From: Arenicola marina
Lineage: Eukaryota; Annelida; Polychaeta; Arenicolidae
NCBI GenBank assembly: GCA_964019135.1
Contig: OZ025265.1
Coordinates: forward strand, 27,379,143 to 27,443,142
Direction of reading: 5' to 3'
Length of the DNA: 64,000 nucleotides
The notes beneath the pieces are model-generated. The model was given only the letters and a program-made list of their open reading frames with translations, was not told the DNA's origin and did not search any database. A program made the translations under genes and the position numbers. Shown piece after piece: positions 1 to 64,000 of this stretch; the first letter of the stretch is position 1, and each line of letters begins with the position of its first letter.

Positions 1-2019
1 CAGACCTGAGAGCAGCCACACCTCCCTGTCCACGTTGACTGTACAGACCTGAGTGCACCCATCCCGCCTAGTCCACGTTGACCGTACAGACCTGAGTGCA
101 GCCACCCCTCCCTGTCAACGGTGGCTGTGCAGACCTGAGTGCAGCCACCCCGCCCTGTCCACGTTGGCTGTACAGACCTAAGTGCAGCCACCCCTCCCTG
201 TCCACGTTGACTGTACAGACCTGAGTGCAACCCCCATCCCTGTCCACGGTGGCTGTACAGACCTGAGTGCAGCCACCCTTCCCTGTCCACGATGTCTGTA
301 CAAACCTGAGTGCAGCCACCCCTCCCTGTCCACGATTGCTGTACAAACCTGAGTGCAGCAACCCCTCCCTGTCCACGATGGCTGTACAGACCTGAGTGCA
401 TCCACCCCGCCCTGTCCACGGCGGCTGTACAGACCTGAGTGCAGCCACCCTTCCCTGTCGACGGTGGATTACAGACCTGTGTGCAGCCACCCTTCACTGT
501 CAACGGTGGCTATACAGACCTGAGTGCAGCCACCCATCCCTGTCCACGGTGGTTGTACAGACCTGAGTGCAGCCACCCCTGCTTGTCCACGTTGGCTGTA
601 CAGACCTGAGTGCAGCCACCTCTCCCTGACGGTGGCTGCACAGACCTGAGTGCAGCCACCCCTCCCTGTCCACGGTAGTTGTACAGACCTGTGTGCAGCC
701 ACCCCTCCCTGTCAACGGTGGCTGTACAGACCTGAGTGCAGCCACCCTTCCCTGTCCACGGTGGTTGTACAGACCTGAGTGCAGCCACCCCTGCTTGTCC
801 ACGTTGGCTGTACAGACCTGAGTGCAGCCACCTCTCCCTGACGGTGGCTGCACAGACCTGAGTGCCGCCACCCCTCCCTGTCCACGGTAGTTGTACAGAC
901 CTGTGTGCAGCCACCCCTCCCTGTCAACGGTGGCTGTACAGACCTGAGTGCAGCCACCCTTCCCTGTCCACGGTGGTTGTACAGACCTGAGTGCAGCCAC
1001 CCCTCCCTGTCAACGGTGGCTGTACAGACCTGAGTGCAGCCACCCATCCCTGTCAACGGTGGCTGTACAAACCTGAGTGCACCCATGCCGCCCAGTCCAC
1101 GTTGGCTGTACAGACCTGAGTGCACCCATCCTGCCCAGTCCACGTTGGCTGTACAGACCTGAGTGCACCCATCCCGCCCAATCCACGTTGGCTGTACAGA
1201 CCTGAGTGCACCCATCCCGCCCAGTCCACGTTGGCCGTACAGACCTGAGTGCAGCCACCCCTCCCTGTCAACGGTGGCTGTACAGACCTGAGTGCAGCCA
1301 CCCCTCCCTGTCAACGGTGGCTGTACAGACCTGAGTGCAGCCACCCATCCTTGTCCCCGGTGGCTGTACAGACGTGAGTGCAGCCACCCCTCCCTGTCAA
1401 CGGTGGCTGTACAGACCTGAGTGCAGCCACCCCTCCCTGTCAACGGTGGCTGTACAGACCTGAGTGCAGCCACCCCTCCCTGTCAACGGTGGCTGTACAG
1501 ACCTGAGTGCAGCCACCGTTCCCTGTCCACGTTGGCTGTACAGACCTGAGTGCAGCCACCCCTCCCTGTCAACGGTGGCTGTACAGACCTGAGTGCAGTC
1601 ACCCATCCCTGTCCGTGGTGCCTGCACAGGCCTGAGTGCACCCATCCCGCCCTGTCCACGGTGGTTGTACAAACCTGAGTGCAGCCACCCCTGCCTCTCC
1701 GTGGTGCCTGCACAGACCTGAGTGCAGCCACCCCTCCCGGTCCACGATGGCTGTACAGACCTGTGTTCAGCCACCCCTCCCTGTCAACCGTGGCTGTACA
1801 GACCTGACTGCAGCCACCCATCCCTGTCCACGGTGGTTGTACAGACCTGAGTGCAGCCCCCCCTGCCTGTCCACGGTGGCTGTATAGACCTGAGTGCAGC
1901 CACCCCTCCCTGTCAACGGTGGCTGCACAGACCTGAGTGCAGCCACCCCTCCCTGTCCACGGTGGTTGTACAGACCTGAGTGCAGCCACCCATCCCTGTC
2001 CACGGTGGCTGTACAGATC
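1..2019 (-). repeat. 43-bp minisatellite array derived from ligase exon 8 splice junction
   Basis: About 47 head-to-tail units of 43 bp fill the window from its left edge, so the array is cut by the window. Read on the minus strand, a typical unit is GTCTGTACAG, then a variant of CCACCGTGGACAGGGAGGGG, then TGGCTGCACTCAG. The second and third pieces are the last coding bases of exon 8 of the neighbouring ligase genes (Val-Asp-Arg-Glu-Gly-Trp-Leu-His-Ser); the first is the start of the intron. Because 43 is not a multiple of 3, a sense read cycles through all three frames, and all are mostly open. This explains the many long overlapping reading frames, which I do not regard as proteins. Units vary by point changes; one subtype (about 1075-1240) has CACCCATCCCGCCCAG in place of the usual block. 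The array abuts a dead exon 8. Confidence 0.93.
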
Positions 2020-2339
2020 TGAGTGCAGCCACCCCTCCCTGTCCACGGTGCTCGCTGTGGCCTCTGGTCGCTTGTAGTAGCTTTCATGATCTAAGGACCT
2101 CGGATTCAGAGCTGTCCATTCTGGTTAGGACCAAGATTCCGGCCGATATCCGGATCTACTATCTGGAGAAAGAAGATGATAGATTCTGAATTTCCGCCAC
2201 TCTTTCCCGTCAAGATAAGTCCACGTCATTCGTGATTTGACTGGAATTTGTTTTTAACTATCAGTCCCGAAGACTCATATTTTCCTTGTGGAGCAGGGAC
2301 TTGCTAAGACGGTAGCACTAGTTTCAGTCAACCCATACC
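2019..2339 (-). pseudogene. Relic of acyl-CoA ligase exons 7 and 8 (copy P0)
   Basis: Exon 8 homology runs from 2162 down to 2019 and has a plausible acceptor (a pyrimidine tract ending in CCAG) on its upstream side. It is 144 nt instead of 145. A 1-base deletion near the Gly-Tyr-Tyr-Lys codons shifts the frame, and a TAG replaces the Gln/His codon after Arg-Gly-Pro. Exon 7 homology lies at about 2239-2339 and keeps GYGLTET, but an inserted base leads to an early stop. The GYGLTET motif makes it closer to gene A than to B and D, although it lies on the minus strand. Its donor side is the 43-bp array. Exons 1-6 are not recognisable further right, and exons 9-11 would lie outside the window. 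Confidence 0.85.
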
Positions 2340-2362
2340 CTTCAAATAAACAAGACATAAAT

Positions 2363-2500
2363 CAGGGGCGGATCCAGAAAATCTGGACAGTGTTATATCG
2401 GTTTCAGGTTTCATATCTTAAACGGTATAAATTTCGGCCCTAAAAGGGGGGTGGGGGGGGGGGGCGCCGGGTCGGCCCTCCCTCCCTGGAACCACCCCTG
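2363..2500. mobile_element. Short MITE-like element with GGCGGATCCAG-type ends
   Basis: The stretch begins CAGGGGCGGATCCAG and ends with the imperfect reverse complement CTGGAACCACCCCTG, with a run of G in the middle. Related ends occur near 4665, 7105, 54430 and 60420. Such ends are common in small non-autonomous DNA transposons (hAT-like) of marine invertebrates; this assignment is from memory of the type. No clear 8-bp target duplication could be seen. Confidence 0.45.
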
Positions 2501-2549
2501 TAAATGAAACAAAAACTATACCGGTTCACATGGGCCTTGTGTAATAAAT

Positions 2550-2890
2550 TTTAAGATATCCATAATTCCATTTAAGATATTCAAAAGTAAACTTAAAATA
2601 TCTTGTAAGCCAGATATCTAGAATACAATTCCGGATATCTTAAATTCTATTTTAGGTACGTCAATGCTTATTATGCATGTATGTGACGCACGAATTAACA
2701 ATTCAGATATGTTAAATGCGTTTAAAGATATCTGCATTTGCCAACTATCTTAAAAGAATTCTAGATGTCTAAAATACAAATCTTATGAATATACAATTGT
2801 AGACATTTAAAATACAAATCTGGATACCTGAGTATACAATTCTAGACATCTAAAATAAATTCTGGATATCTAAAATACAATCTAAATAGA
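2550..2890. repeat. AT-rich degenerate tandem repeat (GATATC/TAAAATACAA)
   Basis: Diverged units of about 28-30 bp alternate a GATATCT-like word with TAAAATACAAT and CTGGATATC or CTAGACATC. No coding potential is seen. Confidence 0.6.
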
Positions 2891-3114
2891 GGGCGCAACT
2901 ATGTAAAATAAACTTTATCAATGACAAAAAACATTATATCTCGAATACGAAATAAGCTCACATGTAGACCTCGATCCCTCCTTTCGTCGACAGCTTTGAT
3001 ACCCAGGTTTCAAAACTATTGGAAGGACCCCTACCTTAACTGCTTTGTTCGCTTTCTTTAACGCACTTAAATTAGCTTATGTTCTTAAAACGCGTTCCAT
3101 CACTTGTAGCGATT

Positions 3115-6100
3115 GCAACACTATCAAAAGCACGTCCAGTTCCCGACTCTTACAGTGGGCCGCCATATCTTTATGATATCTTGAACAGGTGATTTTTTTT
3201 TATTAAAGCGGCTTGCCATCAATCGCCGTGTGACAAGAACGGGGAACGGTAACTATTTATGTATAGTGTGTACTCAACTCCCTCAGTACCGCCACCCCCT
3301 CCCTTATCCCCACAGCGGTTCGTCATATAACGGATCCGCGGTGATGCTATATAACGGTATCCGACATTAATATAGATCGCGACCCACATAGACCGGGTTC
3401 AAGCAGTCAAGAGGGCTTGTTCAATTGCATGTTGACCTCGTTCTTGTCCAGCAAACCCGGTCCCTTCGCCCTTTGTACCGCCAATGCAGGTCTCCTAGTT
3501 TTTGGCCACGGCAACGACACGCGTTAGAGAGACATAGGCTTACTGTGAGCGGCTTAGTGTGATTTTAGGATTGCATTCTGGGGGACTCAGGCTGATGTGA
3601 GTATGTCTTTCGTCTTCTGTTGCAGATCGTTGTTGTTGTGTGTTCTTCCTCATGAAACATAGTCTTAGATCTGTTTGACATGCTGTCTCTTTATTATATA
3701 TATTTATCTTGATATATGTGTCACAATCGCATGAGGGACAGAACTAAACATATTGTTTCAACAGATAGCTACAGCTGTTGATGAGGGTGTGTGGATTGCG
3801 CAGTGTGTTTAACGAAGTGTGGGGAAGGGGGGAGGGGGGCTTCAAGCCTCACGGTGAGGAGAATAAGGCAAGCAATTTGTCTCATAATTTGAAAAACCTA
3901 ATTTATTGGTGGAGAAGACCGTTTTTCAAGAATAAAGCATAAAAGAGTTATGTGTAAGCAAAATACTTATTGCACCATTTTGAAAAAGTTATAACTGAGA
4001 GAGATGTCTTTCCTTTGTTCCCCTGATACCTTGTGTTATTAGGCATAGGCTGGGTCCCCGGCACTAGTTTTGTAGAAATGCACGGCGCATCAATTTGCGC
4101 AGCGCCGCCCTGGCGAGCGAGTGTGCGAATACTCAGGGACAGACATTAACTTTGGATGTCGCCTGTCTTGTCGGGCATGTGGTGTTGAGATTCACCTGCC
4201 CCACTGAAAATTTACCCGTTCCGATCAAACTGAGAAACAACCACGTTGATACAACTAATACTATTTACTGCGCTATTTACAAGTATTATTGTCGGGGCCA
4301 AAACACGAAAGCTACCCTGCATTGATCAGTGCCTGCAGGTTGTTTGCTCCGTGTAACTGATGAACATCTTCGCCTGCTCCGTCTTGCATACAACCAGTAT
4401 TCTGACCTGTCCGACCATGTAATGCAACTATCCCGGGCAGTCGGGCAGTCGGTTATGTCTCTCCCTGAAATACTTTGAGGAAGTAGGCGACAACAGAGAT
4501 ATAATGGAGCCCCTAGCGGAGTGAGGTGAAGGCAGAGCCGGGGCAGGATACCCTATTCTTAGGCATTTTTTCACCGGGAAACCGGGATTGCTTGCCGTAG
4601 AAGGGCTACGCAGCCACAATCCTGAAACGCACCAGGGGTGTCGGACGGTACGTGTGTGGGGCCATGGGCGGATCCAGGGGGCCCTCTTTTTTGAGAAAGA
4701 ACGCCGTTTTTCAATGCAAAATTTAGTGGACAGTGGGTGTATGTGGACGCCCCCCCCCCCCTTTTTATAAATTTCTGGATCCCCCCCCCCTAATGCCCAA
4801 TCAGTGACCGCTAACCCTTAAATCCCGAACCTAACAATAATCTGGAGAGTGAAACGGCGACGAGAGACACATGAGACCACCAGGGGAACGCATAAGGCCC
4901 ACATCCGTGCCTAAATCCTGTAGGTGGATACGACGACGTGATCTGACACTGATGTCATTTTGAGGCAAAGCTACACCATTGAAAACGACAACATTGCTCG
5001 ATCAATTGCGGATAGTAAATTACGTGACACTGTGAGCCTATTCCTGGTAGCGTGACTAGTACTGTTAAATTCTGTACTGTTAAATGTGTTCATTAAACAA
5101 AAACAACCATGTCCATGCCACTCAATAATACGTTTGCAACGTTATAAAAACTAGCGATATACAATCAATACTAATTTAATACATTGTCAGATACATTTTT
5201 ACAAAAATAGAATACGTATCGAGATAAAGCAAAGAAAAACAACACTGCATTTATGGTAGTAATATCTACGCCAACCGATTACAAATATAGCAGTTACGCA
5301 AGTTACAATAAATCTGGTAGTTTGCTATAGAATTTTGTTTCACATACTTTAAAAAACTGTCTAGACTGTGGGTATATATTTTGTCTAAAATTATCGGTGG
5401 TTCGACATTGAGTGTTGATATGAAGCTATGTCGGATACACTTTGTGGCAAAAACATGACGCACTCTTGCGGTTTGTACGTGTGTTTGATTCTTTATGTTA
5501 TAGTCATGTCTGTCAGAGGGACATTGTATAGAAATTCTATCAAAATAGCTTGGTAATTAAGTGATTGTCATGTAATAATCATTAAAAACGAAACGTACAG
5601 CGATCTTCAATGAGATCCGAACGAACGAAAATAGCCAGTAAAATCGCCAGGGGTGAATACAAATAGCTCCGGAAAAGATGATCACATCACAAGAAAAGTC
5701 CAAACTGAATTTTTTGCCTTTTTACTTATATATAAACAATTAAACAGGGTAAAAATATGAAGTGTCTTAATGAGTTAAATGAGTAGCTGTTCCTTATTTG
5801 AGTACATAACCAGTTCCTAAAATCTAAAATTCCTAAGAATGCTGCCATTAGAACTTAATCTCGCGTTTACTGTGTGTCATACCATGCCCTGTATGCCTAC
5901 TTATGTTGACCTTATCCCAGAAGCACAAATTCTTGGGAGGACCTAGCATTCGAAAAGAGGGAATGGTCACGTGTTGTGCGTGAGGCAATGGCCCATGTAT
6001 AGCGAACTGCGTATTTGGTCCTACATGACATTATTCCCGTTTTTTCCTGACCCCGGATTCGGCTCCAACAAAAGTCCAAGCTGTGTTTTGTTCTCGTCTG

Positions 6101-6680
6101 TGGTAGTTAATATCCGCGGTGATTTCAATTACATAACAATTGCTGCTCTGTAAATTGGGTTTCCAGTAGCATTGAGACCAGCACCAGGACACCATGAAGA
6201 GCCCTCTGCCTGACGTCGCCTTCCCCACCAACCTGTCGGTCACTCAGGCGTTACTGCCCAAACTGAGGGAGTACGGAAACCGGGTGGCACTGGTCAGTAT
6301 ACTCCGACTGTGGTAATAAAAATACTGTGCCACACAATGACAAAGTAGTGTTACTCACGTGATCCTGCGTCTTGGGACCAAATCACATGGCTACCAGTGG
6401 GATCTTTTTATTTGTACCGTCTCGCCAAACTACTTAAGCTGATGGATTTGGGCAAGTAGCTGCCACTGGTCTGCTTGAGATAATCTTGTGCTTGCCAGCC
6501 CCGTTCTGCTTCATCGAAAAATGGATGATACCGCATTTCATAACGCCCACAACAACATTTAAAAATGTCTTAGGCCACTTTTGTGGACATGAAGGCAAAA
6601 CTCGCGTATTTATTGTGCGAGGGCGCGAACCCATGACCTGGTGATCTGCAGCTCCACCTGCTAATTCACGAACTGAGGAT
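3115..6680. repeat. Upstream segment of gene A, duplicated at 53.2-55.8 kb
   Basis: From about 3115 to the first intron of gene A the sequence aligns by eye, with many indels, to about 53220-55800. Examples are the words around GATATCTTGAACAGGTGA (3173), GGATCCGCGGTGATG (3331), and the block leading into the ATG at 6194. The segment is an old duplicate carrying the putative promoter and exon 1 of the ligase gene. Apart from exon 1, no gene is recognised between 2345 and 6193. Confidence 0.75.
4662..4792. mobile_element. Small TIR element with G/C homopolymer core
   Basis: GGGCGGATCCAGG at the left is matched by inverted CTGGATCCCCCC at the right (about 4777-4790), around a C-rich core. The matching place in the duplicated block (about 54340-54440) ends CCTGGATCCGCCCCTAATG, a better preserved copy of the same end. 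Confidence 0.45.
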
Positions 6681-9600
6681 GCTTCCCACAATACCCGCTG
6701 GATTTATGTGCCTAATAATCTCGTATGATTGTATCAACCCTTTACAGCAAACGTCACTGATAACTTCCATATTTATATGGTTCGCTTGCCAAAAACTTAT
6801 TCTGATGTGTCTGTTGAACACAGATCGATGGCCTAACAGGACGACGGATGACCTTCCGTGACCTTCACCGTGACGTCATGCAGGTTGCACACAATCTCCG
6901 CCAGAGGGGGCTACGGAAGGGCGACTTCGTCTTCATCTGTACACACAACTGTCTCGAGTTTCCTGTGGCTCTGTTGGCCGTAATACACCTGGGAGGCATC
7001 ATGTCGACATGCAACCCGGCTTACACCGTCGGTAAACTATAACGTGGAGAGACTGAGGAATACAGAATGGATGAGCTGAGTCATGATTTCCGTATCCCGA
7101 TTCAGTGGCGGATCCAGGGTGTGGGTGGGGGGGAGGAGGGGGGGGGGGGCTTTCAGGGACAAGCTCAGCATGGTTAAAATCGGATTTTGAGGATAAATGG
7201 ATCTGTTTATGTGAAATGTACTCACACAAATTCCTCTATCCGCCATTGCGATTTGTATTCATTGCCAATTAATTTGAGACAAACTCATTGGTCTGACAAT
7301 CTAAACTGCATGACAGAGGGAATCATAACGCACAAATCACCTTCTCTTTTGTACAAACTTTATTATAACATATACATTTGTGTAACATTTCAACAACCTA
7401 CCCTACATTCTCGACAGCATTTACCACTTTTCTCTGCTTTTTCAATTGAATGACATGTTGGTATATTACAAAAAATACAAGAACAGATTTTGGCTAACAC
7501 TTCTTTGACATACCCTACAATGATGCCGTTGTCGACAGGATTTGTCATGGTAACCAATTTTGTAGTATTCCCCGGCCACAAACCCGTTGGTTTGTTGACC
7601 AGGGAACGCCTTTTACTTCTCGTTATAACCCAGGTTCGGGGCGATCAGTTTGGGGAAATTGAGCAACACCGACAAGGATGACGATGTCAACAAGTGAATT
7701 TAATCAGGTCTTATCTAAATAATATTTACAGCAAAACGGTGTCTAATCTAAACTAACCAACGTGTAATTGAAGACCCACAGGTTGGGTACTTACAGTTAA
7801 TCGGGGCTGAGGCTTAACCGAACCGCAATAGCCGGTTACTTTGCGTTTCAGTGACTCAAACTAAAAACTGATCCGCCTCCCGATCCGCGTCCCGCGCACT
7901 CGCGGCTTCCTGCGGAGTGGCGTCACTCGTTAGAGGTCGTGCGGCGTGCTACTAAAATTGGGAATAACTACATGTACCTGTATGTACTACAATACGAACT
8001 AAGGACCTACTTTATGAAAACCCCAAATATTACGCATTTACCACTTTTCTACGCTTTTTGACACTGATAATATAAGATAGAGGTTTCAAATTTGTTTAAC
8101 ATTGCACAACTCTACAGTGCTCGACAGCATTTGCAGCCACTGAAGAAATGTTATTTTTATCCACAACACAGATGAAGTTCTGTCTCAGATGTCGGATTGT
8201 AAACCAAAGTTTGCCTTCGCGGCCAGCGAGGATGTGGGCGCCAAAGTGACGGCAGCCAGCAATAGGTGCGGTGGTGTGGAGGTAAGAACCATGACCGTTT
8301 CATTCAGGCCTATGTTGGAAGAGATTCGGCTTAATACACTGTATAAGATTAATTATCCGATCGTCATAACCTTTACATCTTCTGAATTATTCTTCAATAA
8401 TGAAACGTGATGTTTGAATTTGGCCCTTGCTTAGTTCTACAGCCGCCCCCCCCCCCCCACCCAACCATCCCTCTTAAATTTCTAAATCAAGGTTGGAACC
8501 ACACAATGCTTAATTTTAGATTAAAACTTACGCCAACATAAAACTAGATAAAAAAATGGGATGTTGGTCATTTTAAAGGATATTGGTTGTGTTTTAACTC
8601 ATGTTGTCTTACATGTATGAGTTGTTATGGCTATGCACACAATATGCACCTTTCAGGAGGTCTTTGTTTTCGGAGACGCCGCGGGCTGCACTCCCTTCAG
8701 AAAGCTATGCGCGCGCGGCAAATGTGATGACGTCACAGAGGTCAGCCCCGCACTCATTGACCCCGGAGAGGACCTGGCTGTGTTACCGTATTCTTCGGGA
8801 ACTACCGGGAAAGCCAAAGGAGTTATGTTGACTCACACCAATCTAATCGCCAACATCTTTCAGCTCAGGTGAAAATTCTGAACTAATTATTTACTCCGAC
8901 GACTCTTGGCACACATCCATGTCTGCATCTACTGTGTGCGCATTGTGTCAGCAACTTTTTGCATGAGTTAGATTCATTTTTCATGACTTCCTCTGAGAAA
9001 TAAAACCATAGTAGTAACGTCACTATATTTCGGTTGCTGTGGATAAATTGTCACGAATTCACATCAAACAGGAGATCTTCACTCACAATGATTTCTGTAC
9101 TGTTGAACCCGGAATTTTTAAATATTAGTCGTAGATTATTAGAACTGCCTAAACGATTCACAATGAATATACATTGATGTCAGTTTCGTTGATGAGTCAT
9201 CCGTGTGACATTTGCGACGTTTAACCCAATTCAGTGTCTCAGTCAATGCTAGCACGATAAGACAACACATTACCACATTACACAACTGCAGATGCACTGT
9301 ATTCCGTATTATCCTTCCTCCTCGACCAGGGTAACAGACGTCTTTAAGACCCCGGTGTGTAGGCGTGGAGAACAGGGAGTCATCATGGGAGTCTTACCTT
9401 TCTTCCACATCTACGGCCTCGTCTGTATCGTCTTCAGCTCCCTCTATGTTGGAGATGCCGTGGTCGTCTTGCCTCGTTTCGAGCTTGGAACCTTTCTTAA
9501 AGCCATCCAAGATCACAAGGTATGAGAGCATGAAAAGAAATCTGTATTCCTGTCGTGTTGGTTGTGAAATATCCAAATATATCAACCTGATCATCGCAAC

Positions 9601-12600
9601 GCTGATTGGCTCAAATGCTCGACGCTGATTGGTTGACAATTTTCAAATCTTGACGTCGATCGAAACTTTAGAACATGCAAACAATTTACAATGCGTGGAA
9701 ACCGACTCTCAAATTGCATGAAAATGACCATCAATCCGGTCCACAGCATCGCTTTTATTATGAGTGACGTGTCCCACAGGTCACGTGGCTCTTCATCGTC
9801 CCTCCCATCGCCTTGATGTTGGCCAAGGACCCCCAGGTGGCGCTGTACGACATGAACAGCGTCGAGTCCTTAAACAGCGGCGCGGCTCCGCTGGGGGGCG
9901 ACACTATTCGCGATATCCGGGAACGTCTGGGACTGCGTGATGTCAGACAAGGTGAGAGATTAATGGCCATGTTGAGGCTCGAACAGTTCTTGGCAATATA
10001 TAGTTCATTGCGAGCCGGGCAAGATGATTATCTATATGCTAACCACTGGCTACATGGCTCCACTCTCCCTGCCTTCTCCCATTGACGCGATGTGCCCAAA
10101 GGTGGTTAAAGCGTCCACAATAAACAACCAACCAAACAATCAACCCAATTGACGACCTCACCGACAACATTCAATTTACCAGCGTGGAAGTTAATGTCAC
10201 TTACCCTGTACATATAAGTCGTTGCAGTTTCATTTTGTCCATGTTGTTGAAAATTTAATGGGGTGTTTTTGGCTTTAAGGATACGGATTGACGGAAACCA
10301 GTCCCGTAGCTCTGGCGAGTCCGTGCTGCACGGCGAAATATGGGTCTTCGGGACTGATAGTGCCAAACACCGAAATAAAGGTGACACATTCAGTAATGCC
10401 GCCAGAGTGTGTGAGAATTCCAGTTGAATGACGACAAATTTTGACTAGACATAGTAACAGAAATGCGAAATATAGCGAGTAAATGTTTACATATATTTAT
10501 GTGGCAGAGAATTTTACACCAGCGGAAAATTCCCTCTTCCAGATAGTGGATCCGGATAGCGGCCAAGATCTAGGTCCAAACCAGGATGGAGAGCTCTGGA
10601 TCCGAGGTCCTCATGTGATGAAAGGCTACTACAAGCGACCGGAGGCCACAGCGAGCACCGTGGACAGGGAGGGGTGGCTGCACTCAGGTCTGTACAGCCA
10701 CCGTGGACAGGGATGGTGGCTGCACTCCAGTCTGTACAGCCACCGTGGACAGGGAGGGGTGGCTGCACTCAGGGTTGTACAGCCACCGTAGACAGGGCGC
10801 GGTGGCTGCACTCAGGTCTGTACAGCCACCGTGGACAGGGTGGGGTGGCTGTACTGAGGACTGGGAGGGGTGGGGGTTGGGGTGAAGGTTGCTCAACTCA
10901 GTATATTCTAGATTTCTACGATCATTGTCTGCTAAATTCCTATTTGTATTCGCTATTTGTAACACAAGTAAATATACCACTTACGAGACCAATGCTGCCA
11001 CCTGCATCAATAGTAATGCCAGCATAATCGCACGCCACATGATGTATATTTTGCACACCGCCCTTATTTGTGTCCCTTCAGTGTGAAGTGTCTACATTGC
11101 AGGCGACGTCGGACATTATGACGACGACGGATATTTCTATGTTGTGGACCGACTGAAGGAACTCATTAAATACAAAGGTTTCCAGGCGAGTGACAGCGTC
11201 TATACGATAATAAGGCCAACGGATGCAGTTTTCACCAATATTTCAGGAAAGGAAGGGCTTTATCATGTGAAACAACAGATACAGGAGCGATATATGGGCT
11301 TTGCATAATTAGTCCATAAAGGCGTCAGACTTATTGTATGTCTTCATATCATTCATATTCCTACTATTCTTTCACCCATCGGCATGGGTTACTCTAGTTG
11401 CACATGGAATAATTTTCACTTCTATGGGTGCATTTCAAAGCTGACAAGTTTTTCTTACTAGAAAAATGGTGTCAAAGGAGACTATACACTTCGCGATTAT
11501 GCTCTATGGTTGGAACGAAAAACGCCGAATCATGCGTGGTGTACGCCTAATATATTTTATATGTGTATACCAAGCACTATAGCCCTCGAAGTCAACTTGG
11601 GCTCACTTGAATATATTTTATACGTGTATATCAAGCACTATAGCCCTCCAAGTCAACTTGGGCTCACTTTAGGAGCATCCAGAAAAATTAACTGGAGGAT
11701 CTTATACAGTACACCCAGTAAGCCGGGACGCAATTTTTTTTTTAAACAATCGATGTCGTTCAACATGTCCAATATGAACAAAACAATGGCGTGGTCCAGA
11801 CACATTATAAAGGATCACGAGTTGCTTGGTCAAGAGCCGTAACAAATGCCAGGGTACTAAGCAATTGACAATGGTTTGGCTCGAATTTCTTGCATCTATA
11901 TGTCCATACCGTCGTCCAGCACCCTGAACCCCGAGTGAAGCATTCACCGGTTCGTCGAATAGTGACAAGCCGTGATTCTGACAGGTGCCCCCGGCTGAGA
12001 GGTAGACTTTTATTTAGGGTACGACTATTATAGAGAATGCAAAGCCATAACTTCAATTGGAAACGAAACTCAAACAGAACAACTTACTTGCGAAGCATCC
12101 ACAAATGATCTGGAGGGTCTCGGGGTTTGGAAGAGGATGCTTCGCACTGCTGTACCTAATGACAAGTTGTTACTGTAACAGGTGCCCCCGGCTGAGGTGG
12201 AGAGCCTACTGCTGACCCACCCAGGGGTGAGGGACGTGGCGGTGATCGGGGTGCCTGACGAGATGGCGGGGGAGCTCCCTCGGGCCTTCGTCGTCCTCAA
12301 GGACGGACAGAAAGTATCGGGGAGGGAAATAGCGGAATTCGTGGCAGGTGCCTTTACTAGGTGTCCCTCTGTTATACATTATACATTTCTGAATGGTTTC
12401 GAAGAAGGTTCCAAAACCATATATTGCGATCGTCATTTGTGTGAAAAACATTAAACAATGCTATGATAACAATCATTATCTAAGAGAGAAAGAATGAAAT
12501 TTGTTGCTGGTTAATATCATCTGATAGAGTAAGTATATGTTCAAAGAATGCGTTGATTTAACAATACATAGCGATGGGGACGGGGTGGGTGGCCTTCAAA

Positions 12601-12879
12601 AGAACAAGTCATTACCGCGTGATCTATATCCGTAGCGGATGAAATGATACGCATATCGGCGCAAATATTGGCACTAAAAATCTTCCTAATGATTATCTGG
12701 TTTCCTAATATTTATGCGGATTTGCAACTTTTTCTTTTGTCCCAGCCAACGCGGCGCCCCACAAACGCCTGCGCGGCGGAGTAGAACTCGTCACGGAAAT
12801 ACCGAAAAGCGCAAGCGGAAAGATCCTGCGACGTGTGCTGAGACAAAGGGTTAAAGACTCCCTGATCGCCAAGCTGTGA
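6194..12879 (+). CDS. Gene A: 4-coumarate:CoA ligase-like acyl-CoA synthetase, 11 exons, intact
   Basis: Coding exons are 6194-6292, 6824-7031, 8172-8281, 8657-8868, 9330-9519, 9780-9951, 10280-10380, 10543-10687, 11103-11185, 12182-12347 and 12746-12879. The sum is 1620 nt, i.e. 539 residues plus stop, the usual size of 4CL-like enzymes, and all splice phases agree. ANL-family motifs in order: P-loop [16 protein letters not shown] (184-199), FFHIYG (234-239), LNSGAAPLG (304-312), GYGLTE (331-336), GELWIRGP (380-387), GWLHSGD (408-414), [14 protein letters not shown] (427-440), and the catalytic-lysine region [11 protein letters not shown] (Lys521). Such enzymes join a carboxylic acid to CoA through an acyl-AMP. 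The substrate cannot be told from sequence. The C-terminus AKL fits a PTS1, so a peroxisomal location is likely. The ATG is chosen because it opens an MKSP N-terminus conserved in copies B, D and E. Odd points: a GC donor after exon 9, and a 43-bp minisatellite at the exon 8 donor. Confidence 0.9.
6600..6690 (-). mobile_element. tRNA-derived SINE-like fragment in intron 1
   Basis: On the minus strand the stretch carries an A-box-like TTAGCAGGTGGA and a B-box-like GGGTTCGCGCCC spaced as in a tRNA gene, followed by AATAAATACGCG. It does not fold into a clean tRNA by eye. A diverged copy lies at about 55740-55805 with TAGCTCGGTGA and GGTTCGCGCCC. I read both as tRNA-derived SINE heads rather than working tRNAs. 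Confidence 0.5.
7103..7160. mobile_element. G-rich element end (CAGTGGCGGATCCAGG) in intron 2
   Basis: CAGTGGCGGATCCAGG is followed by a G run of about 35 bases, then sequence shared with pseudogene E (from about 55848). It belongs to the same family of ends as the elements near 2363, 4662 and 60420. Confidence 0.4.
10010..10140 (+). mobile_element. SINE-like dispersed repeat in intron 6 of gene A
   Basis: The stretch with CATGGCTCCACTCTCCCTGC and GTGGTTAAAGCGTCC ends in AATAAACAACCAACC. Related sequence appears at 45335-45420 (GGCTCCTCTCTGCC, GGGTTAAAGCGTCC, AAACAAACC) and in the matching intron of copy C (about 25990-26140). The A-rich tail suggests a retroposon. Confidence 0.45.
10688..10860 (+). 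repeat. 43-bp minisatellite at the exon 8 donor of gene A (about 4 units)
   Basis: Immediately after the exon 8 end, CACTCAG|GTCTGTACAG, come about four further units of the same 43-bp repeat in the gene's own sense. Unit 2 reads CACTCCAGTCTG and has lost the GT. Unit 3 reads CACTCAGGGTTG. Unit 4 is CACTCAGGTCTG (donor-like GT at 10816). Several competing copies of the 5' splice site therefore lie in intron 8. Confidence 0.9.
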
Positions 12880-12896
12880 GGACCGTCGATCAGAAT

Positions 12897-13225
12897 CTGC
12901 GACCTCCACTGATGAACAGGGTTAAAATATCGTGACCTTCAAGCCCTGAGTGCCGACAATGAGATACTGCGACTTCTCCTGGGCCAGAGGGTTAAAACGA
13001 CCATGATGTTCAAGAAGTCAGTATCGCCGGCAAGAGTGCAAAATGTTCCATATACTGCGACTACCATCGACATCTCGCCACGGCGTCTACTGATCCAAAA
13101 GGTTAAAGCAACCCTGACATTCTTGCAGGCAGTGTGACTGTCACTGGCAAGAGACTGAGGCGCCTACTGAGACAAAGGTTTAAAGATATCATGACGCCTT
13201 GACAGCTGGTGTGGCTGGCAGGAGA
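12897..13225 (+). repeat. Decaying tandem copies of the last ~70 bp of gene A coding sequence
   Basis: Units start at CTGCGAC-like words at 12826 (inside exon 11), 12897, 12967 and 13055, and at a weaker CGCCTACTGAGACAAAGG near 13158. Each repeats the order CTGCGAC, CTGAxxxAAAGGGTTAAA, a CTGA or ATGA word, and a TCAAGC- or CCAAGC-like word that in exon 11 encodes Ala-Lys-Leu-stop. Spacing is 71, 70, 88 and about 103 bp. The copies lie after the stop codon and are out of frame. Confidence 0.75.
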
Positions 13226-14640
13226 GTGCGGCGCGAACGGTTGAAATATTGTCACATCGGAACTGATATATGATTCAACCGTGAAACCATTGCATAATAA
13301 CCAAAACGTATCGTAACTTTAGAAAACATTGACCTTTTAAGTATATGCAGTTTGCAGTTTGGCTACAGAATTCAACTTGGCAAGGCTTTTATTAATAAAA
13401 AACACACACAACCAGAAACACATGAGTTATGTTGGCATAGATGTATAACCTGCAAACGGGGAAAAGAGTGATTGCGATGACGATGTGCCAGACAGGCATA
13501 TTTTGATAAATCGACATTCGACATTGACCCCCAAATTTCGACATTGGGGATCTGTAAAAAGCGACATCGACATAGATTCTGGAAAAAAAGCGACACGGCA
13601 GACCTATTATGGTAAATGCATGTGTGGGAATGAGGGACCCCGACAAAGAGAAGAGAAACGGGAAAACAATCTCCCCACATAAACGAGCTGCAAAAGCTGT
13701 CTGTATTCCAAATACTCTTCCAATTCCGCAATTAACAAGTAACATTTATATGAACAGCGTCGTATAACACAGCTACAGTGATCCTTATATTTATATTATC
13801 GCGACTATAAATAGTTTATATTCTCTTTATATTCTCGGCTCCCACAAATCGTCAATACAATATCTTACATTTTTGTTTGAGGGCGTGATATCTTTTGTTG
13901 TCTCTCCAAAACAGCTTTAAACGGGTTAAATGGTTTAAACGTATTTATTTAACGAGGGTGCTCGGAATAGTATACGCTAGAAACATGGGGCTTCCTATAT
14001 AAATGAAAAGCAACTGGTTGGCATCTGTCCGTCTGCGAAATACGCTGGGCTAAGACGTGGGAAGGACGGGGGAAGGCTTGCGATGTTCCGACAATTCACT
14101 AAATCGCGAATGCATGGTGTTAGGCTTTTTACTGGCCCTTCAACAAGCTGCAGGTGCCTGCTATTTTCATTATGTGCCAGAGGCCACGAGGTGGACAATG
14201 ATACGGCAGGGTTGCTACAAAGCGATTTTGAGACAATGCAATGCCTAACACCCCGCCAACTCGCGCCATCTTTAAAATAACCCTGGAGTTCGCGAAATAC
14301 ACACTGCACGAGAACCATATTTCCTGGCCAAGGACACCTAGTACATATGTCGCAAAGGAATATCTGGTGTGATTGAAACGTCAAACTTTTGTTCCTGCGC
14401 CTTGTGTAAATAAATGTGATGACGCGGAATAGTAGTAGAGTTACATGATATTCATTACATGGTATTGATCCGATGAATCTCTCACGACACATCTATGACT
14501 CCAATGTCGTTAATTGACATGTAAATCCACTTGTTCCAGGGTTTTTTTCATTAATGAAATGCGTTCGCACTTTTATTAAGTATGTACTACAATGATGCAG
14601 GGATGAATTAAGAACCGACATTACATTGTCTCAGAAGATG
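13226..14640. other. Convergent intergenic region between genes A and B
   Basis: I see no conserved coding sequence here. AATAAA at 13394-13399 (+) is about 515 bp after the gene A stop. TTTATT at 14572-14577 (AATAAA on the minus strand) is about 230 bp after the gene B stop. Both are candidate poly(A) signals. The stretch is almost identical to about 29139-30480 between copies C and D. Open frames of up to 165 codons here recur only because of that duplication and show no recognisable domain. Confidence 0.5.
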
Positions 14641-14725
14641 TTGCAGAATCTGGTCGACGGTCCTCACAGCTTGGCGATCAGGGAGTCTTAACCCTATGTC
14701 TAAGCACACGCCGCAGTATTTTACT
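14640..14725 (-). repeat. Second copy of the gene B terminal-exon tail
   Basis: On the minus strand, downstream of the gene B stop, the words GTGTGCTTAGACATAGGG, GACTCCCTGATCGCCAAG and CTGTGAGGACC repeat the end of exon 11, with a 1-base deletion in the GGGTTAAAGAC block. This copy still reads Ala-Lys-Leu-stop where the gene B exon itself reads Ala-Lys-Pro-stop. Confidence 0.75.
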
Positions 14726-14803
14726 GTCGGCACCCACTGCCAGAGCGTCACAATATGTTAACCCTGTTCCTCAGTGGCGGTCGCAGACTATGGTAGACGA
14801 CCC

Positions 14804-17800
14804 TCACGGCTTGGCGATCAGGGAGTCTTTAACCCTGTGTCTAAGCACACGTCGCAGGATCTTTCCGCTTGCGCTTTTCGGTATTTCCGTGACGAGTTCC
14901 ACCCCGCCGCGTAGGCGTTTGTGGGGCGCCGCGTTGGCTGGTGGATAAAGAAAAGGAAATTACAGTTAATACGTGCAAAACAGCTTATGAAACGAGGTGA
15001 CGATTTGTCTGATTTACTTTAGCGTATAAGGTAATTTATTATGACAAACCCACCCCAACTTTTTCTGCCAACCCGTTGCCTGCGATTCACGCGATCGAAT
15101 AATGCAGAAACCATAATGTTTATTAAGACATTTATTCTCTATCGATGGTCATACTTACTTACCAGGTGATATATTTATCACGAATACCGCTTTTTTCTCC
15201 TGTGATAGAAATTTGCTATCACAATGCTGTATAATGCCTATTTAACGACGTGTAATGATCATGAGTGTAACAGTGTGATTTGGTAACCTTATTGTAATCA
15301 GTGAAACATAAGCGATACATAGCTTGAGAATGCAAGCTGTGACCATGTTTTCTGTTTGTTGTGTACACACACCTACAGAACGCACCTGCCACGAATTCCG
15401 CTATTTCTCTCTCCGATACTTTCTGTCCGTCCTTGAGGACGACGAAGGCCCGAGGGAGCTCCCCCGCCATCTCGTCATGCACTCCAATCACCGCCACGTC
15501 CCTCACCCCCGGATGGGTCAGCAGTAGGCTCTCAACCTCAGCCGGGGGCACCTGTCAAAGTCACACCTTGTCACTAGGTAAATATATTAGCAGCATCCTC
15601 TTCAAAATCCGATGACCAGTTTATTTGTGGATGCTTCGAGTTTTTCTGGTTGTGTTTTGCTTGCAATCCAAATTATTACCTTTCCTTTTTTGGAATAATT
15701 TTGCCCTGAATACAAGTTATCTATAAATGTAATAGACATGATGCATATTGCGACCTTTCTGGAAACTGCTTCCCCAAAGCCCCATTTCAATAGGGACGTT
15801 ATCACTTACCTGGAAGCCTTTGTACTTAATCAGTTCCTTCAGTCTGTCCACGACATAGAAATATCCGTCGTCGTCATAATGTCCGATGTCGCCTGCAATG
15901 TAGACACTTCACATTGAAGGAACACCAATAAGGGCGGTTTACATAATATTCAGCGTGTAATGTGTCATTAACCTAGCGTTGCTATGGGTTGAACTAGCAG
16001 CATTGATCTTTACTCACAGGCAAGAAATAGAAAGGGTGCAAACGAGATTTTGCAAATATGTACTCGGAGTGTCGTCGAAAACGTCTAATGTAGCAACGAT
16101 CGGCGAATGTGGTCGGCTGTCCATGAACGTTTATTATATGATAAAATGTATCAAGCACTGGCTACGAATTGTGTTAGATTATGATAGATCGAGATATCCG
16201 AAGAGTTGCTACAATATGTTGTCCAATTTAGACCAGGCAGGCAGAACCACATGGGTAACGCATGTGAAGAATTTATTATTTTGCAATGGATTTGGTGTGG
16301 TGTGGCTTAGCCAAAGTGTGGGAGATACGAACAGTTTTATATCTGAATTGAAAGCCAGACTGTCTGATATTGCAAAGCAAATTTGGATAGAAGAGTCTCA
16401 AGCTTTAACAAAGTTAGATACTTATTGTGAAATTAAATCATTATTAGAACCAGAAATGTATTTACATAAAATTAACCACAGGCGACACAGGATAGCCCTT
16501 GCCAGGCTGCGTTGTAGTAATCATAGACTTGCTGTCGAGAGAGAGAGGGATCAGAAGGAACGAAGCCAAAGATTTTGTTTATACTGTAAGAGTAAGGGAA
16601 TCGATATATTGGAAGATGAATACCACTTTGTGATGATATGCGGGTTATATGAAGAACTCCGCATAAAATATTTACCTAGCTTTAGCTTTCCAAACAAAGT
16701 AAAATTTATTACACTTATGCGCTCCAAGAATACTGTATTCCTGAATAACCTAGGTGCATTCTGCTACCATGCAACAAAATTACACTGTTTAAAATCTTAA
16801 GTAGCGTGCAACTTATTATGTAAATGTTTGTATATGTTCCATGGGCTCGTGGCCTGAAAGTGCAATAAAGACACACAATACATTGATCTCGTACGTGGTA
16901 TTTACCCTTTAAAATGTATAACGAATTTAGCCGATAATGATCTTAGAAACCCTCATTGTTGTACATACTGAACAGTCACCCCTCACTGTCCACGGTGGGG
17001 GTACAGGCCTAAGTGCTGTCACCCCTCACTGTCCACGGTGGGGGTACAAAACTGAGTGCAGTCACCCCTCCCTGTCCACGTTGGCTGTACAGACCTGAGT
17101 GCAGCCACCCCTCCCTGTCCACGGTGGCTGTACAGACCTGAGTGCAGCCACCCCTCCCTGTCCATGGTGGCTGTACAGACCTAAGTGCACGGTGGGGATA
17201 CAAACCTGAGTGCAGCCACCCCTAACTGTCCACGGTGGGGATGCAGACCTGAGTGCACGGTGGGGATACAAACCTGAGTGCAGCCACCCCTAACTGTCCA
17301 CGGTGGGGATGCAGACCTGAGTGCAGCCACCCCTCCCTGTCCACAGTGGCTGTACAGACTTGAGTGTAGCCACCCCTCCCTGTCCACGATGGTCGATGTG
17401 GCGTCCGGTCGCTTGTAGTAGCCTTTCATCACCTGAGGACCTCGGATCCAGAGCTCTCCATCCTGGTTTGGACCCAGATCCCGACCGCTATCTGGGTCTA
17501 CTATCTGGATAACGGATTATTTTCTGATACAAAACTCCCTGTCACATATATTTGATGATTTTAATCAATTCATTCTTCATTTCTGTTAATAAAATACCTC
17601 AACATCATTCGTGATTTCAATTTTCTCATTCCAGCGAAATGATTAAATGTGTCACCTTTATTTCGGTGTTTGGAACTATTAATCCCGAAGAGCCGTATTT
17701 CGCTGTGTAACAGGGACTACACAGGGCGGCGGGACTAGTCTCCGTCATTCCGTAATCTGAAAACAACATTTGCAACATTTTTTGAGATCAGCCTGGAATG

Positions 17801-20800
17801 GAGGATAATCCCCCAAAGTCTTGACGTGCTTGCCTAGTTTCCTTCGTCTTTTCCAAAGCTGAAGCCGCGATTGGCTGGATATCAGGTAGGAATCAGACGA
17901 TCTTGGACATCTTGCCCCAAATCCAGTTCATTCTAGTGTGATTTTCATGTAGATATCATGTAATCATGTATTTAGGGATTACGCGATCTTTGATAATAAA
18001 GGTGGGGCCTGAGGTCTACTGCACAACTTAATTGGATCATGGTCAGATATAGAGGGCAAAGAACCGTCATCCCGGGCCTTTTATCGCTCACCTTGTCTGA
18101 CGTCACGCAGTCCCAGACGTTCCCGGATGTTGCGAATAGTGTCGCCCCCTAGCGGGGCCGCGCCGCTGTTGAAGGTCTCGACGCTGCTTAAGTCGTACAG
18201 CGCCACCTGGGGGTCCTTGGCCAACATCAGGGCGATAGGCGGGACGATGAAGAGCCACGTGACCTGTATGTTGTATCTTGGAATTAACGATATTAGTCCA
18301 ATAAAATTTCATTTCTCCTCAATGTGCGTCGATACATGTACTGATACGTTGGCAGATATTTTATTGCGTGGCATTTAATAAAATGCATTCCATTCTATGT
18401 TCCCCTACCTTGTGATCTTGGATGGCTTTCAGAAAGGTCCTAAGCTCAAAACGAGGCAGGAGGAGGACGGCATCTCCAATATAAAGGGCGCTAAGTGTGA
18501 TGGTGACCAGACCGTAGATGTGGAAGAGCGGTAACACTCCCATGACGACTCCCTGAGCTCCGCGCCTGCGCACCGGGGTCTTCAAGACAGCTGTCTCCCT
18601 GATGCGGTGATTGGGATGCAAGAGCTATAAAATGTCCGAATCAATTGTCCCTCTACAATAGGCCAATCGCGTTTCACATCATCCACTAAATACGTTTGCC
18701 ACAATGCACATGCCACGTGAAAAAATCTAAAAAACCGACGCATCGATGAAACTGCCATCAATGCATATGCAATGTGAATTATATCTAATATTCTACGATG
18801 TATACTGGTAGTGTATTAGACTGTATCAGCATAGGGCATTATACTCAGTGTGCAAGTGTTAACGATTGAGGTTGCGGTCATCATTGAAATCGAAAAAATT
18901 CGATGCGATGTGTAAAGTCTCCGCTATCCTAATATCCACTTGAGATAAAGTCATCTAATTTGGTAACAATCTCATTGCTTCCCACGGGTTCACAATGCAC
19001 ACAGTGTAATGAGAATGTGAGCAGAAGTGGCGAATTTGCAGTGATTCGTAGCAAAGATTAGTAATTAAAATTAAAGTGAATATGCAAAACGCGGGAATGG
19101 ACACATAATTACAGAATGGTCACCTGAGCTGAAAGATGCAGGCGACCAGATTGGTGTGAGTCAACATAACTCCTTTGGCTTTCCCGGTAGTTCCCGAAGA
19201 ATACGGTAACACAGCCAGGTCCTCTCCGGGGTCAATGGGTGCGGGGATGACCTCAGTGACGTCATCACCATTGCTGCGCGTGCATAGCTTCCTGAAGGGC
19301 ATGCAGCCCGCGGCGTCTCCGAAAACAAAGACCTCCTGAGAAAAGCGGATTAGAGTAACCACCAAATCAAAAGCTTTTTGCTCTTGCTAACAGCCCATTT
19401 CCATTTAATACCAGGGTTATTCCCGGAATTGATGCAAATTATGGGTGTTGGAATGAAAACTGGATTATGAATATTATGTACCTGATGCTGTAACGACCTT
19501 GTAAATCCGACTATTTCATTCTCTTTCAAGATCGGCATATATCCTACTGTTCGTACCTCCACCCCACCACACATCTGGCTGGCTGCCGTCACCTTGGTAA
19601 CCACATTATCGGCTGCCGTGAAGGCAAACTTGGGTTTACAATCCGACATCTGAGAGAGAATCTCATCTGTGCTTTGGAAAGAAAAAAAATTTTATGATGA
19701 TAATAATTCTCAAGTTAGGTGCATGGCAAGGCATGTGTTAACTTGTTTATCTGTAATTTACATGTCCTGCAAATTAATCATTAGGCCCAGTTCGCAACTA
19801 AATAGTCTATGTGCCTCACGTTAAATTTAACAATCGGAATAATCCTTCATACGTGAACATTGAACATGTATCTAATCGAATTCGAATACCTTTTGCATTT
19901 ACTGTGCCACAATATTTCCTTACCGGCATCGGAACTATTCAACTATCGGACACCGACAATGGAATCTTCACCTTAAACAAGCCTCTAAAACCGTTCGTGA
20001 TCCCAGACCCCGTTGAGCTCTGTCAACCGTAAAGTTGGCAGTTATGTGAGGCCGAAGTCATGTAAGGAACGCGCTCTCTCTGCTGGCAGTGTCTTTGGTT
20101 TAGCCATTCGCTAAATTTTTAGGCGCCTTTTGTGCAGTGGCGACCCAGTTGCAGCCTATTTTGGTGCCGCAAAACACATTTTGTGGTCCCAGACTTGCTC
20201 GGAAGCTTCATGTTATTGCGTGGTGAGCTGTTAAATCTGTATATTAATCTTTGTTTTGTCACATGGCCTCACTCGCTGCCACGTGACAGGGAGCTCATTT
20301 CTCATTAGTAATGACGTGGGGGCTTGATTCCTAAGTTCAAACATGCTAGAACTCTTTCATTTAAAAAACAAAAATTCCCGTACACGTTAGTTGCGACGAA
20401 AACAAAGTTTTGGACACACGATTTCAAAATTTTTGTAGATTTTTTTCTGAGCTTTACCATCACCCCATCCTTTAAGTATGTCTCAAACTCTTCGCTCTGT
20501 AGTTTACCGACGGTGTAAGCCGGGTTGCATGTCGACATGATGCCTCCCAGATGTATGACTGCCAACAGAGCCACAGGAAACTCGAGGCAGTTCTGTGTAC
20601 AGATGAAGACGAAGTCGCCCTTCCGGAGCCCCCTCTGGCGGAGATTATGTGCAACCTGCATGATGTCACGGTGAAGGTCACGGAAGGTCATCCGTCGTCC
20701 TGATATGCCATCAATCTGAAATCAGCAGAAAAATTGGCTTTCGGCATCAGTTTTGTCAAAGTAATGTATATATGGTGGAAAATGTGGGTAGGCCTATCGT

Positions 20801-22095
20801 TAAAGGAGTAATTCAGCTATGTTTACGCATGCCTTACAACAGTAATTTATTTGAACATTAAACTGAGTAATCACAGCCAATCATAATCGAGCATCATGGA
20901 AGGACACTTCGTCACGCGCTTCGACCTTGTCCTCTCTATTTGTCAGCATTATACAAAAAAATATGGCTGGCAGAGGCACAGCCTTCCTGTTTCGACATTT
21001 GCCGATACAAGCAGATACATATGTATCTTATCGGCCAACGTTCTACAATCATGGTTAAACCGGATCGATGACTTTAACCGTTGTTAAAAGATGCCTCCAT
21101 AAACATAAACAGGCTGAACTGCGGATTAACAGGTCATGGGTTTGCACTTTGAATATAAACAATTTCAATGTAACCAGGGAATAGTGTATCACCAGGAATG
21201 GTGTATTCTCCACGGAATGCAGACCGGCTCTATAGTAAAACACACTCTGCCAGCAGATTTGAAAAAATATGGCCATTCCGTTATCGTACGCTCACAATAG
21301 CAGGGTTAAACGGAAAAATAGTTCAAAATAACACGGGGGTCAAAGTTCAAAGCGTTTCACCTCGAGCGAACATGAAAACATGCTTCTAATTCATCAAAGT
21401 CTAATCAATTTGTACGATACCGTACCAAAAGCATTACAAATACTAAATAGTGGTGTATTTGATGCCAAAATGCTAATATACATGTATCTTTGATTCGATT
21501 CGATTACATTCGTTTAAATTTGTGCGTATGAAAAATAATTCTTGTAGTTAAATTTGACTTGGGCAGAGGGACTATAACTTGAGCGGAACGCCATCTGCCG
21601 GGAGATCGATCCCCACCTGGACACGTTCGATTTTGTTGCAGGTTGCTGAATCGAGTAGATGCACACTACTAATCCCCCAGAGGGCCTTTTTCGACACAGT
21701 GACACGACCATTTTTTAAATCGACCGCGCGACATGGACCTCTTCTTAGCATCGACATGCGACATGGACCTCTTCTTAACATCGACATGCGACATGGACCT
21801 CTTCTTAACATCGACATGCGACATGGACCTCTTCTTAGCGTCGACATGCAATATGGACCTCTTGTTAGCATCGACATACGACATGGACCTCTTAAAATTG
21901 ACATGCAACATGGCTATTCCCCCACTGGGGCTCTTCTACTTTGCCGTGTAGCCAGGTTGACTGATACGCTCGGGTACCGTTTGTATTTCAACTGACCAGT
22001 GCCACTCGGTTTCCGTACTCCCTCAGTTTGGGCAGTAACACCTGAGTGACCGACAGGCTGGTGGGGGAGGCGACATCAGGCAGAAGGCTCTTCAT
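14804..22095 (-). CDS. Gene B: 4-coumarate:CoA ligase-like acyl-CoA synthetase, 11 exons, open but altered
   Basis: Minus-strand exons in coding order: 22095-21997, 20715-20508, 19666-19557, 19335-19124, 18598-18409, 18263-18092, 17756-17656, 17504-17360, 15892-15810, 15551-15386 and 14937-14804. Lengths equal those of gene A exon by exon, giving 539 residues with no stop. The P-loop [35 protein letters not shown] and [11 protein letters not shown] are kept. Differences from gene A: DYGMTE instead of GYGLTE; the last base of exon 8 is A, so the Gly before the ATP-ribose-binding Asp becomes Ser (HSSD) if spliced normally; and the C-terminus is AKP, losing the PTS1-like AKL. The exon 9 donor is GTAAGT. 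The start matches MKSLLPDV in copy D. Intron 8 carries a LINE insertion and the 43-bp array; intron 1 carries a 30-bp array. It may be a working paralogue with another location, or an early pseudogene. Confidence 0.8.
16010..16880 (+). mobile_element. 5'-truncated LINE insertion with 9-bp target duplication
   Basis: The insert lies in intron 8 of gene B, opposite to it, flanked by CATTGATCT at 16001-16009 and 16881-16889. The matching place in copy D (31771-31779) has one CATTGATCT and no insert. An open frame runs to the TAA at 16798-16800. It codes for about 263 residues of the C-terminal end of a non-LTR retrotransposon ORF2, with the [20 protein letters not shown] block and a Cys/His-type CLYCKSK...CGLYEEL motif typical of that tail. 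The 3' end is AATAAAGACACACAATA. No reverse transcriptase core is present because of 5' truncation. The intact frame and exact empty site mark a young insertion. Confidence 0.9.
16973..17359 (-). repeat. 43-bp minisatellite at the exon 8 donor of gene B (about 9 units)
   Basis: The array directly follows the exon 8 end at 17360 in gene sense. Several units are altered: a GGGGATGCAGACC or GGGGATACAAACC variant at about 17190-17330, partly shortened, and GGGGGTACAGGCC at the far end. The first donor reads CTCAA|GTCTGT rather than CTCAG|GTCTGT. Confidence 0.9.
21733..21912. repeat. 30-bp minisatellite in gene B intron 1 (6 units)
   Basis: Units start with ATGGACCTCTTCTTA at 21733, 21763, 21793, 21823, 21853 and 21883 and continue with a GCATCGACATGCGAC-like half. 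Since 30 is divisible by 3, each strand reads open, giving spurious frames ([10 protein letters not shown] on +, [10 protein letters not shown] on -). The array lies about 85 bp past the exon 1 donor of gene B. Copy D has 14 units at the same place. Confidence 0.9.
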
Positions 22096-24285
22096 GGTGT
22101 CCTGGTGCTGGTTTCAATGCCACTGGAAACCAAATTTACAGAGCAACAGTTGTTATGTAATTAAAATCAACGCGGATATTATTTACCACAGAGGTTAACG
22201 AAGCAGGATTATCGTGGAATAAATTCTACACTGGACTGGATGCCTGGATGGAGTTATTTTGTCCAAAAAAAGTTTTTTTGTTTACATTTTCTCCATCCTG
22301 ATATATCCGGATTTCATAATCTGCTTCACTTTACTCAAATTAACGGGAAGCGAATCCCCAGAGACACCGTTGAGCGGAGTCATAATACCACTACAATACG
22401 GATTCATGTTACAATTGAAATACGAAGTCTCAAGCAGAGACAGATGATTCTCTCTATACGACTCCCCACTTAACTATATTAGCTTTCAGAATCAATTCGA
22501 TCAAAGCGAAATATATTTCATGGAAATTATTAGTAGGCTAACTGTTGAAGAAGTAATTCAATAATATTTACGCATACCTCACAACAGTAATTTATCTAAA
22601 CATGTCTACAAATGTCTGGCCGAGGCACAACCACCGTCCGGTTTCGATATTTGCCCATGCAAACAGATGAATATGTATCTTATCGGCCTACGTTATCCAA
22701 ATATGACTGAGGCTTGCCCTGCACCGCCCCCCCCCCCCACCCTTGCCCGAGCCACCGCTATATCTGTGGAAGCAGACATTAGATTAGATTAGACCGACAT
22801 TAGCTCTGTATATATGAGAGTGCATCTCTATAAATGATACACATCTGTCAAGTTCAATGTGTACATCATTATAATACAGAGTTAGCATGTGACTCAGCGA
22901 ATCAACTGGTCAGGGGGTCGAACCCTATGGCATCTGCTGATTTCCCCCATCCCCATTCTATTGTCCTGGGACGTATTTTGGCCAAATGTAACCTTCATGT
23001 GGCCAATAGCGACATAAAACAGCAAAGTGCATTTATCTATGAATGTGACACACCTGTAAAAGTAAATATATATATAATATAGAGACAGCGTAAGAAGCAG
23101 ATTTCCTCACGTTTAATGCATCATGATGACTAACACACAGTAACAACGACCCGCACATCAACACGAAGATGTACTCACATCAGGCTATGAAGAGTGTGAG
23201 CTCGCAATTTATGTAATGATCAGAGTGAACCAATATGCGACCAGATCATACACATAGTGGACGTCTCTAAGCCAGGTCACTGCTTTGAACACGAACTCGG
23301 GCCCCTGATATGGCCAACAATCTGCGTACTCTGGGCCCATGTACAACATTTTCGAGTCAACAAGCCCGAGGGCAACGTGCAATTGACAAACTACTCTTGA
23401 CTTCTTCAACCCGTCCAGGCAGCCACAAGTATTGCTAATTCACGAAGGAAACACTATATGGGGAGGCAGGGGTGGGGGTTGGGTAAGGCGGGAGCTGGGT
23501 GGGGGGGGGGGGGGCGGATTCGGGCACAAACTCATGGGCTCCATGGGCTTTTGAATTAAGGTGTTTTCTGTCGTAACATGCTAATTAGCGTCCGGCGTGC
23601 CTGGTGGGATATGGTGTCATGCCATACCTGTGGTTTGTTACTAGTCTCTATCGGGACCCACATTTGACGAGAGAAAAACGTTTAGCTCATGTAGGAAACA
23701 GGGTTTGATCAATTTGGCCAATACACACTGTAGCTCAGACCTGCAACCTTCCATGTTAGAAATCACGAAATGAATTATTCAAGTAATTGGCAGCCGTGAG
23801 TGACAATATGAGAGCTTTGCTGGAACAATGGTTCGCCCTGGAACGACTAGATCTGTTGAGCATTATACGCTTTTATTGTTTTGTGCATTTAAAGCCTAAG
23901 AGTAACCAGATAATTACCGATATGATATACACGCCTTCAGTTATATCGCTCACTTGTGAAACGAGAAATGATATGATGGCTATTGATAACTAACGCAGAA
24001 AGATCTTTTAAGCTCAAGTCGAGCCAGCGAGTAATGATAAAGTGAAAACGCCTATTCATAATTATGAAACCAGGTTGGATATATGACACTTGAACGATTA
24101 TAAGGGTTCTGGAAAACGAAGAAAACGGTCGAGAAAACGCAAAAAGGTGCGAACCATCCCTTAGCAGTCAGTTCTAAGTTTGTACTTCATACAAAGGTCC
24201 TCATAGATTAGTGGATTGTCTGATGTATATACATCTTTTCACGTGCAAGATTTCATAAAAAATGTAATACATGCAGTACAGTACT
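22096..24285. other. Region upstream of gene B
   Basis: No coding exon is recognised. The region aligns, with indels, to about 36874-39960 upstream of copy D. It holds a SINE-like stretch (22880-22995), a long G run near 23500, and a conserved-looking block at 23780-24170 that is also present in copy D but has no recognisable protein. A promoter for gene B would lie here; I see no clear TATA element that I could defend. Confidence 0.4.
22880..22995 (+). mobile_element. tRNA-like SINE fragment (B-box GGGTCGAACCC)
   Basis: GTGACTCAGCGAATCAACTG and GGTCAGGGGGTCGAACCC resemble the D-to-T-arm part of a tRNA, followed by an unrelated body ending CATGTGGCC. A copy lies at 37650-37765 upstream of pseudogene D, so it predates that duplication. 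It is not a foldable full tRNA. Confidence 0.4.
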
Positions 24286-24289
24286 GAGT

Positions 24290-24600
24290 GTCCAAGATTT
24301 CGTGTATACGTGAGTCCTGTAGCGAGTCACGAGGGTAAATACGTAAGTCTTGTAGCGAGTTACGAGGGTGAATACTGTGGTCCTGTAGCGAGAGTCACGA
24401 GGGTGAATACGTGAGTCCTGTAGCGAGTCACGATAGTGAATACGTGAGTCCTGTAGCAAGTCACGAGGGTTAATACGTGAGTCCTGAAGCGAGTCACGAG
24501 GGTGAATACGTGACTGCTGTAGCGAGTCACGAGGTTCAATACGTAAGTCTTGTAGCGAGTTACGAGGGTGAATACTGTGGTCCTGTAGCTTGTACTGTAC
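24290..24600. repeat. 33-bp minisatellite upstream of gene B
   Basis: About nine units of TGAATACGTGAGTCCTGTAG followed by CGAGTCACGAGGG, with variants TACTGTGGTCC and TAAGTCTTG. The related array upstream of copy D (39965-40520) is about twice as long and includes a TGAGCAGTGAGGG variant. Confidence 0.88.
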
Positions 24601-25478
24601 AAACTTTCAATGTAGATCGCGATCAGATTAGGTTGGGCACCCGCCTTACCGTTACTTACCTAGATTATATAAGGCACCGCCGATAAGATAAATATCTGTT
24701 TGTTTACATTGATAAATGTAAACACAGCACAGTCGTACTTTATACAGACATATTCATGGCTTCACTGATAGGTGGAGGGCGTGAGGGAAGGAGGGGGGGT
24801 GGTGCTAGGTCGACGACCAGGGCACATCAAGAAGTGCCTGGCGCTCACTCGCTCCTCCGGTTCGCAATGCTGGATTATGGTTAACCCTAATGATCTAATG
24901 GTAAATATCCAATTCCGTGCGCAAGTCAATACCATCACAAGAAGACCATACAATACCACATTGCACAACTGCAGAGGCATTGTATTTCTTATTATCTTTC
25001 CTCTTCGGCCAGGCTAACAGACGTCTTTAAGACCCCGGTGTGTAGGCGTGCAGAGCAGAAAGTCATCATGGGAGTCTTACCCTTCTTCCACATCTACGGT
25101 CTGGTCTGTGTCATCTTCAGCGCCCTCTATGTTGGAGATGCCGTGGTAGTCTTGCCTCATTTTAGGCTTCGAACCTTTCTTGAAGCCATCCAAAATCACA
25201 AAATATGACAGCATGAAAAGAAATCTGTATTTCTGTTGTATTGATTGTGAATTATCCATAAATATCAGCGTGATCATCTCAACGCTGATTGGCTCAAATG
25301 CTCGACGCTGATTGGTTGACAATTTCCAAATCTTGAAGTCGATCGAAACTTTAAAACATGCGCAAAACTTACAATGCGTAGAAACCGACTCTCAAATTGC
25401 TTATAGCAAAGTTGATTGATTCCAATAAACGTTACAACGTATCTCATCGTGTGAACAGGGCATTATGCAATAACACAC

Positions 25479-25733
25479 TTTTTTTTTATTTAATTTTTTT
25501 TATTTCAAAATAAAAGTGCGGTACATAGGTACATCAAGTCCAAAACAATAAAACCTGATGAAGAAAGAAAAGACATTGTTTACGTCAATGCAATATTTAG
25601 TTTCTCAAGCCAGTTACATATATTTTTAATTTTTGTTACCCTGGTTACCCCGTATATGTTAATTTTTTGTTTTAATTCAGCCAGAAATAATTTATTGATA
25701 TCGGAGTGAACACATCTGGTTTCTTTAATGAAA
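25479..25733 (-). mobile_element. 3' end of a LINE in intron 5 of copy C
   Basis: On the minus strand about 50 codons read openly to a TAA at 25582-25580, with the segment HSDINKLFLAELKQKINIYG and then VTKIKNICNWLEKLN, like the ORF2 C-terminus of non-LTR elements. A short 3' UTR follows, ending in an AATAAA-containing A-rich tail (T-rich at 25479-25510 on +). Gene A has no such insert at the matching place. Confidence 0.7.
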
Positions 25734-25989
25734 ATGACCATGAAGCCTGTCCACAACATCGCTTTTATTATGCGTGACGTGTCCCACAGGTCACGTGGCT
25801 CTTCATCGCCCTGATGTTGGCCAAGGACCCCCAGGTGGCGCTGTACGACATGAGCAGCGTCGAGTCCTTAAACAGCGGCGCGGCCCCGCTGGGGGGCGAC
25901 ACTATTCGCGATATCCGGGAACGTCTGGGACTGCGTGATGTCAGACAAGGTGAGAGATTAATGGCCATGTTGAGGGTCGAGCAGTTCTT

Positions 25990-26140
25990 GGCAATATATC
26001 TTTCATTGCGAGCCAGGCAAGATGATTATCTATATGCTAACCACTGGCTACATGGCTCCACTCTCCCTGCCTTCTCCCAGTGACGCGATATGCCCAAAGG
26101 AGGTTAAAGCCTCCTCAATATACAACCGTCCAACCAACTA
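25990..26140 (+). mobile_element. SINE-like repeat in intron 6 of copy C
   Basis: Counterpart of the element at 10010-10140, with GGCTCCACTCTCCCTGCC followed by AGGAGGTTAAAGCCTCC. It was carried along by the segmental duplication rather than inserted separately. Confidence 0.4.
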
Positions 26141-26684
26141 AATTGATGACCTCACCGACAACATTCAATTTACCAGCGTGGAAGTTAATGTCACTTACCC
26201 TGTATACATATAAGTCGTTGCAGTTTCATTTTGCCCTTGTTGTTGAAAAAGTATTGGCGTTTTTTTTTGCTTTAAGGATACGGATTGACGGAAACCAGTC
26301 CCGTCGCTCTGGCGAGTCCGTGCTGCACGGCGAAATATGGGTCTTCGGGACTGATAGTGCCAAACACCGAAATAAAGGTGACACATTCAGTAATGCCGCC
26401 AGAGTGTGTGAGAATTCCAGTTGAGTGACGACAAATGTTGACTAGACATAGTAACAGAAATGCGAAATATAGCGAGTAAATGTTTCCATATATTTATGTG
26501 GCAGAGAATTTTACACCAGCGGCAAAATCCCTCTTCCAGATAGTGGATCCGGATAGCGGCCAGGATCTAGGTCCAAACCAGGATGGAGAGCTCTGGATCC
26601 GAGGTCCTCATGTGATGAAAGGCTACTACAAGCGACCGGAGGCCACAGCGAGCACCGTGGACAGGGAGGGGTGGCTGCACTCAG

Positions 26685-26775
26685 GTCTGTACAGCCACCG
26701 TAGACAGGGAGCGGTGGCTGCACTCAGGTCTGTACAGCCACCGTGGACAGGGAGGGGTGGCTGTACTCAGGACTG
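26685..26775 (+). repeat. 43-bp minisatellite at the exon 8 donor of copy C (about 2 units)
   Basis: Two further units follow the exon 8 end (CACTCAG|GTCTGT at 26684/26685), against about four in gene A, although the flanks are nearly identical. Copy number has changed since the duplication. Confidence 0.88.
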
Positions 26776-28809
26776 GGAGGGGTGGGGGTTGGGGTGAAGG
26801 TTGCTCAACTCAGTATATTCTAGATTTCTACGATCATTGTCTGCTAAATTCCTATTTGTATTCGCTATTTGTAACACAAGTAAATATACCACTTACGAGA
26901 CCAATGCTGCCACTTGCATCAATAGTAATGCCAGCATAATCGCACGCCACATGATGTATATTTTGCACACCGCCCTTATTTGTGTCCCTTCAGTGTGAAG
27001 TGTCTACATTGCAGGCGACGTCGGACATTATGACGACGACGGATATTTCTATGTTGTGGACCGACTGAAGGAACTCATTAAATACAAAGGTTTCCAGGCG
27101 AGTGACAGCGTCTATACGATAATAAGGCCAACGGATGCAGTTTTCACCAATATTTCAGGAAAGGAAGGGCTTTATCATGTGAAACAACAGATACCGGAGC
27201 GATATATGGGCTTGGCATAATTAGTCCATAAAGGCGTCAGACTTATTGTATGTCATCATATCATTCATATTCCTACTATTATTTCACCCATCGGCATGGG
27301 TTACTCTAGTTGCACATGGAATAATTTTCACTTCTATGGGTGCATTTCAAAGCTGACAAGTTTTTCTTACTAGAAAAATGGTGTCAAAGGAGACTATACA
27401 CTTCGCGATTATGCTCTTTGGTTGGAACGAAAAACGCCGAATCATGCGTGGTGTACGCCTAATATATTTTATATGTGTATACCCAGCACTATAGCCCTCC
27501 AAGTCAACTTGGGCTCACTTGAATATATTTTATACGTGTATATCAAGCACTATAGCCCTCCAAGTCAACTTGGGCTCACTTTAGGAGCATCCAGAAAAAT
27601 TAACTGGAGGATCTTATACAGTACACCCAGTAAGCCGGGACGCAAATTTTTTTTTTAAACAATCGATGTCGTTCAACATGTCCAATATGAACAAAACAAT
27701 GGCGTGGTCCAGACACATTATAAAGGATCACGAGTTGCTTGGTCAAGAGCCGTAACAAATGCCAGGGTACTAAGCAATTGACAATGGTTTGGCTCGAATT
27801 TCTTGCATCTATATGTCCATACCGTCGTCCAGCACCCTGAACCCCGAGTGAAGCATTCACCGGTTCGTCGAATAGTGACAAGCCGTGATTCTGACAGGTG
27901 CCCCCGGCTGAGAGGTAGACTTTTATTTAGGGTACGACTATTATAGAAAATGCAAAGCCATAACTTCAATTGGAAACGAAACTCAAACAGAACAACTTAC
28001 TTGCGAAGCATCCACAAATGATCTGGAGGGTCTCGGGGTTTGGAAGAGGATGCTTCGCACTGCTGTACCTAATGACAAGTTGTTACTGTAACAGGTGCCC
28101 CCGGCTGAGGTGGAGAGCCTACTGCTGACCCACCCAGGGGTGAGGGACGTGGCGGTGATCGGGGTGCCTGACGAGATGGCGGGGGAGCTCCCTCGGGCCT
28201 TCGTCGTCCTCAAGGACGGACAGAAAGTATCGGAGAGGGAAATAGCGGAATTCGTGGCAGGTGCGTTTACTAGGTGTCCCTCTGTTATACATTATACATT
28301 TCTGAATTGTTTCGAAGAAGGTTCCAAAACCATATATTGCGATCGTCATTTGTGTGAAAAACATTAAACAATGCTATGATAACAATCATTATCTAAGAGA
28401 GAAAGAATGAAATTTGTTGCTGGTTAATATCATCTGATAGAGTAAGTATATGTTCAAAGAATGCGTTGATTTAACAATACATAGCGATGGGGACGGGGTG
28501 GGTGGCCTTCAAAAGAACAAGTCATTACCGCGTGATCTATATCCGTAGCGGATGAAATGATACGCATATCGGCGCAAATATTGGCACTAAAAATCTTCCT
28601 AATGATTATCTGGTTTCCTAATATTTATGCGGATTTGCAACTTTTTCTTTTGTCCCAGCCAACGCGGCGCCCCACAAACGCCTGCGCGGCGGAGTAGAAC
28701 TCGTCACGGAAATACCGAAAAGCGCAAGCGGAAAGATCCTGCGACGTGTGCTGAGACAAAGGGTTAAAGACTCCCTGATCGCCAAGCTGTGAGGACCGTC
28801 GATCAGAAT

Positions 28810-29140
28810 CTGCGACCTCCACTGATGAACAGGGTTAAAATATCGTGACCTTCAAGCCGTGAGTGCCGACAATGAGATACTGCGACTTCTCCTGGGCCAG
28901 AGGGTTAAAACGACCATGATGTTCAAGAAGTCAGTATCGCCGGCAAGAGTGCAAAATGTTCCATATACTGCGACTACCATCGACATCTCGCCACGGCGTC
29001 TACTGATCCAAAAGGTTAAAGCAACCCTGACATTCTTGCAGGCAGTGTGACTGTCACTGGCAAGAGACTGAGGCGCCTACTGAGACAAAGGTTTAAAGAT
29101 ATCATGACGCCTTGACAGCTGGTGTGGCTGGCAGGAGAGT
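28810..29140 (+). repeat. Decaying tandem copies of the terminal coding exon of copy C
   Basis: Same arrangement as after gene A, with CTGCGAC starts at about 28810, 28880 and 28968. It was copied with the segment. Confidence 0.72.
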
Positions 29141-31862
29141 GCGGCGCGAACGGTTGAAATATTGTCACATCGGAACTGATATATGATTCAACCGTGAAAC
29201 CATTGCATAATAACCAAAACGTATCGTAACTTTAGAAAACATTGACCTTTTAAGTATATGCAGTTTGCAGTTTGGCTACAGAATTCAACTTGGCAAGGGT
29301 TTTATTAATAAAAAACACACACAACCAGAAACACATGAGTTATGTTGGCATAGATGTATAACCTGCAAACGGGGAAAAGAGTGATTGCGATGACGATGTG
29401 CCAGACAGGCATATTTTGATAAATCGACATTCGACATTGACCCCCAAATTTCGACATTGGGGATCTGTAAAAAGCGACATCGACATAGATTCTGGAAAAA
29501 AAGCGACACGGCAGACCTATTATGGTAAATGCATGTGTGGGAATGAGGGACCCAGACAAAGAGAAGAGAAACGGGAAAACAATCTCCCCACATAAACGAG
29601 CTGCAAAAGCTGTCTGTATTCCAAATACTCTTCCAATTCCGCAATTTACAAGTAACATTTATATGAACAGCGTCGTATAACACAGCTACAGTGATCCTTA
29701 TATTTATATTATCGCGACTATAAATAGTTTATATTCTCTTTATATTCTCGGCTCCCACAAATCGTCAATACAATATCTTACATTTTGGTTTGAGGGCGTG
29801 ATATCTTTTGTTGTCTCTCCAAAACAGCTTTAAACGGGTTAAATGGTTTAAACGTATTTATTTAACGAGGGTACTCTGAATAGTATACGCTAGAAACATG
29901 GGGCTTCCTATATAAATGAAAAGCAACTGGTTGGCATCTGTCCGTCTGCGAAATACGCTGGGCTAAGACGTGGGAGGGACGGGGGAAGGCTTGCGATGTT
30001 CCGACAATTCACTAAATCGCGAATGCATGGTGTTAGGCTTTTTACTGGCCCTTCAACAAGCTGCAGGTGCCTGCTATTTTCATTATGTGCTAGAGGCCAC
30101 GAGGTGGACAATGATACGGCAGGGTTGCTACAAAGCGATTTTGCGACAATGCAATGCCTAACACCCCGCTAACTCGCGCCATCTTTAAAATAACCCTGGA
30201 GTTCGCGAAATACACACTGCACGAGAACCATATTTCCTGGCCAAGGACACCTAGTACATATGTCGCAAAGGAATATCTGGTGTGATTGAAACGTCAAACT
30301 TTTGTTCCTGCGCCTTGTGTAAATAAATGTGATGACGCGGAATAGTAGTAGAGTTACATGATATTCATTACATGGTATTGATCCGATGAATCTCTCACGA
30401 CACATCTATGACACCAATGTCATTAATTGACATGTAAATCCACTTCTTCCAGGTTTGTTTTCAGTATTAAAATGCGTTCGCATTTTTTATTAAGTATGTA
30501 CTACAATGTCGCAGGGGTGAATTAAGAACCGACATTACATTGTCTCAGAAGGTGTTGCAGAATCTGGTCGACGGTCACAGCTTGGCGATCAGGGAGTCTT
30601 TAACCCTTTGTCTCAGCACACGTCGCAGTATCTTTCCGCTTGCGCTTTTCGGTATTTCCGTGACGAGTTCCACCCCGCCGCGCAGGCGTTTGTGGGGCGC
30701 CGCGTTGGCTGGTGGATAAAGAAAAGGAAATTACACTTAATACGTGCAAACAGCTTATGAAACGAGGTGACGATTTGTCTGATTTACTTTAGCGTATAAG
30801 GTAATTTATTATGACAAACCCACCCCAACTTTTTCTGCCAACCCGTTGCCTGCGATTCACGCGATCGAATAATGCAGAAACCATAATGTTTATTAAGACA
30901 TTTATTCTCTATCGATGGTCATACTTACTTACCAGGTGATATATTTATCACGAATACCGCTTTTTTCTCCTGTGATAGAAATTTGCTATCACAATGCTGT
31001 ATAATGCCTATTTAACGACGTGTAATGATCATGAGTGTAACAGTGTGATTTGGTAACCTTATTGTAATCAGTGAAACATAAGCGATACATAGCTTGAGAA
31101 TGCAAGCTGTGACCATGTTTTCTGTTTGTTGTGTACACACACCTACAGAACGCACCTGCCACGAATTCCGCTATTTCTCTCTCCGATACTTTCTGTCCGT
31201 CCTTGAGGACGACGAAGGCCCGAGGGAGCTCCCCCACCATCTCATCATGCACTAGAATCACCGCCACGTCCCTCACCCCCGGATGGGTCAGCAGTAGGCT
31301 CTCAACCTCAGCCGGGGGCACCTGTCAAAGTCACACCTTGTCGCTAGGTAAATATATTAGCAGCATCCTCTTCAAAATCCGATGACCAGTTTATTTGTGG
31401 ATGCTTCGAGTTTTTCTGGTTGTGTTTTGCTTGCAATCCAAATTATTACCTTTCCTTTTTTGGAATAATTTTGCCCTGAATACAAGTTATCTATAAATGT
31501 AATAGACATGATGCATATTGCGACCTTTCTGGAAACTGCTTCCCCAAAGCCCCATTTCAATAGGGACGTTATCACTTACCTGGAAGCCTTTGTACTTAAT
31601 CAGTTCCTTCAGTCTGTCCACGACATAGAAATATCCGTCGTCGTCATAATGTCCGATGTCGCCTGCATTGTAGACACTTCACATTGAAGGAACACCAATA
31701 AGGGCGGTTTACATAATATTCAGCGTGTAATGTGTCATTAACCTATCATTGCCATGAGTTGAACATACAGCATTGATCTCGTACGTGGTATTTACCCTTT
31801 AAAATGTATGACGACTTTAGCCGATAATGATCTTAGAAACCCTCATTGTCGTACATACTGAA

Positions 31863-32198
31863 CAGTCACCCCTCACTGTCCACGGTGGGGGTACAGGCCT
31901 AAGTGCAGTCACCCCCCCACTGTCCACGGTGGCTGTACATACCTGAGTGCAGCCACCCCTCCCTGCTCACGTTGGCTGTACAGACCTGGGTGCAGCCACC
32001 CTCCCTGTCCACGGTGGCTGTACAGACCTGAGCGTAGCCACCCCTCCCTGTCCATGGTGGCTGTACAGACGTGAGTGCAGCCCCAATCCCTGTCCACGGT
32101 GGCTGTACAGACATGAGTGCAGCCACCCCTCCCTGTCCACGGTGGCTGTACAGACCTGAGTGTAGCCACCTCTCCCTGTCCATGGTGGCTGTACAGAC
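31863..32198 (-). repeat. 43-bp minisatellite at the exon 8 donor of copy D (about 8 units)
   Basis: The array follows exon 8 (CATTCAG|GTCTGT at 32199/32198 in gene sense). Units differ in number and order from those of gene B, though sequence on both sides matches B closely. Confidence 0.9.
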
Positions 32199-35100
32199 CT
32201 GAATGCAGCCACCCCTCCCTGTCCACGATGGTCGATGTGGCGTCCGGTCGCTTGTAGTAGCCTTTCATCACCTGAGGACCTCGGATCCAGAGCTCTCCAT
32301 CCTGGTTTGGACCCAGATCCCGACCGCTATCTGGGTTCACTATCTGGATAACGGATTATTTTCTGATACAAAACTCCCTGTCACATACATTTGATGATTT
32401 TAATCAATTCATTCTTCATTCTGTTAATAAAATACCTCAACATCATTCGTGATTTCAATTTTCTCATTCTTGCGAAATGATTAAATGTGTCACCTTTATT
32501 TCGGTGTTTGGAACTATTAATCCCGAAGAGCCGTATTTCGCTGTGTAACAGGGACTACACAGGGCGGCGGGACTAGTCTCCGTCATTCCGTAATCTGAAA
32601 ACAACATTTGCAACATTTTTTGAGATCAGCCTGGAATGGAGGATAATCCCCAAAAGTCTTGACGTGCTTGCCTAGTTTCCTTCGTCTTTTCCAAAGCTGA
32701 AGCAGCGATTGGCTGGATATCAGGTGGGAATGAGACGATCTTGGACATCTTGCCCCAAATCCAGTTCATTCTAGTGTGATTTTCATGTAGATATCATGTA
32801 ATCATGTATTTAGGGATTACGCGATCTTTGATAATAAAGGTGGGGCCTGAGGTCTACTGCACAACTTAATTGGATCATGGTCAGATATAGAGGGCAAAGA
32901 ACCGTCATCACGGGCCATTTATCGCTCACCTTGTCTGACGTCACGCAGTCCCAGACGTTCCCGGATGTTGCGAATAGTGTCGCCCCCTAGCGGGGCCGCG
33001 CCGCTGTTTAAGGTCTCGACGCTGCTTAAGTCGTACAGCGCCACCTGGGGGTCCTTGGCCAACATCAGGGCGATGGGCGGGACGATGAAGAGCCACGTGA
33101 CCTGTATGTTGTATCTTGGAATTAACGATATTAGTCCAATAAGATTTCATTTCTCCTCAATGTGCGTCGATACATGTACTAATACGTTGGCAGATATTTT
33201 GTGGCGTGGCATTTAATAAATGCATTCCATTCTATGTTCCGCTACCTTGTGATCTTGGATGGCTTTCAGAAAGGTCCTAAGCTCAAAACGAGGCAGAAGA
33301 AGGACGGCATCTCCAATATAGAGGGCGCTAAGTGTGATGGTGACCAGGCCGTAGATGTGGAAGAGCGGTAACACTCCCATGACGACTCCCTGAGCTCCGC
33401 GCCTGCGCACCGGGGTCTTCAAGACATCTGTCTCCCTGATGAGGTGATTGGGAGGCAAGAACGATAAAATGTCCGAAACAATTGTGCCTCTACAATAGGC
33501 GATTCGCATTTCACACTCTCCACTAAATACCTTTGCTACAGTGCACATGCCACGTGACAAAATAGCAGACCGACGCATCGATGAAACTACCATCCATGCA
33601 TATTCAATGTGGATTATATCTAATCTTCTACGATGTATATTGGTAGTCTATTAGACTGTATCATTAAAGGTCGTTATACTCAGTGTGACGCGATGTGCAA
33701 TGTCTCTATCGTAGTAACCACTTGAGATAAATATATCTGATTTTGTAACAATCTCATTGCATCACACGGGTTCACAATGTGCACAGTTTCATGGGAATGT
33801 GAGCAAAAGTGGCGAATTCGAAATTCAAAAGATTCAAAATAAAAATTAAGATGAAAATTCAAAACGCCGGAATGGATATATAATTATAGAATGGTCACCT
33901 GAGCTGAAAGATGCAGTCGACCAGATTGGTGTGAGTCAACATAATCCCTTTGGCTTTTCCGGTAGTTCCCGAAGAATACGGTAACACAGCCAGATCCTCT
34001 CCGGGGTCAATGGGTGCGGGGCTGACCTCTGTGACGTCATTACCATTGCTGCGCGCGCATAACTTCCTGAAGGGCGTGCAACCCGCGGCGTCTCCAAAAA
34101 CAAAGACCTCCTGAAAAAAGGGGATTAGAGTTACCACCAAATCAAAAGCTTTCTGCTCTTGCTAACAGCCCATTTCCATTTAATACCAGGGTTATTCCCG
34201 GAATTAATGCAAATTATGGGTGGTGGAATGAGAACAGGATTATGAATATTATGTACCTGATGCTGTACCGACCGCTTAAATCCGACTATATCATTCCCTT
34301 TCAGCATGGGCATATATCCTACTGTTCGTACCTCCACCCCACCACACATCTGGCTGGCTGCCGTCACCTTGGTAACCACATTATCGGCTGCCGTGAAGGC
34401 AAACTTGGGTTTACAATCCGACATCTGAGAGAGAATCTCATCTGTGCTTCGGAAAGAACGAAAATTACATGATGATAATAATTCTTAAGTCAGGTGCATG
34501 TCAAGGCATGTGTTAATTTGTTTATCTGTAGTTTACCTATGTCCTGCAAATTAATCATTAGGCCCAGTTGGCAACTAAATAGTCTATGTGCCTCCCGTTA
34601 AATTTAACAATCAGAATTATCCTTCATACGCGAACATTGAAAATGTATCTTATCGAATTTGAATACTTTTAGCATTTACTGTGTCACAATATTTCCGTAC
34701 CGGCATCGGAACTATTGAACTATCGGACACCGAAAATGGAATCTGCAACTTAAACAAGCCTCTAAAACCGTTCGTGATCCCAGACCCCGTTGAGCTCTGT
34801 CAACCGTAAGGTTATGGGGGGCAGTTATGTGAGGCCGAAGTTATGTAAGGAACGAGCTCTCTCTGCTGGCAGTGTCTAAATTTCGCTAAATTTTTAGGCG
34901 CCTTTTGTGCAGTGGCGACCCAGTTGCAGGCGGAGGATGTGAAGTGACAGAGGTTGGTGCCGCAAACACATAATTTTGTGGTCCCAGACTCGGAACCTTT
35001 ATGTTATTGCAGGGTGAGCTGTTAAATCTGTATATTAATCACATGGCCTCACTCGCTGCCACGTGACAGGGAGCGCATTTCTCTTTAGTAATGACGTGGG

Positions 35101-36257
35101 GACTTGATTCCTAAGTTCAAACATGCGGAGATTATGTGCAACCTGCATGATGTCACGGTGAAGGTCACGGAAGGTCATCCGTCGTCCTGTTATGCCATCA
35201 ATCTGAAATCAGCAGAAAAATTGGCTTTCGGCATCAGTTTTGTCAAAGTAATTTATATATGATGGAAAATGTGGGTAAGCCTATGGTTAAAGGAGTAATT
35301 CAGCTATATTTACGCATGCCTAACAACAGTAATTTATTTGAACATTAAACTGATTAATCACAGCCAATCATAATCGGGCATCATGGAAGGACACTTCGTC
35401 ACGCGCTTCGACCTGTCCCATCTACTTGTCAGCATTATACAAAAAAATATGGCTGGCAGAGGCACAGCCTTCCTGTTTCGACATTTGCCGATACAAGCAG
35501 ATACATATGTATCTTATCGGCCAACGTTCTACAAACATGGTCAAACCGGATCGATGACTTCAACCATTATAAAAAGATGCCTCCATAAACATTAACAGGC
35601 TGAACTGTGGATTAACAGGTCATGGGTTCGCACTTTGAATATAAACAATTTCAATGTAACCAGGGAATAGTGTATCACCAGGAATGGTGTATCCTCCACG
35701 GCATGCAGACCGGCTCTATAGTAAAGCACACTCTGCCAGCAGATTTGAAAAAATATGGACATTCCGTTATCGTACGCTCACAATAGAAGGGTTAAACGGA
35801 AAAATAGTTCAAAATAACACCGGGTCAAAGTTCAAAGCGCTTCACCTCGAGCGAACATGAAAACATGCTTCTAATTCATCAAAGTCTAATCAATTTGTAC
35901 GATACGGTACCAATAGCATTATAAATACTAAATAGTGGTGTATTTGATGCCAAAGTGCTAATATACATGTATCTTTGATGCGATTCGATTACATTCGTTT
36001 AAATTTGTGCGTATGAAAAATAATTCTTGTAGTTAAATTTGACGTGGGGCAGAGGGACTATAACTTAAGCGGAACGCCATCTGCCGGGAGATCGATCACC
36101 ACCTGGACACGTTCGATTTTGTCGCAGGTTGCTGAATCAAGTAGATGCACACTACTAATCCCCCAGAGGGCCTTTTTCGACACAGTGACACGACCATTTT
36201 TTAAATCGACCGCGCGACATTGGGGCTGCTTTAAAATAAAAATGCGACATAAGACTT

Positions 36258-36690
36258 AGCGACGCGCGACATGGACCTCTTCTTAGCATCGACATGCGAC
36301 ATGGACCTCTTCATAACATCGACATGCGACATGGACCTCTTCTTAGCATCGACATGCGATATGGACCTCTTCTTAGCATCGACATACGATATAGACCTCT
36401 TCTTAACATCGACATGCGACATGGACCTCTTCTTAACATCGACATGCGACATGGACCTCTTCGTAGCATCGACATACGATATGGACCTCTTCTTAACATC
36501 GACATGCGATATGGACCTCTTCTTAGCATCGACATGCGATATGGACCTCTTCTTAACATCGACATGCGATATGGACCTCTTCTTAGCATCGACATACGAC
36601 ATGGACCTCTTCTTAGCATCGGCATGCGATATGGACCTCTTCTTAGCATCGACATGCGACATGGACTTCTTAAAATTGACATGCAACATG
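36258..36690. repeat. 30-bp minisatellite in copy D intron 1 (14 units)
   Basis: Units of ATGGACCTCTTCTTA plus a GCATCGACATGCGAC-like half begin every 30 bases from 36271 to 36661. They read open in four or more frames and give spurious proteins of about 150 residues. Confidence 0.92.
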
Positions 36691-37649
36691 GCTATTCCCC
36701 CGCTGGGGCTCTTCTACTTTGCCGTGTAGCCAGGTTGACTAATACGCGCGGGTACCGTTTGTATTTCAACTGACCAGTGCCACCCGGTTTCCGTACTTCC
36801 TCAGTTTGGGCAGTAGCACCTGAGTGACCGACAGGCTGGTGGGGAAGGCGACATCAGGCAGAAGGCTCTTCATGGTGTCCTGGTGCTGGTTTCAATGTCA
36901 CTGGAAACCAAATTTACAGAGAAACAATTGTTATTTAATTGAAATCACCGCGGATATTATTTACCACAGAGGTTAACGAAGCAGGAATAAATTCTACACT
37001 TGACTGGATACCTGAGTTATTTTGTGAAATTTTTTTAAATTTTTTTTTACATTTTCTCCATCCTGATATATCCGGATTTCATAATCTGCTTCACTTTACT
37101 CAAATTAACGGGAAGCGAATCCCCAGAGACACCGTTGAGCGGAGTCATGATACCACTACAATACGGATTCATGTTACAACTGAAATACGAAGTCTCAAGC
37201 AGAGACAGATGATACTCTCTATACGCCTCCCCACTTAACTATATTAGCTTTCAGAATCAATTTGATCGGAGCGAAATATATTTTATGGAAATTATTACTA
37301 GGCTAACTGTTGAAGAGGTAATTCAATAATATTTACGCATACCTTACAACAGTATTTTATCTAAACATGTCTACAAATGTCTGGCCGAGGCACAACCACC
37401 GTCCGGTTTCGATATTTGCCCATGCAAACAGATGAATGTGTATCTTATCGGCCCACGTTATCCAAATATGACTGAGGCTTGCCCTGCACCGCCCACCCCC
37501 GCCCCCACTTGCCCGAGCCACCGCTATATCTGTGGAAGCAGACATTAGATTAGATTAGACCGACATTAGCTCTGTATATATGAGAGTGCATCTCTATAAA
37601 TGATACACATCTGTCAAGTTCAATGTGTACATCATTATAATACAGAGTC

Positions 37650-37765
37650 AGCATGTGACTCAGCGAATCAACTGGTCAGGGGATCGAACCCTATGGCATC
37701 TGCTGATTTCCCCCATCCCCATTCTATTGTCCTGGGACGTATTTTGGCCAAATGTAACCTTCATG
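37650..37765 (+). mobile_element. tRNA-like SINE fragment upstream of copy D
   Basis: Counterpart of 22880-22995, with GGGATCGAACCC in the B-box position. It was duplicated with the segment. Confidence 0.4.
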
Positions 37766-38092
37766 TGGCCAATAGCGACATAAAACACCAAAGTGCATTT
37801 ATCTATGAATGTGACACACCTGTAAAAGTAAATATATATATAATATAGAGACAGCGTAAGAAGCAGATTTGATCACGTTTAATGCATCATGTTGACTAAC
37901 ACACAGTAACAACGACCCGCACATCAACACGAAGATGTACTCACATGAAGCTATGAAGAGTGTGAGCTCGCAATCTATGTAATGATCAGAGTGAACCAAT
38001 ATGCGACCAGATCATACACATAGTGGACGTCTCTAACCCAGGTCACTGCCTTGCACACGAATTCGGGCCCCTGATATGGCTAACAATCTGTG

Positions 38093-38791
38093 GGGCAGTA
38101 ATAATTTTTTATGCCAAGTAGATAAGGACGTTAAAATAATCCATCTAGTATCGGTCAACCCATATGACCCTCCATGAACGAGACCTCAACAATCAACAGG
38201 CCTTTAACCTGTAGCCCGCGGCAACGAGGATCCGATAACCACATCTTTCTTAACCACTATGACCCCATAAGGTAGCTTTAAATAGCGATTTTTTTTATAT
38301 ATACAAAATACCAGCAGGATACGCAGGCCAAGAAATTAAGCACCCCCCCCCCACCCCTCACCCCCCACCCCTCACACCCCCCCCCCTCTTCCACGCACAT
38401 GCCCAACAGTCCCCTGATATAATAAATACGGAGAAATTATAACATGTATTACCTTTCAGCCGCCCACAACAATGGAAAAACGTGGATTCAGAATTACAGA
38501 ATGCATTAATCAATAGCCGAGTCCATGCCCAACACAGCCCCCTGACAATAAAGCAAAACTGTAGATGGAAACATTACAGCATGTATCCCCACTTCCCCCA
38601 ACAGCCCCCTGATATATTGATGTATTCCTCGTTATATATTTCTATCCCTTCCATGATACACATATATACGAAAATATATTCCCACGTATAGACATTTCGA
38701 TGTGACCCCGCTTTACGGCTGTTATATACTTTTATGTACCATGTTGTCGAATTGTTGATTTGAAATAAAACACAAATACTAACAATCTGTG
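38093..38791 (+). mobile_element. Retroposed insert upstream of copy D with 13-bp target duplication
   Basis: CTAACAATCTGTG occurs at 38080-38092 and again at 38779-38791. The matching place upstream of gene B (near 23320) has a single CCAACAATCTGCG and no insert. The insert ends GAAATAAAACACAAATA, a poly(A)-signal-like 3' end resembling that of the LINE in gene B. It contains a C-rich tract (38340-38395) and an internal partial duplication around CATGCCCAACA...CCCCCTGATAT. No protein is recognised. It is a truncated LINE 3' UTR or a retroposed RNA. Confidence 0.72.
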
Positions 38792-39964
38792 TACCCTGGG
38801 CGCATGTACAACATTTTCGCGTCAACAAGAACGAGGTCAACAAGCAATTGACAAAGTACTCTTGACTTCTTCAACCCGTCCATGCAGCCACAAGTATTGC
38901 TAAGTCACGAAGGAAACACTATATGGGGAGGCAGGGGTAAGGGTGGGGGGGGGGTGGGGCGTGGGGGGGGCGGATTCGGGCACAAACTCATGGGATAACC
39001 ATGGGCTCCGCGTATGGTTGTCGTTGTTTGCTTAGTTCAGTCACGTACTAAGTAATTAACATGTTAGGACACATTTTACCAAAAAAGGCAACATAATTAG
39101 AAGACAATGAAATCGTTAAAAGCGATGCAGTAGAATCAATCATGCAGTAGTTTGTAACAGCTACCTGGCCTAAACCATTTCTTTTAATCTGGGGTATCTG
39201 CTTTGTAACATACTGCTTACATCTGTGACATATCACTTCCAGGAAAAAACGTTATTCTTTTGAATTAAGGTGTTTTCTGTCGTAACATGCTAATTAGCGT
39301 CCGGCGTGCCTGGTGGGATATGGTTTCATGCCATGCTTGTGGTTTGTTACTAGTCTCTATCGGGACCCACATTTGACGAGAGTTTGATCAATTTGGCCAA
39401 TACACACTGTAGCTCAGACTTGCAACCTTCCATGTTAGAAATCACGAAATGAATTATTCAAGTAATTGGCAGGCGTGGGTGACAATATGAGAGCTTGGCT
39501 GGAACAACGGTTCGCCCTGGAACGACTAGATCTTTTGAGCATTATACGCTTTTATCGTTTTGTGCATTTAAAGCATAGGTGTAACCAGATAATCACCGAT
39601 ATGATATACACGCCTTCAGTTATATCGCTCACTTGTGAAACGAGAAATGATATGATGGCTACTGATAACTAACGCAGAAAGATCTTTTAAACTCTAAGCT
39701 CAAGTCGAGCCAGCGAGTAATGATAAAGTGAAAACACCTATTCATAATTATGAAACCAGGTTGGATATATGACACTTGAACGATTATAAGGGTTCTGGAA
39801 AACGAAGAAAACGGTCGAGAAAACGCAAAAAGGTGCGAACCATCCATTAGCAGTCAGTTCTAAGTTTGTACTTCATACAAAGGTCCTCATAGATTAGTGG
39901 ATTGTCTGATGTATATACATCTTTTCACGTGCAAGATTTCATTAAAATGTAATACATGCAGTAC

Positions 39965-40520
39965 CGTACTGAGTGTCCAAGATTTCGTGAATACGTGAGT
40001 CCTGTAGCGAGTCACGAGGGTGAATACGTGAGTCTTGTAGCGAGTCACGAGGGTGAATACTGTGGTCCTGTAGCTTGTACTGTAGTATGAGCAGTGAGGG
40101 TAAATACGTGAGTCTCGTAGCGAGTCACGAAGGTGAAGACGTGAGTCCTGTAGCGAAAGTCACGGGGGTGAATTCGTGAGTCCTGTAGCGAGTCACGAGA
40201 GTGAATACGTGAGTCCTGTAGCGAGAGTCAGGAGGGTGAATACATGAGTCATGTAGCGAGTCCCGAGGGTGAATACGTGAGTCCTGTAGCGAGTCACGAG
40301 GGTGAATACGTAAGTCTTGTAGCGAGTTACGAGGGTGAATACTGTGGTCCTGTAGCTTGTACTGTAGTATGAGCAGTGAGGGTAAATACGTGAGTCCCGT
40401 AGCGAGTCCTGTAGTATGAGCAGTGAGGGTAAATACGTGAGTCCCGTAGCGAGTCACGAAGGTGAAGACGTGAGTCCTGTAGCGAGTCACGACGGTGAAT
40501 ACGCGAGCCCTGTAGCGACG
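39965..40520. repeat. 33-bp minisatellite upstream of copy D (about 17 units)
   Basis: Same family as 24290-24600, longer and with a higher-order block TAGCTTGTACTGTAGTATGA appearing twice (near 40071 and 40352) and a third partial time. It forms the right edge of the tandem duplication. Confidence 0.85.
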
Positions 40521-40599
40521 ATGGCTGACTTTCAACAAGCTTGAGAGAGTGTTTCTGTAGAATACATACCGCTGTTTCAAATAAAAAAGTCGGACCCAT

Positions 40600-43500
40600 G
40601 CATTGGGTGTAAATAAGTTTATTAAATCTTTGGTCTAGGCACCGGCGCTACGTGGGCCAGCTAGCGCTGACCACTCATCACGCCGGCCCTAGAGCCACGT
40701 GTGTAGACACAGTAACGGGAATATATACACTATTTAAGGTAAATGGCCGGGGCCATGTCGGCATCTGGTGGCACCGGCCCGCGTACAATACGTGTTGGTT
40801 ATCTTGGGTATATGCGTAACTTTACGTGAAATGAACAGCAATACCTCATATTGCAAACGCTAGGGTTACCTAGCGGTCTATAAAAACCGGTCTTCACAAG
40901 GAGTATCCGGGAGTAACTAACGCTACTAAAGCTAGGGGCACCTTGCTAGCTATGTACATGAGACGCCACACGGGATCGAGCAGCGTCGACCAGCTAGCGC
41001 TGACATTCGTGGCTCCGGTGCGTACTTCAGGGGGAAAAGATGTGATGACGTATAAACAATGTTGAGAATGATATGACGAGGAGTCCGTATGGTGTCCTCT
41101 TGCAAAGAAGCGACGAAAGGTCAGAGTCCATCGGACTCTGGCTGGGCTGACACCCAAAGGAGGAACAGGGAAAACAGAACGTAGGATGTCAGATGCGGGA
41201 AAGGAGGCTCCGATCACCGATCACCCAAGACGGAAGTTCAGCGGCAATAGCTTTGCGAGTAGTGGCGTGGGGTATGGCTTCAAACCGTGCCTCTGTATAC
41301 AGTTGAGGGCTGGCCCGCCCACGTGAGATTGCGTTGGCCATGATGGTGTGGCCAGGCATATGAACAGCCTTGAACTTGGTATTATTTGTGAGGCAGGCGA
41401 GTATGAAAGAGCGTAGGATAGCCATGATGTGAATGTCCTTAGAGGTTTGTTTGTTGATAATCGGTGTTACTGCCATGTTGTCACAGAAAAAAGTGATGTG
41501 AGAGTTTGCCATTTTTTGCCTAAATATACGGGAAAGCAAGAAGATGGGGTAAAGTTCGAGTATTGCGATGTTGAGCTGGCTCCACGACGGCGGCCAGCTC
41601 CTTTCTATCCAGAAGGATCCAAATGTGCCACCATAGCCTTTAGTGGAAGCGTCGGAATACAGGTTAAGCCGATCGGAATGGGCTTGTGATGGTGTTGAAA
41701 TGACCGTAATCCCGTTATAATCCCGAAAGAACTGTAGCAACATGTGGAGATCTTGTTTTGACTCCCTGGTGAGTCAAATGCAGTGTGTCGGTTTGGTGAT
41801 GCCTTTTGTGAGGTCAATGAGGCGTCTGATGAAGGGTCTCCCGGGGCGGACTACCGAAGTTGCCAAGTGTAGCGAACCTATGAGAGATTGCAGGTCTGAG
41901 AGTGGGATTTTTGTGCGGAACAAGTGTTTATGGTTGAGTGATTCATATTTGCATAGCTTGTCTCGAGGAAATCTACCCATAAGGTGAGCCGTGTCTAGCT
42001 CGATGCCTGGGAAAGTGAGCATTTGTGAAGGGCCAACAGTCTTTTCCGGGGATAGTGGTACTCCAATGCGGCTTAAGAACTGGCAGAAAGTGTCAAGCTG
42101 TGCCTGACAACCTTGTGGCGTAGAGTGAAGGAAGAAGAAATCGTTTGTCTCCAAGAGACCCCACAAGGTGGCAGCACTTCCCTAACCGAGAACCCCAGTT
42201 GGGGTCTCCTAGAATTAGGCTGGCTGGTTCCACGCCAAATGTTATAAATGTCACTACGGGAGCAATGTAAGTATTTTTTCTTTACAGGCAGGTATAATAT
42301 AGGCATTGTCAGATAGTGTGATGAATAGGCACGGCGAATTTAAACATAAAATTCAAATTAAACTGCCGCCGCTTCCTCCGCGCTTTTCCGAACTACTACA
42401 GTTGGGTTTACGGCGTGATAATCACCGGAAATAGTTCTTACAGGCGGCCCCAAATTATTCTGTTTAAGAACACATTCCATAAAATGAAGTTCAACATTTA
42501 TTATTCAAACGCGTATGTTTTTGTTTTAGACAATCGAGTCGCTTGCTAATTTAGCCGGTCGCTTGCGTCGGTCGATCATGTTGATCGTCTCCAATTCTAC
42601 AAGCCCCAATATCAGAAACTCTAAGCTGGTAAAAGTATGCAAGCGAAGTTGCGGCCGCGGAACCAGGCTACAGACAGCTACGCCGTGTGTGTGACGTAGA
42701 AGTTCTTAGAATGCCTTTGATCAGTTTGGGGCTGAGCAAGCCAGAGAAATCGTCTGGTATCTTTGTGGAGTGATGGATAGCGAAATAGTTATGTAGGACT
42801 CATTGCATGGCATCTGTGAACTTGTCGAAGAGAGAACAGGCCGCGGCACATCCCATTGGCAGACATTTGTCATCATAGTAGTGGCCTTGCCAGCTAAATC
42901 CCATGAGTTGGTACTGGGGGCCTCGTTCGCAAGCGACCGCTAGTCGACTAATGGTTGACGATTTGGCTGCCGAACGGTGACTAGTCCGACCATCTAGTCG
43001 ACCGGAGCGAACCATGCCGCCACCCACGGTTCCTCTGGTCGATTGTCGTCCAAGATGGCGGAGGGAAATGAGCAGTAAGCGGTGTTCGCGTTATCTTTGT
43101 GGCGTATTCTTGCTCTGTAACTTCGTTTGCCAATTTATATACATTTAAACAAATTAAAATATAGCATGGTTCATACGTAATGGCTTATTTTGCCAATTTA
43201 TTATGTTTTCGTGCTAAATGTGCACGTGATCGAACTGACTGTAGGCTTACGCTCGTTTACCCTTATCTCTACTGTGCAGATTTTGTTTTTTGGGGAGGGG
43301 GGTGGGGGGGTCTTTAGTACTCCTCCGGTCACCAAGCCGATACAGTGAGGCTCTATGTCAAAAAACACAGGGTAAAATGTTCTCTGTAATACAATTCAGT
43401 GACGATCCAGGATTTTGCACAAGAGGGTCAGGACACACGCGGCGGTTAAAGGTGCTTGTTCTTGTTGTTATTTCCGCCATGAGACCGATTGTCAGCCCTT

Positions 43501-44166
43501 TTCGACAATCCCGCGTTCGGCATTAGGCTGTAATGCGCAGGCGCAATCGCGAAATCTAGGTCATGGAAGGATTGAGTGGCAGGGGGCCGAAAGCGTTGCT
43601 GATGTCAGACTTAGCCATGTGTACCTGGTGTGCTTCATCGTAGATGGTTTGGATGTTATGTATGGCGTCTGATAATGTTTGATAGTGTACTGTGGTTTCG
43701 TCTTTTGGTATGTTGTGATTAACCGCCCGGGAGTCGTAAGGGTAGGACAGGTTATGTAACACACGATATTTGCCGGGGGGGGGGGGGGTTGTTTTTCGCG
43801 AACGGCTAGAGGTGAAGTCTTGGTTGTGAAGAGCAGCTCCGCGACGTGTTTCATGCAAGTCTGCATCTGGGCCATAAGCCCAGCCGCCTGTTCCGGGACG
43901 TCATTGCGGTGCTGCGGCTGGCTGGTGGCTGGTCTGCTGAGCGTGGGATGCTGGGGGATCGCGTTGGCAGTGCCTTGGCAGACTAGACCTTCTGTTGAAA
44001 GATCTAGGGCTGGTGGCTGCTGGCTGGTCCGTGGTGTTTTGGCAGGGACCTGCCTGGTCGTCGAGGCCTTAGGCTTCCTTAGAGAGGAAGGCCCCTTCTG
44101 CTTTGGCATGGCGGTTGGTTGTGAAGACAAGAACTGACACGAGTATGGCATGTAAGAGCTAGGCAA
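40600..44166 (-). mobile_element. DIRS/Ngaro-type retrotransposon, broken
   Basis: Minus-strand order: a short gag-like N-terminus (44115 down, MPKQKGPSSLRKPK), reverse transcriptase part 1 (43771-43559, LHNLSYPYDS ... MAKSDISNAF), RT part 2 (42913-42803, YDDKCLPMGCAAACSLF), RT part 3 (42166-41777) and RNase H (about 41743-41189). RT is split by two foreign or rearranged stretches of about 600 bp each (42180-42800 and 42920-43558). A C-run near 43777-43789 shifts the frame between gag and RT. AATAAA on the minus strand at 40623-40618 may be the 3' end. The tyrosine recombinase expected after RNase H is not recognisable. The element is dead. Confidence 0.8.
41189..42166 (-). pseudogene. DIRS-type reverse transcriptase C-terminus and RNase H
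   Basis: One frame is interrupted by a single TGA at 41776-41774. The RT part holds GVPLSPEKTVGPSQMLTFPG, RPFIRRLIDLTKG and a DFFF word in place of the YxDD region. The RNase H part has YSDASTKGYGG, ELYPIFLL, FFCDNMAV and INKQTSKD, the pattern seen in DIRS and Ngaro elements. Joined across the stop, it looks otherwise intact. Confidence 0.8.
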
Positions 44167-44507
44167 TTATGCTAAAGTAAAGTTAAACCATGTGCATAAG
44201 ACAGTGATTTAGTCACTGGTAACACAATTCCATTACAGCTAAAGTTAAGTGAGACTAAAAATAGACGTAAAAGTCAAAGGTGACTGGCACCTATACTCCT
44301 TGAAGTGTCGCTATTTACAGACTCTGCCCAAAAATGTAGTGTTGAAACCAACTGGAATCATTGGCTCTGCTATGGGTAATGTGGCTGAAGCCACGGGGGT
44401 CACCCATCGAGTCTGAAGTCTCATGTTTGAAGACTCTGCCCTAAAAAGTAGTGATGAAGCCAATTAGATACATTGACTCTGCTCTTGGTTTTTGCTTTAT
44501 CGGTCAG

Positions 44508-46070
44508 TAACCTTGAGAAGATCAGCTTGAACGGTTACAGAGCGCTGGAACTCATGTATTACTTCACTTCCGGCGAGGACAAGGTCAAGGCTTGGACGAT
44601 ACAAGTAGGTCAAGGGCATCCGAAATGTCATCACGACGTATGATTCTAATTTGTAACAATCCGCAGGGCAGTGTCGGCTGATGTCAATGTGGAATTCAAT
44701 TAGTAATCGGTTAGTTTATACACACATATAAAGCGTAATACTACAAACTTATCAGCATGACTACAATTGCCCTTAATTTCGGTTAACGTGTGTGTTATGG
44801 ATTTTAGTAGTATTTAAAATGAACTGAGCTAGAAATTTGGTTTGGCGATGAGACCCGGATGTTACATTCGCAGGTCTCCCCGAAGTGTGGCGCTAGCAGT
44901 CGCGCGTCATAGCGCACTCCGCGCGGATTCCGCTTCCATATGGAAGTCTAAACCCGCGGGGCACGTTATGTTTGCGGGGCTACATAAATTCGCTTTATCG
45001 TGTAAAACGTACTCTTTGTGAAATCGACTGGTTCAAGATACTTTGTATACAGAACAAATTTCGTCGGGAACCCGTTAGTTCACTGAGTGGACTTGGTAGT
45101 TTGGAGGCCCGAATACAATTGTCATGTCATGTCCAGCTTTAACCAGCCGGGTCTAACTGACTGAGCAGGCTATTTCATTAGAGTTAATAGTAATTGAGGC
45201 GTTAAAATGCAAATAGTAATGTAGCAGGTGTTGCTCCCCAGAATATGAATGGTAATTGACTACAGTGGATCTATCGGTGTGCGGGATACGCGCATTGTGT
45301 CTCTCTTCGCGAAAGGGTAGGGGATTACCCCCGGATATATGGCTCCTCTCTGCCTTTACCATGTTGCGACATGACCTACATGGGTTAAAGCGTCCTACTT
45401 TAAACAAACCATTAATAATTTTCCTTCCTGTAATGTAGAAAAACACGAAGGCTCCCCAAGCAGCCGGCAAGATCCACACGGACTTCGAGAAGGGTTTCAT
45501 TATGGCAGACATCATGAAGTTTGACGATTCAAGGAGGCGGGTTCCGGGAACGGTGTCAAGGAAACCATTGAACAAATATTGCCGCAGTTTACTCTACTCT
45601 TAATCTTACTAAATTCATTTCTGATTTTCACTGTAACTGTATTATCCTAGGTATTTTGTCGTCCTGATGCAATAAATTTGATTTTGTTGTTAAAAATCTG
45701 CCGACTAGCAGTGTCCTTATGAAGCATCTGTACACATGAAATTTTCCTTATAAAACACCTTTTGTATGTTTTCTCACACGCAAGTTCGGCATCCAAAGTG
45801 TGACTATGTGTGTCAGATCTGGGAACTTGTTTTTGCCTCATATGGTTGACATGAGAGATATCTTAGCGAATGGCACGGTATGAAGAAAACACTTGCGTCG
45901 AGTCTGTTGGTATTTACGCGTTGGCTCAGAGCTACCAATAGTATTAGTATGCTAATACTATATCCATCGCCTCTCGTTTTATCCCCCACAGGCCGCTGGT
46001 AAGTACGGAGACATCGTCCACTTCACTTCACTTCAACGCCGGCGCCGGCCTGACCGGCAAAAAGAAATGA
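44508..46070 (+). pseudogene. OLA1: OLA1 (Obg-like ATPase) C-terminal exons, disrupted
   Basis: Three exon-like blocks match the TGS-domain end of the OLA1 GTPase/ATPase. The block 44508-44604 reads ALELMYYFTSGEDKVKAWTI and ends at a GT donor. The block 45439 to about 45573 reads [30 protein letters not shown], in phase with it. The block 45992-46070 reads AAGKYGDIVHF and, in another frame, FNAGAGLTGKKK-stop. Lesions: a 1-base deletion after KFDD, a lost donor (GTCAAG|GAAACC), a missing stretch after AAGKY, and a CACTT duplication that shifts the frame. N-terminal GTPase exons are not found upstream, where the DIRS element begins. Because it has introns it came from a DNA duplication, not an mRNA copy. 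Confidence 0.78.
45335..45420 (+). mobile_element. SINE-like repeat in the OLA1 relic intron
   Basis: GGCTCCTCTCTGCC, ACATGGGTTAAAGCGTCC and a final AAACAAACC match the element in intron 6 of ligase gene A. Confidence 0.4.
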
Positions 46071-46233
46071 TCCCTGCCAGCCACAAGAGTGACTTATTCA
46101 CTGTGTTTTTGTTGAGCGTGCAGACGTGCTTACCCCCCCCCCCTGGTCCCCCACCTCTCACGTAACATGCTTCGCCCCCCCCCGCGTTCTATCAAAATGG
46201 CACCTGACTGTCGCGGCGATATCTGCGTGCTTC

Positions 46234-46310
46234 TTGTCACGTGCACCACTTGTCACGTGCACCACTTGTCTCGTGCACGTCTTGTCACGTGCGCCACTTG
46301 TCACGTGCCC
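46234..46310. repeat. 16-bp tandem repeat with CACGTG palindromes
   Basis: About five units of TTGTCACGTGCACCAC (one with CTCGTG, one with GCGCC). CACGTG is the E-box core bound by bHLH factors in general. Two more CACGTG words follow within about 60 bp (near 46351 and 46362). Whether they bind anything is unknown. Confidence 0.7.
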
Positions 46311-46649
46311 TTTTCCTTGGATTTAATCGCTGTGTGTTTCGTATGTTTTATCACGTGCACCACGTGCCATTTCGCTTGGATCTCTGTGTTTTTCGCATGT
46401 TTTACGAAGGGATTCGATCATTGCATTCGGCTGTTAGTTGCATTGGAGTCCCCCGCTGTCGGTGGTATGTTGCTTGCATTGGCTGACGGTACGCAAGGAC
46501 TACAAGACGCGACACCGTCGATCACGGTGATAACGAGATGACATTGATATTTACAACGTCAAAAACACGACTTAGAATGTCAGTGAATGCTATCCACGTT
46601 GACACTGTTTGGTCGCGAGGGCTGCTAAATTAAACCCAAAATAGAAGTA

Positions 46650-46990
46650 GGATCAAGTGTTGAAGATCAGTTTCATTTCACAGTCAAGTATAAGCTATAG
46701 ATGTCGCATTGTCTTGGCTGAATGCGAATAATTCAGTTCAGTCGAATTTCAGTTAGCTAGTTCAGCAAAAGGATTAAGCCCAGTATTTTACAAAGTAAAA
46801 TGTCTTTATTGGTTATATAAAGGAATATAAGTTGCGCCCGAGTATACGACCTACTTGAATATCGCTACAGCAAATAAAAACCATAAAAAGTTTCTTCTTA
46901 GTTATGGTATATAGGTACTGTTTTTACTATGTTATAATCGTGTCCCGTCAAGTGACATTGATCTCCAGGGGATCAAAAATCACCGGACGT
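46650..46990. repeat. Dispersed repeat, copy 1 (copy 2 at 59610-59920)
   Basis: Both copies share AAGCTATAGAT, CATTGTCTTGGCTGAATG, AATAATTCAGTTCAGTC and ATATCGCTACAGCAAATAAA, with indels. No coding potential is seen; the family is unknown. Confidence 0.7.
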
Positions 46991-47969
46991 CATGTTTTGA
47001 ACGGGTAAATCCGACTGCAATTCCCGAGGTGGGTTACCCATGGTGTGGTCCTACCAGGCCGGTAGCTAAGAAGAAAGTGTCTGTCACATCCACCAATAGT
47101 GCGCATGCGCGGTGAACCTTTTAGCTGACCTTTTTCCCAATGCCCCGTTTCGAGCTATCGTTACAAATATCATAATAAAATTCCGTTTCAAATATCTCTC
47201 TCATTGGCACAAAAGGAAAACCAAAAGAACAATCTGTTACAAAATCGACCATGGTGAATGCAGCGATGGACCAAAAGTCAACCGATGCCAGCACGGGAAG
47301 GGTTTCGTGATATGGAGCGTAACTATGTTTAAGCAAGGTTGATAAGCGAGACTACGAATTAACTATGTGCTTATTTCTCTGCTTGAATGTTTTCTACAGT
47401 CAACTTATACGGCCTGAGGGACTGGGCAAGTTGGTTCTTCTGCTTTGTTTGCTGTTGACAGCTGTTTCGCTCAGGTAACTTATTGAGAGGGGTGGTTTCC
47501 GAGTTGAGTGAAGGCTGTGTTAGATGTGACGAAAGGTGTGTGACGGTTCCCTGTTACCAAGCCACCGACATTGATACACCCACGCGCATACCACTGTCTA
47601 CTTGCATCATTCTACTTTGACAATAAAGGCTTAACGCCCTAGCCGGTCTTGTTTATCAGCCAGCCTCGCCGCAGCTTGCTGCCCGACAGTTTGCTGCTGA
47701 TCAAAGATAACAAATCGTGTTTTCGGTAAACGGACACTAGTTTCTAACTGACTAAAACTTATATACAAATTATTATATATCGGAGTATCTTTACCTGATA
47801 TAACAAACTATTACACACGATTGCATAAGGTAACCGAGTATGTATTAACTTTAAAAACCATCAGTGGTTACACAGTCCAACACAACATTACGTACTCTTA
47901 CGCAGCATAATGTCGGACAGCGTCAAACCAGGGCGACAAAGAGGTCGCCTCTCAGGAATCACCCATGCG

Positions 47970-48001
47970 TAAATAATGTATACTCTGGTATACATTATTT
48001 A
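47970..48001. other. Perfect hairpin, 14-bp stem and 4-nt loop
   Basis: TAAATAATGTATAC, loop TCTG, then GTATACATTATTTA. Around it CCATGC and GCATGG partly extend the symmetry. It may be the centre of a MITE. No gene is adjacent. Confidence 0.75.
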
Positions 48002-48134
48002 CTATGGTAAATATTATGGCATGGGAGGCGCTATCCTACATGCTGAAACCCATTTTCAGCGTACATGCAAACTCAGAGAGGACTTGTAGCTTTGGAGTAG
48101 CCTCATGCTTAAAGTAGGTCATCTACTTCACATT

Positions 48135-48365
48135 ATACAGGGCCATTTTTATACATTTTGCCTTGGTAATTGTGAGGTAATGTCTGCCCACAGCTTGATT
48201 ATACAGGGCCATTTCATATATTTCTCTTGGTCGTTGTTAGGCGAGGTATGCCCACAGCTTGGAAATAGAGCGCCCCTGCAATAATTTTTGACTCGTCGTT
48301 GTATGTGAGCTCTGCACACAATACAGGGCTTTTTCATATATCTCGCTTTGGTCGTTGTGGCCATT
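48135..48365. repeat. Degenerate ~65-bp tandem repeat (about 4 units)
   Basis: Units carry ATACAGGGCCATTTT, ATATATTTCTCTTGGTCGTTG and TGCCCACAGCTTG words. Later units are more diverged. Confidence 0.65.
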
Positions 48366-51063
48366 TCATCCATTCTGCCAGGGTCGAAGTGAGGGAGGTT
48401 TCTGTACTGCTCGAGATATTTCAAACCCACGGTTAGTAACCATTGGATCAGGAGACCCATTAACATGTATTTTGGGAAGTTAACTACATTTCACTTTAAA
48501 CAAAGCTGTGAGACCTCGCTTTGTCTGTACGCAAGAAAGATACTAGATACATTAGATACTAATGCTCTTTTAACAAGAACATAAAATAAAACAAAAGTTC
48601 ATGGGTAACATAGTTAAACGCTCTATAACAATCATCAAATATAGTAATATACAGTTGGATGCACCTTTGGGACGGCCTAATTATTGTACTGAATGGGCAC
48701 ATAGAGTGATTATATAGTCGATGGTCTACTGTATTCCTGTTGCGTCGGAACAACACATATGTAAATATATGCAAATAAGTAGTCACGTGTCACATGCCGC
48801 TGACTGATTCGTGATAAGCGCTTTTTGGATCCCAGCCAATCCCTGTGGCTGGGGAGTGAGTATGGCAAGCCACAGAGGACTTTAGTGGAATATATGCACA
48901 TATGTCTAAATATTTGCACATATTTTTAAACAATTTAACATATATCTTCAAATATATAAACATATGTCCAAATAATTAAGATATGTGCAAATGATTTAAG
49001 GTAGATGCATAGATTACATTTTCTTCAGACAAACTTCTTGGCATTTTATCATCTTATAGTAATGTGTATCCAAAACGATAAAATAACATAAAAAAGATAT
49101 GTCTTCTACCTACTTTTTCGTCAAAATGACGTTGAATAGGTAGGGGGTCACATCTAATTTTATAATGGTTGTCAATGGAGAATTTTGGAATTTCGACACG
49201 AAATATTCAACAGAAAAAAAACGGCTCAGACAAAGTTAATAAAAATTTGTACTCTATATCTTTATAGGACCCTTAGTTGCCCACGATGTCCAATGGGTTC
49301 TTTTTACGTTATATATTACTTGGTCAACATGTTTCAGTTGTTTATTTGACACAACGTTGAGCATGAGTGTCCATCTGTTGTTTCTTATTACCAATGTTAA
49401 TAGCAATCGACAATTATCGTTGCCATAGCAATAATAACATTTCCTAACGCTCCTCTAACTCGCGCTAAAGGACTGTACAGTTCTCGCGGGTTCTATTTTC
49501 GGTTTAGGTCTTTTGGGGACCAACAAAAAGACACGTGCTCTTAGAACGAGTGCGCATCACGCTGGTGCCTTGCTGCAACTGCCAGAGTCGCACTCATTGT
49601 AGTCAACGTTTTAGTGTTGGCAACCGGCAGGCTGCGCGGTTTGTGCGTGAAGAATCGAGTGGGTGTGAAACTATTTTTTTTTCTTTTTTTTTTTATAATA
49701 TCATAATATAATAAAAAGATAAGACATTTATCTCTCCATAATGCATGTGGTCCGTTCGATGCGACTGTTGGAAGCGTTGTATTTTGAGCCAAGTCATCGA
49801 TGTTTACAGTTCTACGACAAACGGAACGCAATTTTCCTCGCCTTGTCGGTCCATATAAGGAGCGTTGTTACGTAACCATAGACACTGACAGTCACTCATG
49901 AGACAACCGCATTCTGGTTTATCAACTGCCTAACCGCTCATACATTACACAAATCTACTTGGATGGTTATAATTCGGATATGCACATAACTTCAGTGGTT
50001 AGTTGAGCTTTCAATAACAGCTTTAGCCGATATTGTGTGTGAGGCGAGTGAAGGCAAACAACCGGATAGCAGGCAACACGTACAGGCCGTTGATGCTAGG
50101 CATTGACGCAGAGCATAGGTATCCCTGTCTCGTGGGGTCTCGATAAGATCCCGAAATGACTGTACAGCCCTATTGCTGTAATATTCATTGTACATAAACA
50201 TATCCATAACGTTTCATCCGGATGTCATTATCGCCTAATAGCGCAAGTGTTCATGTTACCCTTTTAACCGTTTATACCGACGTTAAATAAAATGTTATCC
50301 TTACCCTTATCCTTACCTGGGCAAAGTTGACCACCCCGCCTTCACCCCGCCTTCACCCCCAACGTTATACCAGGGTTCGCTTCAACCGTACTTGGGACGC
50401 AATTGTTCCATAAGTACTTGTCCTTAAGCTGAAACACAGCGCATTCACTTCCATAGTAGAACCTCCCTAGGCCGAATCATTCTGCCTAATAGGTGGCGCC
50501 TTTGACCATTTGTCACGGTGGGGCGAGGGGCGGGGGCGCTGACGATTTGGTCGAGGCGTGACGATACCATGTATAAGAACAGCAAATCTCACGCTTCGAC
50601 TGGCTCCATAGCTTGACCCCCCCCCCCCCCCGCCACCCACCCCTTCCCCATTTGTTTTTGTCACGATATGCTCTACTTGAAGCTCCCTACTTGAAACCAG
50701 CCAGCCAACCCACGTACGTGGAGTTTTATCGTACATGTCGTAGTTGAGCCAAAGAGTGTGATATAACAAGAGAGTGCACGTCATGCACATGCTGCGAAGT
50801 AAATGTGCAATCATTTGTCATGAAGACGAAGCGAATACGTTCGCGCGCACCGAAAACAAATGTGAAATGGAGAACTGATGCAGGTTGAAAGAGAAAAAAA
50901 TGGTCAGGGACAAGTACACTTTTAAGTTTGCACTGATAACTTAACATGTTATCCTGTATGATAACGCCAATTGGCGCTCAGAACTGACATTAAATGTGGC
51001 AGCGCTTAATGACTCACCAGGGTGTGTGCTATGAGGGGCCATTTGGGGCACATTGGAATTTTG

Positions 51064-51159
51064 AACGCGTTCAATATTGAACGCGTTATAGCCAGCTTAC
51101 GCGCGTAAGCCAGCCACTTACGCGCGTAACCCGGTCACTTACGCGCGTAAGCTGGCTAT
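51064..51159. other. Compact palindrome cluster with long hairpin
   Basis: A 24-bp perfect palindrome (AACGCGTTCAAT then its complement, 51064-51087) is followed at once by arms of 22 bp at 51088-51109 and 51138-51159 (ATAGCCAGCTTACGCGCGTA and its inverse) around a 28-nt loop. The arms themselves contain the palindrome CTTACGCGCGTAAG, and the loop contains TTACGCGCGTAA. Confidence 0.9.
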
Positions 51160-51431
51160 CACCATTTTATTAACCCAATCTATATCTTTACATCAGCGTT
51201 AGTGTTTTTGTATCGGGTGTGGAAGAGGCGAGGTGGCGTGGCGGCAACAATTATTTAAGGATCCACGCACTTGCTGACCAATAAACGGGACAGTCTTGCT
51301 TCAAAGTTAACTTCTAACTCCGGGCAGAACCGCCATGGAACCTCCACGCTTACGTGACACCCGACCAGCCCCGCAGAACGGCTGGTAAGCACACTCCATC
51401 CAGTGACCGTGAGTAGCCTGACATTGCCACC

Positions 51432-52640
51432 ATGGCCAATATGCAGCACGCGAAGCAGTGGTGCCTCAACAAACATGAGACAGTTAACTGCTTTGAGAAC
51501 TGGCGCCAGAATTTAGTATGCCCACTATCTCTGGACCCGAATTTCGGCCCCTTTCTCGTTGAGGGTGCTACATGGAATAAAAAGATAAAAACCGCCCCCC
51601 TCATCGTTTTCCAGGGCGATGCCCCTAATGTCAGACTAAAGACCAGAAGACCTCTGCCAGCGAATCATGGCGTTTGTCGAGGACAACCTGCGGCACAGCA
51701 GCTGCGGCATCTCTCATCATGGCGACGCTATCGACGACGATGAGGAACTGACCCCTTCCCTGGAGAACATAGTTGTTCTCACTTGACTTCGCCGCATCTA
51801 CGTTGATCTCCCGAGGTTGTAAAGCCGAGGTACGGGATGGAACTCCGGTCGCGGACACTGGCGACCATCAAGCCGGAGATCTCTCCAGCTCTCACCTTCC
51901 CCCTGTAAGAACTGCGCTCCGCGGAAGAGGCGAAGGTGATGCGTACAGTAGCGTCCAAGATGCGGGTCGGCCAGGCGCCGAAGGTGTGCCTCTTGTGCAA
52001 ACAGGCATGGAGGATGGAAGTGAACCACTTCCTGAGCACATGTAGCTTTTTGCCGGAGCACGACAGGAGATATCACGTCAAGGCTCGGCAAATCACCGAC
52101 ATGCTGGACGTGACAGAAGACACCAACGAGTTGTCCGAGTTGAAGTTCGCGATGGGTAGCGTAGACATCTCCTGAGAACCAGATTCCCCGTCTGCCCCAC
52201 GGGTACAGGTACGTTTTCCCCCGTACCTGGACACTTTCTATAGCCATCGCCATATCCGCATCACCATAGGCAGTGACGCCACCGGTAACATGATCCTCTT
52301 GTCAGCTGTACAGCGTCTCGGTGCCAGCCTCGGGAAGAGTTGATGGCTCCTCCCCACTTTTGGGGTTCGGCGAAACCCACCTCACACTCACGCGGAACGG
52401 CAAAACTTTCCCATTCGAGGGACTGGTCGTGGAAAACCTTGACGTCGACATCTTGACAGGGACCCCATTCATGGAACTCAACGACGTTGCAATTCATCCA
52501 GCCAGACAGGAAGTCAGCCTGGGGGATGGAACCACTTGCACTTGTGGATCTCCCGACAACACCACACGACACCACTCGGTTCGCCCTGCCCATATACTGC
52601 ACGCGCCACCCAGTACACCGCCACCAGGGCTTCATACAAG
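51432..52640 (+). mobile_element. Ty3/gypsy-type gag-protease remnant
   Basis: A gag-like start at 51432 reads VNCFENWRQNLVCPLSLDPN and FGPFLVEGATWNKKIK. A zinc-knuckle-like CLLCKQAWRMEVNHFLSTC lies near 51991-52047. A retropepsin-like region follows from about 52260, with SDATGNMILLSAVQRLGA and, after a frame change near 52340, FEGLVVENLDVDILTGTPFM. The expected active-site word (DTGA-type) is not intact. No reverse transcriptase, RNase H or integrase follows before 52.7 kb, so the element is internally deleted or truncated. Family placement rests on recall of similar marine-invertebrate elements. Confidence 0.65.
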
Positions 52641-53220
52641 CTAGTACACACATGACTGCCACCCTCGCTGCGTGATCCAGACAACAGACAGTGAAGGGTT
52701 TCCGATCATTTATAGCAGCATACAAAGTCTTGGCCCGGGTGATCCCCGGATGCGCTTCCCTCCTTGCAGAGCTGGATGATGCCGCTGTAGGTCGTCAATC
52801 CCAGGAAGGATTGGAGTGGTCTGACAGCATCTGGCTGAGATGCCGATCCACGTGTGATTGTTGACAAACACTCGCTCTGGCTCTGCGCGCGAGCGAGCAG
52901 TTCATAACTTCCGAGCTGCGAGAGGCGGGCGATTCGAAATTTGTTGTGTGAACAAAGGTTGTCATGTCATGGAACATCGAGTCTCTTGATAGATATCAAC
53001 GGTGCTACCCAGTAACATAACATCTATGGAATTAAAAAAAAACAGATTTTGCGGTGAGTGTTGCTTTGTTTTTGTTTTTTTGCTTTGTTTTACAGAGATG
53101 CGGTTAGACGGCAACCCAAGGCGTCCAGGGGTAAAATACTTGGTTGTCTCTGTGGCTGTAGACGGGCCCTGTCAGATTTTTGCCCGTCCTACAGCCATAG
53201 AACTGGGGCTATACCCTAAG
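52641..53220. other. Stretch without recognised gene
   Basis: One open stretch at 53002-53265 (+) has an acceptor-like TTTTACAG at 53087-53094 followed by about 55 codons (MRLDGNPRRPGVKYLVVSVA). I do not recognise it, and it has no partner exons. Confidence 0.25.
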
Positions 53221-55331
53221 CACTTCCAGTTTCATACTCGGTACAGCGTGCAGCCATATCTTTAAGATATGCTGAACCGGTGACTGTTTTATTCTAGCGG
53301 CTTGCCATAAAACTCAGTGTACCGAGAACGGAGGACGGTAACTATTTATGTATATATGCCATGAGTATGTACGCACCTCCCTCAACATCGCCCCCCCCCC
53401 CGCCCCCTCCAACCCCCCTTCCCTCAGCCCTACAGCCTTTGTATCGTATAAAGGATCCGCGGTGATACTGCATAACGGTTTTCCACATTAATATATATTG
53501 CGACCCACATGGACGGGGTATATGCCTTCGAGAGGGCTTTGTTGATTGCATCTTGTCATTGTTCTTGACCAGCGAACCGGATGCCTTCGCCCTTTGTGCC
53601 GACGCTACAGGTGCCCTAGTTATTACCCAGTTATTGCTTTCTGTGATTTTAAGGATTGCATTCTGGGTGACCCGGGCTGATGTGAGTAGGTTTGTCTGCC
53701 GTTGTTGCTGTGTATTCGTTATCATTGTCTTCTATCTGTTTCACATCATGGGCGCAGGAAGATTGTTACGATTGCGGGGGCACAACCAATACGTACCAGG
53801 TCCTATATAGAACCTGGTATGACGCGTCCATACAAAGATGTTTTAACTTGATCGTGAGGTTTCAGGTTGCTCTCTGAAAACTTGCGACCGAGTGGGGGCG
53901 GTGGGGGGGGGGATTCGGACACGCGGACTTGAACAGTGTCTGTTCAGGTTTTCAACAGATATAGCCATGGATGAAGATGGGTAGATTGTGCAGTGTGTTT
54001 AACGAAGAGGCGGGTGAGAGAGAGAGGTGGGGGGGGGGTGAGGTCTGCAAGCCTCACGGTGAGGAGGGCATGGCAAGCACTTTGTCTCATAATTTGGCAA
54101 ACCTGATTTATTGGTGGGTTTGTGGGCAGGACCCAAGCTCCCCGCACGGTGGCGCTACGCAAGCTCCGCTTATACCACTGCTGTCGGGCTGGGGCTAATT
54201 TCATGAATCTCGAAAAAGGTCAAATCAGATGTAATTTCTTGCAACATTATAATTTTCAAGAATAAAACATAAATTTAACGAGCTCTGTGTATTTAATACA
54301 GCAAAATACTTATTGCACCATTTCGAAAACTCACCGGTCTTAGAAAATGGGTGGACCCCTCGGTCGTTATTTGTGCAGAGCCCTCCCTCGTTCGCAAGTT
54401 TCAATGGACCCCCCACTTTTTAAATTCCTGGATCCGCCCCTAATGCCCAATTCCTTACACTTAATCCCTGAACCTAACAATAACCTGGGGATTGAAACGG
54501 CGGTGAGAGATACATAAGACCTGGAGGGTACATAAGGCCCACATTCATGCCTAAATCCTGTAGGTGGACATGACGACATGATCTGACACTGATGTCATTG
54601 TGAGGCCAAGCTACACCATTTCAAACGACAGCATTGCTCGATCAATTGCGAATAGTAAATTACGTGACACTGTGAGCCTATTCCTGGTTGCGTGACTAGT
54701 ACTGTTTAATAACCGTCCCCACATAATATCCCAACTGGGTGTTGAGGCCCAAACTGGGGTTCCATCTAAACTGTGATAATCAGTCAGAATGAAAGGTACG
54801 ATCTTCAGTGAGATCCGAACGAACAAAAATAGTCGATAAAATCGCCAGGGATTAACTCAAATAGCGCCCGAAAGAGTGATCACATCACAAGAAAAGTCCA
54901 AGCAGAGTTTCCTGCCTTTTTTTACATAAAGCGCCAGAAATGGTAAAAAATTAAAAAGAGTTTTAATGAGTTCAATGAGTAGCTGTGACTCCTTATTTGA
55001 ATGCATAGCAACTTCCTAAAATCTAATAACCATGCTGCGATTAGGACTTAATGTCGCGTTTGCTCTGCATCATACCGTGCCCTGCATGCCTACGTAAGTA
55101 ACCTTATCACAGAAGCCAAGGATCCAGACGAGTCCATGCTTAACAAACTGCGCATTTTGTTCTACAGGACATTATCCCCGTTTCGTCGTTTCGAATTCGG
55201 CCCCAACAAGAGTTTAAGCTGTGTTTTGCTCTCGTCTGTGGTAATTAATATCCGCGGTGATTTCAATTACATAATAATTGCTGCTCTGTAAATTGGGTTT
55301 CCAGTAGCATTGAGACCAGCACCAGGACACC
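53220..55331. repeat. Older duplicate of the gene A upstream region
   Basis: Counterpart of 3115-6193 with many small differences, leading without a break into exon 1 of copy E. No other gene is seen. Confidence 0.75.
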
Positions 55332-55739
55332 ATGAAGAGCCCTCCGCCTGACGTCGGCTTCCCCACCAACCTGTCGGTCACTCAGGTGTTACTGCCCAAA
55401 CTGAGGGAGTACGGAAACCGAGTGGCACTGGTCAGTACACTCCGTCGTCGGTAATACATACTGTGCCACATATTGATAGAGTAGAGTTATTCGCTTGACC
55501 TGCAACCTACAGCAAGTTGAAATGGGTGCCAGTGAGATCTTTTTATTTGTACCGTGGCGCCAAACTACTCAAACTGACGGATTATGGCAAGTATTTGAAA
55601 CTAGTCTGCTTGCGATAATCTTGTGCTTGCCACCCCCGTTCTGCGTGAATGAAGAGTGGATGATACAGCATTCCATAACGGCCACAAAAATCTATGTTTT
55701 AGGCCACATGTGTGGACATGAAGGTAAAACTCGCATATT

Positions 55740-55805
55740 TAATGTGCGAGGGCGCGAACCTGTGACCTGTTGATCTGCAGCTCGGCCGGCTGATTCACCG
55801 AGCTA
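55740..55805 (-). mobile_element. tRNA-derived SINE head (second copy)
   Basis: On the minus strand GTAGCTCGGTGAATCAGCCG and later AGGTTCGCGCCC give A-box and B-box-like words. Counterpart of 6600-6690. Confidence 0.5.
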
Positions 55806-56309
55806 CTGATACTCCCCACAGCAGCTGGGGGTGGGCGCCCCCCCTTCAGGGACGAGCTAAGCTGTTAAAGTAGGTTTTTTCTCAGGAAAAATGGGGCCTT
55901 TTATGTGAAATGTTCTCACACGGGGTCTTGCGCAGCAATGGGGATGACTTCACAGAGGTCAGCCCCGTGACCCATTGACCCCGGAGAGGACCTGGCTATG
56001 TTACCGCATTCTTTGGGAACTACCAGTAAAGCCAAAGGAGTTATGTTGACTCACACTAATTCAGTCGCCAACATCTTCCATCTCAGGTGAATATTTTGAA
56101 CAAAATATTTACTCCGGCGTCTTTTGGCCTACCTCCATGCCTGCATCTACTGTGTGTGCATTATGTCAGCATGTCTTTGGATGGGTTATAATCATTTCTC
56201 ATGACTTCCTCCGAGAAATAAAACCATAGTAGGCCTAGCGACGTCACTTTATTGCTGTTGCTGTGGATAAATTGTCGTGAATTCACATAAAATAACAGAT
56301 CTTCACTCA

Positions 56310-56395
56310 CAGTGAAATCTGTACTGGTGAAATCTGTACTGGTGAAATCTGCACTGGTGAAATCTGTACTGGTGAATCGGTACTGTTAAAATCTG
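56310..56395. repeat. 15-bp tandem repeat (ACTGGTGAAATCTGT)
   Basis: Four to five units follow a single AATCTGTACTG-like word that in gene A (near 9090) is unrepeated. The expansion is local to copy E. Confidence 0.8.
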
Positions 56396-56489
56396 AACGG
56401 ACCTGCACCACAGCCAGAAAGTTAGTTGGAGTGCGGGTGGGGGGGGGGGGGGGGGCAGCGCAGCACCAGCGCACCTCTCACTCTCTCTC

Positions 56490-56660
56490 AGCGCTTAACC
56501 CGCGCACCTCTTACTCTCCTCTTAGCGCTTCGCCCGCGCACATCTTTTCTCTCGATTCCTTGCGCTTCACCCGCGCACCTCTTTTCTCTCTATTCCTTGC
56601 GCTTCGCCCGCGCACCTCTTGTCTCTCTATTCCTTGCGCCTCACCCACGCAGCTCTTAGG
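56490..56660. repeat. ~37-bp tandem repeat (GCGCACCTCTTTTCTCTC)
   Basis: About four units of GCGCTTCGCCCGCGCACCTC plus TTTTCTCTCTATTCCTT follow a G-run (56436-56454). Confidence 0.8.
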
Positions 56661-57309
56661 TCAGATAGATGTATCTTGGAGAATTCACTTGGAAATAAGA
56701 GAAACAATGTGAGGGATAATTCAGGCCAGCAATTAGGCAATGAGAGGATAGATTGCATTAGGGAGGGAAGATATATGCAGCAGTTGCAGTGATATTTGAA
56801 CTTGGTATTGGTAGCTCCATGTGATATCGCTTGATCGAGTTAACCCGAAATAAATCATTTGATCTGTACCTACTTTAGTATTGCCTTAATGCGGGGTTAT
56901 TTAATCTGGGATAAACCGAGAATGCTAACAATATCGTGGCATAAAATGCCCCCTTCCTGACATTTTTCCCAAACTATACCACCGGCACGCTACAGTTTGG
57001 TGGCATCGATACTATTCTGCCACTTACACCCCTCGGCACGCTACACGATAAGACAACACACTACCACATTGCACAATTGCAGAGGCACTGTATTCCGTAT
57101 TATCCTTTCTCCTCGGCCAGGGTAACAGACGTCTTTAAGACACCGGTGTGTAGGCGTGGAGAACTGGGAGTCATCATGGGGTCTTAACTTTCTTCCACAT
57201 CTACGGTCTGGTCTGTATCATCTTCAGCTCCCTCTATGTTGGAGATGCCGTGGTCGTCTTGCCTCTTTTCGAGCTTGGAACCTTTCTTAAAGCCATCCAA
57301 GGTCACAAG

Positions 57310-59150
57310 GTATGAGAGCATGAAACGAAATCTGTATTCCTGTCGTATTGATTGTGAAAGATCCATAAATATCAACGTAATTATCTCCACATTAATTGGC
57401 TCGAATGCTCGGCGCTGATTGGTTGACAATTTCCATATCTTGAAGTCGATCGAAACATTAGAACATGCGCAAATCTCGTGAAATGCGTGAAAACCGACTC
57501 TCAAATTGCATAGTTGATCGAAAAGTTGATTTGTTTCAATGATCTTTACAACGTATTTCATCGTATGAACAGGGCAATATGCATTATTTTTAAAAGCAAA
57601 CTGTACGTCCCACTGTGCATGGACCCCCAGCCCCTTATTTTTTTTTTAGTTAATTCACCCTTTCCCGCCCCGCCCCAGATTCTACCTGGGCCAAGTAGAC
57701 CACCCCGCCTTTATCCCCAACGTTATATCAGGGTTCGTTTTTTCGTTTCTTGAGTCATGAATCTCGTTTCAGCAGTACTTGGGTCGCAATTATTCCATGA
57801 GTAATTATTGTCAACCTGAAACACAGCGCATCCAACAGTAGAACCTCTCTGAACCTGAGTAAATCGAATTCTGCTGAGTAGGTTGCGCCTTCGGTTCGAC
57901 TGGCTCCACTACCTGAGGTTCTCTACTTCAAACCAATCAAACAAATGAAGTGCGCTCTCAGAAAATGTGGGTTAAAACTGAACGGGCCTTTCATTTGTGT
58001 CTACGTTAATGATTATATATGTACTTTATATATGTCAACGCTATCTGTTATCTATCTCAGGGGGTCACAGTAGACCCTTAGTGATATATAACTCATTGTT
58101 ACCTGACTAGAGTTTGATATCGTATTTTCCATATTAATCGGGATTACGGTTTAGTTATCCTCGAGAAACGATTATGAATTGTTGTTTTTGAAATTTGGGA
58201 CCTCTCACGGCGATGACAAACCATATATTAACGTCAACTCCCAACGAAGCCCCAGCTCTCTAGGCCATGAAAACTCAAGCATTCCAATCGCCTGCCAAGG
58301 TTTGTCGCAGTCATGAAAAAACGAAGCATTCATGCAGCATGCCAAGCATGCCAGCGTCGCGGTCCCGCTCCCCAAGCCCTCTCCGGATAAAGACAAGTCA
58401 AGCATTCACATCGACAGTCATGCATTATCATTTTCATAGATGTATATTTCTAGGGCTATGACAGGTTAAACGTAATTCTTGGGGGTTAAACCTGTCGGCG
58501 GATGGGCTTCCGCGGCGTGACCAGGGTGCGGGGGGCTCCGGCCGCTGTAGTGGTCAACCTCTTCGGATATTTCCATCGCCCCCATCCCCACCAACCCCCT
58601 TGGTCGTCCTCGCTCCATTCAGACTTAATTTTTCTCTTCAGAGAGCACAACCCATATCACATGGTCACTCTTTTCAAAGGCATTATGATGTTTCCTTGAA
58701 ACTGCCATTCCTAAACATATAAATAATTAAGATACTAACGTGTATGATTTATATAGTACAATCCATTAAAAATGGAAAAGTTAATTTTGGGCTTTGGAGG
58801 TCAATGTCGAGTGTTCATTTTTTAAATATGCTTGTGTCAGTGTGTCACGTGTGAATTGTTCAAATATGCTTGTGTCACTGTATCGCCATTATTGGTATTT
58901 ACCCCTTCCCAACCTAGCCCAGTAAACTTGACCCTTCTGCTTGTCAATGGCAATATATCTATATCAATATCATTGATGTGTAAGAAATAGACAGCAAACT
59001 TTAAAGTAATGTCTAAAGAAGTGAGTCGAGGCGATTTGGAGAGGTAAGTTCGTTGTCATGATTGATAATCATTCATCAAAGTGAATTAGTGATGCAATGC
59101 TAGCTTTTCTGTCATGTGTATGGCATTGCCCTCACACCCCTGTTACTGTT
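57310..59150. other. Non-coding tail of the copy E region
   Basis: Intron 5-like sequence continues to about 57560, then diverges. The repeat shared with 50.3-50.5 kb lies at about 57670-57890. Nothing further is recognised up to 59150. Confidence 0.4.
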
Positions 59151-59154
59151 ACTA

Positions 59155-59497
59155 AGTGGGCGCATTTCTTTAGGCCAGGTTTGGTATCCAGCCCTGGACC
59201 CGCAATACGTGACAGGAAACTTCTGGGTGGGCCGATAGGGATATGCTTATTCCAATGAAATGCACACACCTTTTATATCCGGTGCAAGTAGGGGCACTGG
59301 AACCAACCTACTCTCAATCAGCCGCCATCTTCTCCTGAATGTCCTGTGGTGTTTTGAACGGGGACATCGGCATACCAAATGGATGCGCGCTCACCCATGC
59401 CCGGATGTAAGAAATGTCGGGCGGTGAACCGATGCGCAATGTGCGTGTTCTGTCCACCGCAGGGATACACCCAGGTTACTAAATAAATGCGCCCAGT
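59155..59497. mobile_element. MITE-like element with ~19-bp terminal inverted repeats
   Basis: The left end AGTGGGCGCATTTCTTTAG is the imperfect inverse of the right end CTAAATAAATGCGCCCAGT. The 343-bp body has no open frame of note. No sure target duplication is seen. Confidence 0.6.
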
Positions 59498-59609
59498 GTT
59501 AGGGTCGAGGTCATCAAGGCCATGTGTCAGGGCTATTCCAGACCCATAACTGCATAAAGGCTAAACATAAGCCAGGCCTATTTAGAACTACAGGACTAGT
59601 CGGTGTCCA

Positions 59610-59920
59610 GGTGTTGAAGATCAGGTTTATTTCAGACAAGCATAAGCTATAGATTTCACATTGTCTTGGCTGAATGTGAATAATTCAGTTCAGTCCAATT
59701 TCAGTTACCTAGTTCAGACAAAAAATTAAGCCCCGTATTTTACGAAGTGAAATGACTTTATTAGTTATATTAGACTTTATTAGTGAATATCGCTACAGCA
59801 AATAAAGACTAGAAAAAACATCATTTAGTTATTGTATGTGCTTTGCTATAATATTGTTTAATCAGCTACTCCCTGGAGATTCAACGTCATCACACATCAT
59901 GTTTTGAATGAGTAAACCCG
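59610..59920. repeat. Dispersed repeat, copy 2 (copy 1 at 46650-46990)
   Basis: Shares CATTGTCTTGGCTGAATGTG and AATAATTCAGTTCAGTCC with the first copy, with indels. Confidence 0.65.
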
Positions 59921-60329
59921 GCGGCACAATATAGACTACAGTATATTGTTTTACAGCATTGGTGTGAAAGTTTTCACTTGCTAATTCGGTTCGCCAGCGA
60001 CTGAATCAAGTTGTGTAATATATTCCTGATATTCATCGTAACCTGTATGTACGTTGAAAGGGGTTAAATCGTTTACATCGAAGAAGCTATTGACAATGTA
60101 GAGACGTAGCTACAGGAAAAGGAGAAATTTGCCGCTTGTACGTATAGACTATATGACCGGGAGGGGCACGCATCAGATAGCGTTCTTGTTTGAAAAAAGG
60201 GGGGGGGGAGTCCTCTTAAGAATTGCGACCGCGGATCCCGGAATTTATGAAAGGACTTCGTTTGAGATATTGTACATAATAAACTCATTTTTTTAGTAGA
60301 AATGATGGAAATGATGATAACAAGGTCCC

Positions 60330-60432
60330 GTCCAGGGGTGAATACAGGAGGGCCGATCCGGCCCCGCCCCCCCCGTTTTAGGACCGACATTCTCGGGGCC
60401 CCCCTTTTACAAATTCCTGGATCCGCCCCTGC
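60330..60432. mobile_element. Small TIR element ending CCTGGATCCGCCCCTG
   Basis: Opens near CCAGGGGTGAATACAGGAGG, has a C-rich middle, and ends with the inverse of the GGCGGATCCAGG family seen at 2363 and 7103. Confidence 0.4.
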
Positions 60433-60514
60433 CCTCCACCTGCTGCCTGGAAGTGGGACCTTTGTCTATGCTGATGTAAGCTGTGAAGTCGATGACAACC
60501 GCCTGCCCCCCTCC

Positions 60515-60640
60515 GCTACGACCCACCCTCCCCACCACCCACATCCCTTGTTTCCACCACCCACATCCTTTGTCCCCACCACCCACATCCTTTATTTCCA
60601 CCGCCCACATTCTTCGTCCCCACCACCCCCAACCATCCGC
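60515..60640. repeat. ~21-bp C-rich tandem repeat (CCACCACCCACATCCTTTG)
   Basis: About five units. Open frames on both strands here come from the repeat. Confidence 0.75.
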
Positions 60641-61204
60641 GCGGCCCTTCTGTCTGACATCCTGTGTAAAGAGTCCACAGCGGCTGGGGTATGGGTAGCC
60701 GGGCATAACATCGCCAACACCCAACTATTTGCCAATAGGCTACTTGTTTGATCAGTGCATATGTAGCCGCGTACTGTGTGTACAAATAAGTGTTTAATTA
60801 GAGTTTTTATTAGGTATTAATATATTGCTTGATGCAAGGACATATATGAAATAATAAAATTACTGTATATATGTATACGTATGAAATCCTTTGTCGCGAA
60901 TTCGTAAATATGTGAATATGTATTTTCGGCTGGATACAGTTTCTGTGGTTCACTCACACAGCTCACTGTAGTGTAGCATATGAATGGCTCGCTTTTCGAC
61001 AGGATATTAATCCCTGTCAGTTCTCAACTGTGTGTCTTGTGACGTGACTGATAAATTTCTTGTTTTTGTTGCAAGTTTAAGTTACCGGGGTGAGTGGCGA
61101 GTGAAGCGAGAGTCCAGGAGAGGAGCCTATGAAGGCGGGGTCTGTTAATGGTATCAGAGGCGGGAATATATATATGGCTTAATGCGGCGTCGGTTATGCA
61201 TCGT

Positions 61205-61442
61205 TATGTCGGTGATTGGATGTTGGTTTAGTGACACATCGGTGATGTACGTTGGTTTAGTACCGTGTCGGTGATACACGTTACCTTAGTGTTGTGTCGG
61301 TGATGTACATTGGTTTAGTGCCGTGTCGGTGATACACGTTACCTTAGTGTTGTGTCGGTGATGTACATTGGTTTAGTGCCGTGTCGGTGATATATGTTAG
61401 TTTAGTGACACGTCGGTGATGTACGCTGGTATAGCGCCGCGT
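61205..61442. repeat. ~30-bp tandem repeat (GTGTCGGTGATGTACATTGG)
   Basis: About eight units in two alternating types: GTCGGTGATGTACATTGGTT followed by TAGTGCC, and GTCGGTGATACACGTTACCT followed by TAGTGTT. The pair makes a higher-order unit of about 60 bp. Confidence 0.85.
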
Positions 61443-62404
61443 TGATAAGTACCAGTCAACAACGACACAATCGATACAAACGATATTGAAACAACCAATT
61501 CTCTATCCTCTGCCAGCCTGGCCAACCCGTTCGATTGTACCGTTACGGTTGACCTGCCTACGTTCATTCATACCTCACTGCCTTAACTCGAGGTTAGGAC
61601 TTTATTAGGCCTACTAACATGCAATACCCATTCCTAAAATCATGTGCCACGTCACGCGTTTGTGTCTATTTTGTACAATAATGTACCAAGACACAGACCT
61701 AGCCGTGTTTTATTAAGTTAAACGTACGTGTGCCAAAAAAAACACCATTATTTAAATAATGAACGACAAAACAGTGCATATTTATATTATCTTAGTAATG
61801 AACATGTTTTTGTTAGTATTGACTCGCTTGACTCCGATAAATGTCTCGGTGTAATCAGTCGAGCCGCGTCGAGCTATCTGGTCTAATGTTTAACTTGCAC
61901 ATTTCAATGCAAATAATGACATGCATAACTCAATGTTAACGTGGTTAGATCCACAACAAGGTGGGGCGAGGCAGCCAAGGTTAGAAGTCTGATTTAGAGC
62001 GACTGTTATTCGGTGCTCACACCCTGTTAAAAGAGGAATCAACAAAGTAAGTGGCCACATACATTATTCAAGCAAGTAACTTCAAATGTAACATCCAATC
62101 AAACATATTGAATTGAGCAAAGAATAAAGGATACTATTATAAATCATCAATATGACATATCACTTGTCAACAAATGTGGCGTTCATCGTAATAAATATCT
62201 TCATATATATGTTGTTTTCGCATGATTGTTTAAAAATAAAATGATTTATTTAACAATAAAAATAAAAATACAGGTATGTATATATGTAATTACAAGTCAT
62301 AAAGATAACAAGGAAAAGAAGTTGACTGATCAGACTAATTGTGAAAGAATCTTATCAATTATAGAACATAATTCATGCTTATCGCACGGACTATAATTAT
62401 AGAA
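61443..62404. other. Non-coding stretch before the LINE ORF1 fragment
   Basis: AT-rich sequence with no recognised gene or repeat. Confidence 0.4.
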
Positions 62405-62405
62405 C

Positions 62406-62995
62406 GAACAGTTGCAGGATAGAATTGGCGGGCTTGCTAAGGAAAACGGGAAGCTGAAAGACAGGCTGGATGATCTAGAAAACAGATCAAGGTTCAGGAG
62501 AAAAAACGTTGTTATAACTGGCCTGGAGGAGACTGTGAATGAGACGTGGGAGCGGAGCGAGGAGATCGTCAAGGAGTTCTTTAGTGACAAGTTAAAACTT
62601 AATAATGACATCGAACGGGCTCACAGAATGGGTCAGAAACGAAGCGAAAGAAACCGAACAATGATAGTGTGCCTCTCAAAGTTCAAAGACAACGCGCAGG
62701 TCCTGGATGCAGCAAGGCATGTTAAGCCCCGTGGGATCTATATGATGGAGGATTATGCGAAATCAACACGAGACGCGAGAGCCAATCTTCGGATTTCCAT
62801 GACCAAAGCCAGGAAGAGAGGTTTCCGCGCTCATCTCAGTCTGGATAAGTTGATAATCACAAATGAACAAGGAGACAGGGATGTATACTGCGACCAACAC
62901 GGAAAAGTTACTGCTATCCGAACCTCCTACCCATACGAAGCCCTGTCTGAAAAAAACAGAGGAACGCTGAGATTTCGGCCGGGCCCTAGCTCCAG
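62406..62995 (+). CDS. LINE ORF1-type protein fragment
   Basis: An in-frame TAG lies just upstream, and no convincing ATG is seen at the start. The frame runs from about 62406. Order: a short coiled coil (LAKENGKLKDRLDDLENRSR), then an RRM-like block with RRKNVVITGLEE, IERAHRMGQKRSE, and RKRGFRAHLSLDKLIITNEQ. This is the layout of ORF1 proteins of L1/CR1-like non-LTR retrotransposons, which bind their own RNA. It lacks an N-terminus and is probably 5'-truncated. No ORF2 follows. At about 62995 the frame runs on into the 18-bp repeat. Confidence 0.7.
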
Positions 62996-62997
62996 AT

Positions 62998-63520
62998 TCC
63001 GCCCAAGCTGCGATCTCTCCGCAAGCTGCTGTCTCTTCGCAAGCTTCTGTCTCCCCGCAAGCTGCGGTCTCTTCGCGAGCTGCTGTCTCTTTGCAAGTTG
63101 CTGTCTCTTCGCAAGTTGCTGTCTCTTCGCGAGCTGCTGTCTCTTCGCAAGTGGCTGTCTCTTCGCGAGCTGCTGTCTCTTTGCAAGTTGCGGTCTCTTC
63201 GCGAGCTGCTGTCTTTTTGCAAGCTGTTATCGCTTCGCAAGCTGCTGTCTCTTCGCGAGCTGCTGTCTCTTTGCAAGTTGCTGTCTTTTCGCAAGTTGCT
63301 GTCTCTTCGCGAGCTGCTGTCTCTTTGCAAGTTGCTGTCTCTTCGCAAGCTGCTGTCTCTTTGCAAGCTGCTGTCTCTTTGCGAGCTGCTGTCTCTCCGC
63401 GAGCTGCTGTCTCTTCGCAAGTTGCTGTCTCTTCGCGAGCTGCTGTCTCTTTGCAAGCTGCTGTTGCTTTGCAAGCTGCTGTCTCTCTGCAAGCTGCTAC
63501 CTCTTTGCGAGCTGCTGTCT
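62998..63520. repeat. 18-bp tandem repeat (about 29 units)
   Basis: Units are variants of AGCTGCTGTCTCTTCGCA. As 18 is divisible by 3, it stays in one frame per reading: SCCLFA on the ORF1 frame, AAVSSQ and LLSLRK in the others, and RRDSSL on the minus strand. All are open and none is likely to be a protein except possibly the tail of the ORF1 frame, which runs to 63536. Confidence 0.92.
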
Positions 63521-63754
63521 CTACCTTTACAGGTGACGCCCCCCCCTCCCCAGACTCAATAACATTGTTGGACCCTGTCGTTATATTACAAGCACTGCTT
63601 CAAAACTCGTCGACACTTATCTTGAAAGCGATCCTGCCATTATGAAATCATAGAGGCGGCATTAGGCGTTATTAGGCGGTGCTAGGCGACATGGAGGCCA
63701 CCCTCGGTGAGCCTCTCGTGTCTCATGTCATTAATGAGCCAACGACAAGGCCAT

Positions 63755-63900
63755 GATATGTAAGGGGGGGGGGGGTACGGGGGAGGGGGGGTGCTAGATG
63801 CGAACGGATGGTGGGAGGGGTTTAGGCATACATATTGAGCGTGGCCGGTGGGGGGGGGGGCATACATATTGAGCGTGGCCGGTGGGGGGAGGGGCGGATT
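63755..63900. repeat. G-rich tract with duplicated CATACATATTGAGCGTGGCC
   Basis: Runs of G longer than ten bases alternate with two copies of CATACATATTGAGCGTGGCC GGTG. The stretch ends GGGGCGGATTTTGGTGC, like the G-run/GGCGGATT ends near 23510 and 38965. Confidence 0.7.
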
Positions 63901-64000
63901 TTGGTGCAAACAGGCCCCCATCGCACACATACACATGCGGATGGGACGTCACCAAGGGATATCAACAAACAGTGTAGAGGGCGCTCCCGAGGCACGGAGA

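Follow-up and report, generated by a model that had tools for sequence, protein, structure and literature searches.

Minisatellite-like tandem duplications of exon-intron boundaries have been described in amphioxus, where they are termed mirages (Ebner et al., 2010; PMC3087553). Known examples include the Adh3 mirage (Canestro et al., 2002, cited in PMC3087553), the globin gene BflGb6, with 6 and 3 units in two haplotypes (PMC3087553), and PGBD5, the report on which also cites TnC (PMC3902484). PGBD5 carries 2 or 7 and 3 or 6 units in two assemblies, and the Adh3 unit measures 10-72 bp (PMC3087553, PMC3902484). In the available portions of both reports splicing is described as regular, the copy number varies between haplotypes, and many units contain AG/GT (PMC3087553, PMC3902484). 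The locus which is the focus of this report resembles the amphioxus mirages (Adh3, the globins BflGb6 and BflGb9, TnC and PGBD5), as the available text presents them, in its boundary-spanning unit, in the splice signals found in many units and in its variable unit number. The amphioxus cases, all of them from cephalochordates in that text, comprise few units, whereas here arrays of 24.8 and about 36.3 kb, an embedded exon 9 and a family of twelve copies are found. In the open-licence literature, judged mostly by titles or the opening lines of abstracts, we found no boundary minisatellite of tens of kilobases. The class of boundary minisatellites is already known, and what is new here is the growth to tens of kilobases with embedded exons.

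Another precedent is the human gene IFI6 (6-16/G1P3), in which a minisatellite with a 12 bp unit starts near the end of exon 2; it was reportedly described by Turri et al. in 1995. According to the accessible part of one source, two downstream repeat units are used as donors, with three mRNA species (PMC4526556), and a 1995 paper on the IFI6 minisatellite is cited elsewhere (PMC2572611). As in IFI6, the minisatellite described here lies at an exon end and carries several splice donors; unlike in IFI6, where the excerpt reports downstream donors in transcripts, the use of a downstream donor would be predicted to break copy A. Furthermore, human segmental duplications contain variable internal tandem repeats, some of them at exon-intron boundaries, and putative new introns (PMC2812944). 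They resemble the present case in that minisatellites have changed in recent paralogues, in some instances at exon-intron boundaries, but their units average 30 bp and are repeated about four times, and the available part of that report does not describe them as a satellite of a donor junction.

The analysed stretch of 64,000 nucleotides (C20:27379143-27443142, hereafter the window) belongs to a genome of 867 Mb. Its host gene is a 4-coumarate-CoA-ligase/luciferase-like enzyme, an acyl-CoA ligase assigned to the ANL superfamily by its predicted protein (gene A; PF00501, E 2.3e-88; PF13193, E 6e-21), and the closest solved relatives of gene A are AncLamp luciferase and 4-coumarate-CoA ligase 2. 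Among the 120 matches listed, most of them without an organism name, the homologues naming an animal are those of Patiria and Owenia (49-50% identity), and no lancelet is named. Gene A was modelled over exons 2-11 (6824-12879, forward strand); the joined exons encode 506 amino acids with AMP-binding and AMP-binding_C domains and no internal stop, and the copy looks intact over these exons. Splice sites and exon-intron boundaries of the ligase copies were predicted from frame, homology and splice consensus. On these grounds, exon 8 of gene A (10543-10687, forward strand) ends in ...GAG GGG TGG CTG CAC TCA G/GTCTGT, the slash marking the boundary and the donor thus reading CAG/GTCTGT, and joins exon 9 (11103-11185, forward strand) in phase 1. 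The donor directly after exon 9 is GC (CAG/GCGAGT) in A (11186-11191) and B (27098-27103) and GT in C and D.

The repeat unit, CACCGTGGACAGGGAGGGGTGGCTGCACTCAG/GTCTGTACAGC, is 43 bp long and consists of the last 32 bases of exon 8 and the first 11 bases of intron 8; its length is no multiple of three. Arrays of this unit were detected by TRF at the exon-8 donor of five ligase copies in the window (A, B, C, D and P0), always in gene sense. The 15-mer TGGCTGCACTCAGGT occurs 69 times in the window at up to two mismatches, against a mean of 0.09 in shuffled sequences. For A to D, TRF and unit alignment delimit array A at 10656-10863 (forward strand, 5 full units), array B at 26653-26775 (forward, 3 full units, AG/GT in 2/3), array C at 16973-17392 (reverse, 9 full units and two fragments, AG/GT in 5/9) and array D at 31863-32231 (reverse, 9 full units, AG/GT in 5/9, one internal donor being CAG/GTATGT). 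The visible end of array P0 occupies positions 1-2050 on the reverse strand, where unit alignment gives 48 units, 45 of them with AG/GT, before the window edge cuts the array. When units were aligned one by one, the majority sequence was the same 43-mer in all five window arrays, full units differing on average by 5.5-9% from this consensus. Divergence increases with distance from the exon in D (rho 0.69, p = 0.04) and monotonically in B, which has only 3 units, and shows no significant trend in A, C and P0.

TRF and the unit alignment agree with the original prediction of a 43-bp minisatellite made from the exon-8 donor junction and found in gene sense in five copies. The array had been said to start at the donor; it in fact begins 32 bases inside the exon, these last bases of exon 8 being the exon part of its first unit. 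Likewise, the statement that each unit adds a further 5' splice site holds for many units but not for all, as AG/GT is intact in only 2/5 of those in A. As found here, the unit spans a predicted exon-intron boundary, and many units, not all, carry putative splice signals. The 10 bases from GT to AG within the unit are too short to be an intron by themselves.

Several further properties of the unit were recorded. Units 26-30 and 31-35 of P0 in the window form a repeated five-unit block, a higher-order repeat, and in L017 TRF scores a three-unit period of 129 bp higher than 43. Searches of Rfam gave no match, and of 7997 candidates scored when the translated satellite was compared with a protein database none reached E <= 0.001. 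As a DNA hairpin, the unit is not unusually stable on either strand (z 0.39 and -1.34). Its reverse strand contains CCTCCCTGTCCAC, which we take to match the human PRDM9 hotspot 13-mer, and its gene strand a two-tetrad G4-like motif; both are probably coincidental.

The copies differ in their state of preservation. In copy C, blastn mapping matched 10/10 exons (exons 2-11), and the donor of its first unit reads CAA/GTCTGT; A, B and D retain an intact first-unit donor. By the same mapping, B and D are not intact copies. B is truncated at its 5' side, with exons 2-4 unmatched, the exon-5 donor lost and exon 6 matched only from base 27, and exon 2 of D is truncated to bases 4-78. P0 is a relic of which exons 7 and 8 are present in the window with stops, its exon 8 (2019-2162, reverse strand) containing stop codons and the donor AG/AT. 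Self-comparison of the window identifies A/B and C/D as segmental duplicates, the individual pieces of each pair agreeing at about 88-99%. At 53218-57583 there is an additional partial ligase copy, with part of exon 4 and exon 5 matched and exon 8 unmatched.

In addition, the window contains other repeats and open frames of mobile elements. Arrays of a 33-bp unit whose consensus contains GTGAGT lie beyond the 5' ends of C and D (24302-24589 and 39987-40518), and 30-bp arrays are located upstream of exon 2 of the same copies (21728-21893 and 36266-36671). In intron 8 of copy C, between the array and exon 9, there is a LINE-like open frame of 279 amino acids (15961-16800) with 8 relatives, the best at 48-52% identity. 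Retroelement-like frames at 41189-44166 (reverse strand) and 62403-63536 (forward strand), the latter containing an 18-bp tandem array read in frame, are presumably of DIRS-like and L1-ORF1-like type, respectively.

Twelve array-bearing copies are known, five in the window and seven outside it, all within one cluster of 0.2 Mb. Six further short arrays of 4 to 15 full units are found at exon-8 copies at C20:27.262-27.300 Mb, and full units number 3-5 on the A/B side vs 6-15 on the C/D side. The array of P0 runs from 27381192 to C20:27356416, a length of 24.8 kb of which about 22.7 kb lie past the window, both figures including 3.7 kb of unread sequence (27360300-27363999). P0' is a duplicate relic of P0, with exon 8 just above 27253967 and the array end at 27217638, about 36.3 kb apart. 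Its sequence was read over 6.6 kb around the lower end (5.3 kb of it array) and in eight sample stretches inside, all of which (8/8) contain array, while a sample at 27257000 is without it. At its end, each long array is separated by about 27 bases from the acceptor of a relic exon 9.

In the long arrays, units are separated in places by gaps of 318 bp, each containing the tail of the array together with exon 9 and the beginning of intron 9. Such exon-9 cassettes number two in L017, two internal ones and a terminal one in L068 and none in L013; in P0', one internal and a terminal cassette lie in the 6.6 kb read, and none in the eight samples. Neighbouring cassettes are 1995 (twice), 1307 and 2081 bp apart. 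Judged by these repeated cassettes, the satellite has begun to amplify a larger unit which includes the next exon.

Throughout the genome, a 33-mer across the unit junction (up to three mismatches) gave 16 forward and 1269 reverse matches, and the reversed-pattern control gave 0. All forward matches, and all reverse ones among the matches listed (about the first hundred), fall in the ligase cluster. Counts of the 33-mer amount to 61, 5, 202, 100 and 49 in the pieces of P0 and the window, 109 in the lower-end part of P0' that was read, 53 in the P0' samples and 16 in the remaining loci with short arrays. When these densities are extended to the sequence that was not read, roughly 1,130-1,260 reverse matches result, an estimate and no census; as this is close to 1269, little can remain elsewhere. 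The expectation that the repeat does not occur away from ligase exon 8 is thereby borne out, for the listed matches directly and for the rest by extrapolation.

The lengths of the two long arrays have to be read with the assembly in mind. Over 5252 bp, copy A shares 99.35% identity with its duplicate A', and P0/P0', like A/A', may therefore be two haplotypes of one locus placed in a row. If so, the array lengths would be allelic, and instability would still be evident. The length of the long arrays may also be misassembled. Taken as assembled, the difference between the related copies P0 and P0' (24.8 vs about 36.3 kb) points to length instability.

As to the origin of the satellite, the exon part of the unit encodes the motif GWLHSGD. 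The conservation that had been claimed for it is confirmed by the regular expression [GD]W.[HRK][ST]GD, which is found in 108/120 listed homologues and unmatched in 12, the Patiria protein among them; judged by these matches, the motif is conserved far beyond animals. In four distant paralogues (L009-L012, C20:22.46-22.56 Mb), which are near-identical to one another, homology extends up to GWVHTG and is followed by a GT in equal phase (GWVHTG/GTAGGT), and the array is absent from the exon-8 junction in 4/4. In L009, the one paralogue analysed by TRF, a different 43-bp tandem array, with 7.5 copies and no relation to the junction unit, precedes exon 7 (2130-2450 of that locus). With an ancient motif and array-free paralogues sharing the same junction, the junction would have come first and the satellite grown from it, which supports the original prediction of a putative birth in place at the exon-8 donor.

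Five copies agree in unit, register and majority sequence, and intron that can be aligned follows the arrays of A/B and of C/D; both observations point to one birth, with gene duplication as the likely explanation of the common array site. The shared site had correctly been recognized, but it would thus reflect inheritance by gene duplication and not five births. An array is present at each of the twelve exon-8 copies that were examined in the cluster, so that the initial duplication event itself is not seen. The A, C and P0 lineages differ from one another by 36-37% in intron 7 (for P0 over only 70-78 sites), and the array consensus is identical. Such uniformity of the array consensus exceeds the expectation under simple independent drift and may reflect exchange between loci or arrays, or re-seeding from unit 1.

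We therefore favor, with a probability of roughly 0.83, a minisatellite of the mirage type, born in place at the exon-8/intron-8 boundary, spread by gene duplication and run away in P0/P0'. In an ancestor of the CoA-ligase cluster, a short tandem duplication across this boundary would have arisen in place. Units beyond the first would lie inside the intron, and their number could vary freely if splicing relies on the first donor; under this condition the array would be neutral, growing and shrinking by unequal exchange or slippage with the protein unchanged. Gene duplication would then have carried the array to the twelve known copies, and in the relic lineage P0/P0' it would have run away to 25-36 kb and begun to copy exon 9 too. 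A broader version of this idea, which we consider unlikely, holds that the donor junction itself is a self-amplifying satellite, passing from few units in working copies to 25-36 kb in relics, picking up the next exon, forming a higher-order repeat and continually giving rise to new introns, micro-exons and duplicated exons.

Whether the extra donors could be functional was judged with a generic frequency matrix, applied to GT sites above the score threshold between exons 8 and 9 of A, B and D. Units with an intact donor score like the authentic donor (5.78), and copy D keeps three other CAG/GTCTGT sites, two of them in frame without a stop, as well as its stronger CAG/GTATGT, which gives a stop. 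Together with the IFI6 precedent, as far as the accessible text of PMC4526556 goes, these sites would fit an array that is a regulated set of alternative donors, several units being used to give isoforms. We regard this as quite improbable, since each of the 12 scored alternative GT sites of copy A leads to a stop and D is broken in exon 2. The frame stays open from 1/13 scored sites in A (the authentic donor only), 2/10 in B and 5/23 in D. Furthermore, in ten short arrays only 37/70 full units, first units included, have AG/GT, vs 199/218, 114/120, 64/70 and 44/47 (about 91-95%) in four stretches of the relic arrays; the difference could mean that decoy donors were lost from copies formerly under selection, but donor columns of the short arrays are not seen to change more often than the others.

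The donor columns of downstream units in the short arrays are neither specially kept nor lost (20/164 vs 160/1610 changed, p = 0.34; 60 units, 42 of them distinct, from ten arrays, with unit 1 and P0 excluded). In the long arrays, donor columns vary less than the others (51/848 vs 958/8283, p = 2e-7; 433 units, 213 distinct). We draw no claim of selection from either comparison, because the units share ancestry and inherited subfamily variants occur in some columns. An RNA structure hiding the extra donors was considered as well and rejected, as folding singles out no first donor. The comparison took in A, B and D, the first donors of C and P0 being unlike the CAG/GTCTGT motif. Mean unpaired probability is 0.27 at the first donor vs 0.48 at later CAG/GTCTGT sites in A, 0.24 vs 0.42 in B, and 0.18 vs 0.16, 0.34 and 0.05 in D; the first donor is thus not the most accessible site, although in D pairing is stronger at two of the later sites.

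Each unit might instead be a ready-made micro-exon (TACAG/.../GT) and the array a nursery of introns and exons, following the Rogers/Ebner model. The 33 nt between TACAG and the next GT would insert 11 residues in frame, but such a phase match has a one-in-three chance, and by eye no pyrimidine tract precedes TACAG. Intron gain from globin mirages was proposed by Ebner et al. (2010), in the part of PMC3087553 available here, and the long arrays contain several copies of exon 9, although these copies sit in a relic; we hold the micro-exon function to be very improbable. An arrival of the satellite from elsewhere by insertion at the exon-8 junction, already disfavoured, is extremely improbable. 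Long arrays do lie beside the genes, but in-frame translation of the unit gives the ancestral motif of the enzyme as far as the common donor, and all 16 forward and all listed reverse matches are in the cluster, the reverse total roughly fitting by extrapolation.

For annotators, the locus is a warning that such arrays can create false exons. With short, long and array-free states side by side in one locus, boundary minisatellites of a few units, which have mostly been reported as oddities of lancelet genes, become linked to true satellite arrays. This natural series allows one to ask how a splice site is multiplied many hundredfold, how the spliceosome picks among donors that are nearly identical, and whether introns and exons can be newly formed from such arrays.
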